NCBI RefSeq assembly: GCF_036227405.1 | Contig: NZ_CP109473.1 | Location: forward strand, 7,812,001-7,876,000 | Direction of reading: 5' to 3' | Origin: Streptomyces sp. NBC_01460 | GTDB taxonomy: Bacteria; Actinomycetota; Actinomycetes; Streptomycetales; Streptomycetaceae | DNA: 64,000 bases | Shown here: positions 1 through 64,000 of the stretch, piece after piece | How the letters are laid out: every line of letters begins with the position of its first letter | Numbering within the stretch: the first letter of the stretch is position 1 | Program-made: the position numbers and the translations under genes | The notes under the pieces: model-generated | The model's input: only the letters and a program-made list of their open reading frames with translations | What the model was told of the DNA's origin: nothing | The model's database searches: none

Positions 1-2
1 AA

Positions 3-464
3 GGCAACGAACGGGCCGTCATCGCCGCGGCGGACCTGCGCAAGCCCCGGGAGATCCTGGACAACCCGGAGGTCACCGGCCTCCTCGACCTGGACAGGCC
101 GGTGGCGCTGCTGCTGGTGGCGGTGCTCCACTTCATCGAGGACACCGACGACCCGTACGCGGCGGTGGCCGAGCTGCGCGACGCGCTGGCTCCCGGCAGC
201 CTGCTGGTCCTGACCCACGCCTCGTACGAGGGGATCCCGCTCAGCGAGGAGGAGGCGGGTGGGACGGTCGGTGTCTACCGCACCATCCGCAACCCGCTGA
301 TCATGCGCTCGCGTGTCGAGATCAGCCGTTTCTTCGAGGGGTACGAGATGGTCGAGCCCGGGCTCGTCGCCATGCCCGAGTGGCGTCCGGAGTCTCCCGA
401 GACCCTCGCGCAGGAAGACCCGTTCGCCTTCTCGGGCTTCGCCGGGGTTGGGCGCAAGGCGTGA
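3..464 (+). CDS. SAM-dependent methyltransferase, DUF574 family (3' part only)
   Basis: This is the C-terminal 153 residues of a gene that begins before the window. The frame is open from position 3 to the TGA at 462-464. The visible part reads through a Rossmann-type strand (PVALLLVAVLHFIED) and a following LAPGSLLVLTHASYEG strand. This matches the C-terminal half of the Streptomyces DUF574/Methyltransf_19 family of putative SAM-dependent methyltransferases. The SAM-binding glycine motif would lie upstream and cannot be seen. The stop overlaps the likely GTG start of the next gene by GTGA, so the two are probably translationally coupled. The substrate is unknown. Confidence 0.8.
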   Translation, partial: GNERAVIAAADLRKPREILDNPEVTGLLDLDRPVALLLVAVLHFIEDTDDPYAAVAELRDALAPGSLLVLTHASYEGIPLSEEEAGGTVGVYRTIRNPLIMRSRVEISRFFEGYEMVEPGLVAMPEWRPESPETLAQEDPFAFSGFAGVGRKA

Positions 465-2635
465 GCATTCCCGCCCAGTCGTCCGGTGCCCCGGACGCGG
501 AACCCGACGGTCCCGAGGGCCGTCTCAGGAGATTCGCCACCATCTGGAGCCGGGCGATCTTCCCCTCCACGGCCACCTCCCTGACCCGCCCGGAGTTCGA
601 GGAGCATCTGCTGCCGCTCGCCCGGGAGCTCAACGGCATCCTGCACACACGGGTCTTCGACGCGACACCGGCGCACCGCGTCGGAGCCGCGCTCGTCGCC
701 GCGCACTGCACGGATCCCGACGCCCTGAGCTCGACCCTCGGCGTCGTCGACTCCTATCTGGTCCTCTACTGCGGCGGCAACGGGCCGGTCGACCTGTCGA
801 CGGAGGACAGCCGGGCCCGGTGCGCACGGATCCAGCACGCGCTGGCCGGCGGTTTCACCCAGGCGCTGCGGGAGCGCACGCTCGCCGAGCAGGAGGCGAT
901 CGCCCGCTCGGCGCTCACCGCCCGCTCGCACGCCGAGCAGGCGCTGCACGCCACCGAGGCGCGCTTCCGGGCCGTGTTCAAGGACGCCGCCATCGGGATC
1001 GGCATCGCCGACCTCGAAGGGAACATCCTGGAGATCAACGACACCCTGACCCGGATGTTCGGAGGCCTGGAGAACCACGTCCGCAGCCACAAGGTGAACG
1101 AGTGGGTGCACCCCGAGGACTCGCCTCACGTCTGGAGGTACTACGACGAGCTCGTGCGGGGCGAACGCGAGCACTACAGCGTCGAGAAGCCGTACTACCG
1201 CAACGACGGCACCGTGCTGTGGACCAACCTCACCGTCTCGCTCCTGCGGGATTCGGAGGGGCGGCCCGAGTACCAGCTGGCGCTCATGGAGGACACCACG
1301 GAGAAGCGGCTGCTCAACCTGCGGCTGCGCTACGAGGCCACCCACGACGCGCTCACCGGACTCCCCAACCGGACGCTGTTCTTCGAGCGTCTCGAGAAGG
1401 CCCTCACGCCCAGGGACGGCATGCGCTTCGGGCTCTGCTACCTCGACCTCGACGGCTTCAAGGCGATCAACGACAGCCTGGGACACGCGGCGGGGGACCG
1501 GCTCCTGGTCGAGGTCGCCGACCGGCTGCAGAGCTGCGCGACGGCCCCGGGCGAGATGGTCGCGCGGCTCGGCGGCGACGAGTTCGTGGCCCTCACGACC
1601 GGACCGCGCACCCAGGACGAGGTGCACGAGCTGGCCGGGCGCATCCTCTCGGCGCTCGCCACACCGATCCGCCTCGACGGCCGGGAGCTGACCGTACGCG
1701 GATCCATCGGCGTCGTCGAAGGCCCTTCGGGTGAACGCACCGCCGCCGAGGTGCTGCGCAGCGCGGACATCACGATGTACCGGGCCAAGGCGGCGGGCGG
1801 GAACCGGTTCGCCCTCTCCGACGCCGAGGCCGACGCCCGCGCCATCACCCGGCACGGACTGACCACCGCGCTCCCGGCGGCGCTGGACCGGGGCGAGTTC
1901 TTCATCGAGTACCAGCCGCTCGTGCACCTCGGCGACGGAAGCGTGCACGGCGCCGAGGCCCTGGTGCGCTGGTGCCATCCGCAGCACGGCGTGCTCGGCC
2001 CGGACCGGTTCATCCCGCTCGCCGAGCACACCGGACTGATCGTGCCGCTCGGCCGCTGGGTGCTGGAGGAGTCCGTGCGGCAGGCGAACTTCTGGCAGGA
2101 ACGTCACACCGACGGCGGGCCCCTGCGGATCAACGTCAACCTCTCACCGACCCAGCTGCACCACCCGAATCTGGTCGCCGAGACCGTCGACGTGCTGGAA
2201 CGGTCCGGCCTCGAGCCGGGGGCCCTCTGCCTGGAGGTCACGGAGTCCGCGCTGATCGGTGCCGACGACGATCTGCTCAAGCCGCTCCGTCAGCTTGCGG
2301 AGATGGGTGTCGACATCGCGCTGGACGACTTCGGCACGGGCTACTCGAACCTGGCGAACCTGCGCCGCTTGCCGGTGAGCGTACTCAAGCTGGACCGCTC
2401 CTTCACACAGGGCATGCAGCACCACCCGGCCGACCCGGTCGATCTGAAGATCGTCGAGGGCATCGTGTCGCTCGCCCACAGCCTGGACCTCGCGGTCACG
2501 GTGGAGGGGGTGGAGACCGGCGCCCAGGCCGAACAGCTGCGGCAGCTCGGCTGCGACACGGCCCAGGGCTGGTACTACGCACGGCCGGGTGCCCCGGACC
2601 GGATCCACTCGCTGCTGCTGGCCGACGCGGTCTGA
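461..2635 (+). CDS. rmdA: PAS-GGDEF-EAL cyclic-di-GMP enzyme, RmdA-like
   Basis: This 724-residue protein should make and/or break down the second messenger c-di-GMP. After about 160 N-terminal residues of unassigned sequence there is a PAS domain (about 160-285). A GGDEF domain follows with an intact RLGGDEF motif (GGDEF from residue 371). The C-terminal EAL domain has the GAEALVRW signature (EAL at 499-501) and DDFGTGYSN, so both active sites look complete. I chose the GTG at 461 because it overlaps the previous stop by 4 bp. The ATG at 380 would lie deep inside the methyltransferase gene. The domain order and the nearby sdh and egt genes match my recollection of S. coelicolor RmdA (SCO0928), a phosphodiesterase affecting development. 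The orthology is inferred, not tested. The coupling to a methyltransferase gene is a local feature. Confidence 0.9.
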   Translation: MSIPAQSSGAPDAEPDGPEGRLRRFATIWSRAIFPSTATSLTRPEFEEHLLPLARELNGILHTRVFDATPAHRVGAALVAAHCTDPDALSSTLGVVDSYLVLYCGGNGPVDLSTEDSRARCARIQHALAGGFTQALRERTLAEQEAIARSALTARSHAEQALHATEARFRAVFKDAAIGIGIADLEGNILEINDTLTRMFGGLENHVRSHKVNEWVHPEDSPHVWRYYDELVRGEREHYSVEKPYYRNDGTVLWTNLTVSLLRDSEGRPEYQLALMEDTTEKRLLNLRLRYEATHDALTGLPNRTLFFERLEKALTPRDGMRFGLCYLDLDGFKAINDSLGHAAGDRLLVEVADRLQSCATAPGEMVARLGGDEFVALTTGPRTQDEVHELAGRILSALATPIRLDGRELTVRGSIGVVEGPSGERTAAEVLRSADITMYRAKAAGGNRFALSDAEADARAITRHGLTTALPAALDRGEFFIEYQPLVHLGDGSVHGAEALVRWCHPQHGVLGPDRFIPLAEHTGLIVPLGRWVLEESVRQANFWQERHTDGGPLRINVNLSPTQLHHPNLVAETVDVLERSGLEPGALCLEVTESALIGADDDLLKPLRQLAEMGVDIALDDFGTGYSNLANLRRLPVSVLKLDRSFTQGMQHHPADPVDLKIVEGIVSLAHSLDLAVTVEGVETGAQAEQLRQLGCDTAQGWYYARPGAPDRIHSLLLADAV

Positions 2636-2652
2636 CGGCCCGGCCGCAGTCC

Positions 2653-3585
2653 TCAGCCGCCGGCAGGTCCTGGCCCGCCGGCGGCCGGGGGCGCGGCGGG
2701 CGGGCCCGCTCCCAGGAGCATCCGCTGCAGCTCGCGCGCCGCACGCGGAGGTTCGACGTCGCTGCGGTGCGCGAGCCCGATGGTCCGCCGCAGCCCCGGC
2801 GACGCCAGTGGCGTCGTCCGGAGATCCTGGCCCGCCCGCACGGCGACCATGCGGGGGACGACGGCGATCCCGAGCCCCGCACGCACGAAGCCCAGGACGG
2901 CGTCCATCTCGCCGCCCTCCACCGTGAACGAGGGTTCGAAGCCCTCCGCGCGGCACGCGGCGACCGTCAGCTCCCGCAGGTCGTATCCGTGCCGGAACAT
3001 CACCAGAGGTTCGTTCTCGAGGTCGGCGACGTGCACCCGGCCTTTTCGCCCCGGGGCGGGCCGGGATGCCGATGACACCACCACGAGGTCCTCGTGCAGC
3101 AGCTCCATGGTGGTGAGCGCCGGGGAGCCGGCGGGCAGCGGCAGCACGAGCAGCGCCAGGTCCAGGGCCCCCCGGGCGAGCTGCCGTACGAGGTCGTGGG
3201 AGCCACCCTCCTCGATCAGGAGCTGGATGCCCGGGTGGGCGTCGTGGAAGGCGCGCAGCACGTCGGGCAGCAGCCCCGTGCAGACGCTCGGGGTGGCGCC
3301 CAGCCGGATCCGCCCCCGGCGCAGCTGCACCAGTTCCTGCACCTCGTGGCGCGCGGTGTCCGCGTCCGCCAGGATCCTGCGGGCCAGCGGCAGCAGCGCC
3401 TCGCCCGCGTCGGTCAGTGCGATGTTGCCGCGCGCCCGGCTGAACAGCTCGGCGCCCAGCTCGTTCTCCAGGGCCTTGATCTGCTGGGACAGCGAGGGCT
3501 GCGACACATGCACCTCCTCGGCGGCCCGGGTGAAGTGCCTGGCCTCGGCCACGGCCACGAAGTAGGCGAGCTGCTGGAAGTGCAT
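2653..3585 (-). CDS. LysR-family transcriptional regulator
   Basis: This protein of about 310 residues starts MHFQQLAYFVAVAEARHF and carries a classic LysR winged HTH (SQPSLSQQIKALENELG). A periplasmic-binding-like effector domain follows, and the tail is rich in Pro, Gly and Ala. I prefer the ATG at 3585 to the in-frame ATG at 3609 because LysR proteins normally begin a few residues before the FxxVAE helix. Neither start has a good Shine-Dalgarno sequence, so the message may be leaderless. The gene is transcribed away from sdhCAB. The shared intergenic region holds inverted repeats of LysR type (3607-3642), so it is a likely regulator of its own gene and of the neighbouring succinate dehydrogenase operon. 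The effector is unknown. Confidence 0.88.
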   Translation of the reverse strand: MHFQQLAYFVAVAEARHFTRAAEEVHVSQPSLSQQIKALENELGAELFSRARGNIALTDAGEALLPLARRILADADTARHEVQELVQLRRGRIRLGATPSVCTGLLPDVLRAFHDAHPGIQLLIEEGGSHDLVRQLARGALDLALLVLPLPAGSPALTTMELLHEDLVVVSSASRPAPGRKGRVHVADLENEPLVMFRHGYDLRELTVAACRAEGFEPSFTVEGGEMDAVLGFVRAGLGIAVVPRMVAVRAGQDLRTTPLASPGLRRTIGLAHRSDVEPPRAARELQRMLLGAGPPAAPPAAGGPGPAGG

Positions 3586-3606
3586 AGGAGCGACGATAGC
3601 GCTCTG

Positions 3607-3642
3607 CATAGCTGATGCCTATGGACATGACTCGTTTCATGT
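3607..3642. promoter_or_regulatory. Candidate LysR operator between lysR and sdhC
   Basis: Two adjacent inverted repeats lie here. CATAG-N7-CTATG (3607-3623) fits the T-N11-A type of LysR binding site. ACATGA-N6-TCATGT (3625-3642) follows directly. They sit between the LysR start (3585) and the sdhC promoter (3644 on), which is where a divergent LysR regulator usually binds. Binding is inferred from position and symmetry only. Confidence 0.5.
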
Positions 3643-3643
3643 C

Positions 3644-3681
3644 TTGGACTGATGGTGCCCTTCGGCTCTAGCGTCGTGTCC
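3644..3681 (+). promoter_or_regulatory. Putative leaderless promoter of sdhC
   Basis: TTGGAC (3644-3649) and TAGCGT (3669-3674) resemble -35 and -10 elements with a 19-nt spacer. Transcription would start about 7 nt after the -10, at or next to the ATG at 3682. That ATG has no Shine-Dalgarno sequence, so a leaderless mRNA is likely. The same TAGCGT-to-ATG distance occurs at the gene starting at 23242. Confidence 0.45.
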
Positions 3682-4389
3682 ATGGCATTGGCAACGCGGA
3701 CGGACCGACGGCCGTCCATGACGCGTACGCTCTGGGACTCGTCCGTCGGCAAGAAGACGATCATGGCTGTGAGCGGCCTGATCATGCTCGGTTACCTTGC
3801 GGTCCACATGCTCGGCAACCTGAAGATCTTCTTCGGGTCCGGCGAGTTCAACCACTACGCGCACTGGCTCCGGACCATCGGAGAGCCCTTCCTGCACTAC
3901 GAGTGGGCGCTGTGGATCATCCGCGTGGTGCTCGTCGCGGCCGTCGTCCTGCACGCGGTCTCCGCGTACCAGCTGAGCCGCCGCGACCTCCGGGCGCGCC
4001 CGACGGCGTACGTCCACAAGAAGGCACGCTCCAGCTATGCCACGCGCACCATGCGCTACGGCGGCGTCATCCTCGGCCTGTTCATCGTCTGGCACATCCT
4101 CGACCTCACGACCGGCACCGTGCACACCGGCGGGTTCCAGTCCGGGCACCCCTACCAGAACGTGCTCGACACCTTCTCCACCTGGTACGGCAACGTGATC
4201 TACATCGTCGCCGTGCTCGCCCTGGGCCTGCACGTCCAGCACGGGTTCTGGAGTGCGGCGCAGACCCTCGGCGTGGGCAGCGCGAACCGGGACTGCGTCC
4301 TGAAGACCCTCGCCAATGCCTTCGCAGTGGTGCTGACGGCCGGCTTCGTCTCCGTGCCCGTCGCCGTGATGACCGGAGTGGTGAGCTGA
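3682..4389 (+). CDS. sdhC: Succinate dehydrogenase cytochrome b subunit
   Basis: This 235-residue membrane protein is the haem b anchor of a succinate:quinone oxidoreductase (respiratory complex II). It passes electrons from SdhAB to the membrane quinone. Five hydrophobic segments can be seen, for example [38 protein letters not shown] and [14 protein letters not shown]. Each of several carries a histidine placed to bind haem. This is the single-anchor type in which one polypeptide carries the haems, so no SdhD is expected. I chose ATG 3682 over the in-frame GTG at 3652 because of the leaderless promoter. It is the first gene of sdhCAB and is 1 bp from sdhA. Confidence 0.92.
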
Positions 4390-4390
4390 C

Positions 4391-6336
<1,946 letters not shown>

Positions 6337-6340
<4 letters not shown>

Positions 6341-7083
6341 AGCTCACCCTGCGCGTCTGGCGCCAGCAGAACGCCGAGGCGCCCGGCGCCATGGCCACCT
6401 ACGAAGTCGACGGCATCTCGCAGGACATGTCGTTCCTGGAGATGCTCGACACCCTCAACGAGGAACTCATCCTCGGCGGGGACGAGCCCGTCGCCTTCGA
6501 CCACGACTGCCGCGAAGGCATCTGCGGCGCGTGCAGCCTCGTCATCAACGGCGACGCCCACGGCCCGGAGCGGACCACCACCTGCCAGCTCCACATGCGG
6601 TCCTTCAGCGACGGCGACACGATCGACATCGAGCCGTGGCGCGCCTCCGCCTTCCCGGTCGTGAAGGACCTCGTCGTCGACCGTTCCTCGTTCGACCGGA
6701 TCATCCAGTCCGGCGGATACATCTCGGCGCCCACCGGCACGGCACCCGACGCGCACGCGACACCCGTGCCCAAGCCCGACGCCGACTCCGCCTTCGAGCA
6801 CGCCGAGTGCATCGGCTGCGGTGCCTGCGTGGCCGCCTGCCCGAACGGCTCGGCGATGCTCTTCACCTCGGCCAAGATCAACCACCTCAACGTGCTCCCC
6901 CAGGGCGCGCCCGAGCGGGAGACCCGGGTGCTCGACATGGTCGCCACCATGGACGACGAGGGCTTCGGCGGCTGCACCCTCACCGGCGAGTGCGCGACGG
7001 CCTGCCCCAAGGGCATCCCGCTTCCCTCGATCACCGCGATGAACAAGGAGTGGCTGCGCGCCACCCGCAAGGTGCGCCGCTGA
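6337..7083 (+). CDS. sdhB: Succinate dehydrogenase iron-sulfur subunit
   Basis: This 248-residue protein links the flavin of SdhA to the haem/quinone site of SdhC. The [2Fe-2S] cluster ligands are in [15 protein letters not shown] and the later cysteine of TTTCQLHM. The C-terminal ferredoxin part has [15 protein letters not shown] and [15 protein letters not shown] for the remaining clusters. All expected cysteines are present. The ATG at 6337 overlaps the sdhA stop by 4 bp, so I reject earlier in-frame starts inside sdhA. A 30-bp tandem duplication covers the stop codon. Confidence 0.95.
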
Positions 7084-7134
7084 CCCACCCGCTGCTGACC
7101 CAAACGCCGCTGACTCACCCGCTGCTGATTACGT
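7075..7134 (+). repeat. 30-bp tandem duplication across the sdhB stop codon
   Basis: The 24 bases at 7075-7098 recur at 7105-7128 with a single C/T difference, giving a 30-bp period. The first copy contains the last sdhB codons and its stop, and the second adds another TGA in the same phase. It fills most of the gap between sdhB and the convergent uvrA-like gene. It looks like a recent local duplication; no function is evident. Confidence 0.8.
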
Positions 7135-7152
7135 GTCAGGACCGGCGGGGGG

Positions 7153-9579
7153 TCAGCCCGTCCGCAACGCCTTGGCCAGGTAAGCGGCCGTACGGCTCCC
7201 CGCCGCGCCGGCGACCTCCCGCGGTGTCCCGGTGGCGACGATCCGGCCGCCACGGTCCCCGCCCCCCGGGCCCAGGTCGATCACCCGGTCGGCGCCGGCC
7301 ACCACCGCCATGTCGTGCTCCACGACCACCACCGTGTTGCCCGCGTCCACCAGGCCGTGCAACTGCCGCATCAGCACCTCCACATCGGCGGGGTGCAGCC
7401 CGGTCGTCGGCTCGTCCAGCAGGTACAGCGTGTGCCCCCGCCGGGCGCGCTGGAGCTCGGTGGCGAGCTTGATCCGCTGCGCCTCACCGCCCGACAGCTC
7501 GGTGGCCGGCTGCCCCAGGCGCAGATAGCCGAGCCCCACGTCGAGAAGGGCCCGCAGACTGCGCTCGGCCGCAGGGGTCCCGGCGAGGAATCCGGCGGCC
7601 GCCTCCACCGTCAGGTCCAGCACCCCGGCGATCGTGAGGCCGCGCAGGGTGACGTCGAGGGTCTGCGGGTTGTAGCGCGCACCGTGGCAGTCCGGGCAGG
7701 GAGCATACGTGCTGGGCAGGAACAGCAGCTCGACCGAGACGAACCCCTCTCCCTGACAGGTCTCGCACCGCCCGCCCGCCACATTGAACGAGAACCGGCC
7801 CGCGCGGTACTTCCTGGCCCGCGCCGTCTCCGTCTCCGCGAAGAGCTTCCGCACGACGTCGAACAGCCCGGTGTACGTGGCCAGGTTGGACCGCGGGGTA
7901 CGGCCGATGGGCTTCTGGTCGACCTGCACGAGCCGGTCCACCGCTTCCAGGCCCTCCGCCGACGCACAGCCCCGCACCACCGGTCCCGCAGGGTCCTCGG
8001 CCGCCTCCGCCGGCCGGCGGTCGGCGAGCACACCCGCCAGGACCTGGCCGACGAGGGTCGACTTGCCCGACCCGGACACACCGGTGACCGCCGTCAGCAC
8101 GCCGAGCGGGAACGCGGCGTCGACGCCGCGCACATTGTGCAGATCGACCCCGCGCAGCGTGATCCAGCCGGAAGGATCGCGAGGTTCCCGGGCCGGTACG
8201 GGGTCCTCGTCGAAGAGGAAGCGCCGGGTCGCGGACCCGGTCACACCCGCGAGGTCCGCCGGGGGGCCGCTGTGCAGCACCCTGCCCCCGTGCTCGCCCG
8301 CCAGGGGCCCCACGTCCACCAGCCAGTCGGCCTGCCGCACCACATCCATCTGGTGCTCCACCACGAACACCGTGTTTCCCGCCTGCTTGAGCCTGCCGAG
8401 CACGCCGAGCAGCGACTCCGTGTCGGCGGGGTGCAGGCCCGCCGACGGCTCGTCCAGTACGTAGACGACGCCGAACAGCCCCGACCTCAGCTGCGTGGCG
8501 AGCCGCAGCCGCTGCAGCTCGCCGGAGGAGAGGGAGGGGGCCGTACGGTCCAGGCTGAGGTAGCCGAGACCGAGCTCGGTGACCGGCTCGATCCTGGACA
8601 GCAGATCGGCCGTCAGCACCCGCGCGGTGTCGCTCGCGCCGCCCGCCTCCAGCAGCACCTCCGTCAGGGCGGTGAGGGGGAGCGCGACGAGGTCGGCGAT
8701 CGTACGGCCCGCGAAGGTGACCGCCATGGCCTCCGCCCGCAGCCGGCCGCCCCCGCACACCGGACACGGCGCGCTCGTCAGGAAGCGCTCCGCCTTCGCG
8801 CGCAACGACCGGCTCCTGGTGTCCGCGAAGGTGTGCATCACATAGCGGCGCGCGCTCATGTACGTGCCTTGGTAAGGGCGTTGGATGCGTCCCGCGTCCC
8901 GCACCGGATGGACCGTCACCACCGGCTGCTCCTCGGTGAACAGGATCCACTCGCGGTCCGCCGGCTCCAACTCCCGCCAGGGACGCCCGATGTCGTATCC
9001 GAGGGCATCCAGCACATCACGGAGGTTCTTGCCCTGCCAGGCTCCCGGCCAGGCCGCGATCGCCCCGTCCCGGATCGACAACGACGGGTCCGGTACGAGC
9101 AGTTCCTCGGTGGTGCGGTGGATCCGCCCCAGCCCGTGGCACTCGGGGCACGCTCCGGCCGCCGTGTTCGGCGAGAAGGAGTCGGAGTCGAGGCGCTCGG
9201 CGCCCGGCGGGTAGTCACCGGCGCGGGAGAAGAGCATCCGCAGGGAGTTGGAGAGCGTGGTGACCGTACCCACCGAGGAGCGCGACCCGGGCGCCGACCG
9301 GCGCTGCTCCAGGGACACCGCGGGCGGCAGGCCGGTGATCTCACCGACATCGGGAGCCCCCACCTGGTGGATCAGCCGGCGGGCGTACGGGGCGACCGAC
9401 TCGAAGTAACGCCGCTGCGCCTCCGCGTAGATCGTCCCGAACGCCAGGGAGGACTTCCCCGACCCGGAGACACCGGTGAAGACCGCGAGGGTGTCGCGCG
9501 GGATGTCGACGTCCACATCGCGGAGGTTGTGCTCGCGCGCGCCGCGCACCCGGACGTAGGGATCATGGGGGGTGGACAT
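7153..9579 (-). CDS. UvrA-family ABC ATPase, short class II paralogue
   Basis: This 808-residue protein has two ABC ATPase modules. Each has a Walker A (GVSGSGKSSLAFG and GVSGSGKSTLVGQ), a signature (LSSGELQRLRLA and LSGGEAQRIKLA) and a Walker B (VYVLDEPSAGLHP and LYLLDEPTTGLHP). Zinc-type CxxC pairs are visible (CPECHGLG, CPVCGGG, CETCQGEG, CPDCHGA). Housekeeping UvrA is about 950 residues or more, so this is the shorter UvrA2 type. That class is linked to DNA damage tolerance or to self-resistance to DNA-binding antibiotics. I use the ATG at 9579 (MSTPHDPYVRVRG). No uvrB or uvrC is adjacent, so it may act with the housekeeping partners or alone. Confidence 0.9.
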   Translation of the reverse strand: MSTPHDPYVRVRGAREHNLRDVDVDIPRDTLAVFTGVSGSGKSSLAFGTIYAEAQRRYFESVAPYARRLIHQVGAPDVGEITGLPPAVSLEQRRSAPGSRSSVGTVTTLSNSLRMLFSRAGDYPPGAERLDSDSFSPNTAAGACPECHGLGRIHRTTEELLVPDPSLSIRDGAIAAWPGAWQGKNLRDVLDALGYDIGRPWRELEPADREWILFTEEQPVVTVHPVRDAGRIQRPYQGTYMSARRYVMHTFADTRSRSLRAKAERFLTSAPCPVCGGGRLRAEAMAVTFAGRTIADLVALPLTALTEVLLEAGGASDTARVLTADLLSRIEPVTELGLGYLSLDRTAPSLSSGELQRLRLATQLRSGLFGVVYVLDEPSAGLHPADTESLLGVLGRLKQAGNTVFVVEHQMDVVRQADWLVDVGPLAGEHGGRVLHSGPPADLAGVTGSATRRFLFDEDPVPAREPRDPSGWITLRGVDLHNVRGVDAAFPLGVLTAVTGVSGSGKSTLVGQVLAGVLADRRPAEAAEDPAGPVVRGCASAEGLEAVDRLVQVDQKPIGRTPRSNLATYTGLFDVVRKLFAETETARARKYRAGRFSFNVAGGRCETCQGEGFVSVELLFLPSTYAPCPDCHGARYNPQTLDVTLRGLTIAGVLDLTVEAAAGFLAGTPAAERSLRALLDVGLGYLRLGQPATELSGGEAQRIKLATELQRARRGHTLYLLDEPTTGLHPADVEVLMRQLHGLVDAGNTVVVVEHDMAVVAGADRVIDLGPGGGDRGGRIVATGTPREVAGAAGSRTAAYLAKALRTG

Positions 9580-9677
9580 CTGCGGTGCGGCTCCGTGGGG
9601 ATAGGCGGGGTGGGCGTGCTGCTGCCGGTGATCCTTCCGCACGGGCGAGGACCACCGGCAGCACGGGGTGTCCGGCC

Positions 9678-9869
9678 CTACACCATCGGGTCCATGCCAC
9701 GGTCGGTCATGGAGCTCTCCTGCTTGCTCTGCTCGCGCAGGCGGCGGGCCTTGTCCTGGAGCCGCTGCCGCTGCTCCGGATCGGTGGCGCGTTCCGCGGC
9801 CTCGTTGAGTTCCTGCGCCTTGTCCCGCAGCTGCTTGGCTCGACCGCCGGACTCACCTGCAACGCTCAT
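9678..9869 (-). CDS. Small charged coiled-coil protein (DUF6381-like)
   Basis: This 63-residue, highly charged protein is dominated by one predicted helix (GRAKQLRDKAQELNEAAERA and RQRLQDKARRLREQSKQES). It resembles the small hydrophilic Streptomyces proteins grouped as DUF6381, whose function is unknown. The ATG at 9869 has a good AGGAG 6 nt upstream, which decides the start over 9902. It is read divergently from the gene at 10062. Similar small proteins are often reported as stress- or sigma-B-type genes, but nothing in the sequence proves that here. Confidence 0.75.
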   Translation of the reverse strand: MSVAGESGGRAKQLRDKAQELNEAAERATDPEQRQRLQDKARRLREQSKQESSMTDRGMDPMV

Positions 9870-10061
9870 GATCACTCCTGGATCTGTGGGGAGCGGACCC
9901 ACTCAGCGAAACAGCGCACCGGCGCACCTGCATCTCGAACGGTCACGCTCGGCGATCGGCCCCGTGCCCCGTTCGGACCTCCCGCCCGGCAGGCGTGAGG
10001 GCGAAGGTGTGGGGTAGTGGGTGCGGCGAACCACCGTCGCCCGGCAGTGAGGAGAGGTGTC

Positions 10062-10388
10062 ATGCCCGCAGGATCCAGCTCCAAGCGCGAACGCCAGTAC
10101 GAGCACATCAAGGAGAGTGCCGAGGACCGCGGCACCTCCACGAAGCGCGCGAAGGAGATCGCGGCGCGGACCGTCAACAAGGAGCGGGCCCGCTCGGGAG
10201 AGTCCAGGACGGCGAGCCCGGCTTCGCTACGGGATCCCAAATCGTCCTCCGAGCGCGGAGGGCAGCGGTCGCACAGCGGCGCACAGGGTCCCACGAAGGA
10301 CCAGTTGTACGAGGAGGCCAAGAAGCGCAACGTCGAGGGCCGCTCCTCGATGACCAAGGAGCAGCTGCGCAAGGCCCTCGGGCGTTAG
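10062..10388 (+). CDS. Small basic 'plasmid stabilization' type protein
   Basis: This 108-residue protein is rich in Lys, Arg, Glu and Ser (KRERQYEHIKESAEDRG, KEIAARTVNKERARSG). It ends in a short SAP/Rho-N-like helical motif (PTKDQLYEEAKKRNVEG then SSMTKEQLRKALGR). This combination is common in actinobacteria and is usually labelled plasmid stabilization protein. The label rests on weak evidence, and a nucleic-acid-binding role is only a guess. The ATG at 10062 follows a strong GGAGAGG, so the in-frame GTG at 10017 is rejected. Its stop overlaps the stop of the convergent PfpI-like gene by 3 bases. Confidence 0.78.
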   Translation: MPAGSSSKRERQYEHIKESAEDRGTSTKRAKEIAARTVNKERARSGESRTASPASLRDPKSSSERGGQRSHSGAQGPTKDQLYEEAKKRNVEGRSSMTKEQLRKALGR

Positions 10389-10945
10389 GCCGCCGAGAGT
10401 TCCCTGCCGATCGCGCCGATGAAGTCGTCCAGGTCCTTGGGTGTGCGCGAGGTGATCAGGGTCCACCCGCCGCCGTCGTCCTTGACGACCGACTCGTCCA
10501 CCCAGCTGCCGCCCGCGTTCCGGATGTCCGTCCGGAGCGAGGGATAGGAGGTGAGGGTCTTGTCCCTGACGACGTCCGACTCGACGAGTACCCAGGGGCC
10601 GTGGCAGATGGCGGCGACCGGCCGGCCCGTCGTCGTGAACGAGCGGACGATCCGGTCGGTGGCGTCCTGGAGGCGCAGGGTGTCGGCGTTGAGGGTTCCG
10701 CCGGGTACGAGCAGCAGGTCGTAGTCGGCCGGATCCGCGTCGGAGAGGGTGAGCGAGGGCCGCACGGTCTCACCCGGATCCTTGTCGCCCACGAGCGTCC
10801 GGACGGGGTCCGTGGAGACAGCCGCGATGTCCACCGTGGCACCGGCCTCACGCATCCGCCGTACGGGCAGTACGAGTTCGTCCTGTTCGACGCCGTAATT
10901 GGTCACGATCGCGAGTACGCGGCGTCCGCCGAGGTCGTCAGTCAT
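10385..10945 (-). CDS. DJ-1/PfpI family protein (class I amidotransferase-like)
   Basis: This 186-residue protein has the DJ-1/PfpI fold. Its nucleophile-elbow cysteine is in the motif AAICHGPWVLVES, and the strand before it is DYDLLLVPGGTLNADTLR. Members act as deglycases, chaperones or proteases in stress responses, and sequence alone does not decide between these. The ATG at 10945 has AAAGGA about 8 nt upstream, which is better than the longer in-frame extension to 11110. It sits among small stress-type genes (DUF6381-like, small basic protein, dodecin), which fits a stress role. Confidence 0.85.
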   Translation of the reverse strand: MTDDLGGRRVLAIVTNYGVEQDELVLPVRRMREAGATVDIAAVSTDPVRTLVGDKDPGETVRPSLTLSDADPADYDLLLVPGGTLNADTLRLQDATDRIVRSFTTTGRPVAAICHGPWVLVESDVVRDKTLTSYPSLRTDIRNAGGSWVDESVVKDDGGGWTLITSRTPKDLDDFIGAIGRELSAA

Positions 10946-10986
10946 CCGTTCTATCCTTTCGGCATGTTTTCGAGGATGGGAGCGCG

Positions 10987-11475
10987 TTGAGCGCCTACCC
11001 CCGGCCGCTGGCCGTATTCGATCTTGACGGAACGCTCGCCGACAGCGGACACCGTCAGCACTTCCTCGAGGGCCGGCGGCGGGACTGGGCGCGGTTCTTC
11101 TCGGCGGCACCCCAGGACCCGCCTCTGGAGGAAGGGGTCCGCCTGGTCCTGGCGAGCGCCGAGGAGTGCGAGGTGGTGTACCTGACCGGCCGGCCGGAGC
11201 GGTGTCGCCGGGACACCCTGGACTGGCTGGAGCGGCAGGGGTTGCCGCTCGGTGATGTCCACATGAGGCGCGACGGTGACAGGCGGCCGGCCGGCCGCAC
11301 GAAGCTGGAGGTCCTGGAGCGACTGGCCGGGAAGCGTGAGGTGCGTGTCCTCGTCGACGACGACGAGCTCGTGTGCGACGCGGCCGAGCGGGCCGGCTTC
11401 GCGGTCGTACGCGCTCGGTGGGCCGTCACCCCGCGGTCGATGAAGGACGCGCAGCAGCGCCGGGAGCGTACCTGA
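10987..11475 (+). CDS. HAD-superfamily phosphatase (polynucleotide-kinase-phosphatase-like)
   Basis: This 162-residue protein begins at a TTG with GGGAG upstream. It shows the HAD motif I FDLDGTLADSGHR, motif II VYLTGRPERCRRDTLDWL and a C-terminal VLVDDDELVCDAAERAGF region with the acidic residues of motif IV. The arrangement resembles the small phosphatase domain found in bacterial Pnkp-like proteins and in stand-alone nucleic-acid end-processing phosphatases. The substrate could also be a small nucleotide. It is divergent from the PfpI-like gene, with only about 40 bp between the starts. Confidence 0.8.
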   Translation: MSAYPRPLAVFDLDGTLADSGHRQHFLEGRRRDWARFFSAAPQDPPLEEGVRLVLASAEECEVVYLTGRPERCRRDTLDWLERQGLPLGDVHMRRDGDRRPAGRTKLEVLERLAGKREVRVLVDDDELVCDAAERAGFAVVRARWAVTPRSMKDAQQRRERT

Positions 11476-11522
11476 CCCGGCCGCTGCCCCACTCCTCCAC
11501 CCACGGGCGCGGGGCGTCGGGG

Positions 11523-11738
11523 TCAGGCGTCCCCGTCGAGCCGGAAACCGACCTTGAGCCCCACCTGGTAATGGGCGATCCGGCCGTTCTCGATATGACC
11601 GCGGACCTGGGTCATCTCGAACCAGTCGAGATTGTGCAACGTTTCGGAGGCTCTTGCGATGCCGTTCCGGATCGCCGCGTCGATGCCCTCCTCGGAGGTT
11701 CCTACGATCTCGGTGACCCGGTAGGTGTGATTAGACAT
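11523..11738 (-). CDS. Dodecin (flavin-binding storage protein)
   Basis: This 71-residue protein matches dodecins. These form a hollow dodecamer that binds riboflavin, FMN or FAD and may buffer free flavin. The family features are the N-terminal HTYRVTEIVGTSEEGIDAAI strand-helix, the aromatic flavin-contact segment LDWFEMTQVRGHI and the C-terminal strand YQVGLKVGFRL. The ATG at 11738 has a strong AAAGGAG upstream. It is a single gene convergent with the HAD phosphatase and divergent from the solute-binding lipoprotein. Confidence 0.92.
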   Translation of the reverse strand: MSNHTYRVTEIVGTSEEGIDAAIRNGIARASETLHNLDWFEMTQVRGHIENGRIAHYQVGLKVGFRLDGDA

Positions 11739-11837
11739 CTAATGTCTCCTTTCGTCATTCCACGGTGCCTCACCCCGCGTCGTCGCGCGAGGTGTCCCGG
11801 CCGGCGATCCGCAGCGGACAGGGCCTTGACCTGCGGA

Positions 11838-11851
11838 TTGGTACATACCAA
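11838..11851. promoter_or_regulatory. Palindrome TTGGTA-CA-TACCAA upstream of the lipoprotein gene
   Basis: A perfect 6-bp inverted repeat with a 2-bp centre lies about 93 bp before the lipoprotein start. It is 6 bp downstream of a TTGACC (11826-11831) that could be a -35 element. This is a typical place for a repressor of a sugar-uptake gene. The cognate regulator is not adjacent and is unknown. Confidence 0.45.
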
Positions 11852-11943
11852 ACTCCGATCCACACGCCCGTGCGAGCGCCGCCCGCAGTCCCCCCACCCG
11901 GGTTCTGTCCTGTTGTCGTGCCGTTTCGCAGAAGGTGACCCCC

Positions 11944-13197
11944 GTGAAGATCCGCAAACTGGCCGGAGCCGTCGCGCTCGTTTCCTCCGTCACGCTGAGC
12001 GGCTGCGGTCTCCTCCCCGGCGTGGGTTCCGACGGCAGCACGGTGACCGTGTGGCTGATGAAGGGCAGCGCCTCCCAGAGCTTCCTGGACCGCTTCAAGG
12101 AGTCCTACGAGGCCGAGCACCCGTCGATCGAACTGGAGTTCAAGATCCAGGAGTGGGGCGGCATCGGGCCCAAGGTCCTGAAGGCGCTCGACGGCGACGA
12201 CGCACCGGATGTCATCGAGGTCGGCAACACCCAGGTCGCCCAGTACGCGGAGAGCGGCGAGCTCCGTGACCTCACCCTGGAGTCCATGCGCGACCTGGGC
12301 GGGGAGGACTGGCTCCCGGGACTCGCCGAGCCGGGCAAGGTCAACGGCGCACAGTACGGAATCCCCTGGTACGCGGCGAACCGCGTGGTGATCTACAACA
12401 AGGACCTCTTCACGGAGGCGGGGATCACCGAACTCCCCAAGACCCGTGAGGAGTGGGTGGAGGTCACCGAGAGGCTGAACGCCGCCGGCCGGCAGGGCAT
12501 CTACCTCGCCGGACAGAACTGGTACGTACTCGCCGGGTTCGTCTGGGACGAGGGCGGCGAACTGGCCGACGACGACAGCGGCGACTGGCGGGGCGCGCTC
12601 GACTCCCCGGCCGCGCTGCGGGGCATGGACTTCTACAAGACGCTGCAGGCGTTCGGCGAGGGACCGACGGACGCCGACGAGCAGACACCCCCGGAGACCG
12701 ATGTGTTCGCCGAGGGCACGGTCGCCCAGATCATCTCCGTGCCCGGGAGCGCCGCGCTCATCGAACAGCAGAACCCGGAACTCAAGGGCAAGCTCGGCTA
12801 CTTCCCCATTCCCGGCAAGAGCGCCAAGAAGCCGGGCGCGGTCTTCACCGGCGGGTCGGACCTGATCGTGCCGGAGGGGGCCGACCAGCGGGGCGAGGGC
12901 ATCGAGGTCGTCAAGGCCCTCGCGGGGGCGAAGTGGCAGACGGAGCTCGCCCGGGCCATGAGCTACGTGCCCAACAAGCCCGCCCTCGCGAAGGTGGTCG
13001 AAGGCCAGGAAGGGACCGCGGCGATGGCCGAGGGCGCCACCGAGGGCCGCGCGACCCCCAACTCGCCCTTCTGGCCTGCCGTGGAGGCGGACAACCCGAT
13101 CAAGCCGTACATGACGGCGGTGCTGGAGGGCGGCGATCCGGCGGAGGAGGCGAAGAAGGCGTCCGACCGCATCACGTCCAAGCTGATCACCGGCTGA
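11944..13197 (+). CDS. Extracellular sugar-binding lipoprotein of an ABC importer
   Basis: This protein of about 417 residues has an N-terminal signal ending in a lipobox (SVTLSGCGLLPG). It should be lipid-anchored on the outer face of the membrane. The rest matches family 1 solute-binding proteins, for example TVTVWLMKGS, APDVIEVGNTQVAQYAESG and YGIPWYAANRVVIYNKDLF. It would bind a sugar or oligosaccharide for import. I prefer the GTG at 11944 (MKIRKLAG), which has AGAAGG 8 nt upstream; a GTG at 11935 is in frame. No permease or ATPase genes are adjacent. It is therefore an orphan binding protein that must work with components encoded elsewhere. Confidence 0.9.
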   Translation: MKIRKLAGAVALVSSVTLSGCGLLPGVGSDGSTVTVWLMKGSASQSFLDRFKESYEAEHPSIELEFKIQEWGGIGPKVLKALDGDDAPDVIEVGNTQVAQYAESGELRDLTLESMRDLGGEDWLPGLAEPGKVNGAQYGIPWYAANRVVIYNKDLFTEAGITELPKTREEWVEVTERLNAAGRQGIYLAGQNWYVLAGFVWDEGGELADDDSGDWRGALDSPAALRGMDFYKTLQAFGEGPTDADEQTPPETDVFAEGTVAQIISVPGSAALIEQQNPELKGKLGYFPIPGKSAKKPGAVFTGGSDLIVPEGADQRGEGIEVVKALAGAKWQTELARAMSYVPNKPALAKVVEGQEGTAAMAEGATEGRATPNSPFWPAVEADNPIKPYMTAVLEGGDPAEEAKKASDRITSKLITG

Positions 13198-13236
13198 CGG
13201 CCGGCAACTGACGGCCGGTAACTGACCCGCCGGCAA
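13194..13236 (+). repeat. Short tandem repeat at the lipoprotein stop codon
   Basis: CTGACGGCCGGCAA at 13194 is followed at once by CTGACGGCCGGTAA and by a degenerate 15-base third copy ending at 13236. The first copy contains the stop codon at 13195-13197. The rest of the 272-bp gap to the next gene shows nothing I can name. This mirrors the duplication at the sdhB stop. Confidence 0.7.
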
Positions 13237-13469
13237 CCGACGGACGGCGGGACGGCCGCCGGGCTCGTGCGTGCGTGCGGACCGGTTGCAGGCCGACGCC
13301 CTGGGGCAGGTGCGGGCACCCCTGAGCCGGGGATTCAGGTGTCTCACATCCCCCCGCTCCACGGCGGTCATGTCGAATCCAGTCAGTGGCGGAAGAAGTA
13401 GGGGGCCGGGACGGCGCACCTCCGCGACGACCCGGCAGCCGCCCCGCTGATCCGTCCCCGGAGACCGCC

Positions 13470-14276
13470 ATGACCGTGCAGCCCCTCGCCCTCCCGACCC
13501 CCGCACCCGCCGGCGTACCCGCGCCCCGGCCCGCCGCCACCTCGGCGTACCGGGTCGCCCTGGCCACCTGCCAGGACGACGTACGGGCCGCCCAGCGCCT
13601 GCGCCATCTCGTGTTCGCCGGAGAGCTCGGAGCCCGGCTCGACAGCGCCGAACCCGGCCTGGACAGCGACGCCTTCGACGCCCACTGCGACCACCTGCTG
13701 GTGCGCGAGACGTCCACCGGCGAGGTCGTCGCCACCTACCGGCTGCTGCCGCCCGAGGGCGCCAGGCGCGCGGGCGGCCTCTACGCGGAGAGCGAGTTCG
13801 ACCTCGCCCGCCTCGCCCCGATCCGCGACGACCTCGTCGAGGTGGGCAGGTCCTGCGTCCACCCCGCCCACCGGGACGGCGCCGTCATCGCCCTGATATG
13901 GGCCGGGCTCGCCCGGTACATGGAGCGCACCGGCCACACCTGGCTGGCCGGCTGCTGCTCCGTACCCCTCGCCGACGGAGGCGCGCTGGCCGCCAGGAGC
14001 TGGGACACCGTACGGACCCACAACCTGGCGCCCGAGGAGTACTGGGTCACCCCGCACCGCCTGTGGGACACCACGGGCCACCCCGGAGGCGGGGCGGGAG
14101 GCCGGGCAGGTCTCCCACCGCTGCTCCGCGGTTACCTGCGGCTCGGCGCGTGGGTCTGCGGAGCTCCCGCCCACGACCCCGACTTCGGCGTCGCCGACCT
14201 CTACGTCCTGCTCTCGATGCGCCGCACCGACCCACGCTACCTGCGCCACTTCCTCTCGCTGGCACCGCTGCGATGA
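13470..14276 (+). CDS. olsB: GNAT-fold acyltransferase, ornithine-lipid OlsB-like
   Basis: This 268-residue protein resembles the OlsB/hemolysin-type N-acyltransferases. These attach a 3-hydroxy fatty acyl group to ornithine to make lyso-ornithine lipid. Supporting segments are YRVALATCQDDVRAAQRLRH, LVFAGELGARLDS, ATYRLLPP and EVGRSCVHPAHRDGAVIALI, the last being the usual core of the family. I chose the ATG at 13470 with GGAGA upstream rather than the in-frame GTG at 13386. The stop overlaps the next acyltransferase start by ATGA, the usual olsB-olsA pairing. Ornithine lipids are known in Streptomyces membranes. Confidence 0.85.
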   Translation: MTVQPLALPTPAPAGVPAPRPAATSAYRVALATCQDDVRAAQRLRHLVFAGELGARLDSAEPGLDSDAFDAHCDHLLVRETSTGEVVATYRLLPPEGARRAGGLYAESEFDLARLAPIRDDLVEVGRSCVHPAHRDGAVIALIWAGLARYMERTGHTWLAGCCSVPLADGGALAARSWDTVRTHNLAPEEYWVTPHRLWDTTGHPGGGAGGRAGLPPLLRGYLRLGAWVCGAPAHDPDFGVADLYVLLSMRRTDPRYLRHFLSLAPLR

Positions 14277-15112
14277 GCTCCTGGCTGCCCGTCGCCCCCT
14301 GCACGCCGCGCCGCTGCACGCACCACGAGGGCGCCACACGGGCCCCACTGCTCGCCGCGGCCCTGCTGTGCGCCGGAGGCGCCCTCACCCTCCTGGGCGT
14401 GCTCTGTGTGCCCGCCGTGCTGCTCCTGGGGCCCTCGCACCGCGACCTGCTCATCCGCCGCTGGGCGTACGCCGTGGTCAGGGCCTTCGGCGTACGCGTA
14501 CAGGTCACCGGTGAGCCGTACGGACCGGATCGGCCGACGGCGGGGGAGCTGGTGGTCGCCAACCACGTCTCCTGGCTGGACATCCCGCTCGTCGCGGCGG
14601 TGCTCCCCGCCCGGATGGTCGCCAAGAGCGAGATACGGAACTGGCCGCTGCTCGGACCGCTCGCCGCGCTCGGCGGCACACTGTTCATCGAGAGGGACCG
14701 GCTGCGGACCCTGCCGGACACGGTACGGGCCCTGGCCGGGGCGCTGGCCGCCGGATCGCGGGTGGCGGTGTTCCCGCAGGGCAGCACCCGGTGCGGCCGG
14801 TGCGGCGGCGGGCACTTCCGGCCCGCCGCCTTCCAGGCGGCGATCGACGCGGGCTCCGCCGTCCGCCCGGTACGCATCAGCTACCGGACGACGGGGACGG
14901 ACGCGGCGGGAGCCGTCGCGTTCGTCGGGGACGACCCGCTCGCCGCCTCGCTGTGGCGCGTGGTGACCGCCGCCGGGCTCACCGCCGAGATAAGCATCCT
15001 GCCGCCGGTCCCCGCCGGAGCCGTGCACGGCCGGCGGGGACTGGCGTGCGCGGCTCAGTCCGCCGTCGCCAGGGACAGCGCGAACCTGCCCGCCTCGTCC
15101 GTCCACCACTGA
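14273..15112 (+). CDS. olsA: 1-acyl-glycerol-phosphate-type acyltransferase, OlsA-like
   Basis: This 279-residue membrane-associated protein has the PlsC-family catalytic motif VVANHVSWLDIPL (HX4D) and the acceptor motif AVFPQGSTRCG, with a hydrophobic N-terminal segment (about 30-50). It would O-acylate lyso-ornithine lipid in the second step of ornithine-lipid synthesis. A general lysophospholipid acyltransferase cannot be excluded. The 4-bp overlap with the olsB-like gene argues for the ornithine-lipid role. The last 58 bp overlap the 3' end of egtD on the other strand, so the two messages are antisense to each other there. Confidence 0.82.
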   Translation: MSSWLPVAPCTPRRCTHHEGATRAPLLAAALLCAGGALTLLGVLCVPAVLLLGPSHRDLLIRRWAYAVVRAFGVRVQVTGEPYGPDRPTAGELVVANHVSWLDIPLVAAVLPARMVAKSEIRNWPLLGPLAALGGTLFIERDRLRTLPDTVRALAGALAAGSRVAVFPQGSTRCGRCGGGHFRPAAFQAAIDAGSAVRPVRISYRTTGTDAAGAVAFVGDDPLAASLWRVVTAAGLTAEISILPPVPAGAVHGRRGLACAAQSAVARDSANLPASSVHH

Positions 15113-16017
15113 TCCAGCCGCAGGCCGGACGCGGCCAGCTCCTCCCGCACCCGCTCCTCGCGGAACTTGGCCGAGATCTCCGTCCGCAGCTCCTCGCCCT
15201 CCTCGAACCGGACCACGAGGTCCAGCTCACGGATCTTGACCGTCAGCGCCCGGCGCGCGCGCAGCCGCATCTCGATCCATTCGTGATCCGCGTCCCAGAG
15301 GGCCACATGGTCGAACGCGTCGGGCGGGAAGTCCGCCCCCAGCTCGCGGTTCACCACCGCCAGCACGTTCTTGTTGAACGCTGCGGTCACCCCGGCCGCG
15401 TCGTCGTACGCGGCCACGAGCGTCGCCTCGTCCTTGACCAGGTCCGTACCGAGCAGCAGCCCGTCCCCGGGCGCGAGCCGCGTCCGTACGGAGCGCAGGA
15501 ACTCCGCGCGCTCCTCCGGAAGCAGATTCCCCAGCGTGCCGCCGAGGAACGCCACCAGCCGCGGGCCGGGGCTCTCGGGCAGTTCCAGGTCATGGGTGAA
15601 ATCGGCGACGAGCGCGTGCACGTCGAGCTCCGGGCGTTCGGCCAGCAGCGCCTCGGCCGCCCCGGCGAGTGCGCTCTCGCTGACATCGACCGGCACGTAG
15701 GTGTGCAGGTCCGGCAGCGCGTCCAGCAGGTGCCTGGTCTTCTCCGAGGATCCGGACCCCAGCTCGATCAGGGTCCTCGCCCCGGACACCTTGGCGATCT
15801 CACCGGCACGGGCGACGAGGATCTCCCGTTCGGCGCGTGTCGGGTAGTACTCGGCCAGCCGGGTGATCTCCTCGAAGAGGTCGCTGCCGCGCGCGTCGTA
15901 GAACCACTTGGGCGGCAGCGTCTTCGGGTGCCGGGTCAGACCGCTCCGCACATCGGCGCGCAGCGCCGCGTCCGTGGCGTCCGCAGGCAGGGTGCGGGTC
16001 AGCAGGAAGGGACTCAC
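15055..16017 (-). CDS. egtD: Histidine N-alpha-methyltransferase of ergothioneine synthesis
   Basis: This 320-residue enzyme methylates histidine three times with SAM to give hercynine, the first step of ergothioneine biosynthesis. The family landmarks are the GSGSSEKTRHLLDAL SAM motif, PKWFYDARGSDLFEEIT near the N-terminus and VAFLGGTLGNLLPEERAEFL. The GTG at 16017 overlaps the egtC stop by GTGA, so longer in-frame starts are rejected. It is the last gene of egtABCD. Its 3' end overlaps the olsA-like gene by 58 bp on the opposite strand. Confidence 0.95.
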   Translation of the reverse strand: MSPFLLTRTLPADATDAALRADVRSGLTRHPKTLPPKWFYDARGSDLFEEITRLAEYYPTRAEREILVARAGEIAKVSGARTLIELGSGSSEKTRHLLDALPDLHTYVPVDVSESALAGAAEALLAERPELDVHALVADFTHDLELPESPGPRLVAFLGGTLGNLLPEERAEFLRSVRTRLAPGDGLLLGTDLVKDEATLVAAYDDAAGVTAAFNKNVLAVVNRELGADFPPDAFDHVALWDADHEWIEMRLRARRALTVKIRELDLVVRFEEGEELRTEISAKFREERVREELAASGLRLDQWWTDEAGRFALSLATAD

Positions 16018-16769
16018 GCGGTGGGCTCCTTGAGCGGGGTCAGCAGGACGTCGGTGCGTGTCGCGGCCAGCAGGGTGTGGTCCGGGACCTCGCGCCAGAA
16101 CGGATCGTCGTCGTACGGCTCCGAGGCCACCGCCGTGCGGCGGCCGGGTTCGTGCAGATACCAGAGGGAGTCGCCCCACGTGGTCGCCACGATCGTGGAA
16201 CCGTCGGTGAGCAGCAGATTGAGCCGTGAACCGGGGGCGGCGGCGGCGACGTCGAGCACGGTGTCGGCGACCGCCTGACCTATCTCGTCACCCTGCGCCG
16301 TCCGGTGGAGCACCAGGGCCCAGATCAGGGCCGAATCGCTCCGCGCCGCGAGGGCGAGCAGCCGCTCGGGCGGCAGTGCACCGGCCAGCGGCGCCAGGGA
16401 GCCGGGCCATCCCCGTACCGCACCGTTGTGGCTGAACAGCAGACGCCCCTCGGCGAAGGGAGCGGCGGCCGCCTCTCCGTCCGCCCCGGCGAACGTCGCG
16501 TCGCGGACCGCCGCGAGCAGGGCGGTGCTGCGCACCACCCGGGCCAGGTCGGCGAACGTCTCGTCGCCCCAGACGGGCCCGGTGCGGCGGTAGCGGCCCG
16601 GGACCGGGTCCCCGTCCGCGTACCAGCCCACCCCGAATCCGTCGGCGTTGACCGTCCCGTTCCGCTGGCGCCTCGGTTCCCACGACTGGCGCACCAGGCT
16701 GTGGGCGGGGGAGGTGAGCACCTCTCCGAGAGCCACCGGGGGCCCCAGGTAAGCGATATGGCGGCACAT
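16014..16769 (-). CDS. egtC: Gamma-glutamyl hercynylcysteine sulfoxide amidohydrolase
   Basis: This 251-residue class II glutamine amidotransferase-like hydrolase removes glutamate from the EgtB product. The start is MCRHIAYLG, so the cysteine becomes the N-terminal nucleophile after Met removal. The downstream NADGFGVGWYADG and LLFSHNGAVRGWPGS segments are typical of the Ntn fold. The ATG at 16769 shares one base with the egtB stop (TGATG), and the stop overlaps egtD by 4 bp. The whole operon should therefore be translated as a coupled unit. Confidence 0.95.
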   Translation of the reverse strand: MCRHIAYLGPPVALGEVLTSPAHSLVRQSWEPRRQRNGTVNADGFGVGWYADGDPVPGRYRRTGPVWGDETFADLARVVRSTALLAAVRDATFAGADGEAAAAPFAEGRLLFSHNGAVRGWPGSLAPLAGALPPERLLALAARSDSALIWALVLHRTAQGDEIGQAVADTVLDVAAAAPGSRLNLLLTDGSTIVATTWGDSLWYLHEPGRRTAVASEPYDDDPFWREVPDHTLLAATRTDVLLTPLKEPTA

Positions 16770-18112
16770 CAGGCATCCCTCGCGGTACGGAAGCCGGAGA
16801 AGATCTGGCGGCGGACCGGCAGGTCCCAGTTGCGGAAGGTGCCCCGGCACGCCACCGCGTCCACGGCGAAGGAACCACCGCGCAGCACCTTGTGGCCGGG
16901 GCCGAAGAACACCTCCGAGTACTCGCGGTACGGGAACGCGGCGAAGCCGGGATAGGGCAGGAAGTCGCTCGACGTCCATTCCCACACGTCACCGATCATC
17001 TGGCCCGCGCCCGCCGGTGACCGGCCGGCCGCGTACGCGCCGGCGGCGGCGGGCCGCAGATGGCGCTGGCCCAGATTGGCCCGCTCGGGCGTCGGGTCCT
17101 CGTCGCCCCAGGGGTAGCGCAGCGAACGCCCGGAGGCGGGGTCGTGACGCGCGGCCTTCTCCCACTCGGCCTCGGTCGGCAGGCGCCGGCCCGCCCAGCG
17201 TGCGTACGCGTCCGCCTCGTACCAGCTGACGTGGAGCACCGGCTCGTCCGCCGTCACGGGCTCGGTCACCCCGAAGCGCCGCCGCAGCCACTGCCCGGCG
17301 TCCCTGTGCCAGAACAGGGGGGAGACCAGGTCGTGTTCACGGACCATCGCCCAGCCCTCGGGCGCCCACCAGCGTGCGTCGGTGTAACCGCCGTCCTCGA
17401 TGAAGCGCTCGTACGCGCCGCAGGTGACGGGGGCGGTGTCGATGTGGAACGCGGCCACGTCGCGCCGGTGCGCCGGACGTTCGTTGTCCAGCGCCCAGGG
17501 CTCGGTGGAGGTCCCCATGGTGAACGGTCCTCCGGGGACGAGGACTTCGGCCGGGAGCGTGACGGGGCCGACGGGTGCCGGAGGCTCCGGGGCGTCGAGG
17601 ACCGCCGGTCCCGAGCGGAGCTGATGCGTGATCAGCATCGTCTCGTCGTGCTGCTGCTCGTGCTGGGCCACCATGCCGAAGGCGAACCCGGCCCGCTCCA
17701 GCGGACGTCCCCCACCGTGGAGCGGAGCACCTCCGAGGATGTCCAGGGCCCGGCCGCGCACGTCGGAGGCGTAGGTCCGGGCCTCCGCGGGGGCCAGGAG
17801 GGGGAGCGAGGGCCGGCTGGCCCGGGAGTGCTCGAAGGCGTCGTACAGCCCGTCGATCTCGGGGCGCATCGCCTCGCGGCCGCCGACCGCCCGCAGCAGC
17901 CAGAGCTCCTCCTGGTTGCCGATGTGTGCCAGGTCCCAGACCAGGGGCGACATCAAGGGGGAGTGCTGCGCGGTGAGCTCGTGGTCGTCGACGCTGTCGG
18001 TGAGAAGAGCGGTGCGCTCGCGCGCGGTGAGGAGTGCGGCCAGGGCGCGCTCGCGCAGCGCCTCGGCTTCGGGTTCTTCCCGGCCGGTGTGCGGAGCAGG
18101 AATGTCAGTCAT
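16769..18112 (-). CDS. egtB: Hercynine oxygenase, iron-dependent sulfoxide synthase
   Basis: This 447-residue enzyme joins gamma-glutamylcysteine to hercynine with oxygen, forming the C-S bond. The N-terminal DinB-like part carries the iron histidines: one in SPLVWDLAHIGNQEELW and the HX3HXE pair in MVAQHEQQHDETM. The C-terminal formylglycine-generating-enzyme-like domain has HVSWYEADAYARWAGRRLP and GDVWEWTSSDF. All three metal ligands are present. Its ATG at 18112 overlaps the egtA stop by 4 bp. Confidence 0.95.
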   Translation of the reverse strand: MTDIPAPHTGREEPEAEALRERALAALLTARERTALLTDSVDDHELTAQHSPLMSPLVWDLAHIGNQEELWLLRAVGGREAMRPEIDGLYDAFEHSRASRPSLPLLAPAEARTYASDVRGRALDILGGAPLHGGGRPLERAGFAFGMVAQHEQQHDETMLITHQLRSGPAVLDAPEPPAPVGPVTLPAEVLVPGGPFTMGTSTEPWALDNERPAHRRDVAAFHIDTAPVTCGAYERFIEDGGYTDARWWAPEGWAMVREHDLVSPLFWHRDAGQWLRRRFGVTEPVTADEPVLHVSWYEADAYARWAGRRLPTEAEWEKAARHDPASGRSLRYPWGDEDPTPERANLGQRHLRPAAAGAYAAGRSPAGAGQMIGDVWEWTSSDFLPYPGFAAFPYREYSEVFFGPGHKVLRGGSFAVDAVACRGTFRNWDLPVRRQIFSGFRTARDA

Positions 18113-19404
18113 CGGACCAGGCCCTTTCCGTGCGGTCGTGCCAGGTCGGGGAAATCGTCGGCCGGACATCGGCCCCTGGCGACATAGCGGTCGTGGAAGG
18201 CGGCGACCGTGCCGAGGACGTGATCGCTCGCCCCCATCCTGGGCAGCGCCTCGAGCGCGATCGTGAAACAGACCTCCGCGGCCGCGGCCAGCTCCGGATC
18301 GCTCAGCCCGTCACGGGCGGCGGCCGTCCAGAGCGCGTTGCGGGGCGCGGCCGGAGGGCCCGCGGTCTCGGCCAGGGGTTTCACGGTGCGGTACACGGTC
18401 TCTGCTGCCTCCGGGTCGTCGAACAGAGCGGTGGTGACGGCCAGCGGCACCAGCCATCCGTCGGTGCCCGATTGTGCGTCGATCATGCGCAGTTCCAGGT
18501 GCCCGCGCGGGCGCACCGGCGGGAACAGCGTGGTGATGTGGTAGTCGAGATCGGCCCGCACCGGCGGCCTCGGCCCGCCCCCGCGGATCCAGTCGCGGAA
18601 CGTCAGCCCCTGGGGGATGTCCCACGGTCCTTCGCCGTTCCGCACACACATCACGGGCGTAGCGAGCACATGGGAGGCCCAGGCGTCCCGGGGCGCCAGA
18701 CGGCTCCGGGGCGCCAGCGACCTGTCCGGATCGAGATCGGCCCACAGCGCCTGCCGGGTCGACCGCCAACCGGTGCGCCGTCCCTCGCGGAACGGCGAAT
18801 TGGCGAACGCCGCCACCAGGACCGCGCCCAGCAGATGCCCCAGCTGCCAGCGCCGCGCGTAACCGAGCGGCCCCGGCTCCTCCTCCCCGGCGTCCAGACA
18901 GACCTGCACGGAGGCGGAGGTGCACATCATGGCGCGGCCCGCGGACCCCGAGCGGTCGAGCGCGGCCTCCATGGCGTCGTAGCGCGGCTCCTGGAGCAGC
19001 CGACGCGGAGGCTGCCACGGGTCCACCCCCAGGCCGGCCAGGGTCAGCCCGGCCCGGCCGAGGGTGTCGCGTACGGAGACCAGGTCGGAGGCCGTGGCGT
19101 CGATGCACGCCATCAGGGACCCGGCGGGCTGGGAGCTGAGCTCCAGCTGGCCGCCCGGCTCGAAGGTCAGAGCGGCGTCCAGCGGGGTCGCGCGCACGGC
19201 GTCGGCCGCGGCGCGGAGGCGGTCGTGTGAGACAGCGGCCTCGGGTTGTTCACGGTCGTGAATGAGCCATTCCAACTCCACACCGACCGTCCGGGGCGGT
19301 CCCGTCTTGAAACATATGCCGCGGAGGAGATCCTCCGCCTCCCCCTCGCCGAGCGGTGTCGCGTCGACGGGCGGGCCGTGCTGACCGAGAGTGTCCGGGG
19401 GCAT
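18109..19404 (-). CDS. egtA: Glutamate-cysteine ligase of ergothioneine synthesis
   Basis: This 431-residue ligase makes gamma-glutamylcysteine, the sulfur donor used by EgtB. The GCS2-type core is visible as VGVELEWLIHDREQ, FEPGGQLELSSQPAG and LDYHITTLFPPVRPRGHLELRMID. The ATG at 19404 follows a strong GAGGAGG and heads the egtABCD operon. As I recall, the S. coelicolor cluster has the same four genes in the same order (SCO0910-0913). No egtE (the PLP-dependent C-S lyase for the last step) is present here, so that activity must come from elsewhere. Ergothioneine complements mycothiol as an antioxidant. Confidence 0.95.
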   Translation of the reverse strand: MPPDTLGQHGPPVDATPLGEGEAEDLLRGICFKTGPPRTVGVELEWLIHDREQPEAAVSHDRLRAAADAVRATPLDAALTFEPGGQLELSSQPAGSLMACIDATASDLVSVRDTLGRAGLTLAGLGVDPWQPPRRLLQEPRYDAMEAALDRSGSAGRAMMCTSASVQVCLDAGEEEPGPLGYARRWQLGHLLGAVLVAAFANSPFREGRRTGWRSTRQALWADLDPDRSLAPRSRLAPRDAWASHVLATPVMCVRNGEGPWDIPQGLTFRDWIRGGGPRPPVRADLDYHITTLFPPVRPRGHLELRMIDAQSGTDGWLVPLAVTTALFDDPEAAETVYRTVKPLAETAGPPAAPRNALWTAAARDGLSDPELAAAAEVCFTIALEALPRMGASDHVLGTVAAFHDRYVARGRCPADDFPDLARPHGKGLVR

Positions 19405-19551
19405 GCTGGGCCTCCTCTTGGGGTGCTTGCCTTCCACCCAAACCCTTACCGGGAGTTCGCACAAGGGTGCCCCTGGGCGACGGAAAACCGGTTGCGTCCA
19501 TGCCGCCGTACCATCCAGCATGCCCCGTATGCACCACACGGGGGCGCTCCG

Positions 19552-20388
19552 ATGAGCGCGCGACTCCGCGGCATCGCGCGAGAGACCGAGGCGATCGTCC
19601 TGGCCGGGCGGTACCGCACGCCCGAGGGGCGCGAGGTGACCATCGAGCGCGCCCTGGCCACCGCGCTTCCCGCGACCCGGCTGTACGGCCCCGAGCCCGT
19701 CCCCGTGGCCGTACCGGACACCGACCGCACCCCGGTCGTCGAGGTGACGGACGAGACCAGCCTGCAGGCGGCGCGCCGGATGACGGGCGAGTCGGCGGCC
19801 GAGGTGGCCGTGCTGAACTACGCCTCCGCCCGCAACCCCGGCGGTGGCTACCTGAACGGCGCGCAGGCCCAGGAGGAATCCCTGTGCCGCGGCTCCGCGC
19901 TCCACGCCACGCTGCTGCGCGCCCCGGAGTTCTACGCGCACCACCGCGCCGAACGCAGCGCCCTCTACACCGACCGGGTCATCCACTCACCGGGCGTCCC
20001 GGTCTTCCGCGACGACCGGGGGAGACTGCTCGACTCCCCGTACACGGCCGGATTCCTCACCTCGCCCGCGCCGAACGCCGGAGTCATCCGCCGAAGGGAC
20101 CCCGACCTCGTCGCCCGCATACCCGCCGCACTGGCGAGCCGGGCCGAACGCGTGCTCGAGGTCGCCGCCGTCTGCGGCTACCGGCGGCTGGTGCTGGGCG
20201 CGTGGGGCTGCGGAGTCTTCATGAACGACCCGGCCGAGGTCGCCGGAGCCTTCCGCGCCCTGCTGACCGGCGGCGGGCGGTTCGCCGGCCACTTCGAGCA
20301 GCTCGTCCTCGGGATTCCGGACCGCGACCCCGATTCCGCCGTCCGGGCGGCCTTCGCCCGCGCCTTCGCCGGTCAGCTCCAGCCGTAG
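19552..20388 (+). CDS. Bacterial poly(ADP-ribose) glycohydrolase (macrodomain, TIGR02452)
   Basis: This 278-residue protein has the PARG signature GGG-Xn-QEE in ARNPGGGYLNGAQAQEESLCR-type context (residues about 98-117). The macrodomain core (VAVLNYAS, YRRLVLGAWGCGVFMNDP) lies around it. It should cleave ribose-ribose bonds of poly(ADP-ribose) or release ADP-ribose from proteins. The ATG at 19552 is preceded by only a weak purine stretch. It is divergent from egtA, with a 147-bp gap. Its 3' end overlaps the 3' end of the PemK-like gene by 16 bp on the other strand. No ADP-ribosyltransferase is visible in the window. Confidence 0.9.
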   Translation: MSARLRGIARETEAIVLAGRYRTPEGREVTIERALATALPATRLYGPEPVPVAVPDTDRTPVVEVTDETSLQAARRMTGESAAEVAVLNYASARNPGGGYLNGAQAQEESLCRGSALHATLLRAPEFYAHHRAERSALYTDRVIHSPGVPVFRDDRGRLLDSPYTAGFLTSPAPNAGVIRRRDPDLVARIPAALASRAERVLEVAAVCGYRRLVLGAWGCGVFMNDPAEVAGAFRALLTGGGRFAGHFEQLVLGIPDRDPDSAVRAAFARAFAGQLQP

Positions 20389-20840
20389 CGCTCCCGCAGG
20401 CGCCCCACGACCAGGTCGTACCTGTCCCGGTCCAGCGCACAGGCCTCCCGCCGCATCCCGTCCTCGTGCACCCGCAGGACCCGGTCCAGATCCACCCAGG
20501 ACGGCCGCCCCGAGCTGTCCCACGGCCCCGCACCCAGGGCGACCCACTCGTGGTCCCCGTAATGCTGCTTGCTGGACAACTGCACGGCGAGGAGCGTGCC
20601 CCTCTCCTCCCGGGCGACGACGAGAACCGGCCGGTCCTTGCCGCGTCCGTCGTTCTCCTCGAACGGCACCCAGGTCCAGACGATCTCACCGGGATCGGGA
20701 TCGCCGTCGCGGTCGGGGGCGTACGAGGTGCGGACGGGCCCCACGTCGCGGGGGTCGGCCTCCGCGGTCGCCGCCGGGCCGCTGCGGCCCGGGAAGTCGG
20801 TCGTGCTGTCACTGCTGTGGTTCATGTGCTGGAACGTCAT
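20373..20840 (-). CDS. PemK/MazF-like protein, solitary
   Basis: This protein of about 155 residues has the MazF/PemK core: DPGEIVWTWVPFEENDG, KDRPVLVVAREERG, LLAVQLSSK and LDRVLRVHEDGM. Family members are endoribonuclease toxins. Here no antitoxin gene is adjacent on either side, and the N-terminal 40 residues are polar and disordered. It may therefore be a domesticated or regulatory relative. The start is uncertain between ATG 20840 and ATG 20825; neither has a clear Shine-Dalgarno sequence. It is convergent with, and overlaps, the PARG gene. Confidence 0.8.
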   Translation of the reverse strand: MTFQHMNHSSDSTTDFPGRSGPAATAEADPRDVGPVRTSYAPDRDGDPDPGEIVWTWVPFEENDGRGKDRPVLVVAREERGTLLAVQLSSKQHYGDHEWVALGAGPWDSSGRPSWVDLDRVLRVHEDGMRREACALDRDRYDLVVGRLRERYGWS

Positions 20841-20910
20841 CGCAACACCGTAGGACCTGGACGGCCCAGCCCGTGGAGCGGGTCGGCGAAAGGGGCCACA
20901 GGCTCGACCC

Positions 20911-22035
20911 ATGATCACCGACGACGTCATCGCCCGCCTCGCCCGTACCCTCGCGGTGGCCGGCCTCCTCGCAGCGACCGCGCTGGCCACGGCTTATGGT
21001 GCCGCGTCAGCCCCGCCGCCGCAGCCGGTCCCGGCATCGCCCGCCCCCTCGGGCCCGGCCGCCGGCCCTGCCGCACCGGCTCCGCGGACCGTCTCGGCCT
21101 GGCTGCCCTACTGGGACCAGGAGGGCGCCTACCAGGACGCGCTGCGCCACGCCGGGCAGCTGCACACCGTCAGCCCGTTCTGGTACGAGGCTGTGTCCGC
21201 CGGACGGATCGACGCGCACCCCGGCGCGGGGGAGCGGCGCATCATCGACGGACTCCACCGGGCCGGGACGAAGGTCGTCCCCACGGTCATGGAGACGATG
21301 AAGTCCGGTGTCCTGGCCGCGATCCTCACCAGCCCAGCCCGGCGCGCCGAGCACACCGACGCGCTGATGCGAACCGTCGCCACCCGCGACTACGACGGCC
21401 TCGACCTCGACTACGAATCCATCGCCGCCACCGGCGACACGACGTACGCCGCCGTGCGCGACGGCTTCACCGCCCTGGCGACCGACCTCTGCCGGCGTCT
21501 GCACCTCCTCGGCAAGCAGTGCGTGGTCACGGTCTTCCCGAAAACCGCCACGACCGGCCGCATCTGGGACTACGCGGCACTCGGGCGTGTCGCCGACCGC
21601 GTCCGGATCATGGGATACAACCTGCACTGGCAGGGCGGGGACCCCGGACCGCTGGCCGACACCCGCTGGTACGAGGACGTCCTGACCCGCGCCACCGCCC
21701 TCGTCCCGCCGGCCAAGCTGGAGATGGGCCTCCCCGCATACGGCTGGAACTGGCCGTCGGACAGCACCAGTACGGCCGCCACGACCCACGTCACCTGGAA
21801 GGAGGCCGAGGCGCTGCGTGCCGAACAGGGCGCCCCCTACCGCTTCGACGAGATCTCCGGCACGCCGTACTTCACCTACGACGACGGCACGGAGACCCGT
21901 GAGGTCTGGTACCAGGACGCACGCGGGATCGCCGCCCACCTGCCGGTGCTGCGCAAGCACGGCGTGACGAACACCGCGCTGTGGGCGCTCAACTTCGAGG
22001 ACCCGAAGATCTGGCCGGTCCTCGCCGGCGGCTGA
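20911..22035 (+). CDS. Secreted glycoside hydrolase family 18 protein
   Basis: This 374-residue protein starts with a signal-like segment (LAVAGLLAATALATAYG) and a Pro/Ala linker, so it is probably exported. The GH18 catalytic motif DGLDLDYES (DxxDxDxE) is intact. Other barrel strands are VSAWLPYWDQEGAY, DRVRIMGYNLHWQ and LEMGLPAYGWNW. It is closer to the YaaH/spore-germination type of GH18, which acts on peptidoglycan or short glycans, than to large chitinases; no carbohydrate-binding module is present. The LacI regulator gene follows on the same strand after about 93 bp and is a candidate controller. Confidence 0.88.
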   Translation: MITDDVIARLARTLAVAGLLAATALATAYGAASAPPPQPVPASPAPSGPAAGPAAPAPRTVSAWLPYWDQEGAYQDALRHAGQLHTVSPFWYEAVSAGRIDAHPGAGERRIIDGLHRAGTKVVPTVMETMKSGVLAAILTSPARRAEHTDALMRTVATRDYDGLDLDYESIAATGDTTYAAVRDGFTALATDLCRRLHLLGKQCVVTVFPKTATTGRIWDYAALGRVADRVRIMGYNLHWQGGDPGPLADTRWYEDVLTRATALVPPAKLEMGLPAYGWNWPSDSTSTAATTHVTWKEAEALRAEQGAPYRFDEISGTPYFTYDDGTETREVWYQDARGIAAHLPVLRKHGVTNTALWALNFEDPKIWPVLAGG

Positions 22036-22128
22036 CGCCGCTCCCAGCCGCTGCCGGTGGTTGACCCCCCGGTCACGGTGCCCCGGCCCGTCGGCCGGGC
22101 GAACGGGTCTGGAAGACTGCCCGACGCC

Positions 22129-23157
22129 ATGAGTCAGTTACCCGAGCAGCCCGCCGGGATCTCCGTACCGACCAGCGCCGATGTCGCGCGGTTCGCGGGA
22201 GTCTCCCGGGCCACCGTGTCCTACGTACTGAACAACAACACCTCCGGGCGGATCAGTGAACCGACCCGGCGGCTGGTCAGGGACGCCGCCACCCAGCTCG
22301 GCTACGTCCCGCACGCGGCGGCCCGGAGCCTGCGCGCCGGGCGGAGCAGGACGGTACTGCTGCCTGCCGCGCACGCCCCGGCGGGGCCGCTGTACCAGCG
22401 GTTCTTCGCCGGGCTCGAATCCGGCCTGCGGCGCCTCGACTACACGGTGGTGCAGTTCGGCGGCATCGGCCTCGACGCCGACGAGGCGGCGAGGGCCTGG
22501 GCCGAACTCCGCCCCGTCGCCGTCGTGGCACCCGACGGCATCCCCCTCACCCCGTACGGAACAGGCGTGCTCACCCGTGCCGGGGCCCGGGCCGTGATCA
22601 CCCTGGGCCCGCGGCCGGTCGACGGCGCGCACGCCCTCGTCGTGGACGAGCGCGAGGTCGGCGGCTGCGCGATCCGGCACCTGCTCGCGCGCGGCCGTCG
22701 CAGGATCGGGGTGGTCGTGCCCCAGGACCCCGGCCTCACCCTGCTCGCCGGACACCGTCTGGCCGGTGCGACGCGCGCCGCGGAGGAGTCGGAGACGGAC
22801 GCCCGCATCCAGCCACTGCCCCTGCGGTACGAGGAGGCCTCGGCCGAGGGCCTCGCCGCGCGCTGGAGGACGCTGGGCCTGGACGCCGTGTTCGCGTACG
22901 ACGACACCTACGCCATGCTCCTGCTGAGAGCGCTCCAGGACGCGGGTGTGGACGTACCCGCCGAGACGGCCGTGATCGGTGCGGGCGACCTGATGCTCGC
23001 CAGGCTGCTGCGGCCCCGGCTCAGCAGCGTCGCCATGGAGCTGGCGTCCCCGGAGCCACCGGCCGAACTGATCGACCGGCTGGTGCGGAACCCCGGTGGC
23101 GAGCCGGAGCGCCACTCTCTCCTGCGGGCCGCTGCGGTGACCCGCGAGTCCAGCTGA
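22129..23157 (+). CDS. LacI-family regulator with a TTA codon
   Basis: This 342-residue protein has a LacI HTH (TSADVARFAGVSRATVSYVL) and hinge (LGYVPHAAARSLRAGRS), followed by a periplasmic-binding-like ligand domain. Codon 4 is TTA (22138-22140), the rare leucine codon read by the bldA tRNA in Streptomyces. No ATG or GTG lies between it and the HTH, so it must be translated. I found no other TTA codon in the window's genes. The ATG at 22129 lacks a close Shine-Dalgarno sequence. A 7-bp GC hairpin (22082-22099) sits just upstream and may end the GH18 transcript. The ligand is unknown; GH18 control is a reasonable guess. Confidence 0.88.
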   Translation: MSQLPEQPAGISVPTSADVARFAGVSRATVSYVLNNNTSGRISEPTRRLVRDAATQLGYVPHAAARSLRAGRSRTVLLPAAHAPAGPLYQRFFAGLESGLRRLDYTVVQFGGIGLDADEAARAWAELRPVAVVAPDGIPLTPYGTGVLTRAGARAVITLGPRPVDGAHALVVDEREVGGCAIRHLLARGRRRIGVVVPQDPGLTLLAGHRLAGATRAAEESETDARIQPLPLRYEEASAEGLAARWRTLGLDAVFAYDDTYAMLLLRALQDAGVDVPAETAVIGAGDLMLARLLRPRLSSVAMELASPEPPAELIDRLVRNPGGEPERHSLLRAAAVTRESS

Positions 23158-23228
23158 CCGTGCCGTCCGCCGCCCGTCACGGTACGCGGGTCAGGGCCTC
23201 ACGACGTGCGCGACCGGCGGCGGATGTC

Positions 23229-23241
23229 TAGCGTCGTCGGC
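23229..23241 (+). promoter_or_regulatory. Putative leaderless -10 element
   Basis: TAGCGT (23229-23234) lies 7 nt before the ATG at 23242, which has no Shine-Dalgarno sequence. The spacing is identical to that at sdhC. No convincing -35 is seen. Confidence 0.35.
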
Positions 23242-23598
23242 ATGAGCCATCCGCAGAGCTACGAGATCCTGCTGTTCCCGGAACCGGAGGAGACCGCCAC
23301 CGGCGCCCCGGAGCCCGCCACCGCCATCCGCTCCGCGGTCGTGGCCGCCACCGGCGACACCGGGGCCTCGGGCTACCCGCGCTACACGGGCGAGGGCATG
23401 GAGGCCGACATCGACCCGGCCTCGCACACCGTGGAGGCCCTGCTGGTGGACGGCGCGGAGCTGGACTACGGGCTCACGGTCAGGATCGCCGAGCGCATCG
23501 GCGGCACGCAGGAAGCACCGGAGGCAGGCGCTGGCCACGAACCGGAGCCGGCCGGGGCGGAGGCGCCTGTGTCACCGGAGCGGCCCGGCGAGGGCTGA
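23242..23598 (+). CDS. Hypothetical acidic protein, Streptomyces type
   Basis: I do not recognise this 118-residue protein. It starts MSHPQSYEILLFPEPEE and has a compact middle part (AIRSAVVAATGDTGASG, GMEADIDPASHTVEALLVDG, LDYGLTVRIAERIGG). It ends in a low-complexity Glu/Pro/Ala tail, which suggests a small folded domain with a disordered end. No signal peptide or membrane segment is visible. The ATG follows a TAGCGT -10-like element, which points to leaderless expression. A strong hairpin terminator follows it. Confidence 0.7.
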   Translation: MSHPQSYEILLFPEPEETATGAPEPATAIRSAVVAATGDTGASGYPRYTGEGMEADIDPASHTVEALLVDGAELDYGLTVRIAERIGGTQEAPEAGAGHEPEPAGAEAPVSPERPGEG

Positions 23599-23619
23599 GG
23601 CGGGCACCGAGCCATGACA

Positions 23620-23646
23620 AAGGCCCGGCCTGGACGGCCGGGCCTT
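23620..23646. terminator. Hairpin terminator between the hypothetical gene and trx
   Basis: An 11-bp perfect stem (AAGGCCCGGCC paired with GGCCGGGCCTT) closes a 5-nt loop. It lies between two convergent genes, so it can stop transcription from both sides. Confidence 0.8.
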
Positions 23647-23674
23647 CATCACGTCTGCCGCAGGTCTGCTGGGA

Positions 23675-24079
23675 CTACTGCTGCTCCTGCTGGGGCTGCT
23701 GTGCCTGCTGACCTTGCTGCGCCTGCTGCTCCTCGACGGACTTGCGTACCTCGTCCATGTCCAGGTTGCGCGCCTGACCGATGACATCCTCCAGCGCCGC
23801 CTCGGGAAGCGCCCCGGGCTGGGAGAAGACCGCCACGTTGTCGCGGACGATCATCAGCGTGGGAATGGACCGGATCTCGAAGGCGGCCGCCAGCTCCTGC
23901 TGCGCCTCCGTGTCGACCTTGGCGAAGACCAGGTCGGGGTGGCGCTCGGAGGCCGAGTCGTAGACAGGGGCGAACTGCCGGCACGGACCGCACCAGGAAG
24001 CCCAGAAGTCGATCAGCAGGAATTCGTTGTCGCTCACGACCTGATCGAAGTTTTCCTTGGTGAGCTCTACGGTGCTCAT
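23675..24079 (-). CDS. trxA: Thioredoxin with a Gln-rich C-terminal tail
   Basis: This 134-residue thioredoxin reduces protein disulfides. The active site is WASWCGPCRQFAP, and the cis-proline loop is in IRSIPTLMIV. The fold ends at about residue 115. The remaining residues form an unusual tail of Gln, Glu and Ala (EEQQAQQGQQAQQPQQEQQ) that housekeeping thioredoxins lack. The ATG at 24079 has GGAAGAGG upstream. It is divergent from the flavoprotein disulfide reductase gene, with 115 bp between the starts, and the two may be related in redox function. No thioredoxin reductase is adjacent. Confidence 0.92.
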   Translation of the reverse strand: MSTVELTKENFDQVVSDNEFLLIDFWASWCGPCRQFAPVYDSASERHPDLVFAKVDTEAQQELAAAFEIRSIPTLMIVRDNVAVFSQPGALPEAALEDVIGQARNLDMDEVRKSVEEQQAQQGQQAQQPQQEQQ

Positions 24080-24194
24080 ACTCTGTTACCTCTTCCTGGG
24101 ACCGTTCGGACCTGTCCGGCACAACGGTGACGTCACTTGCGCTATTCCGCATGCCCATGTGGCCGTGGCGCACACCCCCGACGACACTGTTCCC

Positions 24195-25640
24195 ATGAAT
24201 GCTGTTGAGAGTGCGCGGAGCAGTGAGTACGACGTCGTGGTCATCGGGGCCGGCCCGGTGGGGGAGAACGTGGCGGACCGTGCCAGGGCCGCCGGGCTGA
24301 GCACCGCGGTGATCGAGTCGGAACTGATCGGCGGGGAGTGCTCGTACTGGGCGTGCATGCCCAGCAAGGCGCTGCTGCGCCCGGTCGTCGCGCGCGCCGA
24401 CGCGCGCCGTGTCGCCGGGCTGAGCGACGCGGTGCAGGGGCCGCTGGACGCGGACGCCGTGCTCGCCCACCGCGACTACGAGACCTCCCACTGGAAGGAC
24501 GACGGGCAGGTCGGCTGGCTGGAGAGCATCGGCGCGGACATCTACCGCGGTATGGGCCGCCTGACCGGGGTCCGGCAGGTCTCCGTCACGGCCCCCGACG
24601 GGTCGGAGCAGCGCCTCACCGCGCGGCACGCCGTCGCCGTCTGCACCGGGAGCCGGGCCGTGGTCCCCGGGCTTCCCGGCATCGCGGACGTCCGGCCGTG
24701 GACCAGCCGGGAGGCGACCAGCGCCAAGGAGGTCCCGGGGCGGCTCGTCGTCGTGGGCGGGGGCGTGGTCGGAGTGGAGATGGCCACGGTCTGGCAGGGG
24801 CTCGGCGCCCAGGTGACGATGCTGATCCGGGGCAAGGGCCTGCTGCCCAAGATGGAGCCCTTCGCGGGGGAGCTGGTCGCCGAGGCACTGACCGAGGCCG
24901 GCGCGCGGATCCTGACCGGGGTCTCGGCCACCGCTGTCCGCAGGGCGGGCCACGACGGCCCGGTCACCGTCGAACTGGACAACGGGGAACAGCTGGAGAC
25001 CGACGAGATCCTCTTCGCCACCGGCCGCGCCCCGCGCACCGACGACCTCGGCCTCGACACGGTGGGGCTCGAGCCCGGATCCTGGCTCTCCGTCGACGAC
25101 AGCTGTCTCGTCGAGGGCAGCGACTGGCTGTACGCGGTCGGCGACGTCAACCACCGCGCACTCCTGACCCACCAGGGCAAGTACCAGGCCCGCATCGCGG
25201 GAGCGGCGATCGCGGCGCGGGCCCAGGAGACGCCCCTGCTGGAGACGGACCGCTGGGGCGCGCACGCGGCCACCGCCGACCACGCCGCCGTCCCCCAGGT
25301 CGTGTTCACGGACCCGGAGGCCGCATCGGTCGGCCTCACGCTCGCCGAGGCGGAAGCGGCGGGCCACCGGGTCCGCGCCGTCGACTACGACCTCGCGTCG
25401 GTCGCCGGTTCCGGCCTGTACGCGCAGGGATACAAGGGCCGGGCCAGGATGGTCGTCGATCTGGACCGGGAGATCCTGCGCGGCGTCACCTTCGTCGGAC
25501 CGGGCATCGGTGAACTGCTGCACTCGGCGACGGTCGCCGTCGTCGGCGAGGTACCGATCGAGCGTCTCTGGCACGCGGTCCCGGCGTATCCGACGATCAG
25601 CGAGGTGTGGCTGCGGCTGCTGGAGACCTACCGCCGTTAA
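24195..25640 (+). CDS. Pyridine nucleotide-disulfide oxidoreductase, dihydrolipoamide dehydrogenase-like
   Basis: This 481-residue FAD flavoprotein has the N-terminal VVIGAGPVGENVADRA motif, the redox-active disulfide GGECSYWACMPSK (CX4C), the NAD(P) motif VVVGGGVVGVEMA and the second FAD motif LYAVGDVN. The C-terminal dimerisation segment reads HAVPAYPTISEVW. In true dihydrolipoamide dehydrogenase a catalytic histidine directly precedes Pro-Thr; here that place is tyrosine. The enzyme therefore may not be a genuine lipoamide dehydrogenase, and other disulfide or metal-reducing roles are possible. I use the ATG at 24195. A serine recombinase gene begins 21 bp after its stop, which suggests its 3' end is an integration site. 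Confidence 0.85.
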   Translation: MNAVESARSSEYDVVVIGAGPVGENVADRARAAGLSTAVIESELIGGECSYWACMPSKALLRPVVARADARRVAGLSDAVQGPLDADAVLAHRDYETSHWKDDGQVGWLESIGADIYRGMGRLTGVRQVSVTAPDGSEQRLTARHAVAVCTGSRAVVPGLPGIADVRPWTSREATSAKEVPGRLVVVGGGVVGVEMATVWQGLGAQVTMLIRGKGLLPKMEPFAGELVAEALTEAGARILTGVSATAVRRAGHDGPVTVELDNGEQLETDEILFATGRAPRTDDLGLDTVGLEPGSWLSVDDSCLVEGSDWLYAVGDVNHRALLTHQGKYQARIAGAAIAARAQETPLLETDRWGAHAATADHAAVPQVVFTDPEAASVGLTLAEAEAAGHRVRAVDYDLASVAGSGLYAQGYKGRARMVVDLDREILRGVTFVGPGIGELLHSATVAVVGEVPIERLWHAVPAYPTISEVWLRLLETYRR

Positions 25641-25661
25641 GGATAGACGGCGGAGGTATGC

Positions 25662-27209
25662 ATGTGTGGTATGGCGGAGAGAGTGATCGAACGGGCCTAT
25701 GACGGTTGCGGACGCTGCTACATCGGCGTCCGTCGTCTCTCTCAGATGTCAGCTTCAACCTCCTCCCCGGAGCGTCAGCGCGAGGACGTGCTCGCCGCAG
25801 TCAAGGCTGTGGGCGGGCACGTCATCGCGTGGGCGGACGACTGGGAGGTGTCGGGCGCTACCGACCCTATGACGCGGCCGAGGCTGGGGCCGTGGCTGCG
25901 AGGGGAGCGCGGCCCGTACAACGGCATCGCCGGCTCCGCGGTGGACCGCTTGGGACGCAACCTTGTGGACTGCCTGAACACGGGCTACATGATGCGTGAC
26001 TCAGGACTGGCACTTCTGACCTACGGGCATGACGGTCCGTGGAATCTCGACGACGCGAACGACGAGAACCGTTTCACCATGGAGGCCTGGGGCGCCCAGA
26101 TGGAGTTGCGCGCCATTCAGCGTCGTAACCGCGATGCGACAGCGAAGGCCCGGGCGGCGGGACGCGTCAAGGCAAAGCCCTCGTACGGGTATCGCTTCGT
26201 GCGTCTGGTGCCGACCGGTGCAGTGGACCACGTTGCCTTGCACGAGCACGCGGCATCGGTGATCCGCAACGTAGCGCGACGTATCCTCGCCGACCCGCAG
26301 AAGATAACCCCATCCTCCGAGGCGGCGAGGCTGACCCGTGCAGGCGAACTGTCGCCCTCCGACCACCGTGCCGTGATGTACGGCCGACCTGTGGCCGGAG
26401 CACCGTGGAGGTCATCAGGACTTCGGGAGATCCTCATGTCCGAAGCGGCTCTCGGCTACCTGATACACAAGGGGCGTCCCGTGATTGGCGCGAACGGGCA
26501 CCCCGTGCGTATCGCGGAGCCTCTCTGGGACCGGGCCACTCACGAAGCTCTGGTTCGGGTGATAAAGCAACGAGGGGCCAATCATCCGCGCGGGGAACGC
26601 ATTCATAGCTACGGCCACCTACTGACGGGCCTGGCATTCTGCGGACAGTGCCATGGGCGACTCAAGGGTTCTTCCGCTCCGTCTCAGTCGGTGTCGACAT
26701 ACTATTGCAATGCCCGCATACTCGGACATCGCGGTTCTGAAACCTGCCGACCGTCCCCCTCTATTTCTCTCCGACGTCTCGATGCGCTCGTGGAGAGTTG
26801 GTTTCTGAGTGAGTACGGGCAAGGAATGATCATGGAAACGGTTTTTGATGCCGGTGACGGGTTCTCTGAACGCATCGTCGAAGTCGAGGCCGCTCGAAGC
26901 CGACTTCGTTCGGACCGGGAGGCTGGTCTCTTTGATGCCCCTGACGACGCGGACTGGTTCCGTAGTCGGTACGCAGAGATGGGTCGCGAACTGGCCAAGC
27001 TCCGCCTGGAGCCGGTACGGCCGGCAGGAATGGTCACCAGGCCGACCGGTGAGACGGTTGAGGATCGCTGGGTGAAGGCACCTGATGTCCAGGCAAAGAA
27101 GGAGATTCTCTGCGAGTTCGGAGTCCGCGTGACCATATGGCCGGCGAAATCGCCTGTGCGGTGGTACGTGGGCAGGATGCACGGACCAGTGCAGCAACGG
27201 GCTGTCTGA
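25662..27209 (+). CDS. Large serine recombinase (integrase)
   Basis: This 515-residue protein belongs to the large serine recombinases that integrate phages and mobile elements. The N-terminal catalytic domain has YIGVRRLSQMSASTSSPERQ, with the likely nucleophile at Ser27, and AGSAVDRLGRNLVDCLN. A Recombinase domain follows (KAKPSYGYRFVRLVP onward). A zinc-ribbon-like part with FCGQCHGRL and later cysteines lies at about residues 327-365. The C-terminus is helical. The ATG at 25662 has GGAGG 5 nt upstream. Codon use is less GC-biased than in the left part of the window. It appears complete, but no excision factor, structural or conjugation genes follow. It may be the remnant of a larger element. 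Confidence 0.88.
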   Translation: MCGMAERVIERAYDGCGRCYIGVRRLSQMSASTSSPERQREDVLAAVKAVGGHVIAWADDWEVSGATDPMTRPRLGPWLRGERGPYNGIAGSAVDRLGRNLVDCLNTGYMMRDSGLALLTYGHDGPWNLDDANDENRFTMEAWGAQMELRAIQRRNRDATAKARAAGRVKAKPSYGYRFVRLVPTGAVDHVALHEHAASVIRNVARRILADPQKITPSSEAARLTRAGELSPSDHRAVMYGRPVAGAPWRSSGLREILMSEAALGYLIHKGRPVIGANGHPVRIAEPLWDRATHEALVRVIKQRGANHPRGERIHSYGHLLTGLAFCGQCHGRLKGSSAPSQSVSTYYCNARILGHRGSETCRPSPSISLRRLDALVESWFLSEYGQGMIMETVFDAGDGFSERIVEVEAARSRLRSDREAGLFDAPDDADWFRSRYAEMGRELAKLRLEPVRPAGMVTRPTGETVEDRWVKAPDVQAKKEILCEFGVRVTIWPAKSPVRWYVGRMHGPVQQRAV

Positions 27210-27225
27210 GCTATCCAGGCAGCTT

Positions 27226-27255
27226 CGCCCTGGGTGGAGTTGTATGCCCAGGGCG
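27226..27255. terminator. Hairpin after the recombinase gene
   Basis: CGCCCTGGG (27226-27234) pairs perfectly with CCCAGGGCG (27247-27255) around a 12-nt loop, 17 bp after the recombinase stop. It may be a terminator. Since att sites of serine integrases often lie next to int, it could also be part of one. Confidence 0.5.
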
Positions 27256-27381
27256 AGCAGTCGGCCCTGCTGTGCCGGATGACCTTCGAGGTGCTCTCCT
27301 ACATCACATTTTCGGCTCCGCAAAGACGTGGTGTTCGTGGATGCTTCTGTCCGTCTACGTCGGAACGAGAGGAGAGATTTG

Positions 27382-28020
27382 ATGGGTCTGATGGGTGAGA
27401 CGCGTTACTCGGGTCAGATCAGGTTGGAGGGCATGGTTGGAGCCCGACCTTCCTGGTTGATTACCACTGTGAGCCACGGCGTTGCGCAGGGAGTTTCGCG
27501 AAATTTTGGTGGTCAGGTCGCCTCTGACCGGGCTGGGGCTTGGCATGTGCGGACCGAGTGCGACTCGGTGTCGGTAATTCTGGAGGAAGGGGACATTCGG
27601 AATCGCCTGGTACTAGGGTCGGTCGAGAGCCCAGTGCACATATGTGATGGCGAGAGGCTGCTTGCTCCCATGTCGAACGCAGGTGAGATGTGTGGGTGTT
27701 CGATGTTGCCGCATGCGCGCAGGGCCGCGGCAAGGCTTGGGGAGGGGCCCTCGCCGGACACGCATCTCGCGTTGCGATTGGAATGCGCGCCAGAACTGGG
27801 CAAATTCCTCTTTGCGTCAACATCATGGGAGTTTGCTGAGTCAGTGACTGAGATTTGCGCGCTGACCGAGTCGATGCTCGGCCCACTGCAGCTGGAGATG
27901 CGAATCGAGAATCATGGAGTTGTGACTAGCCTTGGTTCTGAGGTGCGCCTCCTCAAGCCGGTCCTCGGTTTTAAGAGCGAATCGCTGAGTGACTCCTTTG
28001 ATTTCGGCCTGGCGTCATAG
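27382..28020 (+). CDS. Orphan protein of unknown function in the accessory region
   Basis: I do not recognise this 212-residue protein. The ATG at 27382 has a clear AGGAG upstream. The sequence has no signal peptide or membrane segment. It looks like a globular beta-rich protein, with segments such as GQIRLEGMVGARPSWLITT, AWHVRTECDSVSVILEEGD and LQLEMRIENHGVVTSLGSE. Cysteines cluster around CDSVSV and EMCGCSML. Codon use is noticeably more AT-tolerant (aat, att, ttt codons) than in flanking core genes, which fits acquisition with the upstream recombinase. It is probably cargo of the inserted element. Confidence 0.65.
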   Translation: MGLMGETRYSGQIRLEGMVGARPSWLITTVSHGVAQGVSRNFGGQVASDRAGAWHVRTECDSVSVILEEGDIRNRLVLGSVESPVHICDGERLLAPMSNAGEMCGCSMLPHARRAAARLGEGPSPDTHLALRLECAPELGKFLFASTSWEFAESVTEICALTESMLGPLQLEMRIENHGVVTSLGSEVRLLKPVLGFKSESLSDSFDFGLAS

Positions 28021-28762
28021 AGTCTCACCATCCAGTGGGCGCACGCATCAGAACTCGTAACACGATCTTGTTGAAACGGCCTGGTAGGCCGTGGCCGGTG
28101 TCCGTCGGCAGAATCGGGACGAGGGTGGGCTTCCGGCGGAGGGGCTCGTCTTTCTTCTCCTTCGGCTTCTTGTCGTCCGCCGCGATAGCGGCCGTCAGCT
28201 TCCCGACGAGCGCGTCATCGGAGTGCATGGAGACGTTCGAGGGCTGAGTCCAGTCCTGGTGCACTTCCTCGGGCGGCTGCAACAGCTCTTCTTCACGGTG
28301 TGCGAGGGCGGTTCGCCATCGGGTGGACCGTTCGGAAGGGAGGAGCGGCGCACGCAAGTGCGCAGGGGTGCGTGACCTTGGCTTCGGCCCCGGCGGGTCG
28401 GCGTCGACGCCTTTGCCCCTCCTCGCTCGCGAGTTCCGCGCTGCCGAGCGGCCTCGGGCGGGCGGTAACCAGCGAGCCGACTTCCGGAGCGGTCGAGCGT
28501 CGGCCGACTGATGGCCGAAGGGGCTGTGTTCCGTGAACCGGAGCGATGTCGGTGCTCGACAGGTCGATGATGCGTGGGCGCACGTCATCCGTGTGTGCAG
28601 AGGGACTTCCGTATGCCTGATGGCCCATCAAGTAAGTCAGTATCCGGTCAGCGTGAGTCCCCGCGCGTCCCGGGGTGATCGTCCCAACAGACGCTGGTGC
28701 GAGGGGAAGTCCAGGTAGATAGCGGCTCAGAAGTATCGTCCTCCCAAGGCTTCCCCGGTTAA
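28021..28762. other. Accessory stretch without a convincing gene
   Basis: Reading frames are open here on both strands because of GC content, but most look like shadow sequence. The best candidate is a 67-codon minus-strand frame from ATG 28228 to 28025. It encodes a basic, Lys-rich peptide (ADDKKPKEKKDEPLRRKPT) and has no Shine-Dalgarno sequence. It could be the end of a decayed gene. I see no RNA gene, repeat or clear promoter. Confidence 0.4.
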
Positions 28763-29256
28763 AGTCATTGCTTCACCGAGGACCCGAGGCGCCGCTACAC
28801 GGCTCCCGAAGAACTGTGCGCCTGGGACCAGTCGTCAAAGAAGTTCTCCAAGCTCCCCGAAGCCACCCGCGACGCCCTGCACAACCACGGGGCAGCCGAG
28901 CTGAGGATGACCAAGACCTTCAAGACGCTGGGGTCCCCATGATCGCGGGGACGGGCGCGTGCGGGGCTGCCGGGATCATTTCGGGGTTCGCCCTTCACGA
29001 CGAGGTCGACTACCTGGCCGAGACGGGACTCGACCCGCTGACGACCCATCGGATGACGCCCATCGAGCCGGTCCGGTCCCTCGGTGAGGAAGGTGCTTTC
29101 GGCCGTGTCGCCCCGGAATGCCCGCCGACCTGTCGTCCTGGAAGAGGACCCACTGGAGAGCAACACTGCCCTCCGTGAGATCGCGAGATCGCGGGAGTGA
29201 TGAGGGATGGTTCCTGGTGGTCCCGCACCGAACTCGACGCCGTCCTGGAGCGGTAG
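28763..29256 (+). pseudogene. Decayed amidohydrolase, C-terminal part with frameshifts
   Basis: Joining three frames restores the C-terminal half of an imidazolonepropionase-like amidohydrolase. The first frame (28763-28942) has YTAPEELCAWDQSSKKFSK and ELRMTKTFKTLG and begins after a stop with no start codon. The second (from about 28930) has VPMIAGTGACGAAGIISG and FALHDEVDYLAETGLDPLT. The third (about 29115-29196) has PVVLEEDPLESNTALREIA. A last shift gives VMRDGSWWSRTELDAVLER, ending at 29256. The catalytic Asp of the usual GTDA motif is Gly here. It lacks its 5' half and cannot make an active enzyme. Confidence 0.7.
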
Positions 29257-29734
29257 CCATCCAACCGGGCGCCCACTGATCGCTGAACCGTCATGACACC
29301 ATCGCGGCGGCACTTCCCGAGACTGGCCATTGTTACGGAATGGTATTGCTCGGCGGAAAGGGGTGGCTGGCGCCCATCATGCTTGCTGAGCTGTGCCTAG
29401 GGCCGAGTTGACCGCCCCGGCCGCGAGGCAGGACACCTCGGACAGGGTGCGGCCGGGGCGGGGTGTGAGTGGCCTCATGGTCGAGGCGAACGGCGAACGG
29501 CGGAATGGTGCGGATCCGCCGGCCCGGTGGCTGTCCAGGGGCACCGGACCGGCGGAAGTTCTTGGCCCCCTGCCATTCCGTTTCGGTCGGGGCAAAGGTG
29601 ACGGCCTTCCGAGGGACGTGACGGGACCGGCGACGAAAACGGCCCTGATCCGGTCGATCGGACGCGTGCTTGTCGGGATTTTGGCACCCCGAGGGCGGGG
29701 CGTTCCCTCGAACTCGTCCGCGCCATTGAGCACC

Positions 29735-29765
29735 ATCATGGCGCTCTATGAGAAAACTGTCAACA
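29735..29765 (-). promoter_or_regulatory. Minus-strand promoter with TGTTGACA box, no intact gene
   Basis: On the minus strand TGTTGACA (29758-29765) contains a TTGACA -35, followed after 17 nt by CATGAT (29735-29740). It is one member of the repeated box family found upstream of the catabolic operons. No intact gene follows it. Confidence 0.45.
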
Positions 29766-29977
29766 TTTACAGCTACGGAAAGAATGCATACGTGCCCCGG
29801 CGTAAGGGTGTACAGGCTGTCCTCCTGAGGAGCGAGTGGGCCGCTTGCCGTGAGTCGTAAGTAATTAGAGACTATATAGCGGCATTTGCGGCATGCCAGC
29901 CTGTGTGGAGGTGCGAGTCGATCGGTCGGTCCTCGTCTTTGTACTGCAGGCGGACTAAGTGTCCTCTGAGCAGTAAA

Positions 29978-29985
29978 TGTCGACA
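29978..29985. promoter_or_regulatory. TGTCGACA operator-like box
   Basis: This is a perfect 8-bp palindrome with AT-rich flanks (cagtaaa before it), 220 bp from the box at 29758 and about 65 bp beyond the meaB stop. It belongs to the same family as the boxes at 35.3, 44.8 and 61 kb. Confidence 0.4.
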
Positions 29986-30050
29986 GAATGAGGCCGTGCA
30001 CGCCTCTTCTGACCGTGGCCCCAACCTGAATTCCCAGCTCGCGCCGCCTA

Positions 30051-31067
30051 CTACGAGTTGCTGGTGCGGGCCGCGGCGCCGCAGCCGTTGTGTTCGGCGA
30101 AAGCGCTCAGGATGCGGTCGGCGGCCTGGGTGGGCGTCACCTCGCCGTTTCTAACTTGCTGTTCCAGCGCCGGTGCCAGTGAACGCACGGCTTGGCTGGT
30201 GTGCAGGTGACCGAGCAACTCTTCACGCACCATGGTCCACGTCCAGTCGATCTGTTGGGTGCGGCGCCGTTCCGTGAGTCGTTCGGTGGACTCCAGCAGT
30301 GTCCAGTGCTGTTCCAGCCGCTCCCAGACGGTTTCGAGACCGGTTGACTCCCGGGCACTGCATGTGAGCACCGGCGGGGTCCAGAAGGCGTCCTTGCCAT
30401 GCAGCAACCGCAGGGCACCCGCCAACTCCCTTGCAGCGGCTCGGGCGTCGCGCTCATGAGGGCCGTCCGCCTTGTTGACGGCAATGATGTCGGCCAGCTC
30501 CAAGATGCCTTTCTTGATGCCTTGCAATTGGTCGCCGGTACGGGCCAGCGCAAGCAGCAGAAAGGAATCGACCATGTTCGCCACAGCCGTCTCGGACTGG
30601 CCGACGCCGACGGTCTCGACCAGGACGACGTCGTAGCCGGCGGCCTCCACCACGACGATCGACTCGCGGGTCGATCGGGCGACGCCGCCGAGAGTGCCGG
30701 CCGTGGGGGAGGGGCGGACGAAGGCCGCATCGTCGGCGGCCAAGCGCTCCATGCGGGTCTTGTCGCCAAGGATGGAGCCACCGGTTCGACTGGAGGAAGG
30801 GTCCACGGCCAGGACGGCGACCCGGTGCCCTTGTTCCGTCAGCATTGTGCCGAAGGCGTCGATGAATGTGGACTTGCCCGCGCCCGGTACCCCGCTGATC
30901 CCGATCCGTCGGGCCCTGCCGCTGTGCGGCAGCAGGTCCGTCAACAGTCGTTGCGCAAGGGCCCGGTGCCGGGGGTGGGTGGATTCGACGAGTGTGATGG
31001 CGCGGGCGATGACCGCCCGCTCGCCGTCGAGCACTCCCTTGACGTACGCGCCGAGGTCGATTGCCAT
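30051..31067 (-). CDS. meaB: Methylmalonyl-CoA mutase-associated GTPase MeaB (ArgK family)
   Basis: This 338-residue P-loop GTPase protects and reloads B12-dependent methylmalonyl-CoA mutase. The P-loop is GISGVPGAGKSTFIDAF. Other G motifs are AVLAVDPSSSRTGGSILGDK, VETVGVGQSE and the guanine-specificity NKAD. I use the ATG at 31067 (MAIDLGAYVKG), 13 bp after the mutB stop; a longer frame reaches into mutB. It is the last gene of mutA-mutB-meaB, the usual arrangement of enzyme with its chaperone. Confidence 0.93.
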   Translation of the reverse strand: MAIDLGAYVKGVLDGERAVIARAITLVESTHPRHRALAQRLLTDLLPHSGRARRIGISGVPGAGKSTFIDAFGTMLTEQGHRVAVLAVDPSSSRTGGSILGDKTRMERLAADDAAFVRPSPTAGTLGGVARSTRESIVVVEAAGYDVVLVETVGVGQSETAVANMVDSFLLLALARTGDQLQGIKKGILELADIIAVNKADGPHERDARAAARELAGALRLLHGKDAFWTPPVLTCSARESTGLETVWERLEQHWTLLESTERLTERRRTQQIDWTWTMVREELLGHLHTSQAVRSLAPALEQQVRNGEVTPTQAADRILSAFAEHNGCGAAARTSNS

Positions 31068-31080
31068 GGTGGTGAGGCCT

Positions 31081-33255
31081 TCAGAGCTCGTGCCCGATGG
31101 CTGTGGCCAGCCGTCGGACCAGGTCGTGGGCCGCATCAGGGATTACCGTCCCGGGCGGGAAGACGGCCGCTGCACCCATCTCCATCAATTCGGAGACGTC
31201 CTGAGGCGGAATCACCCCGCCCACCACGATCATGATGTCCTCCCGGCCCTGGTCGGCGAGTTCCTCGCGCAGGGCGGGTACGAGGGTGAGGTGGCCGGCG
31301 GCGAGGGAGGAGACGCCGACGATGTGCACGTCGGCTTCGACGGCTTGGCGGGCGACTTCGGCGGGGGTCTGGAAGAGGGGGCCGACGTCGACGTCGAAGC
31401 CCAGGTCGGCGAAGGCGGTGGCGATGACCTTCTGGCCGCGGTCGTGTCCGTCCTGGCCCATCTTGGCGACGAGGATGCGCGGACGGCGTCCCTCGGCCTC
31501 CTCGAAGGCGTTGACGAGTGCGCGGGTGCGGTCCACGGACGGGGACTCTCCTGCCTCTTTGCGGTAGACGCCGGAGATCGTACGGATCTGGCCCGCGTGC
31601 CTGCCGTAGACCTTCTCCAGTGCGCCGGAGATCTCCCCGACGGTGGCCATCGCCCGGGCGGCGTTCACGGCAAGTTCCAGCAGGTTGCCTTCGCCGCCGG
31701 CTGCGCGGGTGAGTGCCGCCAGTGCGTCCTGGCAGGTGGTTTCGTCGCGTTCTGCGCGCAGGCGGCGCAGCTTTTCGATCTGCTGGGTGCGGACGGAGGA
31801 GTTGTCGACCTTGAGTACGTCGATCTTCTCGTCGGTCTCGACGCGGTATTTGTTGACGCCGATGACGGGCTGGCGGCCGGAGTCGATGCGGGCCTGGGTG
31901 CGGGCTGCTGCCTCTTCGATGCGGAGTTTGGGGATGCCGGCGTCGATGGCTTTGGACATGCCGCCGGCGGCCTCGACCTCCTGGATGTGCTGCCAGGCGC
32001 GGTGGGCGAGGTCGTGTGTCAGTTTCTCGACGTAGGCGCTGCCGCCCCAGGGGTCGATCACCCGGGTGGTGCCGGATTCCTGCTGGAGCAGGAGCTGGGT
32101 GTTGCGGGCGATGCGTGCGGAGAAGTCGGTGGGCAGGGCGAGGGCTTCGTCCAGGGCGTTGGTGTGCAGGGACTGGGTGTGGCCCTGGGTGGCGGCCATC
32201 GCCTCGACGCAGGTGCGGGTGACGTTGTTGAACACGTCCTGCGCGGTCAGTGACCAGCCGGAGGTCTGTGAATGGGTGCGCAGGGACAGCGACTTGGGGT
32301 TCTTGGGGTCGAACTGCTTGACGAGTTTCGCCCAGAGCAGGCGGGCCGCGCGGAGTTTGGCGATCTCCATGAAGAAGTTCATGCCGATCGCCCAGAAGAA
32401 CGAGAGGCGGGGGGCGAACGCGTCGACGTCCAGGCCGGCTTCCTGTCCGGCCCGCAGGTATTCGACTCCGTCGGCCAGGGTGTAGGCGAGTTCCAGGTCG
32501 GCTGTCGCGCCGGCTTCCTGGATGTGGTAGCCGGAGATGGAGATCGAGTTGTAGCGGGGCATCTTCTGCGAGGTGAACGCGAAGATGTCGGAGATGATCC
32601 GCATCGAGGGGGCGGGCGGGTAGATGTAGGTGTTGCGGACCATGAACTCCTTGAGGATGTCGTTCTGGATGGTCCCGGCCAGCTTCTCGGGCGGCACGCC
32701 CTGTTCCTCGGCGGCCACGATGTAGAGGGCGAGGACCGGGAGGACCGCGCCGTTCATGGTCATGGACACCGACATCTTGTCCAGGGGGATGCCGTCGAAG
32801 AGCTGGCGCATGTCGTAGAGGGAGTCGATGGCGACGCCGGCCATGCCGACGTCGCCGGTGACGCGGGGGTGGTCGCTGTCGTAGCCGCGGTGGGTGGGCA
32901 GGTCGAACGCGACGGACAGGCCCTTCTGGCCGGCGGCGAGGTTGCGCCGGTAGAAGGCGTTGGACTCCTCCGCGGTGGAGAATCCGGCGTACTGACGGAT
33001 CGTCCAGGGCTGGTTGACGTACATCGTCGGGTACGGACCGCGCAGATACGGGGCGATACCCGGGCGGGTGTCGAGGAAGTCGAGGCTCTCCAGATCCTGC
33101 CCGGTGTACAGCGGCTTGACGTCGATGCCCTCCGGAGTCTCCCAGAACAGGTCATCGCCGTCGGAGAGGCGCTCGATCGCCGTACGCCACTCGTCGACGG
33201 TGGCCTCGGCCTTCGGCGTTCCGAGCTTGATCCCGGAGAAATCAGGAATGGACAT
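31081..33255 (-). CDS. mutB: Methylmalonyl-CoA mutase, large (catalytic) subunit
   Basis: This 724-residue enzyme converts (R)-methylmalonyl-CoA to succinyl-CoA with adenosylcobalamin, moving propionate-derived carbon into the TCA cycle. The substrate barrel has [20 protein letters not shown] and [16 protein letters not shown]. The C-terminal B12 domain carries the base-off ligand motif [11 protein letters not shown] (DxHxxG) and [10 protein letters not shown]. The ATG at 33255 shares a base with the mutA stop (TGATG). Methylmalonyl-CoA epimerase is not adjacent. Confidence 0.96.
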
Positions 33256-35063
33256 CAGGACACTCCCATGCGGTCGAGGGCGGCGGAGAGCACCGCGACG
33301 GCGTCGCATCCCCCGAAGACGTACGTATCGACACCGGCGTGGTGCCCCGGGCGGCTCGCGAGGAACACGTGCTCGGCGCCCGCGGTCCGCAGCTGCCCGG
33401 CGACGGACTCGGCCTGCTCCGCGTAGAGCGCGTCGCTGGGGCAGAGGCACGCCGCCCGGGCTCCGCTTTCCTCGAAGGTGCCGTCGACGACGGGTTCGAT
33501 GCCGCCGGCCTGGAACAGGTTCGAGGCGAAGGCCAGTCGCGCGGTGAGCGCGGCTGCCGGGCCCAGCGCGGCCAGGAAGACGCGTGGCCGGGCACCGGTG
33601 GCGGCGAGGTAGGCGTCGGAGCGGGCGCGGAGCGCCTCGAACGCCTCGTCGCGACGCACCCGGGGAAGCCCTCCGGACGGTGGTTTCGGGAACGGCTGGC
33701 GTACGACCGGTTTCTCCGTCGGCAGCGGGAACTCACTGACACCCGTCACCGGTTCATGCCGTGTGGACAGTTTCGCGCTGCGTACGGACCAGGTCGCGGC
33801 GAGCGTCTTGCCGATCAGCCCGGAACGTAGGGCCGTCTCCTGGCCGCCTGCTCGCTCGATTTCCTGAAAGAACGCCCAGGCCGCCTGCGCGAGATCGTCG
33901 GTCAGCCGCTCCACGTACCACGAGCCGCCTGCGGGATCGATCACTCGGGACAGGTGGGACTCCTCGATGAGAATGGTGGAGGTGTTGCGGGCGATGCGGC
34001 GCGCGAACGCGTCCGGCATCCCGAGCGCACTGTCGAAGGGCATCACGGTGACGGAGTCGGCTCCACCCACCCCGGCCGCCAGTGTCGCGACGGTGGTGCG
34101 GAGCATGTTCACCCACGGGTCCCGGCGCGTCATCATCACCGGCGAGGTCACCGCGTGCTGGAGCTGTGCACCCGCCCGGGCCGCCCCGCAGGCCTCGGCA
34201 ACCCGCGACCACAGCCGTCGCGCCGCTCGCAGTTTGGCCACGGTCAGGAACTGATCGGCCGTCGCCGCGTAGCGGAACTCCAACTGCCCGCAGGCTTCCT
34301 CGACATCAAGGCCCGCCGCCGTCAGCTCGCGCAGGTAGGCGACCCCCGTCGCCAGGGAGCAACCCAGCTCCTGCGCCGCGGACCCGCCTGCCTCGTGGTG
34401 GGGTAGCGCGTCGACGGTGAACGCCCGCAGCCCCGGGTACCGCGCGGCGCACTGCCGCGCGAGGCCGAGCAGTGGTGAGAAATCCAGCGCCTCGCCCGTA
34501 CGCGCCTCGTGGCCCAGCGGATCGGCTCCCAGATTGCCACGCGCGACTGTCCCGGCGATGCCTCGCTCCTCGTACAGCCGCAGCAACTCCTCCGCGGCAG
34601 CCGGTACGTCGCGTCCGGCGTCGAGGACGAGCGGTGCCAGGTCGAGATGGACGCCCTTCAGTACCCCTTCGAGCGCGGGTACCGGGATGCCGGTGTCGCC
34701 CACGATCAGCCAGAGGGAGGTGACCCCGTTCTCCAGGTCGGTCAGGACCGAGTCGCTGTCGGCCACCGTGTGCTGTTGGCGCACGTCCCAGCCGCCGACC
34801 GTGTTCCCCTGCGCCCGCCCGCCGCGAACGAAGGGCGCACTGCCGGGAAGGCCCGGGTCGGGCGCGGCGTCGCTCTCGGTGTAGAGGGGCCGGGTGCGCA
34901 GCCCGTCCTCCAGCTCGGTGGACAGGACGTCCTCCGCTGAGGTCGCGGAGATACCTCCACCTGACTTGCGCAGGACATCTCGTACGAGGTTGCGCCACTG
35001 CTCATGTGAGGCGTCGGGGAACTCGGCGGCGAGCGGGAGCCCGTCGTCAGGCAGAACGGTCAT
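33255..35063 (-). CDS. mutA: Methylmalonyl-CoA mutase, small subunit
   Basis: This 602-residue subunit pairs with MutB. It keeps the barrel-like N-terminal part ([39 protein letters not shown]) and a degenerate B12-fold C-terminus without the DxHxxG ligand. That is normal for the non-catalytic small subunit. The ATG at 35063 ([17 protein letters not shown]) is chosen by homology; a longer frame to 35711 lacks similarity. It heads the operon. A strong promoter lies about 240 bp upstream, leaving a long leader. Confidence 0.93.
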
Positions 35064-35304
35064 GGAGGCCCTAACGAGGTCGTGGGACGAGGCGTGGGGG
35101 CGGACGGGCCTCGCAAGGTCGTTTCGCCGTGCCCGGCCGATGTGCGGTCGACTGCGGTCGACGGGAGCCGATGTGCCGAGCAAGGCGCTGTCGCGTCGGG
35201 GGTTCGCTCCGTGCGATGTCGGCCGTGGCCGGTTCCTTCCCTGCCTGTGTGCTGCCCCTGGGTGGGTGGCGAGCCCGCTCAGGAGGCGTCTGGCTTCGGG
35301 AGCC

Positions 35305-35334
35305 ATACTAAAAGGCGCCCTAAAAATGTCAACA
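35305..35334 (-). promoter_or_regulatory. Promoter of mutAB-meaB with TGTTGACA box
   Basis: Read on the minus strand, TGTTGACA (35327-35334) contains a perfect TTGACA -35. After 16 nt comes TAGTAT (35305-35310). This is the best sigma-70-type promoter I see in the window. The palindromic box overlaps the -35, so a bound repressor would block it. Confidence 0.6.
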
Positions 35335-35483
35335 GTTTGCGGGGTGATCGCCTGAGAAGGGTCTCCTGTCACCCTGATCGGCGTCAGGTTGGCCGTACCA
35401 GGTAGATCAGGCAGCGCATGGATCCCTTCGAAAGCCGCCGCCACAGTTCCTGGGGGTGGCCTGTAGGGAGGGGATCGAAAAAA

Positions 35484-35515
35484 TGTTGACAGATTTTCCT
35501 CGGCTCCCGCATGGT
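35484..35515 (+). promoter_or_regulatory. Promoter of the catabolic operon with TGTTGACA box
   Basis: TGTTGACA (35484-35491), preceded by six A residues, contains a TTGACA -35. CATGGT (35510-35515) is a possible -10 with an 18-nt spacer. It points toward the cupin gene at 35695. Confidence 0.5.
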
Positions 35516-35694
35516 GCTCCTGACCGCAACGTTCCATCGCGTCACCCCGGCCAGTCGGCGGCCGCCCGGAGTAGCAGGCCCGTGAAGCCCTCTCCGTGTG
35601 CGCCGCACTGCCGCTGCGTACACGGCTGACTGTCGTCATCGTCTGCCATCGCAAGCACCTGGCCTGCACGCCCAGCCAGAATCGAGTGACCACC

Positions 35695-36072
35695 GTGCCG
35701 ATAGACATCACCCATCTCGCTGAGGCCGCACGCTTCCAGCCCCCAGGCCACCACGGCGTCGGCCCCGTCCATCTCTTCGGGGGCGAGCAGTACGACGGCG
35801 CCGTGACGGCAGCCCTGTCGCACTACGTTCCCGGTGGGCGGGCGGACATGTCGCCCGTCGCGCTGGAGACGCTCTATATCGTGCTGACCGGCGCCCTGAC
35901 CCTCGTCGAAGCCGACGGAACCACTCACGTCCTGCATGCTCTCGACGGGGCTCGTCTCACCAGCGGAACGCTCCGCGCCGTCGAGAACCATACGAATCTC
36001 GCCGCAAGCATGCTCGTGATCCGACCGAACCCGGCCAGCCCGTCGTTCAGCGCCCCGGAGGCCCGTTCATGA
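35695..36072 (+). CDS. Small cupin-domain protein
   Basis: This protein of about 125 residues has a single cupin barrel, with GGEQYDGAVTAALSHYVPGG, LETLYIVLTGALTLVEADG and TLRAVENHTNLAASMLVI. The usual metal-binding His/Glu set is incomplete: the first motif lacks the HxH pair. It may therefore bind a small molecule rather than act as an oxygenase. The start is a GTG at 35695 (or GTG 35686 in the same frame) and lacks a strong Shine-Dalgarno sequence. It is the first gene of the operon, and its stop overlaps the CoA-transferase start by ATGA. Confidence 0.7.
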   Translation: MPIDITHLAEAARFQPPGHHGVGPVHLFGGEQYDGAVTAALSHYVPGGRADMSPVALETLYIVLTGALTLVEADGTTHVLHALDGARLTSGTLRAVENHTNLAASMLVIRPNPASPSFSAPEARS

Positions 36073-37268
36073 CCGGATCACTTGCCGGACTGCTCGTCGT
36101 CGACCTGACCCGCGCGCTCGCCGGGCCCCAGGCGGCCATGATGCTCGGTGACCTCGGCGCCCGTGTGATCAAGGTTGAGAGTCCCGCGGGGGACGACACC
36201 CGTTCCTGGGGGCCGCCGTTCGTCCAGGCGGACGACGGCACCGAGGAGTCGACGTACTTTCTGTCGTGCAACAGGAACAAGGAATCGATCACGCTCAATC
36301 TGAAGCGGGACGAGGACGCACAGGTGCTCGCCCGGCTCATCGAGCAGGCAGACGTCCTGCTCGAGAACTACAAGCCGGGCGCGCTGCAGCGGCTCGGCTT
36401 CGGGACCGCGCGGCTGATGGAGCTCAATCCCCGTCTGGTGGTGCTGTCGATCAGCGGATTCGGCCACGACGGACCCGAAGCCGGCCGTGCCGGGTATGAC
36501 CAGATCGCGCAGGGCGAGGGTGGTCTGATGTCCCTCACCGGACCGGATCCCGCTCACCCCCAGCGCGTCGGCGTACCGATCGCCGACCTGCTCGCTGGTA
36601 TGAACGGCGCCTTCGGCGTGCTCGCCGCCCTGCGCGAACGCGACCGCACCGGCCGGGGACAGATCGTGCGCACGTCGCTGCTGGCCTCCGTCGTCGCTGC
36701 CCATGCCTTCCAGGGGACCCGCTGGACCGTGGCCGGCGAGGTCGGCCGGGCGCAGGGGAACCAGCACCCGACGATCGCTCCGTACGGACTGTTCCGCTGT
36801 GCTGGCGGAAGCGTGCAGATCGCCTGCGGGAACGACGCCATGTGGCGGCGCCTCTGCGTGGCCTTCGACCTTGCGGCGGACGACCCGCGCTACGTGAGGA
36901 ACGCCGACCGCCTGGCGAACCGGGAGAGTCTCACCGCACTTCTCGAGAACGCGTTCGTGGAGCACGGGCCGGACGAACTCCTGGACCAGCTTGCCGACAT
37001 CGACATTCCGGCCGGCCGGGTCCGCACCCTGGACGAGGTCTACGAGTGGGAACAGACCCGCTCCCAGGGACTTCTCGTCGACGTCGAGCACCAGAGTCTG
37101 GGGAAGATCTCGCTACCGGGATCAGCCCTGCGGACGTACACCGTTGAAGCCGATGGCGTCGAGACGGAGACGACCCGCGTCAGTCACCGTCCCCCACCCG
37201 TCCTCGACGCCGATGCCCAGGCCGTCCGGGATTGGCTGGACACCGCGGCAGGCGCTCCCTCGGCCTGA
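36069..37268 (+). CDS. CaiB/BaiF family (class III) CoA-transferase
   Basis: This 399-residue enzyme transfers CoA between carboxylic acids. Family landmarks are VVDLTRALAGPQAAMMLGDLGARVIKVE at the N-terminus, FLSCNRNKESITLNLK, and AGYDQIAQGEGGLMSLTG with the catalytic Asp. The central GVPIADLLAGMNGAFGVLAAL and C-terminal PAGRVRTLDEVYEWEQ also fit. It would activate the carboxylate substrate or an intermediate of the pathway as a CoA thioester, or recover CoA. The specific acid cannot be told from sequence. It overlaps the cupin gene by 4 bp. Confidence 0.9.
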   Translation: MTGSLAGLLVVDLTRALAGPQAAMMLGDLGARVIKVESPAGDDTRSWGPPFVQADDGTEESTYFLSCNRNKESITLNLKRDEDAQVLARLIEQADVLLENYKPGALQRLGFGTARLMELNPRLVVLSISGFGHDGPEAGRAGYDQIAQGEGGLMSLTGPDPAHPQRVGVPIADLLAGMNGAFGVLAALRERDRTGRGQIVRTSLLASVVAAHAFQGTRWTVAGEVGRAQGNQHPTIAPYGLFRCAGGSVQIACGNDAMWRRLCVAFDLAADDPRYVRNADRLANRESLTALLENAFVEHGPDELLDQLADIDIPAGRVRTLDEVYEWEQTRSQGLLVDVEHQSLGKISLPGSALRTYTVEADGVETETTRVSHRPPPVLDADAQAVRDWLDTAAGAPSA

Positions 37269-37443
37269 GAGCGGATCGTGGCGCGGGCCCGTCCGAGCAG
37301 AGCCCCGAAGCCCGAGCCGAGGTTCCGAAGCTCCCGAGCAGAGCTTCTGGCGACTTCACACAGCACCACCTTCCCATACGCCCACACCCATCACGTCTGC
37401 GCCGGCCGGGACGGCCCGCACGCAGACCGAGAAGGAGATCTCG

Positions 37444-37938
37444 GTGAGAGATATCGAGCCGGTGCAGGCCGCCCACCAGCTGCGGCAAGCCTTCGGATGT
37501 TTCCCCTCCGGAGTCACCGCCCTGTGCGCCTACCGCGACGGCGAGCCCGTGGGATTCGCCGCGAGCTCATTCACCTCCGTGTCGATGGACCCGCCGTTGG
37601 TGTCGGTGTGCATACAACACACCTCCACGACCTGGCCCAAGCTGCGGGAGCGTCCCAGGCTGGGGCTGAGCGTGCTGGCCGAGGGCCAGGACGAGATCTG
37701 CGCCCGGCTGGCGAGCAAGAGCGGCGACCGGTTCGCCGGCGTGGACTGGTTCGCCTCGGACGACGGCAGCGTTTTCCTGGAGGGCGCCACGCTGTGGCTG
37801 GACTGCACGATCCAGGAAGAGGTGCCGTGTGGGGACCACGACATCGTGCTGCTCGGCATCCAGGGTCTCAGCGCGGTCCTCGACACCTCCCCTCTTGTGT
37901 TCCACGGCAGCCGTTTCCGGCGTCTGGCCAGCATCTGA
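37444..37938 (+). CDS. Flavin reductase of a two-component monooxygenase
   Basis: This 164-residue protein belongs to the HpaC-type flavin reductases. These supply reduced FMN or FAD to a separate monooxygenase. Typical segments are FGCFPSGVTALCAYRDGEPVG (shown in part), ASSFTSVSMDPPLVSVCI and RFAGVDWFASDDG. The GTG at 37444 has GAAGGAG upstream, which decides the start. The two acyl-CoA-dehydrogenase-type monooxygenases at 54310 and 59255 are the obvious partners, although they lie 17-22 kb away. Confidence 0.88.
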   Translation: MRDIEPVQAAHQLRQAFGCFPSGVTALCAYRDGEPVGFAASSFTSVSMDPPLVSVCIQHTSTTWPKLRERPRLGLSVLAEGQDEICARLASKSGDRFAGVDWFASDDGSVFLEGATLWLDCTIQEEVPCGDHDIVLLGIQGLSAVLDTSPLVFHGSRFRRLASI

Positions 37939-38028
37939 CGAGGGAAGGCGTCGTCCTTCCCGGACGACCGATACGCACCGGCACCACGAAGCGTGCCGGC
38001 CAACGGTTGTGAGGAATTGAGGCTAACG

Positions 38029-39162
38029 ATGGAGAGCATGCAAGCGCCGGACCGCGCACGGCCGAGAGGGGTTCCGGCAGCGGTCGTCGACGCTCCCGGC
38101 AGTGAACCGCGACTGGGTTCAGTCACGTTGCCGCCGCGTACGCCCGGCACCACGCTCGTGGCCGTGGTCGCGGCGCCGCTGAATCCGCTGGACCTGGTGA
38201 TCGCCTCCGGAACGTTCCACTCGGCTCGCCATGAGGCCCCGTACGTCCCGGGCAGTGAGTGCGTGGGCGTCGTGCTCGACTCGGACCGCTATGTGCCGGG
38301 CTCCTGGGTCTACGGTGTGTGCGACGCGTCGCCGGACACCCCGGGTTCCTTCGCCACGCAGGCACTCATCGCCGACGAGGACCTGCTGCTGCTGCCCGAA
38401 GGCCTTGATCCCGTGCTCGCGGCGGCGGTCGGCAACTCCGGCACCGCCGCGTACATGCCGCTCGTCGAGGACGCCGGTCTGCGCCCCGGCGAGACCGTAC
38501 TCGTTCTGGGCGCCACCGGCTCCGTCGGGCAACTGGCGGTCCAGGTGGCACACCGCAGCGGAGCGAGCCGGGTGGTCGGCGTCGCCCGCGACCACGCGGC
38601 GCTCGGGCGCCTTCTCCAGCTCGGCGCCGACGCTGTTGTCGATCTGCGTGCCGACGAGAGCGTGGACGAATTCGCGACCAGGCTGCGAGAGGTGGCCGGA
38701 CCGGTGGACGTCGTCCTGGACGGCGTCTACGGCGTGCCGTTCGAGGCGGCGCTCCGGGTGTGCGCACCACGAGCCAGGGTGGTCAACATCGGCAACCCGG
38801 CCGGTGCGACCGCACAGGTGCCGGCCGGGCTGCTGCGCGGCAAGCAGCTCACGCTGTCCGGCTTCGCGGGCCTGCACACCCCGTTGTCCAAGAAGCAGCC
38901 GGCGCTCACCTGGCTCTGGAGTGCCCTCGCGCTCGACGAGCTGAAGATCGACGTGCGTACCGTCGCGCTGGAGGAACTGCCGACGGCGTGGCGGGCACAG
39001 GCGGCTTCGCCGCACCACAAGTGCGTCGTCTTGCCCCAGGACGCCCACGGCTACGAGGTGAGGCGGCCTGCCCCCACCAACCCGAACGGCCGACCCGCTC
39101 CGTTCGACCACGTGCCGATCGCCCCCGCGGACCGCACCGAGGCAGGAGGGCGGGGCGCATGA
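38029..39162 (+). CDS. Quinone oxidoreductase-like medium-chain dehydrogenase
   Basis: This 377-residue protein has the GroES-like N-terminal part (LVAVVAAPLNPLDLVIASG, YVPGSECVGVVLDS) and the Rossmann motif VLVLGATGSVGQLAVQVA. The zinc ligands of alcohol dehydrogenases are absent, as in NADPH:quinone or enone reductases. It would reduce a quinone or an alpha,beta-unsaturated carbonyl intermediate. The C-terminal 40 residues are Pro-rich and not part of the fold. The ATG at 38029 has GAGG upstream. Its stop overlaps the next gene by ATGA. Confidence 0.86.
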   Translation: MESMQAPDRARPRGVPAAVVDAPGSEPRLGSVTLPPRTPGTTLVAVVAAPLNPLDLVIASGTFHSARHEAPYVPGSECVGVVLDSDRYVPGSWVYGVCDASPDTPGSFATQALIADEDLLLLPEGLDPVLAAAVGNSGTAAYMPLVEDAGLRPGETVLVLGATGSVGQLAVQVAHRSGASRVVGVARDHAALGRLLQLGADAVVDLRADESVDEFATRLREVAGPVDVVLDGVYGVPFEAALRVCAPRARVVNIGNPAGATAQVPAGLLRGKQLTLSGFAGLHTPLSKKQPALTWLWSALALDELKIDVRTVALEELPTAWRAQAASPHHKCVVLPQDAHGYEVRRPAPTNPNGRPAPFDHVPIAPADRTEAGGRGA

Positions 39163-40763
39163 CGACGCGACCTGATCCCATTCCCGCCGCGCACCTCCGG
39201 CCGGTGGTCGACTGCCTCGTCGTCGGCGGTGGTCCCGTGGGGTTGCTCACGGCCCTCCTCCTCGGCCGGGCCGGTCTGCAGGTGTCCGTCGTGGAGCGAT
39301 GGCCGGAGCGGTATCCACTGCCACGGGCGTGCACCATCGACCACGAGGCACTCCGCATCCTGCAGTCCGCGGGCCTCATGGACGACCACGCCGACTTGTT
39401 CGAAGCATCCCAGGGGGAGCGGGGCGGGTACGAGTTCCGCAACGGTGAAGGCGAACTCCTGCAGGCCATCGACTGGAACCGGGCCTCCGAGTCGGGATGG
39501 GCGAACACCAACGGTTTCTACCAGCCCGACCTCGAGGCGGCCCTCGAAGACCTGGCGGTCGCGACGCCGGGCGTGCGGGTCCACCGCGGTTGGACCTTCC
39601 AGGACGTGATTCCGGACGACGACGGAGTGTCCGTACGGGTGGGCCGCACCGAGGACCCCGCTGAGACCGCGCAGGTCCGGTCGCGGTGGCTCATCGGCGC
39701 GGACGGCGCCAATAGTGCGGTGCGCTCCCAGCTCGGCATCGGGACCGGCGACTCGGGGTTTCAGGCGGACTGGCTGGTGGTGGACTACCAGCCGCTCGCC
39801 GAGGAGGACTGGAGTGCCTTCGTCACCCAGTACTGCGATCCGGCGCAGCCCGCCACCGCGGTCAACAGCGGCCCGGGGCGACGGCGTTTCGAGTTCATGC
39901 GCCGCGCGGACATGACCGTCGAGGAACTGGGCCGGGACAGCACGGCCTGGCGGCTCATGGCGCCCTGGGGTGTCACACCGAAGACCGCCCGCCTGGAACG
40001 CCACGCCGTCTATACGTTCCGGGGGAGCTGGGCGCACACCTGGCGCGAGGGGAACGTGTTCCTCGCGGGCGACTCGGCCCATCTGATGCCTCCCTTCCTC
40101 GGGCAGGGGCTGTGCTCCGGCCTGAGGGACGCCCGCGCGCTCACCTGGCGGCTGATCATGGTCCACCAGGGGCTGGCGACGCCGGCGGTGTTCGACACGT
40201 ACGGGCCGGAACGCTCCGGCCATGTGCGGGAGATCATCGACGAGGCGGTGGCCGCCGGTCGCGTCATCTGCGAACTCGACGTCGACCGGGCGGCCGCACG
40301 GGACGCCGACATGAGGAAGCGGTCGTCCGATCCGGACGCCATCACGCGGGAGCCTCCGCACCCTCGCCTGGGTGAGCCGTCGCTGACGATCCCGGGCAGG
40401 GACGCGGAAGGGCGGCTGGCACCGCAGGGGCGCGTTCGCACCGCTGACCGGGAGGGACTCTTCGACGACGTCGTCGGTGGCGGCTGGCAGCTGATCAGCC
40501 GTGCCGGGGACCCTGCCGCGCGCCTGAGCGACGAGGACGCCGCCTGGTTCCGCGAGAGGGGCGGCGTGGTCGCCGACGTCTCGCGCGGAAGTGGCTTCCA
40601 GGATCTCGACGGGGCCTACGCGCGCTGGTTCGCCGAGCACGAGTGCGAGGTGCTTCTCGCCCGACCGGACTTCTACGTCTTCGCGGCCGGCGAGCACGAG
40701 GACATCCCACGCTTCGTCTCACGTCTGCGTCAAGCGCTCCAGCCTGCGGCGGAAGCGAGGTAA
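39159..40763 (+). CDS. FAD-dependent aromatic hydroxylase, MhpA/PheA-like
   Basis: This 534-residue single-component flavoprotein monooxygenase would hydroxylate an aromatic ring with NAD(P)H and oxygen. It has the FAD motif VVGGGPVGLLTALLLGRAGL, the DG motif WLIGADGANSAVRSQLG and the GD motif VFLAGDSAHLMPPFLGQG. The length and the C-terminal thioredoxin-like region (RPDFYVFAAGEHEDIPRFV) match 3-(3-hydroxyphenyl)propionate hydroxylase-type enzymes. An AGGAGGG precedes the ATG at 39159, and the start overlaps the previous stop. The exact phenolic substrate is unknown. Confidence 0.9.
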   Translation: MTTRPDPIPAAHLRPVVDCLVVGGGPVGLLTALLLGRAGLQVSVVERWPERYPLPRACTIDHEALRILQSAGLMDDHADLFEASQGERGGYEFRNGEGELLQAIDWNRASESGWANTNGFYQPDLEAALEDLAVATPGVRVHRGWTFQDVIPDDDGVSVRVGRTEDPAETAQVRSRWLIGADGANSAVRSQLGIGTGDSGFQADWLVVDYQPLAEEDWSAFVTQYCDPAQPATAVNSGPGRRRFEFMRRADMTVEELGRDSTAWRLMAPWGVTPKTARLERHAVYTFRGSWAHTWREGNVFLAGDSAHLMPPFLGQGLCSGLRDARALTWRLIMVHQGLATPAVFDTYGPERSGHVREIIDEAVAAGRVICELDVDRAAARDADMRKRSSDPDAITREPPHPRLGEPSLTIPGRDAEGRLAPQGRVRTADREGLFDDVVGGGWQLISRAGDPAARLSDEDAAWFRERGGVVADVSRGSGFQDLDGAYARWFAEHECEVLLARPDFYVFAAGEHEDIPRFVSRLRQALQPAAEAR

Positions 40764-40935
40764 TCGACGACGGGCCCGCGGATCGCTCGGCCCGTCGGGT
40801 CTCAAGGTTCACACGCCGGGCGGCCAGGGTGGATCCGGCTCCCCCTCTCTCGTAGTCAGGCCGACGGTCCGGTGACCGGACACGTCGGTGCGGGAGAAGG
40901 GGCGCTTCCACAAGGGGAATCAAGGAGGATTCCGC

Positions 40936-42180
40936 ATGACCATGGACAAGTCAGCAACGCTCATCCGGGCAGGCGAAGACCCGTCCGACAGGAGCAGGGA
41001 AGCGACGGGGTGGCGTACGGCCATAGCGTCCGCGCTCGGGCTCACTGTCGGCCCCAGCGTTCTCACGGTCATGTCGTTCGGGGCGTTCATCGCCCCGCTC
41101 CACCGGGAGTTCGGCTGGGGCGTCTCCGACATCGGCCTGGCTGCTTCCTTCCTCAGCATCACGGTCATGATCATTTCGCCCCTGCAGGGTTACCTGGTCG
41201 ACCGGTACGGGGGCCGCCGAGTCATCCTGTGCAGTTCTCCGGTCTTCGGGCTCTCCCTCATGGGGATGTACTTCCTGCCCGACAACCTATCCGTGTTCTA
41301 CCTGGCCTGGGCCCTCATCCCGGTCTGCGGCCTGGGCCTCTGGCCGGTCGCCTACCTCCGTCTCACAGCGGGCTGGTTCGAGCGAAAGCTCGGGTTCGCA
41401 CTGGGGATCGCCAACTCCGGCATCGGAGTCGGCACGGTGATCGTTCCCATCCTCACGGCATGGCTGATCGGGGCGTTCGGCTGGCGAGCGGCTTTCCTCG
41501 GGCTGGGGGCGGTTGCGCTCATCGCCTTCCCGATCGCGTTCTTCCTCATCACGGAACCGAGCCCACGTAAGACAGATGTCAGTAGGAGTGGCGACACGCT
41601 CAAGGTCTCAGCGCGGAGGAGGCCGTTCTGGCTCATCCTGGGGGCGTTCCTCCTGCTCGGGCTGGTCGGTTCCTCTATAACGGTCTATCAGATTCCTCTG
41701 TTGCTCGATGCCGGCGTCCCGGAACACATCGCCAACCTGGTGCCGGTGGCGCTCGGGCTCGCACTCATCGTGGCCAGGGTCGTGACCGGGTGGCTGCTCG
41801 ACCGCTTCAAGGCGTCGGTGGTCATGGCCTTCAACCTCACCGGCGGTCTCATATCGGTGCTGCTGTTCGCGGCGGGACCGAACGTGGTGACGGGGCTTAT
41901 CGCCGCGGCGCTGGCCGGTCTGTTGATCGGCGCCGAGTTCGACGTCCTCAGCTATCTCGTGCCCCGGCACTTCGGACGTATGGCCTACGGCAAGATCTAC
42001 GGCATCGCGTTCTCGGCGTTCCAGATCGGCGGGGCGATCGCCTCGTCCGCGGTGAGCGCGAGCCGGGAGAGCTCAGGCTCCTACACTCCGGCGATGCTCA
42101 CGCTGGCCGTCGTGTGCGTGGTCTGCGCAGGCATGTTCATGTGCCTCGGCCCCTATCGGTACGACGCGGCTCACAAGTGA
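40936..42180 (+). CDS. Major facilitator superfamily transporter
   Basis: This 414-residue membrane protein has about 12 hydrophobic segments. It also has a typical MFS loop between helices 2 and 3 (GYLVDRYGGRRVIL) and its counterpart in the second half (GWLLDRFKASVVMA). It resembles monocarboxylate/oxalate-formate-type MFS carriers and probably imports the pathway substrate. The ATG at 40936 follows a strong AAGGAGG. It lies inside the catabolic operon, 172 bp after the hydroxylase gene. Confidence 0.9.
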   Translation: MTMDKSATLIRAGEDPSDRSREATGWRTAIASALGLTVGPSVLTVMSFGAFIAPLHREFGWGVSDIGLAASFLSITVMIISPLQGYLVDRYGGRRVILCSSPVFGLSLMGMYFLPDNLSVFYLAWALIPVCGLGLWPVAYLRLTAGWFERKLGFALGIANSGIGVGTVIVPILTAWLIGAFGWRAAFLGLGAVALIAFPIAFFLITEPSPRKTDVSRSGDTLKVSARRRPFWLILGAFLLLGLVGSSITVYQIPLLLDAGVPEHIANLVPVALGLALIVARVVTGWLLDRFKASVVMAFNLTGGLISVLLFAAGPNVVTGLIAAALAGLLIGAEFDVLSYLVPRHFGRMAYGKIYGIAFSAFQIGGAIASSAVSASRESSGSYTPAMLTLAVVCVVCAGMFMCLGPYRYDAAHK

Positions 42181-42348
42181 AAACGGAACGAGAGCGCAGG
42201 AGCGCCCCGAGCCGACGAGGGCCCCGCTCGGCAGCACTACCGAGGCGCTGTCCTGGTCCGGGCGTACCGGACAGCACACCCTGTCGCACGAATGAGCAGC
42301 ATCACCCCCCACACACAGACCCACCCACGAAGAAAGGCAGGGAACGTC

Positions 42349-43488
42349 ATGACGGCAACGCCACATCAGCATCCTGACGCTGAGCTTCCGGAGGCACACC
42401 GGCCGCGGACGGGTGGCTCGTTCGACGCGACGGCGGTCACCTTCGCGGCGATGGGGCTCTTCGACGGACTGAGTGCGGACCAGCGTGAGCAGGCGCTGCT
42501 GCCCTGGACGAACCCCGACCGGACGCACTGGAACTTCCTGCCGGAGTCCGGCCGCCCGGGCGTGCCGCTCGGAGACCTGGACCGGAGACAGGAGGTGTTG
42601 GCGCACCGGCTGATCGCCGAGTCGATGTCGACCGCGGCGTACGCTCGTGTGGTCCAGGTGATGTCCAACGAGCACGTGCTCCGCGAACTGAACCAGTCCC
42701 TCTTCGGGCACGTCGCAGCCACGCTCCGCGACGCGCGCGGCTACTTCCTCGTCTTCTTCGGCCAGCCGCAGCCGGACACCACCTGGGGCTGGCGCCTGGT
42801 GGGCCACCATCTGTCGATCAACATCACCGTGGTCGACGGCGACCTGGTCAACGCCACCCCGTTCCTGCTCGGTGCCGAACCTGCCCGCTTCGGCCCCTTC
42901 CGGATCCTCGGCGAGGAGGAGGACGCGGCCTTCGTCCTTCTGGACAGCCTCACCGCCTCCCAGCAGCAGCGGACCATCATCCATTCCAGGCCGCCGGCGG
43001 ACTTCGTCACCCGGACCGTGGCGACCGTCGGCGAGGTCGAGTACCCCGCCTACCACGGGGTCGGCCGCCGTGACGCAATGATCACCGACGAGGACCGCAA
43101 GGCCCTGGCCTACTTCCGGGCCCATCCCCGGGGCTTCCGGGCCGGTGACCTCTCACCGGCCCAGCGCAAGGACTTCGACGAGCTGCTGGCCCTGTTCGTG
43201 GAGCGTGCCCGGCCGGGCCTCGTGGGCTTCGAGATGGACCGGATCGCGGCTGCCGGGGGAGTGGAGGATCTGCACTTCGCCTGGGCAGGCGGCACATCGA
43301 TCGAGCAGCCGCACTACTTCCGCATCCAAGGTCCGGTCACGCTCGTGGAATTCGACAACGCCGAGGACAACGCCAACCACGTGCACAGCGTCTGGCGTGA
43401 CCCCTCCAACGACTTCGGTGCCGATCTCCTGATCCAGCACCTCCTCGATCATGACCACACCGGGGGGCGCGAAGACGCCGGCGACTGA
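42349..43488 (+). CDS. DUF3500 domain protein
   Basis: This 379-residue protein matches the DUF3500 family, as judged from LGHLSINITVVDG-like sequence (WRLVGHHLSINITVVDG), TPFLLGAEPARFGPFRIL and the C-terminal HVHSVWRDPSNDFGADLL. The function of the family is not established to my knowledge. The conserved histidines and acidic residues suggest a metal-dependent or haem-free hydrolase or oxygenase, but that is inference. No signal peptide is seen. The ATG at 42349 has AGGCAGGGAA upstream. Its place between transporter and hydrolase makes it a likely enzyme of the pathway. Confidence 0.8.
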   Translation: MTATPHQHPDAELPEAHRPRTGGSFDATAVTFAAMGLFDGLSADQREQALLPWTNPDRTHWNFLPESGRPGVPLGDLDRRQEVLAHRLIAESMSTAAYARVVQVMSNEHVLRELNQSLFGHVAATLRDARGYFLVFFGQPQPDTTWGWRLVGHHLSINITVVDGDLVNATPFLLGAEPARFGPFRILGEEEDAAFVLLDSLTASQQQRTIIHSRPPADFVTRTVATVGEVEYPAYHGVGRRDAMITDEDRKALAYFRAHPRGFRAGDLSPAQRKDFDELLALFVERARPGLVGFEMDRIAAAGGVEDLHFAWAGGTSIEQPHYFRIQGPVTLVEFDNAEDNANHVHSVWRDPSNDFGADLLIQHLLDHDHTGGREDAGD

Positions 43489-43656
43489 CCGGCGGGCGGA
43501 CTCCGGAGAATCTGCCGATCGCCAGGAACCCGGACGGCAGTGACGCCGTCCGGTGCAGGACCGCCGGCCGACTGACGGCCCGGTGCCTGAGGCGCGAGAA
43601 CAGCAATGACCGACACGGGTCCCGGGCACATCCCGAGGACCAGGAAGGGAAAACAC

Positions 43657-44571
43657 ATGAGGATCGTGGGCATCAGGCGACCGCGTGCCGACTACGGGGT
43701 GGAGGTCGCGGCCCTGGCCGACGACGGCGGGGTCACCGTCATCGCCCCACTGGCGGATTTCTGGGCCGACCCGGCGGGACATCTCTCCCGGCCGCCCGCG
43801 GGTCCGACACTCGACGCCGCGGCGGTCGAGCAGGTGCCGCCGGTGCTTCCCGACGCACGCGTGTTCTGCATCGGACTCAACTATTCGGAGCACGCCGCGG
43901 AAGGGTCCTTCCGCGACCAGGAGCTGCCCCCCTATCCCACCCTGTTCGCCCGGTGGACTCAGTCACTCACCGTTGACGGTGCGGAGGTTCCCGTGCCCTC
44001 CAACGAGGAGGGCCTGGACTGGGAGGGCGAGGTCGTCGCCTGGGTGGGGGCACCGCTCGTCGACGCGGCACCCGAGGAGGCCCTGGCGTCCGTCATCGGG
44101 TACTCCGCCTTCAACGACCTGACCTCGCGCAAAGCGCAGAAGCTGACGTCCCAGTGGATTCTGGGCAAGAACGGAGACCGGTCCGGGCCCATCGGCCCGA
44201 TGGTCCCCGCTGCCGAGGTCGGGGACCTCAGCCAGGGCCTCAGGCTGCAGACGCGCGTCAACGGCGTGACGGTGCAGGACGCTCGCACCGATCAGATGAT
44301 CTACACGGTCGGAGACACGCTGTCCCTGATCTCGCACACCCTGTCCCTGCGCCCGGGCGACATCCTCGCGACCGGTACGCCGTCGGGTGTCGGCTACGCC
44401 CGTAAGCCCCCTCAGCTCCTGCAGCCGGGAGACACAGTCGAGGTCGAGGTGGAACGTCTGGGGAGGGTGCGCAACACCGTCGTGGACAACCGGCATCGAT
44501 CGGCGGGTGACTCCTCCTTGCGCCGCCCTTCCTTCGGGGGCGTCGAGAACCAGCTCACCTCGAGGCGCTGA
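43657..44571 (+). CDS. Fumarylacetoacetate hydrolase family protein
   Basis: This 304-residue enzyme belongs to the FAH superfamily. Its members hydrolyse C-C bonds or isomerise and hydrate ring-fission products. Visible features are FCIGLNYSEHAAEGSF, the metal-binding DWEGEVVAWVG, GYSAFNDLTSRKAQ and GDILATGTPSGVGYARKP. Metal ligands appear intact. It would act on a ring-cleavage product late in the pathway. A good GGAAGGG precedes the ATG at 43657. It is the last gene of the operon and is followed by a strong terminator. Confidence 0.92.
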   Translation: MRIVGIRRPRADYGVEVAALADDGGVTVIAPLADFWADPAGHLSRPPAGPTLDAAAVEQVPPVLPDARVFCIGLNYSEHAAEGSFRDQELPPYPTLFARWTQSLTVDGAEVPVPSNEEGLDWEGEVVAWVGAPLVDAAPEEALASVIGYSAFNDLTSRKAQKLTSQWILGKNGDRSGPIGPMVPAAEVGDLSQGLRLQTRVNGVTVQDARTDQMIYTVGDTLSLISHTLSLRPGDILATGTPSGVGYARKPPQLLQPGDTVEVEVERLGRVRNTVVDNRHRSAGDSSLRRPSFGGVENQLTSRR

Positions 44572-44646
44572 GCCCAGGCCGGCCAGGTGTCAAGGGCACA
44601 CGGGCACCGTGAGGTGCGACGGCGCCCGTCGGCCCGGCCGGTCCGC

Positions 44647-44692
44647 CCGGTGGGCACCCCCTGAACGGTCGGGTTCGGGGGGTGCCCACCGG
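44647..44692 (+). terminator. Strong hairpin terminator of the catabolic operon
   Basis: A perfect 15-bp stem (CCGGTGGGCACCCCC with its complement at 44678-44692) closes a 16-nt loop, 76 bp after the FAH-family stop. No U tract follows, as is common in Streptomyces. Confidence 0.75.
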
Positions 44693-44762
44693 CCGTTGCC
44701 GTCCGCGGCACAGTTGATACGGACAAGGCCCCGCGGCACGGTCCAGGGGCGGGTTCACACCA

Positions 44763-44791
44763 TTGACCTGCTAAGTGTCGACAGTTTCAGT
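44763..44791 (+). promoter_or_regulatory. Candidate gntR promoter with TGTCGACA box in the spacer
   Basis: TTGACC (44763-44768) and TTCAGT (44786-44791) could be -35 and -10. The perfect palindrome TGTCGACA (44776-44783) lies between them, a classic repressor position. A second related site, GGTCGACA (44962-44969), sits just before the gntR start. The rest of the 402-bp gap after the FAH-family gene holds the terminator and no gene. Confidence 0.45.
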
Positions 44792-44973
44792 TAAGAGAGA
44801 GGGCGTGTGCGGCTCGGTCAGCCTGTATATCCCAGGCGAGTGGGGCCAGCGGAGTCACGGATGGACTAGGACGTCACCTGAAGTGTCGGCAAAGTGGTCG
44901 CGGCTTGTCGGCTACGGTTGTCCTTGCAGCTCATCCAGGCGCCCTGTGGACACGCACGAAAGGTCGACACAAC

Positions 44974-45702
44974 ATGACAGCTCAGTCAGCCGAGGTGGCG
45001 AACGACCTCGCTCACCCCGACGAGGTGAGCAGGGCCCATCACACGCTGCGACGCGAGATCATGCACGGTGACCTCCGCCCCGGCGATCCCCTGTCGCAGG
45101 TCGCGCTCGCCCGAAAGCTGGGAGTGAGCCGCGGCCCTCTGCGTGAGGCGCTCAGGATCCTGCAGCGCGAGGGGTTCGTCCAGCAGGAGTCCCAGCACCG
45201 CGCCCGTGTGACCACGTTCAGCAACGAGGACCTCGACGAGCTCTACGCGATGCGCATCACTCTCGAAGCGCTCGCGGTCGGGATCGCCGTACCGCGCATG
45301 AGCGAGGCGCATCTCGAGCAGCTCGACCAACTGCTGGAGGAGATGGACGAGAAGGCGCGCACGGGCGACGTCGAGCAGTGGGAGTGCCCGCACGAGCTGT
45401 TTCACCGGGCCCTGGTCCACCCGTCCGGTCCGCGTATGGAACGGGAGCTCGCCCTGCTGTCGGACCACGCCACGCGCTACCGCCTCGCGTTCGTCTCATG
45501 GAACCCGCTCGAATGGCGGGCGGAGACGAGCGCACAGCACCGCACGATCGCCGATGCGGTGAAGGCGCGTGACGCCAGTGCCGCTTCCCAAGCCCTGGCG
45601 GCTCATCTGGGCCGTACCGCCCTCGTCGTGCTCTCCATCGCGGCACCTACGTACGAACCTGCGCGGATCCGCCGGGCCCTGGCTGTCGCCAGCGGTCAGT
45701 AG
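44974..45702 (+). CDS. GntR-family regulator, FadR/VanR (FCD) type
   Basis: This 242-residue protein has a GntR winged HTH (LSQVALARKLGVSRGPLREALRIL, shown in part, residues about 40-65). An all-helical FCD ligand domain follows, with metal-site residues in LYAMRITLEALAVGIA, HELFHRALV and SAQHRTIADAV. FCD proteins usually sense carboxylic acids and bind TGTnnACA-type palindromes. Such boxes occur here and in the promoters of mutAB, the catabolic operon and the genes at 60.5 and 61.5 kb. It is therefore the best candidate for master regulator of the region. The ATG at 44974 has AAAGG upstream. Confidence 0.9.
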   Translation: MTAQSAEVANDLAHPDEVSRAHHTLRREIMHGDLRPGDPLSQVALARKLGVSRGPLREALRILQREGFVQQESQHRARVTTFSNEDLDELYAMRITLEALAVGIAVPRMSEAHLEQLDQLLEEMDEKARTGDVEQWECPHELFHRALVHPSGPRMERELALLSDHATRYRLAFVSWNPLEWRAETSAQHRTIADAVKARDASAASQALAAHLGRTALVVLSIAAPTYEPARIRRALAVASGQ

Positions 45703-45731
45703 CCGCGGCGCTGTCGGCTCTCTTCCTGCGT

Positions 45732-45763
45732 GGCGTGCCCCTGCCGTACGGCAGGGGCACGCC
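45732..45763. terminator. Perfect palindrome terminator between gntR and acs
   Basis: A 32-bp perfect palindrome (arm GGCGTGCCCCTGCCGT) lies between the convergent gntR and acs genes. It should work in both directions. The acs stop is only 5 bp away. Confidence 0.85.
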
Positions 45764-45767
45764 CTGT

Positions 45768-47753
45768 TCAGTTTTCGTTCGCTGCCGAGGGCAGTTGTGT
45801 CTGGATGAGGGACATGACGGAGGAGTCGGTGAGGGTGGTGACGTCGCCGAGTTCGCGGTTTTCGGCGACGTCGCGCAGGAGGCGGCGCATGATCTTGCCG
45901 GAGCGGGTCTTGGGGAGTTCGGCGACCGGGAGGACCCGCTTGGGCTTCGCGATGGGTCCGAGGGTGGTGCCGACGTGGTTGCGGAGCTCGGCGACGAGTT
46001 CCTCGGAGGCGGTGGCGGTGCCGCGCAGGATGACGAAGGCGACGATGGCTTGGCCGGTCGTCTCGTCGTTCGCGCCGACGACGGCGGCCTCGGCGACCGA
46101 GGGGTGGGAGACCAGGGCGGACTCGACCTCGGTGGTGGAGATGTTGTGCCCGGACACGAGCATCACGTCGTCCACCCGGCCCAGCAGCCAGATGTCGCCG
46201 TCCTCGTCCTTCTTGGCACCGTCGCCGGCGAAGTACTTGCCTTCGAAGCGTGACCAGTAGGTGTCGATGAACCGCTGGTCGTCGCCCCAGATGGTGCGCA
46301 GCATCGAGGGCCAGGGCTGGGTCAGGACGAGGTAGCCGCCTCCGCCGTCGGGTACCTCGCGGGCCTCGTCGTCCACGACCGTGGCGCAGATGCCGGGCAG
46401 GGCGCGCTGGGCGGAGCCGGGCTTAGTCTCGGTGACCCCGGGGAGCGGTGAGATCATCATCGCGCCGGTCTCGGTCTGCCACCAGGTGTCCACGATCGGG
46501 CAGGTGTCGCCGCCGATGTGCTTGCGGTACCAGATCCACGCCTCGGGGTTGATCGGCTCACCGACCGAGCCGAGGACCCGCAGGGAGGTGAGGTCGTACT
46601 TCGCGGGGATGTCGTCGCCCCACTTCATGAACGTGCGGATCGCGGTCGGCGCGGTGTAGAGGATCGTCACCCCGTACTTCTGGACGATCTCCCAGAAACG
46701 CCCCTGGTGCGGGGTGTCGGGTGTGCCCTCGTACATGACCTGCGTCGCACCGTTGGCCAGCGGACCGTAGACGATGTAGGAGTGCCCGGTCACCCAGCCG
46801 ATGTCGGCGGTGCACCAGTAGACATCCGTCTCGGGCTTGAGGTCGAACACCGCGTGATGCGTGTACGCCGCCTGCGTGAGGTACCCGCCCGAGGTGTGCA
46901 GGATGCCCTTGGGCTTGCCCGTCGTCCCCGACGTGTAGAGCACGAACAAGGGGTGCTCGGCGTCGAAGGCCTGCGGGGTGTGCTCGGCCGGCTGCCGTGC
47001 GGTGATCTCGTGCCACCACACGTCCCGGCCCTCGACCCAGGCGGTGTCCTGCCCGGTACGCCGGACCACCAGGACGTGCTCGACGCTGTCGATGCGCGAG
47101 ACGGCGTCGTCCACCGCGGGCTTGAGGGCGGAGGGCTTGCCGCGGCGGTAGCCGCCGTCGGCGGTGATGACGACCTTGGCGTCCGCGTCCTGGATACGGG
47201 CGGCGATCGCGTCGGCGGAGAAGCCGCCGAAGACCACCGAGTGCGCCGCGCCGATGCGGGCGCAGGCCAGCATCGCGACGGCGGCCTCGGGGATCATCGG
47301 CAGGTAGACGGCGACCCGGTCGCCCCGGGTGACACCGAGCTCGGTCAGCGCGTTCGCGGCGCGGGAGACCTCGTCCTTCAGCTGCGCGTAGGTGATCGCG
47401 CGGCTGTCGCCGGGCTCGCCCTCGAAGTGGATGGCGACCCGGTCGCCGTTACCCGCCTCGACGTGCCGGTCCACACAGTTGTACGCGACGTTGAGCTTCC
47501 CGTCCGCGAACCACTTAGCGAAGGGCGGATTGCTCCAGTCGAGCGTCTCGGTCGGCTCCGTGGCCCAGGACAGGCGGCGGGCCTGCTCGGCCCAGAAGCC
47601 CAGCCTGTCCGCCTCGGCCCGCTCGTACGCCTCCGCCGTCACATTGGCGTTCACGGCCAGATCGGCAGGCGGCGCGAACCGCCGCTCCTCCTTGGCGAGG
47701 CTCGCGATCGACACACCGTCACCGGTCCCGTCAGCGACCCGTGGTGCAGACAT
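45768..47753 (-). CDS. acs: Acetyl-CoA synthetase (AMP-forming)
   Basis: This 661-residue enzyme activates acetate with ATP to acetyl-CoA and may also accept propionate. Motifs are [53 protein letters not shown] and the C-terminal [15 protein letters not shown], whose lysine is the usual acetylation switch. The length is typical. It is monocistronic, with a terminator directly downstream. A promoter 220 bp upstream shares 26 of 32 bases with the tetR promoter. The sodium/solute symporter is divergent, so uptake and activation of a short-chain acid are probably linked. Confidence 0.95.
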
Positions 47754-47972
47754 ATCCGCTCACTTTCTCCGTCGACTCCATGCTTGGGCTCCCGTGCGAG
47801 GCGTGGACAACGGCCGACCGGGCCCCGGCGGATGCGGCCGGCGCCTCGCCCCGGGCCCGTCGGCCCCGTTTAGGCCGGATGCCGGGTGGGGCGGAGGCTC
47901 CCGGTGGAGCGACGTTCCGCACGGCGTGGGTGGTCGAGCCTTCCGCCGTTTCGCCAGGATGGCATTCGCGTA

Positions 47973-48002
47973 AATGTAGCGTGTATCCAGGTATCAGTCC
48001 AG
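47973..48002 (-). promoter_or_regulatory. acs promoter element shared with tetR
   Basis: On the minus strand CTGGAC (47997-48002) and TACATT (47973-47978) are spaced by 18 nt. The spacer contains two GATAC-like direct repeats. The same arrangement precedes tetR (50938-50967) in the same orientation, and over the 32-bp span 26 bases are identical. That includes spacer bases not needed for sigma-factor recognition, so this is probably promoter plus operator. Confidence 0.55.
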
Positions 48003-48017
48003 GGTTGCAGCTTCATT

Positions 48018-48036
48018 CATATGCCTTTGGCATATG
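48018..48036. promoter_or_regulatory. Perfect palindrome CATATGCC-TTT-GGCATATG
   Basis: An 8-bp inverted repeat with a 3-bp centre lies 16 bp upstream of the acs -35 and between the divergent genes. Its AT-rich core stands out in this GC-rich DNA. It is likely a regulator site for acs, the symporter or both; the protein is unknown. Confidence 0.5.
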
Positions 48037-48453
48037 CAAGATCACGAGATCGCTTCTGGCTGTCACCCAGGTCTTGGCATTGACGCCCATCAACCTTCAT
48101 GCTGACTCCAGGCCGCTGCCTCTGGGGGCGTCGCCTATTCCTGCGCCGACGGCAACCCCGCGCGCACTGCCTTACATTCCAGCGGCCACGCCGCTTCTCG
48201 CCGCACACATCGCTGCCCTTTTCGGCACCGATCGGCGGCTCTTGCACCGGCCACTTTCCGGCCGGCTCTCCCTCGGGTAAGCAACAGGAGCATTCATGAA
48301 TCCGTCCCGGCGTCCACCTTTCGAGGTGAGGTCCGGTTCCGTGCTGTCACCTCGTCAGGAGCGCGATGAGCATCGCCAAGCCGCCGTCCCGTGCGTGGGT
48401 GTGCAGCACCGAAGACGGCGACTCTCGCCCTCCGGGTATGCAGGGTGTGGGCG

Positions 48454-50079
48454 ATGACCGACCTGGCCGGACAACTCGCCGCCGGGCAGTCCCTCGGGGC
48501 CCTGCCGCTGGTGGCCTTCCTCCTGGTCGTCTGTCTCGCCGTTCTCCTGTACCTGTTGTACGGAGTGGACGCCGAGGGCACCAGGAACGTCTACGTTGCC
48601 GGCAGGTCCCTACGGCCACTGCCCAACGCCCTCGCGCTCACTGGTGATTACATCTCGGTTGTCACCCTGCTCTCCGTCACGGGTTCGGTGGCACTCACCG
48701 GGTTCGGTGGCATCGCCTTGGCGGTCGGAGGGGTCGGGGCGCTCGGGGTTCTGCTGTTGCTCGCCCAACCGCTGCGCACCGCCGGCCAATTCACACTCGG
48801 TGACACGTGGGATGCCCGCTTCCCCGGTGCCGCCGCGCGGGTGGCGGGTACCGTCGCGACGCTCTGCTTCTGCCTCCCGCTGACGGTGGTCCAACTGGTG
48901 GTGGCCGGCTCCGCCGTCTCCTTCCTGCTCGGCCTGTCCGACATCGGGCCGGCCGCACAGTTCTGCACTGCCCTCATCGGCGGGATCATGATCAGTGCCG
49001 CGTCCGTCAGTGGGATGCGGGGCAACACCGTCCTTCAGATGGTCAAGACCGTCGTGCTGCTCCTGGCCATGACGATCCTGGCGGGACAGGTGCTGGACGA
49101 GTTCGGCTGGAATCCCGGCCTACTGCTCGACGCGGCGGGGCGCGGGAGCATCGATCCCGGACATTTCCACCTGGGAGGACTCCTCCACGGCGACGGACCT
49201 GCGGGCGCCCTGTCGCAGATCTCCGCACTCGTCACAGTGGTTCTCGGTGCCGGAGCGGCCCCTCACATCCTGATGCGTCTCAAGGCCGCCGACGACGACG
49301 TGTCCGCGCGCCGCACGGTCACGTACTCCATCGGCCTGGTCGCCGCCTTCTCCGGGCTGGCGATCCTGCTGGGCTTGGGTGCGACGGCGCTCATCGGGGC
49401 GAAGAGCCTTTCGGCCGCCGACCCGGAGGGTCTGGCCGCTATCCCGCTCCTCGCTCTCCAACTGGCTGCCGACGGTTCCAGCGGCGGCGCGATTCTCGCT
49501 CTGACGGTCTCGATGATCTTCCTCACCAGCCTCACGGTCGTGGCGGCCCTGACTCTCTCGTCGGCGGCGTCACTGGCACACGACATCTTGGGCCGTGGAC
49601 GGTCGATGGCGACTGAGATCAAGCTGATGCGCTGGTCCGGCGCGATCGTAGGAGCGCTGGCCGTGGTGCTCGCGGTCGGGCTGCAAGGGAGAAACGTCGT
49701 CTCCCTCTCCCATTTCGCCATCGCGGCCACAGCGGCGGCCATCCTGCCCTCACTCGTCCTCGGCCTGTTCTGGTCGGGTTACACGCGCGCAGGCATGCTC
49801 TGGAGCGTCTACGGGGGCATCGGCTGCTGCGCCGTGCTGCAGCTGTTCGGGCCGGCCGTTTCGGGAAGCCCCGACTCGATCCTGCCCGATGTCGACTTCG
49901 CCTGGTTCCCGCTGGACACGACAGGCCTGGTCTCCGTCCCGGTGGGCTTCCTCCTCGGGTGGGTGGCGAGCCTGGCGTCGAGATCGTCCACGAAGCGCAT
50001 GACCCACTCGGAGGAGCCGGGCGAGGAGGGGCGAGCCTGGAGCGGCTTCGCACCTCCGCCCCCGACGTCCCGGATGTGA
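48454..50079 (+). CDS. Sodium:solute symporter (SSS), acetate/monocarboxylate permease-like
   Basis: This 541-residue membrane protein has about 13 hydrophobic segments and SSS family features (VYVAGRSLRPLPNALALTGDYIS and LGAGAAPHILMRL, partly shown). The latter resembles the ActP/MctC conserved region around the sodium site. It probably imports acetate, propionate or pyruvate with sodium. The divergent acetyl-CoA synthetase supports this. I use the ATG at 48454 (MTDLAGQLAAG); an upstream in-frame ATG at 48391 gives a Cys/Arg-rich extension that looks non-coding. The C-terminal tail is polar. Confidence 0.88.
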   Translation: MTDLAGQLAAGQSLGALPLVAFLLVVCLAVLLYLLYGVDAEGTRNVYVAGRSLRPLPNALALTGDYISVVTLLSVTGSVALTGFGGIALAVGGVGALGVLLLLAQPLRTAGQFTLGDTWDARFPGAAARVAGTVATLCFCLPLTVVQLVVAGSAVSFLLGLSDIGPAAQFCTALIGGIMISAASVSGMRGNTVLQMVKTVVLLLAMTILAGQVLDEFGWNPGLLLDAAGRGSIDPGHFHLGGLLHGDGPAGALSQISALVTVVLGAGAAPHILMRLKAADDDVSARRTVTYSIGLVAAFSGLAILLGLGATALIGAKSLSAADPEGLAAIPLLALQLAADGSSGGAILALTVSMIFLTSLTVVAALTLSSAASLAHDILGRGRSMATEIKLMRWSGAIVGALAVVLAVGLQGRNVVSLSHFAIAATAAAILPSLVLGLFWSGYTRAGMLWSVYGGIGCCAVLQLFGPAVSGSPDSILPDVDFAWFPLDTTGLVSVPVGFLLGWVASLASRSSTKRMTHSEEPGEEGRAWSGFAPPPPTSRM

Positions 50080-50105
50080 CAGGTGCCGAACGGCGCCGAC
50101 TGGAG

Positions 50106-50930
50106 TCAGGCAGCCCCGTCCCCGGAAGGGGGCGGGGCCACGGCCCGAAGGAAGGCCTGCGTGAACGTCTCGATGGTCTCGTCCGCCGTGGGAAGGTCCG
50201 CCGCGGCCACGCGGCTCGTCACGGGGCGCAGCAGGAAATGCAGGAAAATGGGGCTGGTCATCTGCTGCGTGAGCAGGAGCGGTGGCATGTCGCGGATGCG
50301 GCCGGCAGCCGCTTCTTCGGCGAGCCATGCCCCCACGCCGGCCAGCAGGCGAGGAGTGACGCTCCGGAAGACCATCTGGACGTTCTCGTCACCGGGGCGG
50401 GCGAACACCTCCGCAAGGAGGGCCGGCAGGACGCGGGGCTCCCGCTCGAGGGCGTCGGCCAGGAGCCGGTAGAGCCGGCGGACGGTGTCCTCCAGGTCGC
50501 CGCTTCGTCCGGCCAGGACGGTCTCCATGTCGACGATGGGGCTGTGGCGCTCGAACACCGCGCGCAGCAGTTCGTCCCGCCCGCCGAACGTCGCGTAGAG
50601 GCTCGGCACGGAGCACCCGGCCGCGGCTGCCACCCGTTCAAAGGTCACTGTCCCCAGCCCTTGCTCGCTGATCAGGGAGGCTGTGGCCTCGATGGCACGT
50701 TCCCTCACCGGCTTCCGCCCTCCCGGTTCGACGCCTGCGGCCCGCAGCGCCTCGTCCAGGGCCTGACGGGTGCCGCCGAGCCGGCGCAGCAGCGTGCTGC
50801 GGGAGACTCCGGCTTCCTGGGCGATGTCGCGCACGGTCACCTCCGCCGCAGGAACACCTCGCGCGTCAGCGGCTCGGAGGGTGGCATCGACGATCTCCTG
50901 AGGGACAGGAAGTGCTCCGCTACTTGACAT
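50106..50930 (-). CDS. TetR-type regulator with two tandem HTH domains
   Basis: This 274-residue protein carries two TetR-like DNA-binding units in a row. The first is EIVDATLRAADARGVPAAEV then VRDIAQEAGVSRSTLLRRLG (about residues 10-55). The second is ERAIEATASLISEQGLGTVT then FERVAAAAGCSVPSLYATFG (about 75-125). A helical ligand/dimer domain follows. Ordinary TetR proteins have one such unit and about 200 residues. The ATG at 50930 lies next to the predicted transcription start, so the mRNA is probably leaderless. Its promoter shares a 32-bp element with that of acs, which makes acs a likely target. Confidence 0.88.
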   Translation of the reverse strand: MSSSGALPVPQEIVDATLRAADARGVPAAEVTVRDIAQEAGVSRSTLLRRLGGTRQALDEALRAAGVEPGGRKPVRERAIEATASLISEQGLGTVTFERVAAAAGCSVPSLYATFGGRDELLRAVFERHSPIVDMETVLAGRSGDLEDTVRRLYRLLADALEREPRVLPALLAEVFARPGDENVQMVFRSVTPRLLAGVGAWLAEEAAAGRIRDMPPLLLTQQMTSPIFLHFLLRPVTSRVAAADLPTADETIETFTQAFLRAVAPPPSGDGAA

Positions 50931-50937
50931 ACCGCTT

Positions 50938-50967
50938 AATGTACGGTGTATTCGAGTATCAGTCCAG
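50938..50967 (-). promoter_or_regulatory. tetR promoter element shared with acs
   Basis: On the minus strand CTGGAC (50962-50967) and TACATT (50938-50943) are 18 nt apart. The expected start of transcription falls at the ATG of tetR. The match to the acs element includes the spacer, so autoregulation by the TetR protein is likely. Confidence 0.55.
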
Positions 50968-51170
50968 CAGGCTACGAATTGCCCAGGACATGCGGGGCCT
51001 TGTTCTGAGGGCCTCATGGGCGATGCGGCCCCTCGGTAGAGCGGTCAGGCCGGCGTAGACAGCCGCCGAGCACCACAGCTGCCGCGAGTTTCTCTCGACA
51101 CGGCTTTCGCAGGGCGTGGTTCCGGTCAAGGCGGGACACGCCGGCGCTCCAACCCCGAAAGCAGACGATC

Positions 51171-53438
51171 ATGCTGCGTACAGGAAGGTTCGCAGGCCCC
51201 ATCGCAGGGCTGCGATTCGAGACTCCCACGTGTGCGGGACTCACGGACCAGGACGGGACTTTTGCCTACCGGGACGGCGAGATCATCGCCTTCTCGGTCG
51301 GGTCCGTCCTGATAGGCGCCGCGCGAGGCGCCGCACGCCTCACCCTTGCCGACATCGTCGCGCGAGTCGCTGGGAATCCAGGCAAACTCGCCGATCCGGG
51401 CCTGACGAACATTGCCCGCTTCGTGTACTCGCTCGACAGGGACGGCGACTTGGACGGCGGGGTCACCCTGACGCCCGGAATCCACGCGCTCGTGGGCGAC
51501 CGGGTCATCAACTTCCGTAACCAGACGACCCTCGCACCGGGGCCGGCCGATCTCATCCAGGCATTCACGGACGATCCGGCCGTCACGAGGCTGCTCGACG
51601 ACCTGAACCGGGCCAGGGTCTTCAGGGACGCCACGCCACGCACCCTCGCGTCGGCAGCGGCCGCGCGCAACGAGGTTAGCCGGAACCTACTCGGGATCCG
51701 CCGCTACCGGGACGTCAAGATCCCTCTGCGGAACGGCTCGTTCGTCTACGCCGACGTCTACCGCCCGGACCACGACGATCCGGTCCCGGTCGTCATGAAC
51801 TGCGGCGTGTACGGCAGGGCGTTCGTCCACCACACCATCTGCGACGAGCAGGACGCCGAGCGGCACGAGGTGATGGAGGAGCGGTACTTCTCCGGCAATC
51901 CCGACGGATACGAGTACGAGAACCACGAAAGCATCAACACGGCGACATGGATCCCCCGGGGCTACGCCCTCGTACGCGTGGACAGCCCCGGGGCGGGCAA
52001 GAGTCCGGGCATCCTCGGCATCTGGGGGATCGACGAGGCCGAGGCGTTCTACGACGCGATCGAGTGGGCCGGGGTGCAGCCCTGGTCCAACGGGAACGTC
52101 GGTCTGTGGGGCATGTCGTACTACGCGGTCAACCAGCACGCGGTGGCGAGCCTTCGACCGCCGCACCTCAAGGCGATGATCGCCATCGGCACGGATGCAG
52201 ACCTCTACGAGGAGGTCATCTACACCGGAGGCATCCTCAACGAGGAGTTCTTCCCCTTCTGGTTCGAGAAGGGGATCGCGCCCGCGATCTGCGGCGAGAT
52301 CGAGGCTAAGGACTTCCTTGCGATGGCTAGGGCCAATCCCTTCAAGGACTCCGACCCCTCAGCGGTCTTCGGCCCGCGGTCCGAGGTCCTGATGAGTCCG
52401 GACCTCAGCAAGGTGACGGTGCCTCTCTGGACGGTCGCGGTGACGACGCACCCCGCCCACTTCCATCAACTCGGAAGCAGCGAAACCTATCTGAACACTC
52501 CCACGAAGAACAAGAAGATTGACTTCTGGGAGGACTGGTTCATGAAGTCGTACTCCGCCGCAGCGGTCGACGAGCACGTGGCGTTCTTCGACCACTGGCT
52601 CAAGGGAATCGACAACGGGATCATGGACAAACCGCCCGTACGCCTAGAGATACGGACAGGGCGAGGTGCGTCGTACGTTCAGGAGGAGCAGGAGTGGCCG
52701 GTCGCACGCACCCGGTACGTCAAGTGGTACCTGGACGCGTCGCCCTCCGACCTGGACGGGCGCATCCCCAGCGGCAACACGCTGCGACTGGCGACCACGG
52801 TCCCCGAGGCCGAGCGGTCCGTGACATATGCGGCCCAGGTGGACCCGACGGCCCCCGTGGTGCCGCAGGCACCGGTCGCCGGGCAGAACGCCATGAGCCT
52901 CTCCCCCTGCCACCACGGCGCCACCTTCATCAGCGCGCCGCTGGAGGAGGACACCGTGCTCGCCGGCTACAGCAAGCTCGTGGTGTGGGTGGCATCCACC
53001 AGTGAGGACATGGACCTCTTCGTGGCTCTGCGCGTGCTGGACAAGGAGAACAGGGAAGTCGACTTCAGCGGCCCGGCGGTCATCCCCGGCGTTTCCACCC
53101 ATCTCTATCCGCTGGCCAAGGGCTGGCTCAAGGTGTCGCACCGCGCCCTGGACACCGAGCGGTCGACCGATTTCCGGCCGAAGCACACGCACCTGCGCGC
53201 GGACCACGCCCCGTTGCGGGACGGCGAGATCGTACCGGTGGAGGTGGAGATCATCCCGAACACGGGCCTGGTGAGGAAGGGCCACCGCATCCGGCTCGAC
53301 ATCCAGCCGTACACCGGGGTCGGCCACGGCAACCGGCACGCGTACGACGCTTCCTGCCACGACGGCGCGCAGAACACGGTCTTCACGGGCCCGGAGCATC
53401 CGAGCTATCTGCAACTGCCCGTGCTGCCGCCCCAGTGA
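51171..53438 (+). CDS. CocE/NonD-family hydrolase with an N-terminal adhesin-like domain
   Basis: This 755-residue protein has two parts. Residues about 180-755 are an X-Pro dipeptidyl-peptidase/CocE-type alpha/beta hydrolase, with PRGYALVRVDSPGAGKSPG and the nucleophile elbow GLWGMSYYAVNQ. The C-terminal jelly-roll has DLFVALRVLDKENREV and GHRIRLDIQPYTGVGHGN. Residues 1-120 (AGPIAGLRFETPTCAGLTDQ, GTFAYRDGEIIAFSVGSVLI, TNIARFVYSLDRDGDLDGGV) resemble a beta module known mainly from secreted proteobacterial lipoproteins. There is no signal peptide or lipobox. It would cleave an ester or amide, perhaps the first step on the pathway substrate. The Shine-Dalgarno sequence is weak. Confidence 0.85.
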   Translation: MLRTGRFAGPIAGLRFETPTCAGLTDQDGTFAYRDGEIIAFSVGSVLIGAARGAARLTLADIVARVAGNPGKLADPGLTNIARFVYSLDRDGDLDGGVTLTPGIHALVGDRVINFRNQTTLAPGPADLIQAFTDDPAVTRLLDDLNRARVFRDATPRTLASAAAARNEVSRNLLGIRRYRDVKIPLRNGSFVYADVYRPDHDDPVPVVMNCGVYGRAFVHHTICDEQDAERHEVMEERYFSGNPDGYEYENHESINTATWIPRGYALVRVDSPGAGKSPGILGIWGIDEAEAFYDAIEWAGVQPWSNGNVGLWGMSYYAVNQHAVASLRPPHLKAMIAIGTDADLYEEVIYTGGILNEEFFPFWFEKGIAPAICGEIEAKDFLAMARANPFKDSDPSAVFGPRSEVLMSPDLSKVTVPLWTVAVTTHPAHFHQLGSSETYLNTPTKNKKIDFWEDWFMKSYSAAAVDEHVAFFDHWLKGIDNGIMDKPPVRLEIRTGRGASYVQEEQEWPVARTRYVKWYLDASPSDLDGRIPSGNTLRLATTVPEAERSVTYAAQVDPTAPVVPQAPVAGQNAMSLSPCHHGATFISAPLEEDTVLAGYSKLVVWVASTSEDMDLFVALRVLDKENREVDFSGPAVIPGVSTHLYPLAKGWLKVSHRALDTERSTDFRPKHTHLRADHAPLRDGEIVPVEVEIIPNTGLVRKGHRIRLDIQPYTGVGHGNRHAYDASCHDGAQNTVFTGPEHPSYLQLPVLPPQ

Positions 53439-53562
53439 CGGCAGTGGCAGGAAGACGCGGAGGAACAGCGTGCGCCGGCCGCGCCCGGTTCCGACCGACC
53501 GCCACCGCACCACACATAGTCCTGAGCAGCCGAGAGAGCGAAATCGGAGTGGGGAGAACCTG

Positions 53563-54114
53563 ATGAAGATCGAGGAACTGAGCGCCCGAGCGGAGATCCA
53601 CGACGTACTGCTGCGCTACTGCCGCGGCCTCGACCGCGTCGACATGAGCCTGGTCCGCGGTGCCTTCCACCCCGACGCGTGGATCCAGTTTCCCGAAAGT
53701 CTGCATGTCGGCCCGATGGACGGCTTCGTGGAGTTCCTCGCGGGTGAGATGCCGCGGTTCGTCCGGACCATGCACTTCCTCGGGAACAGCCTCGTGGAGT
53801 TCGACGGCCCCGACGCCGCCCACGTCGAGACCTACTTCCAGGCCGACCACCAGGGCTCGGAGAAGCATCAGTGGAAGGGCGAAACCGTCAAGCTCTGGGC
53901 GCGCTACCTCGACAGGTTCGAGCGACGGGACGGGAAATGGCTGATCGCGCGCCGGGGAATGCTCGTTGAGTGGATGTACAGGTACCCGGCGGACGGGTGG
54001 TTCGACGATCACCCCGACGCATCGGTGGGACGGCGCGACGGCAGCGACCCCAGCCTCCGGAGAGTCGGTGGCTTCGGCGGGCCGCCTTTGACGGACCGTG
54101 CGTGGCCCGCCTGA
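53563..54114 (+). CDS. SnoaL-like (NTF2-fold) polyketide/ring-modifying protein, first copy
   Basis: This 183-residue protein has the SnoaL_4/NTF2-like fold (IHDVLLRYCRGLDRVDMSLVR, FHPDAWIQF, MHFLGNSLVEF, LDRFERRDGKWLIARR). Such proteins are cyclases, isomerases, dehydratases or hydroxylation accessories. The ATG at 53563 has GGGGAGAA upstream. It is followed on the same strand by a flavin monooxygenase (54310), and the same pairing recurs at 59.3-62 kb. The last 40 residues are disordered. The specific reaction is unknown. Confidence 0.85.
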   Translation: MKIEELSARAEIHDVLLRYCRGLDRVDMSLVRGAFHPDAWIQFPESLHVGPMDGFVEFLAGEMPRFVRTMHFLGNSLVEFDGPDAAHVETYFQADHQGSEKHQWKGETVKLWARYLDRFERRDGKWLIARRGMLVEWMYRYPADGWFDDHPDASVGRRDGSDPSLRRVGGFGGPPLTDRAWPA

Positions 54115-54309
54115 CTCGAGGCATTTCGGCGCGTTCAGAGAGTCGTACCGCGCCCTCTCCGTCAAGAGACAGCCATGCGCATCCCGCCTACGCCCGGTCC
54201 ACGGAACACACACGACGACACGGCGTCGGGCAGGACACAGAACCCTTTCGAGCATGCCTGGCCGCCGGAGACCTCATCCGGTGACAGCGGCCGGGCGACC
54301 CAGGAGATC

Positions 54310-55539
54310 ATGACGATGACAGCCAGGACAGACACCGAGTGGCCGCAGGCTCAGGAGATCCTCGCCCGCCTGGAGGAGCTGCGCCCCTGGCTCCGCGAGC
54401 ACCAGGCCGACGCCGAGCAGCAGCATCGCATCCCTCAGGAGACCGTCGAACGTCTCGACGCGGCCGGCCTGTTCGCTCTGACCACGCCCAGGCGGTACGG
54501 CGGCGCGGACTTCACGACGCGCGAACTGCATGACGTCTACCGGGTGCTGGGCGCGGGGTGCGGGGCGACGGCGTGGATGGTGTGGGCGGCCGCGGGAGGC
54601 AATCTGTGGAGCTTCTCCTTCGCCGACGACGTCATGGCACCGGTGTACGCCTCGCCGTGGACCGGTAACCGCACCTTCGCGGTCGGGGGCACCAGCCGTC
54701 GCATGTCGGGGACGGCACGGCAGGTCGACGGAGGCTGGATGGTCCAGGGCGCTTGGCCGTTCGCGACGGGAAGCGTGCACGCCTCGCACGGCTTCCTCGC
54801 CGTCTTCTACGACGAGACCGACGACGCGAAGGTCGGAATGGTGCTCGTGCCGAAGGAAGAGCTCGTCGCCCGCGACGACTGGGACGCGATGGGTATGGCG
54901 GCCACCGGCAGCCAGACCGTCGCGACCGACGGCGAACTCTTCGTTCCGGACGAGCGCTTCAGCACTCCTCAGCGGCTCACGGCCCACATCGCCGAGCTCA
55001 CCGAGCAGGGGCTGGGGCCGCGACGCGGAGGGCTCGCCCGCTCGCTCGTGACGGGCACGGGGGTGGCACTCGGAATGGCCGACCACGCCATGGAGGTGTT
55101 CCTCGGAGGGCTCGGAAAGCGCAGCATCCCGTACTCGTCGTACGCCAGGCAGCTCGACGCCCCGATCACTCACCTCACGGTCGGCCGTGCCCACGCCAGG
55201 ATCCACGCGGCGGGCCTGGTGGCCGACGCGGCGGTGGCCGAGCTCGACCGGCTCGACTCCGAGGGACTGGATCCCTCGGAGCGCGAGGTCGTCCGCTTCC
55301 ACACCGACGTCGCCTATGTCTGGGACGCCTGCAGCGCCGCGGTCGAGACGCTCTTCAGGGCGTCCGGAGCCTCGGCGATCATCAAGCGCCAGCCGCTGCA
55401 GCTGATCGCCCGGAACTGCCGTGCCGGCAGCCTGCACGCGGCCCACAACATCGATACCTGGATGGAGAACATGGGCCGGGAGCTGTGCCGGGTCGAGGCC
55501 GGTCCCGCCTCGACGAGCGTGCTCGAACGGCGGTCGTAG
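54310..55539 (+). CDS. Flavin-dependent monooxygenase, HsaA/acyl-CoA-dehydrogenase type, first copy
   Basis: This 409-residue protein has the acyl-CoA dehydrogenase fold used by two-component aromatic hydroxylases (group D). The N-terminal helical part is DAAGLFALTTPRRYGGADF, the beta domain has GWMVQGAWPFATGSVHASHG, and the C-terminal helices include ASAIIKRQPLQLIARNCRAG. The catalytic glutamate of true acyl-CoA dehydrogenases is not evident. It would use reduced flavin from the HpaC-like reductase at 37444. AGGAG lies before the paired ATGs at 54310 and 54316; the second has the better spacing. Confidence 0.87.
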   Translation: MTMTARTDTEWPQAQEILARLEELRPWLREHQADAEQQHRIPQETVERLDAAGLFALTTPRRYGGADFTTRELHDVYRVLGAGCGATAWMVWAAAGGNLWSFSFADDVMAPVYASPWTGNRTFAVGGTSRRMSGTARQVDGGWMVQGAWPFATGSVHASHGFLAVFYDETDDAKVGMVLVPKEELVARDDWDAMGMAATGSQTVATDGELFVPDERFSTPQRLTAHIAELTEQGLGPRRGGLARSLVTGTGVALGMADHAMEVFLGGLGKRSIPYSSYARQLDAPITHLTVGRAHARIHAAGLVADAAVAELDRLDSEGLDPSEREVVRFHTDVAYVWDACSAAVETLFRASGASAIIKRQPLQLIARNCRAGSLHAAHNIDTWMENMGRELCRVEAGPASTSVLERRS

Positions 55540-55728
55540 GACAGCGACGCCGGGTGGCGGCGCAGCACGCCGACGCCCTCGAACCCTCACCGCCTGACGT
55601 GGGCCCGGACGGTGGCAAGTCCGGCATCCCGGCCTGCCACCGGCGACCCGGCGAGGGCTGGCGGTGGGTCGCCGGTGTGCCCCGCGCAGCTCCGAGGGCC
55701 AGCCCACACCCTGATACGACAGGAGCAC

Positions 55729-55773
55729 ATGAACGTGACCCGCCCACTGCGACGCCTGACTCCACGCCCATGA
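55729..55773 (+). CDS. 14-codon leader ORF coupled to the dioxygenase-like gene
   Basis: A perfect AGGAG (55721-55725) serves an ATG at 55729 that is out of frame with the downstream gene. It encodes MNVTRPLRRLTPRP and stops at TGA 55771-55773, overlapping the ATG of the dioxygenase-like gene (ATGA). The downstream gene has no Shine-Dalgarno sequence of its own, so its translation probably depends on this leader. The peptide itself may have no function. Confidence 0.5.
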   Translation: MNVTRPLRRLTPRP

Positions 55774-56666
55774 CCGGCCGACCGGCCGCCGGTCCGGACC
55801 ACAGCCGCGCGGATGCCGTCACGGTCAGCGTGCTCTCCGAGATGAACGCACCGGACCCACGCATCGGCCGGCTCACGCAATCGCTTGTCATGCACGTGCA
55901 CGCCTTCCTGGTCGAGAACCAGGTCACCTGGGAAGAATGGCTGGCCGGGCTCGACTTCCTCGCCCGCGCGGGACAGTGGACGACGCCTGCTCGCAACGAG
56001 CTCCTTCTCATGTCGGACACCACGGGTAGCTCAACCCTGCTCAACGCGTTGAACCGTCACAGACCGGCGCCGGAGGGGCCCGCAACGTCGGAGCACCCGC
56101 TCCTCAGCGACGCACCACCGCGCCCGATGGGCGAGGTGCTCGCCACCGAGGAGCAGTGGGCGGGCGGTGACTGGACACGCGTACACGGGCACGTTCTCGA
56201 CGCCGAGGGGCACCCGGTGGCCGGCGCCCGGATCGGTCTCTGGCAGGCCCATGGCGCGGGGGAGTCGTCGAGCCCGCCGAGAGGTTCGCGAGCGCTCCTC
56301 ACCACCGGCACCGACGGCGCCTTCTGGTTCCGCACCGTCAAACCCCGGAGCTACCGCCTGCCCACCGACGGCCCTGGCGGGGAGTGGCTGCGCGCTACCG
56401 GCCGCCACCCCGTACGTCCGGGGAACATCCTCGTCCGCGTCGAGGCGGAGGGGCACCACCTCCTCACCAAGCGCCTGTTCGCCGCCGACGATCCCCTTCT
56501 CGCGCTCGACGTCTCCTTCGGTGTCGCCGACGGCCTCGTGCTCGACTTCCCTCTCCACCAGGACCCGGTCGCGATAGAGGCCAACGGGATGCCCGGCCCC
56601 TACTTCGACGTCACCTGCGACCTGGTACTGACGCCCGGCACGCCGATGGCGGAGGCCGAGGCGTGA
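55770..56666 (+). CDS. Intradiol ring-cleavage dioxygenase homologue lacking iron ligands
   Basis: This 298-residue protein aligns along its length with catechol/hydroxyquinol 1,2-dioxygenases: the N-terminal helical cap (VTVSVLSEMNAPDPRIGRLT), VHGHVLDAEGHPVAGARIGL, WQAHGAGE, SYRLPTDGPGGEWLRATGRH and VSFGVADGLVLDF. The family needs two Tyr and two His for iron. Tyr195 (SYRLP) matches the second tyrosine. The first tyrosine segment reads GAGESSSPPRGS. The HLH pair is replaced by Asn219-Ile-Leu221 in RPGNILVRV. It should not bind iron in the usual way and may be a dead enzyme, a lyase/isomerase or a binding protein. It is translationally coupled to a 14-codon leader. Confidence 0.85.
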   Translation: MTGRPAAGPDHSRADAVTVSVLSEMNAPDPRIGRLTQSLVMHVHAFLVENQVTWEEWLAGLDFLARAGQWTTPARNELLLMSDTTGSSTLLNALNRHRPAPEGPATSEHPLLSDAPPRPMGEVLATEEQWAGGDWTRVHGHVLDAEGHPVAGARIGLWQAHGAGESSSPPRGSRALLTTGTDGAFWFRTVKPRSYRLPTDGPGGEWLRATGRHPVRPGNILVRVEAEGHHLLTKRLFAADDPLLALDVSFGVADGLVLDFPLHQDPVAIEANGMPGPYFDVTCDLVLTPGTPMAEAEA

Positions 56667-56845
56667 TTCCGTACGTCGTGTCCCGCCGAGCGCATGGAAT
56701 GCATATGAATGGGCTCTATGCTGGTATTCCAGGCCGATGGCCGATCACGTCCGCCGGGTGCGGTACGGAACGCCGCAGGAAGGCGAAGGGCCCGGCGTCG
56801 CGACATGATGGTCCCACCGACCCGTTGGGAGGCGGTGACGGCATC

Positions 56846-59215
56846 ATGGCAGTGAGCAAGGCGGAAGACCGCGCGTCGCCGACCGAGGTGGCGGCCGTGC
56901 TGATCGATCGGCGCGGTGTCGTGACCGGCTTGTCCCGCGCCGCTGAGGACCTCCTGGAGCGACAGGCCGCGGACGTCCTCGGGCGTTCCGTTCTCCGGCT
57001 GCTGGTCGACCCCCGCGCCTTCGAACCCTCTGGCGGGCAGCCGGACGCAGGTGAGATCACCTTGCGGTGCGGTTCCGGAGAGGTGATCACTGTCTGCTAC
57101 CACGCCGAAAGGCTGCGGAGTCACGGGCCGACCCTGCTCCTGGCCGTTCCTGCGGAACAGGCTTCCAGGGCTCAATGGGACGGGGCCTTGTCGCGGGCCC
57201 TGCTCGGCCAGGACCGCATCGGTTTCGTCCTCCGTGACACCGATCTCGCGGTGGTACGGGCCAACGTGAGGCACGGTGCGTTCGCCGGACCGGGTCTCCC
57301 TCCGGGCAGCCGCCTGGCCGATGTGATGCACCCGGTCGACGCGGCCGGCGTCGAATTCGCACTACGGGGCGTCCTGGAGACAGGCGTGCCCCTGGTCGCG
57401 AGCGAGCAGCGTGTGAGGTCCGCCCGGGCGCCGCACGGCGACTGGTCGCTGTCCGTGTCCGCCGTACGGACGGAGGACGAGCGGGGGCGGCCCACAGGCG
57501 TCGCCGTCCTGTTCACCGACGCCACGGAGCACTGGGAGGCCGAACGCCGACGCGAACTGCGCCATCGTGCGGCGGCGGACATCGGCGGCACGCTCGACGC
57601 GAGCAGGACGGCGGAGGAGATCGTCGACACGCTGGTGCCCGACTTCGCCGATCTCGCGTGGGTCGACCTGGCCGACGCGGTTCTCAAGGGTGACGAACCG
57701 CCGAAGACCTTTGGCGGGGGCGATCTCCACCTCCGCAGGGCGGCGGGCCGCGTCGCGCACGGCTCGTGGCCGGCCGGCATGCTCGGTTTCGATGAACTAG
57801 TTCCTCCCTTCCCTGATCTGCCCATGATCCGAGACCTGCAGGAAGGTCGCACCATCGTGACCGACCGGGTCACCCTGGAACGGGGCCTGGCCGATCCGGC
57901 CCATGTGCGACTCGCGGCACCCGACGGCGGCCACTCGATGACCGTGGCCCCGCTCTTCGCGCGCGGCCTGGTGCTGGGAGCCGTGGTCGCCTGGCGCATC
58001 GATCGGACCGAGCCCTTCGACGAGGAGGACGCGGCCCTATTCACCGAGATCGCCGCCCACGCGGCCCTGGGCGTGGACAACGCCCGCCGCTACACCCGTG
58101 AGCAGCGCGCCGCCAACGCACTCCAGCAGCGCCTGCTGCCGCAGACGCACACCTCCACCCGGGTCATGGAGACGGCGGGCGCGTATCTGCCCGCGGGAGG
58201 CGGAGCCGAGATCGGTGGCGACTGGTTCGACGCGATTGAGCTCCCCTCGCTCCGGACCGCCCTCGTCGTCGGAGACGTGACCGGCCATGGACTCCACGCC
58301 ACCGCCACCATGGGGCGACTGCGTACCGCCGTGCAGACGTTGGCGGACCTGGAACTGGCCCCCGACGAACTGCTGGCCCATCTCGACGACCTGGTCACCC
58401 GGCTGGCCGGTGAGGCGGAACCCGCACACCACGACATGGTCGGCGCCACCTGTCTCGTGGCCGTGCACGATCCGGTCACCGGACGCTGCACGGTGGCCGC
58501 GGCGGGCCACCCACCGCCGCTCCTGGCTGTGACGGACGACCGGGCCGTGCCGGTGGTCGTCCGGCCGGGGCCGCCGCTCGGGGTCGGGGGCCTGCCCTTC
58601 GAGACGACCACCGTCGAGGTGCCCCCGGGCAGCGTCATGGCCCTGTACACCGACGGCCTGCTCCAGCGGTACGGACCCGACATCGACAGCTCCACATATG
58701 ACCTCGCGGAACGGCTCACGGAGCTCCGGCGCCAGGAGGACAGCCTTCCCGCGCTTGCCCAAGCCCTGATGAACGACGCCGGCGGGCAACCGCAGCCCGA
58801 CGACGCCGCCCTTCTCCTCGCCCGTACCTCCGCGCTGGAGGAGGACGCCGTAGCCTGCTGGGACTTCCCGGCCGATCCGGCGGCGGTGGCCTCGGCGCGA
58901 GCGGCAGTGACCGGGAAGCTGACGGAATGGGGACTTGAGGAGCAGGCCTTCGCGACCGAACTGATCGTCAGTGAACTGGTCACCAATGCCGTCCGGTACG
59001 CGGGCGGCCCCGTGGGCCTGCGCCTGATCCGCGCCGATGTACTCCTCTGCGAGGTCACCGACCCGAGTAACACCCAGCCACGCATGCGCCGCGCCCGCAC
59101 TACCGACGAGGGTGGTCGCGGGCTGTTCCTGGTGGCCCAGGTCAGCCGCCGCTGGGGGAGCAGGTACGGACTGACTGGCAAGACCATCTGGGCCGAGCAG
59201 GAACTGTCACAGTGA
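56846..59215 (+). CDS. PAS-PAS-GAF-SpoIIE phosphatase with C-terminal anti-sigma-type ATPase
   Basis: This 789-residue cytoplasmic signalling protein has two PAS-like domains (about 12-100 and 115-240) and a GAF domain (about 245-420). A SpoIIE/PP2C phosphatase follows (AEIGGDWFDAIEL, VVGDVTGHGLHA, ALYTDGLLQ, DDAALLLART). The C-terminal HATPase domain resembles RsbW (ELIVSELVTNAVRYAGG, GGRGLFLVAQ). It would dephosphorylate an anti-sigma antagonist in response to a signal bound by PAS/GAF, and may itself bind a sigma factor. No partner antagonist is adjacent. The ATG at 56846 has GGAGG 13 nt upstream. Its place inside a catabolic region is unusual. Confidence 0.9.
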   Translation: MAVSKAEDRASPTEVAAVLIDRRGVVTGLSRAAEDLLERQAADVLGRSVLRLLVDPRAFEPSGGQPDAGEITLRCGSGEVITVCYHAERLRSHGPTLLLAVPAEQASRAQWDGALSRALLGQDRIGFVLRDTDLAVVRANVRHGAFAGPGLPPGSRLADVMHPVDAAGVEFALRGVLETGVPLVASEQRVRSARAPHGDWSLSVSAVRTEDERGRPTGVAVLFTDATEHWEAERRRELRHRAAADIGGTLDASRTAEEIVDTLVPDFADLAWVDLADAVLKGDEPPKTFGGGDLHLRRAAGRVAHGSWPAGMLGFDELVPPFPDLPMIRDLQEGRTIVTDRVTLERGLADPAHVRLAAPDGGHSMTVAPLFARGLVLGAVVAWRIDRTEPFDEEDAALFTEIAAHAALGVDNARRYTREQRAANALQQRLLPQTHTSTRVMETAGAYLPAGGGAEIGGDWFDAIELPSLRTALVVGDVTGHGLHATATMGRLRTAVQTLADLELAPDELLAHLDDLVTRLAGEAEPAHHDMVGATCLVAVHDPVTGRCTVAAAGHPPPLLAVTDDRAVPVVVRPGPPLGVGGLPFETTTVEVPPGSVMALYTDGLLQRYGPDIDSSTYDLAERLTELRRQEDSLPALAQALMNDAGGQPQPDDAALLLARTSALEEDAVACWDFPADPAAVASARAAVTGKLTEWGLEEQAFATELIVSELVTNAVRYAGGPVGLRLIRADVLLCEVTDPSNTQPRMRRARTTDEGGRGLFLVAQVSRRWGSRYGLTGKTIWAEQELSQ

Positions 59216-59254
59216 GGGCCGGTCCGACGCGGGCGGGGAGCCGGCCCCCGCCGC

Positions 59255-60523
59255 TCAGGCTTTGCCGGGTGCGACCGGGGCGAAGCGGTCGAGAGTTGTG
59301 ATCCCCGCGAACTTGTGCGGCTGGACCCCGGCCATCAGCCTGCCGTAGTTCTCGGAGAGGGCCTCGAGGTTGAGGGCGCCGTGCAGTGTGATGACGCGTG
59401 CGTCGCGCCAGGCCCTCTGGATCGGCTCGCTCTCCATGATCGCGGTCGAGCCGGAGTTCCTCTGGATGAGCTCGATCGCCTCCGCACACCATTTGGCCGC
59501 GTACGCCGTCTCGACGAGCACCCGGGCACTGAACATCTGCATGTACTCCGGATCGGCCGGTGTCCCCGCTGCGGCGAGCGCCCCGAGCCGGTCGGTCTCC
59601 TCGGCATTGGCACGAGCCGACAGAGTCGCGGACTGGATCTTGGAATGCACCTCGGCGAGCATCAGGTGCGTGGAGGGCGCTTCCAGCTGGTTCTTGTACG
59701 TGGTGCCGCGGATCGGCCGGCCGGCGGAGCGCTCGAGGAACCTCTCCAGCGCGCCGTGCGCGAGGCCGATGGACATCCCCGCCATCAGACTGAAGGCCCA
59801 GCCGAGCGAGGGCGCCTTCCACAGGCAGCCCTTGAGGCCGTTGTCGATCGTCCCGGCCGCGATGTGACGGAAGTCGACACAGCGATGATCGGGCACGAAG
59901 AGTTCATCGCCCACGAGGGTGAGAGAGACGCTTCCGGTGGCGCGCATTCCGGCGACCTGCCAGTCGTCGAGGGAGCGCAGCTCGTCGCGCGGAACCTGAA
60001 CGGCCAGGAGGTAGGGGCCGTCGCCTTCGTCAGCGATGCAGCCGAGATTGGTGAAGGGCGCCCAGAGGGAGTCGCTTCCGAACGTCCAGGGGCCGCCGGT
60101 GATGACCCAGCCGCCCTCGACCCGCTGTGCGCGCCCCTTGGAGGCCGGGAAGTGACTCGAGCCGGCGACCCGCGGTCCCACCCACTCGGTTCCGTAAACC
60201 TCTTCGACGACGCGCGCACCCGAACCGGCGGGAATCCAGTTCGTGGAGGCTCCTACCCACACGCTCCATCCGCACGAACCGTCCCACTTCGAGACCTCGG
60301 AGACGACGTCGAGCTGCTCCCGGACGGTCAACTCGTAGCCACCGAACTCAGCAGGGCTGCCGATGTCGAAAGCACCGGTGGCGTCCAGGTCGGCGATGGT
60401 CTCGTCCGAATGACGTCCGGCGCGCTCGGCGTCGAGCGCACGCTTGCGCAAGGTGGGTCCCAGCGCGCGGACCCTCGTGAGGATCGACGCCAGTGCCTCG
60501 GACGTGTCGTGGGTCGCAACCAT
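59255..60523 (-). CDS. Flavin-dependent monooxygenase, HsaA/acyl-CoA-dehydrogenase type, second copy
   Basis: This 422-residue protein has the same fold as the enzyme at 54310 but is clearly diverged. Its segments are ATGAFDIGSPAEFGGYELTV, GSCGWSVWVGASTNWIPAG, EGGWVITGGPWTFGSDSLWA and SGSTAIMESEPIQRAWRDAR. It matches HsaA- and p-hydroxyphenylacetate-hydroxylase-like oxygenase components. AGGAG directly abuts the ATG at 60532, so the ATG at 60523, with 9-nt spacing, is the better start. A TGTYRACA promoter lies about 400 bp upstream and is divergent from the SnoaL-like gene at 61499. Confidence 0.87.
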   Translation of the reverse strand: MVATHDTSEALASILTRVRALGPTLRKRALDAERAGRHSDETIADLDATGAFDIGSPAEFGGYELTVREQLDVVSEVSKWDGSCGWSVWVGASTNWIPAGSGARVVEEVYGTEWVGPRVAGSSHFPASKGRAQRVEGGWVITGGPWTFGSDSLWAPFTNLGCIADEGDGPYLLAVQVPRDELRSLDDWQVAGMRATGSVSLTLVGDELFVPDHRCVDFRHIAAGTIDNGLKGCLWKAPSLGWAFSLMAGMSIGLAHGALERFLERSAGRPIRGTTYKNQLEAPSTHLMLAEVHSKIQSATLSARANAEETDRLGALAAAGTPADPEYMQMFSARVLVETAYAAKWCAEAIELIQRNSGSTAIMESEPIQRAWRDARVITLHGALNLEALSENYGRLMAGVQPHKFAGITTLDRFAPVAPGKA

Positions 60524-60914
60524 CGTGGTCATCTCCTGTGCTTCGTTCTTGTGGGTGGAAGGCCGGGGTCTGCGACGCCGGGTGTGGTCGGTGCCCGGTG
60601 TCCCGATGCCAGGACCGGAGCTACGGGCTGCCGTGGCCGGTCGGGGCGCTCCCGCGCCGCAGACCGTGTCGTGGAGGTGCTCCGCGTGGCCACCTGAACC
60701 AGGGCGGTCGTACGGCTAAGGTCAGATTCGTCGCAATGTGGCCGCGCACGGTGGCGTCTCCGGGCGGGAGACCTCAGGGCTTACGTTGATTCCGTGGTGC
60801 CCGGTCCGGTTCCTCCGCGCGGACGCTCGGCGGCTCCCGCGGCCGGGTGTCGTCGTCTGCGGCGCCCTCGGCCTAGATCACGTGGTCGGTTCTGTCGTAG
60901 GGCCCACCACCGGC

Positions 60915-60946
60915 ACCGTAAGAGAAGGCACGACAGAGTGTCAACA
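60915..60946 (-). promoter_or_regulatory. Promoter of the second monooxygenase with TGTTGACA box
   Basis: On the minus strand TGTTGACA (60939-60946) supplies TTGACA, and TACGGT (60915-60920) follows after 18 nt. The upstream flank is AT-rich (AAAA), as in the other members. Confidence 0.5.
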
Positions 60947-61139
60947 TTTTCCTATTGGTCGATCAAGGCCTCTTCGTCATGCGTGGATGAGCCGGGCTGG
61001 CGTCCGGCTGGTCGGTTCGTCCACCTCTGTGTCTCCCATGCGTGCTCACGGCTGGATGGGCGTCGGGCCATGCCCCTGCGCGCCACTGAGTCTCCAGCCG
61101 TTCACTCGGGAAGTGCTAACTGTTCGGCCCGGCGCAAAG

Positions 61140-61170
61140 TGTTGACAGGTCTGTCGTAGCTCCTGATGAT
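61140..61170 (+). promoter_or_regulatory. Promoter of the SnoaL-like gene with TGTTGACA box
   Basis: TGTTGACA (61140-61147) supplies TTGACA, and GATGAT (61165-61170) follows after 17 nt. It points to the gene at 61499. Confidence 0.5.
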
Positions 61171-61498
61171 GGTCCCCATCTCCGCCACTCGCTCCGGCCC
61201 TGGGCCGTTGTGCGGGAAAGGTGCAGCCCGGGTGCCGGGCGGCCGAGGTGGACGAGCCGAGAGTGACATCACCCGCCGCCCGGTCAGTGTGATGGCACCC
61301 GCGAGTGAGGACGCCGAGCTGAGGAGTGTGCGTCCGGTCGGCGGGTGCGATCCCCTTCAGCGTTGTGTCCCTGTGCCGCGAGGTCGGTTCGACCGACCTT
61401 GTCGCGAGCTGCCGGCACGGAGGCGACGCGATGAAACCACTGTGCGGCGGGCGGCGGTCTCGGCCGGCATTCGCTTATAGACGACGAGGAGCGCAAGC

Positions 61499-62020
61499 AT
61501 GGCTGAACACGACAAGGCCGCGATCATCGAGGTCCTGAACCTCTACGGTCTCGCACTCGACGCCCACCAATGGGACCTGTTCGACCGCGTCTTCGCGGAG
61601 GATGTGACAGCGGAATTCGGCCCTGCCGGGAACGCGTGGTCCGGCCTCGCCACCTTCAAGCGCTCCTTCGCGGAGTTCCATGAGAGCCTGACCGGCCATC
61701 AGCACACGATGATGGGTCATCTGGTGCACGTCGACGGCGACAAGGCATACGCCTTCAGTTACGGCAACTGGCTTCTTGTGCGCGAAGGAGCCGAGGGCGG
61801 TCCCACCTGGCAGGGAACGGGCTGGTACGACGACGAGCTCATCCGCACCGACGAGGGGTGGCGCATCCGACACCGCGTCTGCCGGCTGATGTCGTGGACC
61901 GGCAACCCCTCGGTGCCCGAGCCGAACGCCGAGCACCACCCCGACATGAAGACGAACGTGCTGCGCGAGCACAGCGAGGCAGGGAGGGTTGGCTTCCTCA
62001 AGGCCATCCAGGGCAAGTAG
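61499..62020 (+). CDS. SnoaL-like (NTF2-fold) protein, second copy
   Basis: This 173-residue protein has the NTF2/SnoaL fold (IIEVLNLYGLALDAHQWDLF, FAEDVTAEFGPAG, MMGHLVHVDGDKAYAFSYGN, DELIRTDEGWRIRHRVCRL). The charged pocket residues resemble ring-hydroxylating accessory or isomerase members. The ATG at 61499 has GAGGAG upstream. It is divergent from the second flavin monooxygenase and shares its paired-box control region. The two are therefore likely co-regulated and may act in sequence. Confidence 0.85.
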   Translation: MAEHDKAAIIEVLNLYGLALDAHQWDLFDRVFAEDVTAEFGPAGNAWSGLATFKRSFAEFHESLTGHQHTMMGHLVHVDGDKAYAFSYGNWLLVREGAEGGPTWQGTGWYDDELIRTDEGWRIRHRVCRLMSWTGNPSVPEPNAEHHPDMKTNVLREHSEAGRVGFLKAIQGK

Positions 62021-62436
62021 GAGACCGGCGCGCGGGTCCGAGCCGGCCGCTGTACCGACCGACCGAAGCCGCAGGCGGTGGTCTTGGCGCCCTGTCTCGG
62101 CTTCGCCAGCGCCTGGGTGTGAGCGGCGCGGCGGCGGTCGGCAGGGTGCAGGCGATGGAACTCGGTGATGACGAGCGCCCCGCGGCGCCGCTGATCGTCA
62201 CGTCCAGCAGGCCGAGCTCTGAAAGGGGCTCTTCGGAGGCGTGCAGGGTGCAGGCAGGGCCGCGGCGTTGCGTGCCTGCTGGGTTATTGGCAACTGCGCG
62301 CAGTGGTTCGGCTCATCCATCGTGACGAGCATGTCGTATCGACCATCACCGCGTCCGAGTCCTTGACAGGAGTCGAGTACGCACTTCTACTATTGCGAAT
62401 GTGAGTCCACGTTCGCATCCCAGTGAGGTTCTGAGA
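62021..62436. other. Intergenic stretch with a promoter for the unknown gene
   Basis: No gene is visible in these 416 bp. Near its right end TTGACA (62363-62368) and TACTAT (62388-62393) form a good promoter, though the spacer is 19 nt. It would transcribe the gene at 62437. Confidence 0.45.
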
Positions 62437-63132
62437 ATGACTGACAGTCCGACTTCAGCGCCGGCAGACGTGACACTCGTTTCAGGGCCGACGGGCGCCG
62501 GGAGCATCGACGACTTCGAGCTGTTCTACGCACGCCGAGCACTGGGCCGCTTCCGTGCGCGGCTGGGCCGACAAGGCCTGCTCGACCTATTGGCGGCAGA
62601 CATCGACGAAGGCAACGCCTTCCTGCGGGAAAGCGCCCAAGTCTCGGGCGGCAGCTTCTCCGGGGGGACGACGGTGCTTTCCACGAAGGGCCTCGGGGCG
62701 GGAGAGTTCGTGGCCTGGATGGACAAGGCGTTCGCCGATGAGGAGGTTCTCCTCTCGGCACAGCCGGAGCATTACGTGATGGTCGGCCAGGCGAACGGCT
62801 CGGTTCATGTGGTGGAGAACGTCGGCCCCCACATCTGCTCCTTCTACCTCGGGGACTGGACAGCGGAAGCGATGTCCTGGGCCGACGACGCGGACGAGCT
62901 GCTCCCGAAGGCCGATTTTCCGTACAAGAAGGCCACGAACCTCTTCCTCTCCGACGGCACGGTCGTCGGGCGGGTTCTGATCCAGTTCGGGGAGACCGAC
63001 GAGGGCTTCACCTCGAGTCTCACCGTCTACCTGCCCACGTCGTGCCCGCGGGAGGTCCTGGAGCACCACCTCCGGCACTTCGCCGTGGAGTTCAGGAACT
63101 GGATCGTCGCTGCCGCGGCGGCTCGCAGCTGA
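62437..63132 (+). CDS. Uncharacterised protein at the end of the catabolic region
   Basis: I do not recognise this 231-residue soluble protein with confidence. It has a helical N-terminal half (FELFYARRALGRFRARLGRQ, LLDLLAADIDEGNAFLRES). The second half is beta-rich (HYVMVGQANGSVHVVENVGP, SFYLGDWTAEAMSW, SSLTVYLPTSCPREVLEHHL), and it ends in a helix. The pattern could be a START- or SRPBCC-like ligand-binding fold, but that is a guess. The ATG at 62437 has GTGAGG upstream; an in-frame GTG at 62401 lies at the predicted transcription start and is an alternative. Confidence 0.6.
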   Translation: MTDSPTSAPADVTLVSGPTGAGSIDDFELFYARRALGRFRARLGRQGLLDLLAADIDEGNAFLRESAQVSGGSFSGGTTVLSTKGLGAGEFVAWMDKAFADEEVLLSAQPEHYVMVGQANGSVHVVENVGPHICSFYLGDWTAEAMSWADDADELLPKADFPYKKATNLFLSDGTVVGRVLIQFGETDEGFTSSLTVYLPTSCPREVLEHHLRHFAVEFRNWIVAAAAARS

Positions 63133-63221
63133 CCGTGTGACGTGCTCGGGCCTCGCGTCCCGGGTTTGTCACCCACACGCTGTGCCACGACGGTGACATC
63201 CCCCTGGGGCCGAGGAAGCGG

Positions 63222-63269
63222 CACCGGCCTGGCGGCGCGATCCGTAGGTTTCGCCCTGCCAGGCCGGTG
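63222..63269 (+). terminator. Long hairpin between the unknown gene and ilvC
   Basis: CACCGGCCTGGC (63222-63233) pairs perfectly with GCCAGGCCGGTG (63258-63269) around a 24-nt loop. It may end transcription before ilvC or act in the ilvC leader. Confidence 0.5.
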
Positions 63270-63270
63270 A

Positions 63271-64000
<730 letters not shown>

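Follow-up and report, generated by a model that had tools for sequence, protein, structure and literature searches.

The window analysed here, 64,000 nt of an 8.8-Mb genome (G000:C1:7812001-7876000), contains repeated eight-base TGTYRACA boxes among catabolic genes, and the question is what regulator, if any, acts through them. The favoured answer, with a probability of about 0.83, is that the boxes are operators of the FCD-type GntR protein encoded at 44974-45702, which would repress catabolic promoters by way of their -35 elements and would also regulate its own gene. The system is very probably a well-supported new case of a known type of gene switch. Sequence-level support comes from the positions of the boxes, the conservation of their flanks, their -35/-10 layout, their retention despite gene shuffling in four genomes and their co-occurrence with GntR.

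TGTYRACA occurs nine times in the window, compared with a mean of 1.58 in shuffled sequences, none of which reached nine (0/100). Seven of these boxes (29758, 29978, 35327, 35484, 44776, 60939 and 61140) had been picked out by the initial annotation; all are present where it placed them, above chance, and the distances of 157-220 bp that it gave for pairs were measured as 220, 157 and 201 bp. The remaining two (2308 and 26692) are both ORF-internal, with flank A/T fractions of 0.3 and 0.5 versus a mean of 0.71 for eight cluster boxes of this genome. No box scores 8.5 or more in the matrix in either the ACS/SSF or the TetR/S15 intergenic region of the window.

In a motif scan of the whole genome, suggested at the outset as a check, the 8-mer without flanks is frequent (136 sites, against 70 for the reversed control). 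The flanked pattern AAANTGTYRACA has only 10 distinct sites (reversed control 0), and 7 of them fall within 43 kb, six in the window and one to its right at 7884846 (binomial chance of at least 7/10 in that fraction of the genome, 8e-15). As AAANTGTYRACA was drawn from the window boxes, other genomes provide the fairer test.

The GntR is rare: a match with E<=1e-30 is found in 10 of 295 same-genus genomes, its own included, and the best of the others is 41% identical. In a species-level genome collection, orthologs are found in Actinomadura sp. OS1-43 (83%), Streptomyces sp. SID11385 (81%) and SID10853 (77%). All three genomes carry large portions of the cluster with the gene order reshuffled (tblastn, E<=1e-10; second comparison E<=1e-12, rows below 38% identity dropped). 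Nine of the 11 distinct AAANTGTYRACA sites in these genomes are on promoters of the orthologous cluster (Actinomadura 3/4, SID11385 4/4 on three contigs, SID10853 2/3; reversed control, 2 single-strand matches). These out-of-sample sites, on promoters of the same genes, appear to bear out the core of the earlier proposal, namely a single FCD-GntR regulon with the boxes as operators. Nineteen boxes (8 of this genome and 11 of the other three; TGTCTACA at L001:9643 and TGTCGGCA at 44884 omitted) give the consensus WAARTGTTGACASTTT, a near-palindrome AAAnTGTYRACAnTTT. The TGTnnACA core, earlier likened to VanR-type operators, is present in 19/19, in a set selected for TGTYRACA. A stricter 16-mer, WAARTGTYRACANWTT, which is derived from the cluster boxes themselves, finds 14 of its 18 distinct sites (<=1 mismatch) on cluster promoters of the four genomes (7/8, 2/3, 4/5 and 1/2; reversed control 0). 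Two ortholog boxes score 15.0 and 17.1 in the matrix, to which a gene-internal match at 15.5 comes close. Near-identical matches AAAATGTCGACTCATT and TAAATGTCGACTCATT are also seen in the two other Streptomyces genomes, at G296:C92:2063 and G297:C319:1306, off the contigs where the cluster was placed.

The genes behind the boxes are largely the same from genome to genome. The cupin/CoA-transferase genes and the SnoaL gene at 61499 are boxed in 4/4 genomes (orthologs of both in L022, L023 and L026), and mutAB is boxed in both genomes looked at, those of the window and of SID11385 (mutA promoter, L020:9767). In SID11385, the box corresponding to the gntR-upstream box serves the divergent mutA promoter. 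The HsaA-like monooxygenase is downstream of the boxed CoA-transferase promoter, on the same strand, in Actinomadura, SID11385 and SID10853; a boxed promoter of its own is seen in the window (gene at 59255). In the window, a boxed promoter is found at each of the targets claimed earlier (mutAB-meaB, the 35.7-44.6 kb run, the second monooxygenase and the SnoaL-like gene). The 35596-44571 run comprises genes for a cupin-like protein, a CoA-transferase III, a protein of unknown type, an ADH, an MhpA-like FAD monooxygenase, an MFS protein, a DUF3500 protein and an FAH-type hydrolase. The regulon also appears to extend beyond the right edge of the window, to an NmrA-like gene boxed at L001:9846 (G000:C1:7884846); with TGTCTACA at L001:9643 (7884643), 203 bp upstream, this box forms a pair between the S15/CocE hydrolase and NmrA-like genes. 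The SnoaL53470-monooxygenase54175 genes have no box in the window; their SID11385 orthologs are boxed (L024:6350). The TetR encoded at 50106-51017 may control the unboxed S15-SnoaL53470-monooxygenase54175 genes.

Table 1. Predicted operators, promoter elements and probable regulon genes, in window coordinates.
Feature	Position	Strand	Description
Box	29752..29771	-	TGTTGACA on -, faces left; -10 CATGAT at 17 nt
Box	29972..29991	.	TGTCGACA, downstream of meaB stop; -10 on neither side
mutA-mutB-meaB	30051..35201	-	Methylmalonyl-CoA mutase and GTPase; probable regulon genes; mutA upper limit from alignment to SID11385, start position provisional
Operator box (predicted)	35321..35340	-	TGTTGACA over -35 of mutA-mutB-meaB promoter; -10 TAGTAT at 16 nt
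Operator box (predicted)	35478..35497	+	TGTTGACA over -35 of cupin-CoA transferase...FAH run; -10 CATGGT at 18 nt
Catabolic gene run	35596..44571	+	Single direction; presumably an operon
Upstream gntR operator (predicted)	44770..44789	.	TGTCGACA, 198 bp before gntR ATG; -10 on neither side
Second gntR element	44881..44891	+	AAGTGTCGGCA, imperfect box closer to gntR start
GGTCGACA	44962..44969	+	Beside Shine-Dalgarno-like GAAAGG of gntR
gntR	44974..45702	+	FCD-type GntR, 242 aa; presumed binder of the boxes
HsaA/HpaH-like flavin-dependent monooxygenase	59255..60532	-	
Operator box (predicted)	60933..60952	-	TGTTGACA over -35 of HsaA-like monooxygenase; -10 TACGGT at 18 nt
Operator box (predicted)	61134..61153	+	TGTTGACA over -35 upstream of SnoaL-like gene; -10 GATGAT at 17 nt
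SnoaL_4 protein	61499..62020	+	

Five window boxes had been described as supplying a TTGACA -35, and these do read TGTTGACA on one strand, each followed by a -10-like hexamer at a distance of 16-18 nt. Over the loci of the four genomes, 17 boxes read TGTTGACA in one direction, and 15 of them have a -10 hexamer at that distance (TACGGT, TAGGGT, CATGAT and similar), compared with 0/25 distinct other box sides (a count that includes the L019 and L021 gntR boxes) and 2.6% of random positions, the -10 pattern having been chosen after inspection of the boxes and their promoters. Thirteen of the 15 point at an identified gene; window 29758 and L024:6254 do not. The remaining two TGTTGACA boxes, upstream of gntR in L019 and L021, lack a -10.

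In the proposed mechanism, the operator would be built around the -35, TGTTGACA containing TTGACA, and as the two overlap, bound GntR would block RNA polymerase at the catabolic promoters. Binding of a pathway-derived ligand to the FCD domain would release GntR and induce mutAB-meaB, the gene run at 35.6-44.6 kb and the genes for the HsaA-like monooxygenase, the SnoaL protein and the NmrA-like protein. With the operator placed on the -35, repression is predicted to be tight, and the switch would serve as a compact sensor of the compound that the pathway breaks down. A rare uncharacterised GntR would also gain a candidate operator and a list of targets that survive gene shuffling between Actinomadura and Streptomyces.

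The presumed binder has the domains expected of the family, an N-terminal GntR winged HTH (PF00392, 5.3e-15, 55.3 bits versus a cutoff of 27) and a C-terminal FCD effector/oligomerisation domain (PF07729, 6.1e-23), and an A/T-rich GT..AC palindrome is found in the sequence near its own gene and its candidate targets. An AF2 model predicts six helices at 84-223 and a short one at 230-239 (mean pLDDT 70, 4-sequence alignment); the FCD domain has six helices in the VanR group and seven in the FadR group. The recognition-helix stretch SRGPLREALRILQ is identical in the four GntR orthologs. Among PDB sequences, PmiR (7xp0/7xp1) matches best (E 4.4e-20), with McbR (4p9f) also near; both are FCD-GntRs like the window regulator, but their hosts and targets differ. 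Going by the title of its study, PmiR reportedly senses 2-methylisocitrate, to be compared with a window regulon that includes mutAB, which handles propionyl-CoA-derived methylmalonyl-CoA.

A box is found upstream of gntR in 4/4 orthologous clusters, those of the window, L019, L020 and L021; control of its own gene by GntR was part of the earlier claim. In all four, TGTCGGCA (44884-44891 in the window) follows 106-130 bp after the upstream box, preceded by AAG in three orthologs and by AAA in SID10853. Together, the own-gene operators at 44776 and, imperfect, at 44884 imply that gntR would be autoregulated. The partner originally assigned to the 44776 box, GGTCGACA at 44962, does exist, but it reads GGCCCGCA, GGCCGGCA and GGCCTGCA in the three orthologs; it was rejected as an operator on this account, and TGTCGGCA is the conserved second element. 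The gntR-upstream boxes of the window, L019 and L021 have no -10, and the window one, being TGTCGACA, is unusable as a -35. The retention of TGTYRACA where no promoter uses it speaks for an operator.

The boxes of the first pair, 29758/29978, are real and 220 bp apart; they are located 3' of the meaB stop (ORF end 30051), not in front of mutAB-meaB. The box at 29758 looks like part of a leftward promoter, for which no gene target was found in 27200-30060: the four ORFs scanned there have sub-threshold Pfam matches only, and there is no tRNA or Rfam match. Fragments similar to parts of this DNA are dispersed in 28 of 295 genomes of the genus, its own included. Thus, the region looks decayed. 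In 25662-30060, a gene for a serine recombinase precedes DNA of lower GC content with few genes, and the segment 28137-28718 has an 84% identical counterpart elsewhere in the genome, at C1:7679203.

The pairing of boxes may reflect cooperation, with a GntR tetramer or two dimers bridging boxes about 90-220 bp apart and looping the DNA; this would add to repression at the -35 rather than replace it, and is put forward tentatively. Pairs also occur where one promoter alone is seen (gntR and the NmrA gene), and a relative from the VanR group, Atu1419, is reported to loop DNA (PMC7797058), so looping may occur. However, the boxes of a pair are anywhere between 89 and 220 bp apart, and helical phasing, dropped as evidence, is not significant (p about 0.08-0.71, five helical repeats). 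Moreover, every box has a -10 of its own in the five divergons whose two flanking genes are identified (window 35327/35484, window 60939/61140, L022, L023 and L026), so that one operator per promoter explains the pairing without looping. Divergons with double sites, either one per operon or cooperative, have been described by Suvorova et al. 2015 (PMC4494728).

Atu1419 is itself an FCD-GntR tetramer of hydroxycinnamate catabolism in Agrobacterium fabrum, and the loop is reported to join two ATGTATACAT palindromes 190 bp apart, with a degenerate palindrome 109 bp away (PMC7797058). The spacing of the paired boxes fits such a layout. As reported, the Atu1419 palindrome has TA at its centre and overlaps the -10, whereas the window boxes have YR and overlap the -35, and six boxed promoters over about 38 kb, as found here, are unlike the Atu1419 system. 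The two proteins share 18-19% identity in a structural alignment. AlkR of Pseudomonas aeruginosa, also of the VanR group (PDB 9isw), is reported to bind ATTGTCAGACAAT (PMC12042122); it differs from the window boxes in a one-base spacer between the arms, an operator on the -10 region and one main target described. FadR-subfamily motifs are given as A/T-rich palindromes with TKGT/ACMA and a GT-AC gap of 3 nt, or of 2 nt in some groups, as in the window boxes; TGTTGACA fits the published core NyGTM-N0-1-KACNy imperfectly, and the passages of that study consulted here describe none with the present operator or combination of genes (PMC4494728).

Activation of the boxed promoters by GntR, in place of repression, is improbable. 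FCD regulators can activate, with CitO and a position-dependent FadR discussed as such (PMC6608401), and the upstream gntR box at -198 is in no classic repressor position, but the boxes at the catabolic promoters overlap the -35, a position from which a bound dimer would presumably keep RNA polymerase away.

It is quite improbable that the boxes are bound by another regulator, either the TetR or a host protein such as a second FCD-GntR at L004. A 77% ortholog of the TetR is found beside the SnoaL gene in Actinomadura; among the clusters it is present in the window and Actinomadura, while GntR is present in all four, each time with a box before its gene. The TetR was rejected as the binder: at E<=1e-20 it is matched in neither G296 nor G297, the two other Streptomyces genomes with the cluster, although both carry boxes (150 of 184 candidates scored in G297). 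At the ORF start of the second FCD-GntR gene (L004:1998-2780, G000:C1 about 7553128; start codon provisional) there is a box, AAATTGTTGACAATATG, whose 8-bp core is that of the cluster boxes, so that cross-talk in the same genome is conceivable. However, its core is preceded by T and followed by A, which is the case in 0/19 cluster boxes, and the L004 protein may be a separate FCD regulator that acts on its own gene through a related core.

That the boxes are merely strong sigma-70/HrdB -35 elements and not operators is very improbable: such elements would account for the -10 hexamers at 15/17 TGTTGACA boxes, likewise seen at 5/12 other TTGACA in the same loci, but not for a conserved unit that extends symmetrically past TTGACA (AAn before, nTTT after), that keeps its TGTYRACA in gntR-upstream boxes without a -10 and that, with its flanks, is concentrated in this cluster.

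With the boxes read as GntR operators, a DUF3500-containing aromatic pathway would be tied to methylmalonyl-CoA mutase under one predicted switch. MutB matches methylmalonyl-CoA mutase at full score (1315 bits versus a cutoff of 876) and the MhpA-like hydroxylase of the gene run matches NF004829 (527.8 bits versus 390). The DUF3500 protein (42292-43488) is encoded within the aromatic catabolic run and is present in 4/4 clusters. A DUF3500 protein of Aspergillus nidulans is a proposed ring-opening 1,2,3,5-tetrahydroxybenzene dioxygenase (PMC12388069), of a pathway said to seem restricted to fungi (PMC13094099), and a Rhodococcus study lists genes of the MhpA-like, MFS, DUF3500 and FCD types whose locus tags are close to one another. 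Since the run joins an MhpA-like hydroxylase, DUF3500 and an FAH-type hydrolase, and the operator predicted for it is also found at the methylmalonyl-CoA mutase genes, we infer for substrate and ligand a speculative and rather unlikely scenario, in which a looping FCD-GntR would govern a bacterial counterpart of the fungal pathway, the mutase included, and would sense a ring-opening product or a propionate metabolite.

The open-access articles searched yielded none on GntR with TGTTGACA, and for GntR with TGTCAACA matches on Neisseria and pneumococcus only. Among the matches listed, TGTNNACA did not appear in a search with GntR/FCD, nor TGTCGACA in one with repressor/Streptomyces, and in the wider literature no title among those listed was on this regulon.

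More distant GntR homologs were compared for similar palindromes. In G093 (41% identical), TTCTGTCGACAGAA and a second box, TGTCGACA, are found upstream of its own gntR; its two AAANTGTYRACA sites are elsewhere, neither near that gene. Among 14 non-orthologous homologs (36-42% identical), a TGTNNACA-type palindrome occurs within 450 bp upstream in 2 only, G093 and a Pantoea plasmid, and a palindrome common to the approximately 40% homologs was therefore dropped. On the Pantoea soli plasmid, two TGTATACA palindromes 239 bp apart (L038:6561 and 6800) are located upstream of the gene for the 38% identical homolog, which adjoins UxaA-type and FAH-type hydrolase genes; the paired layout is seen there with a different centre.
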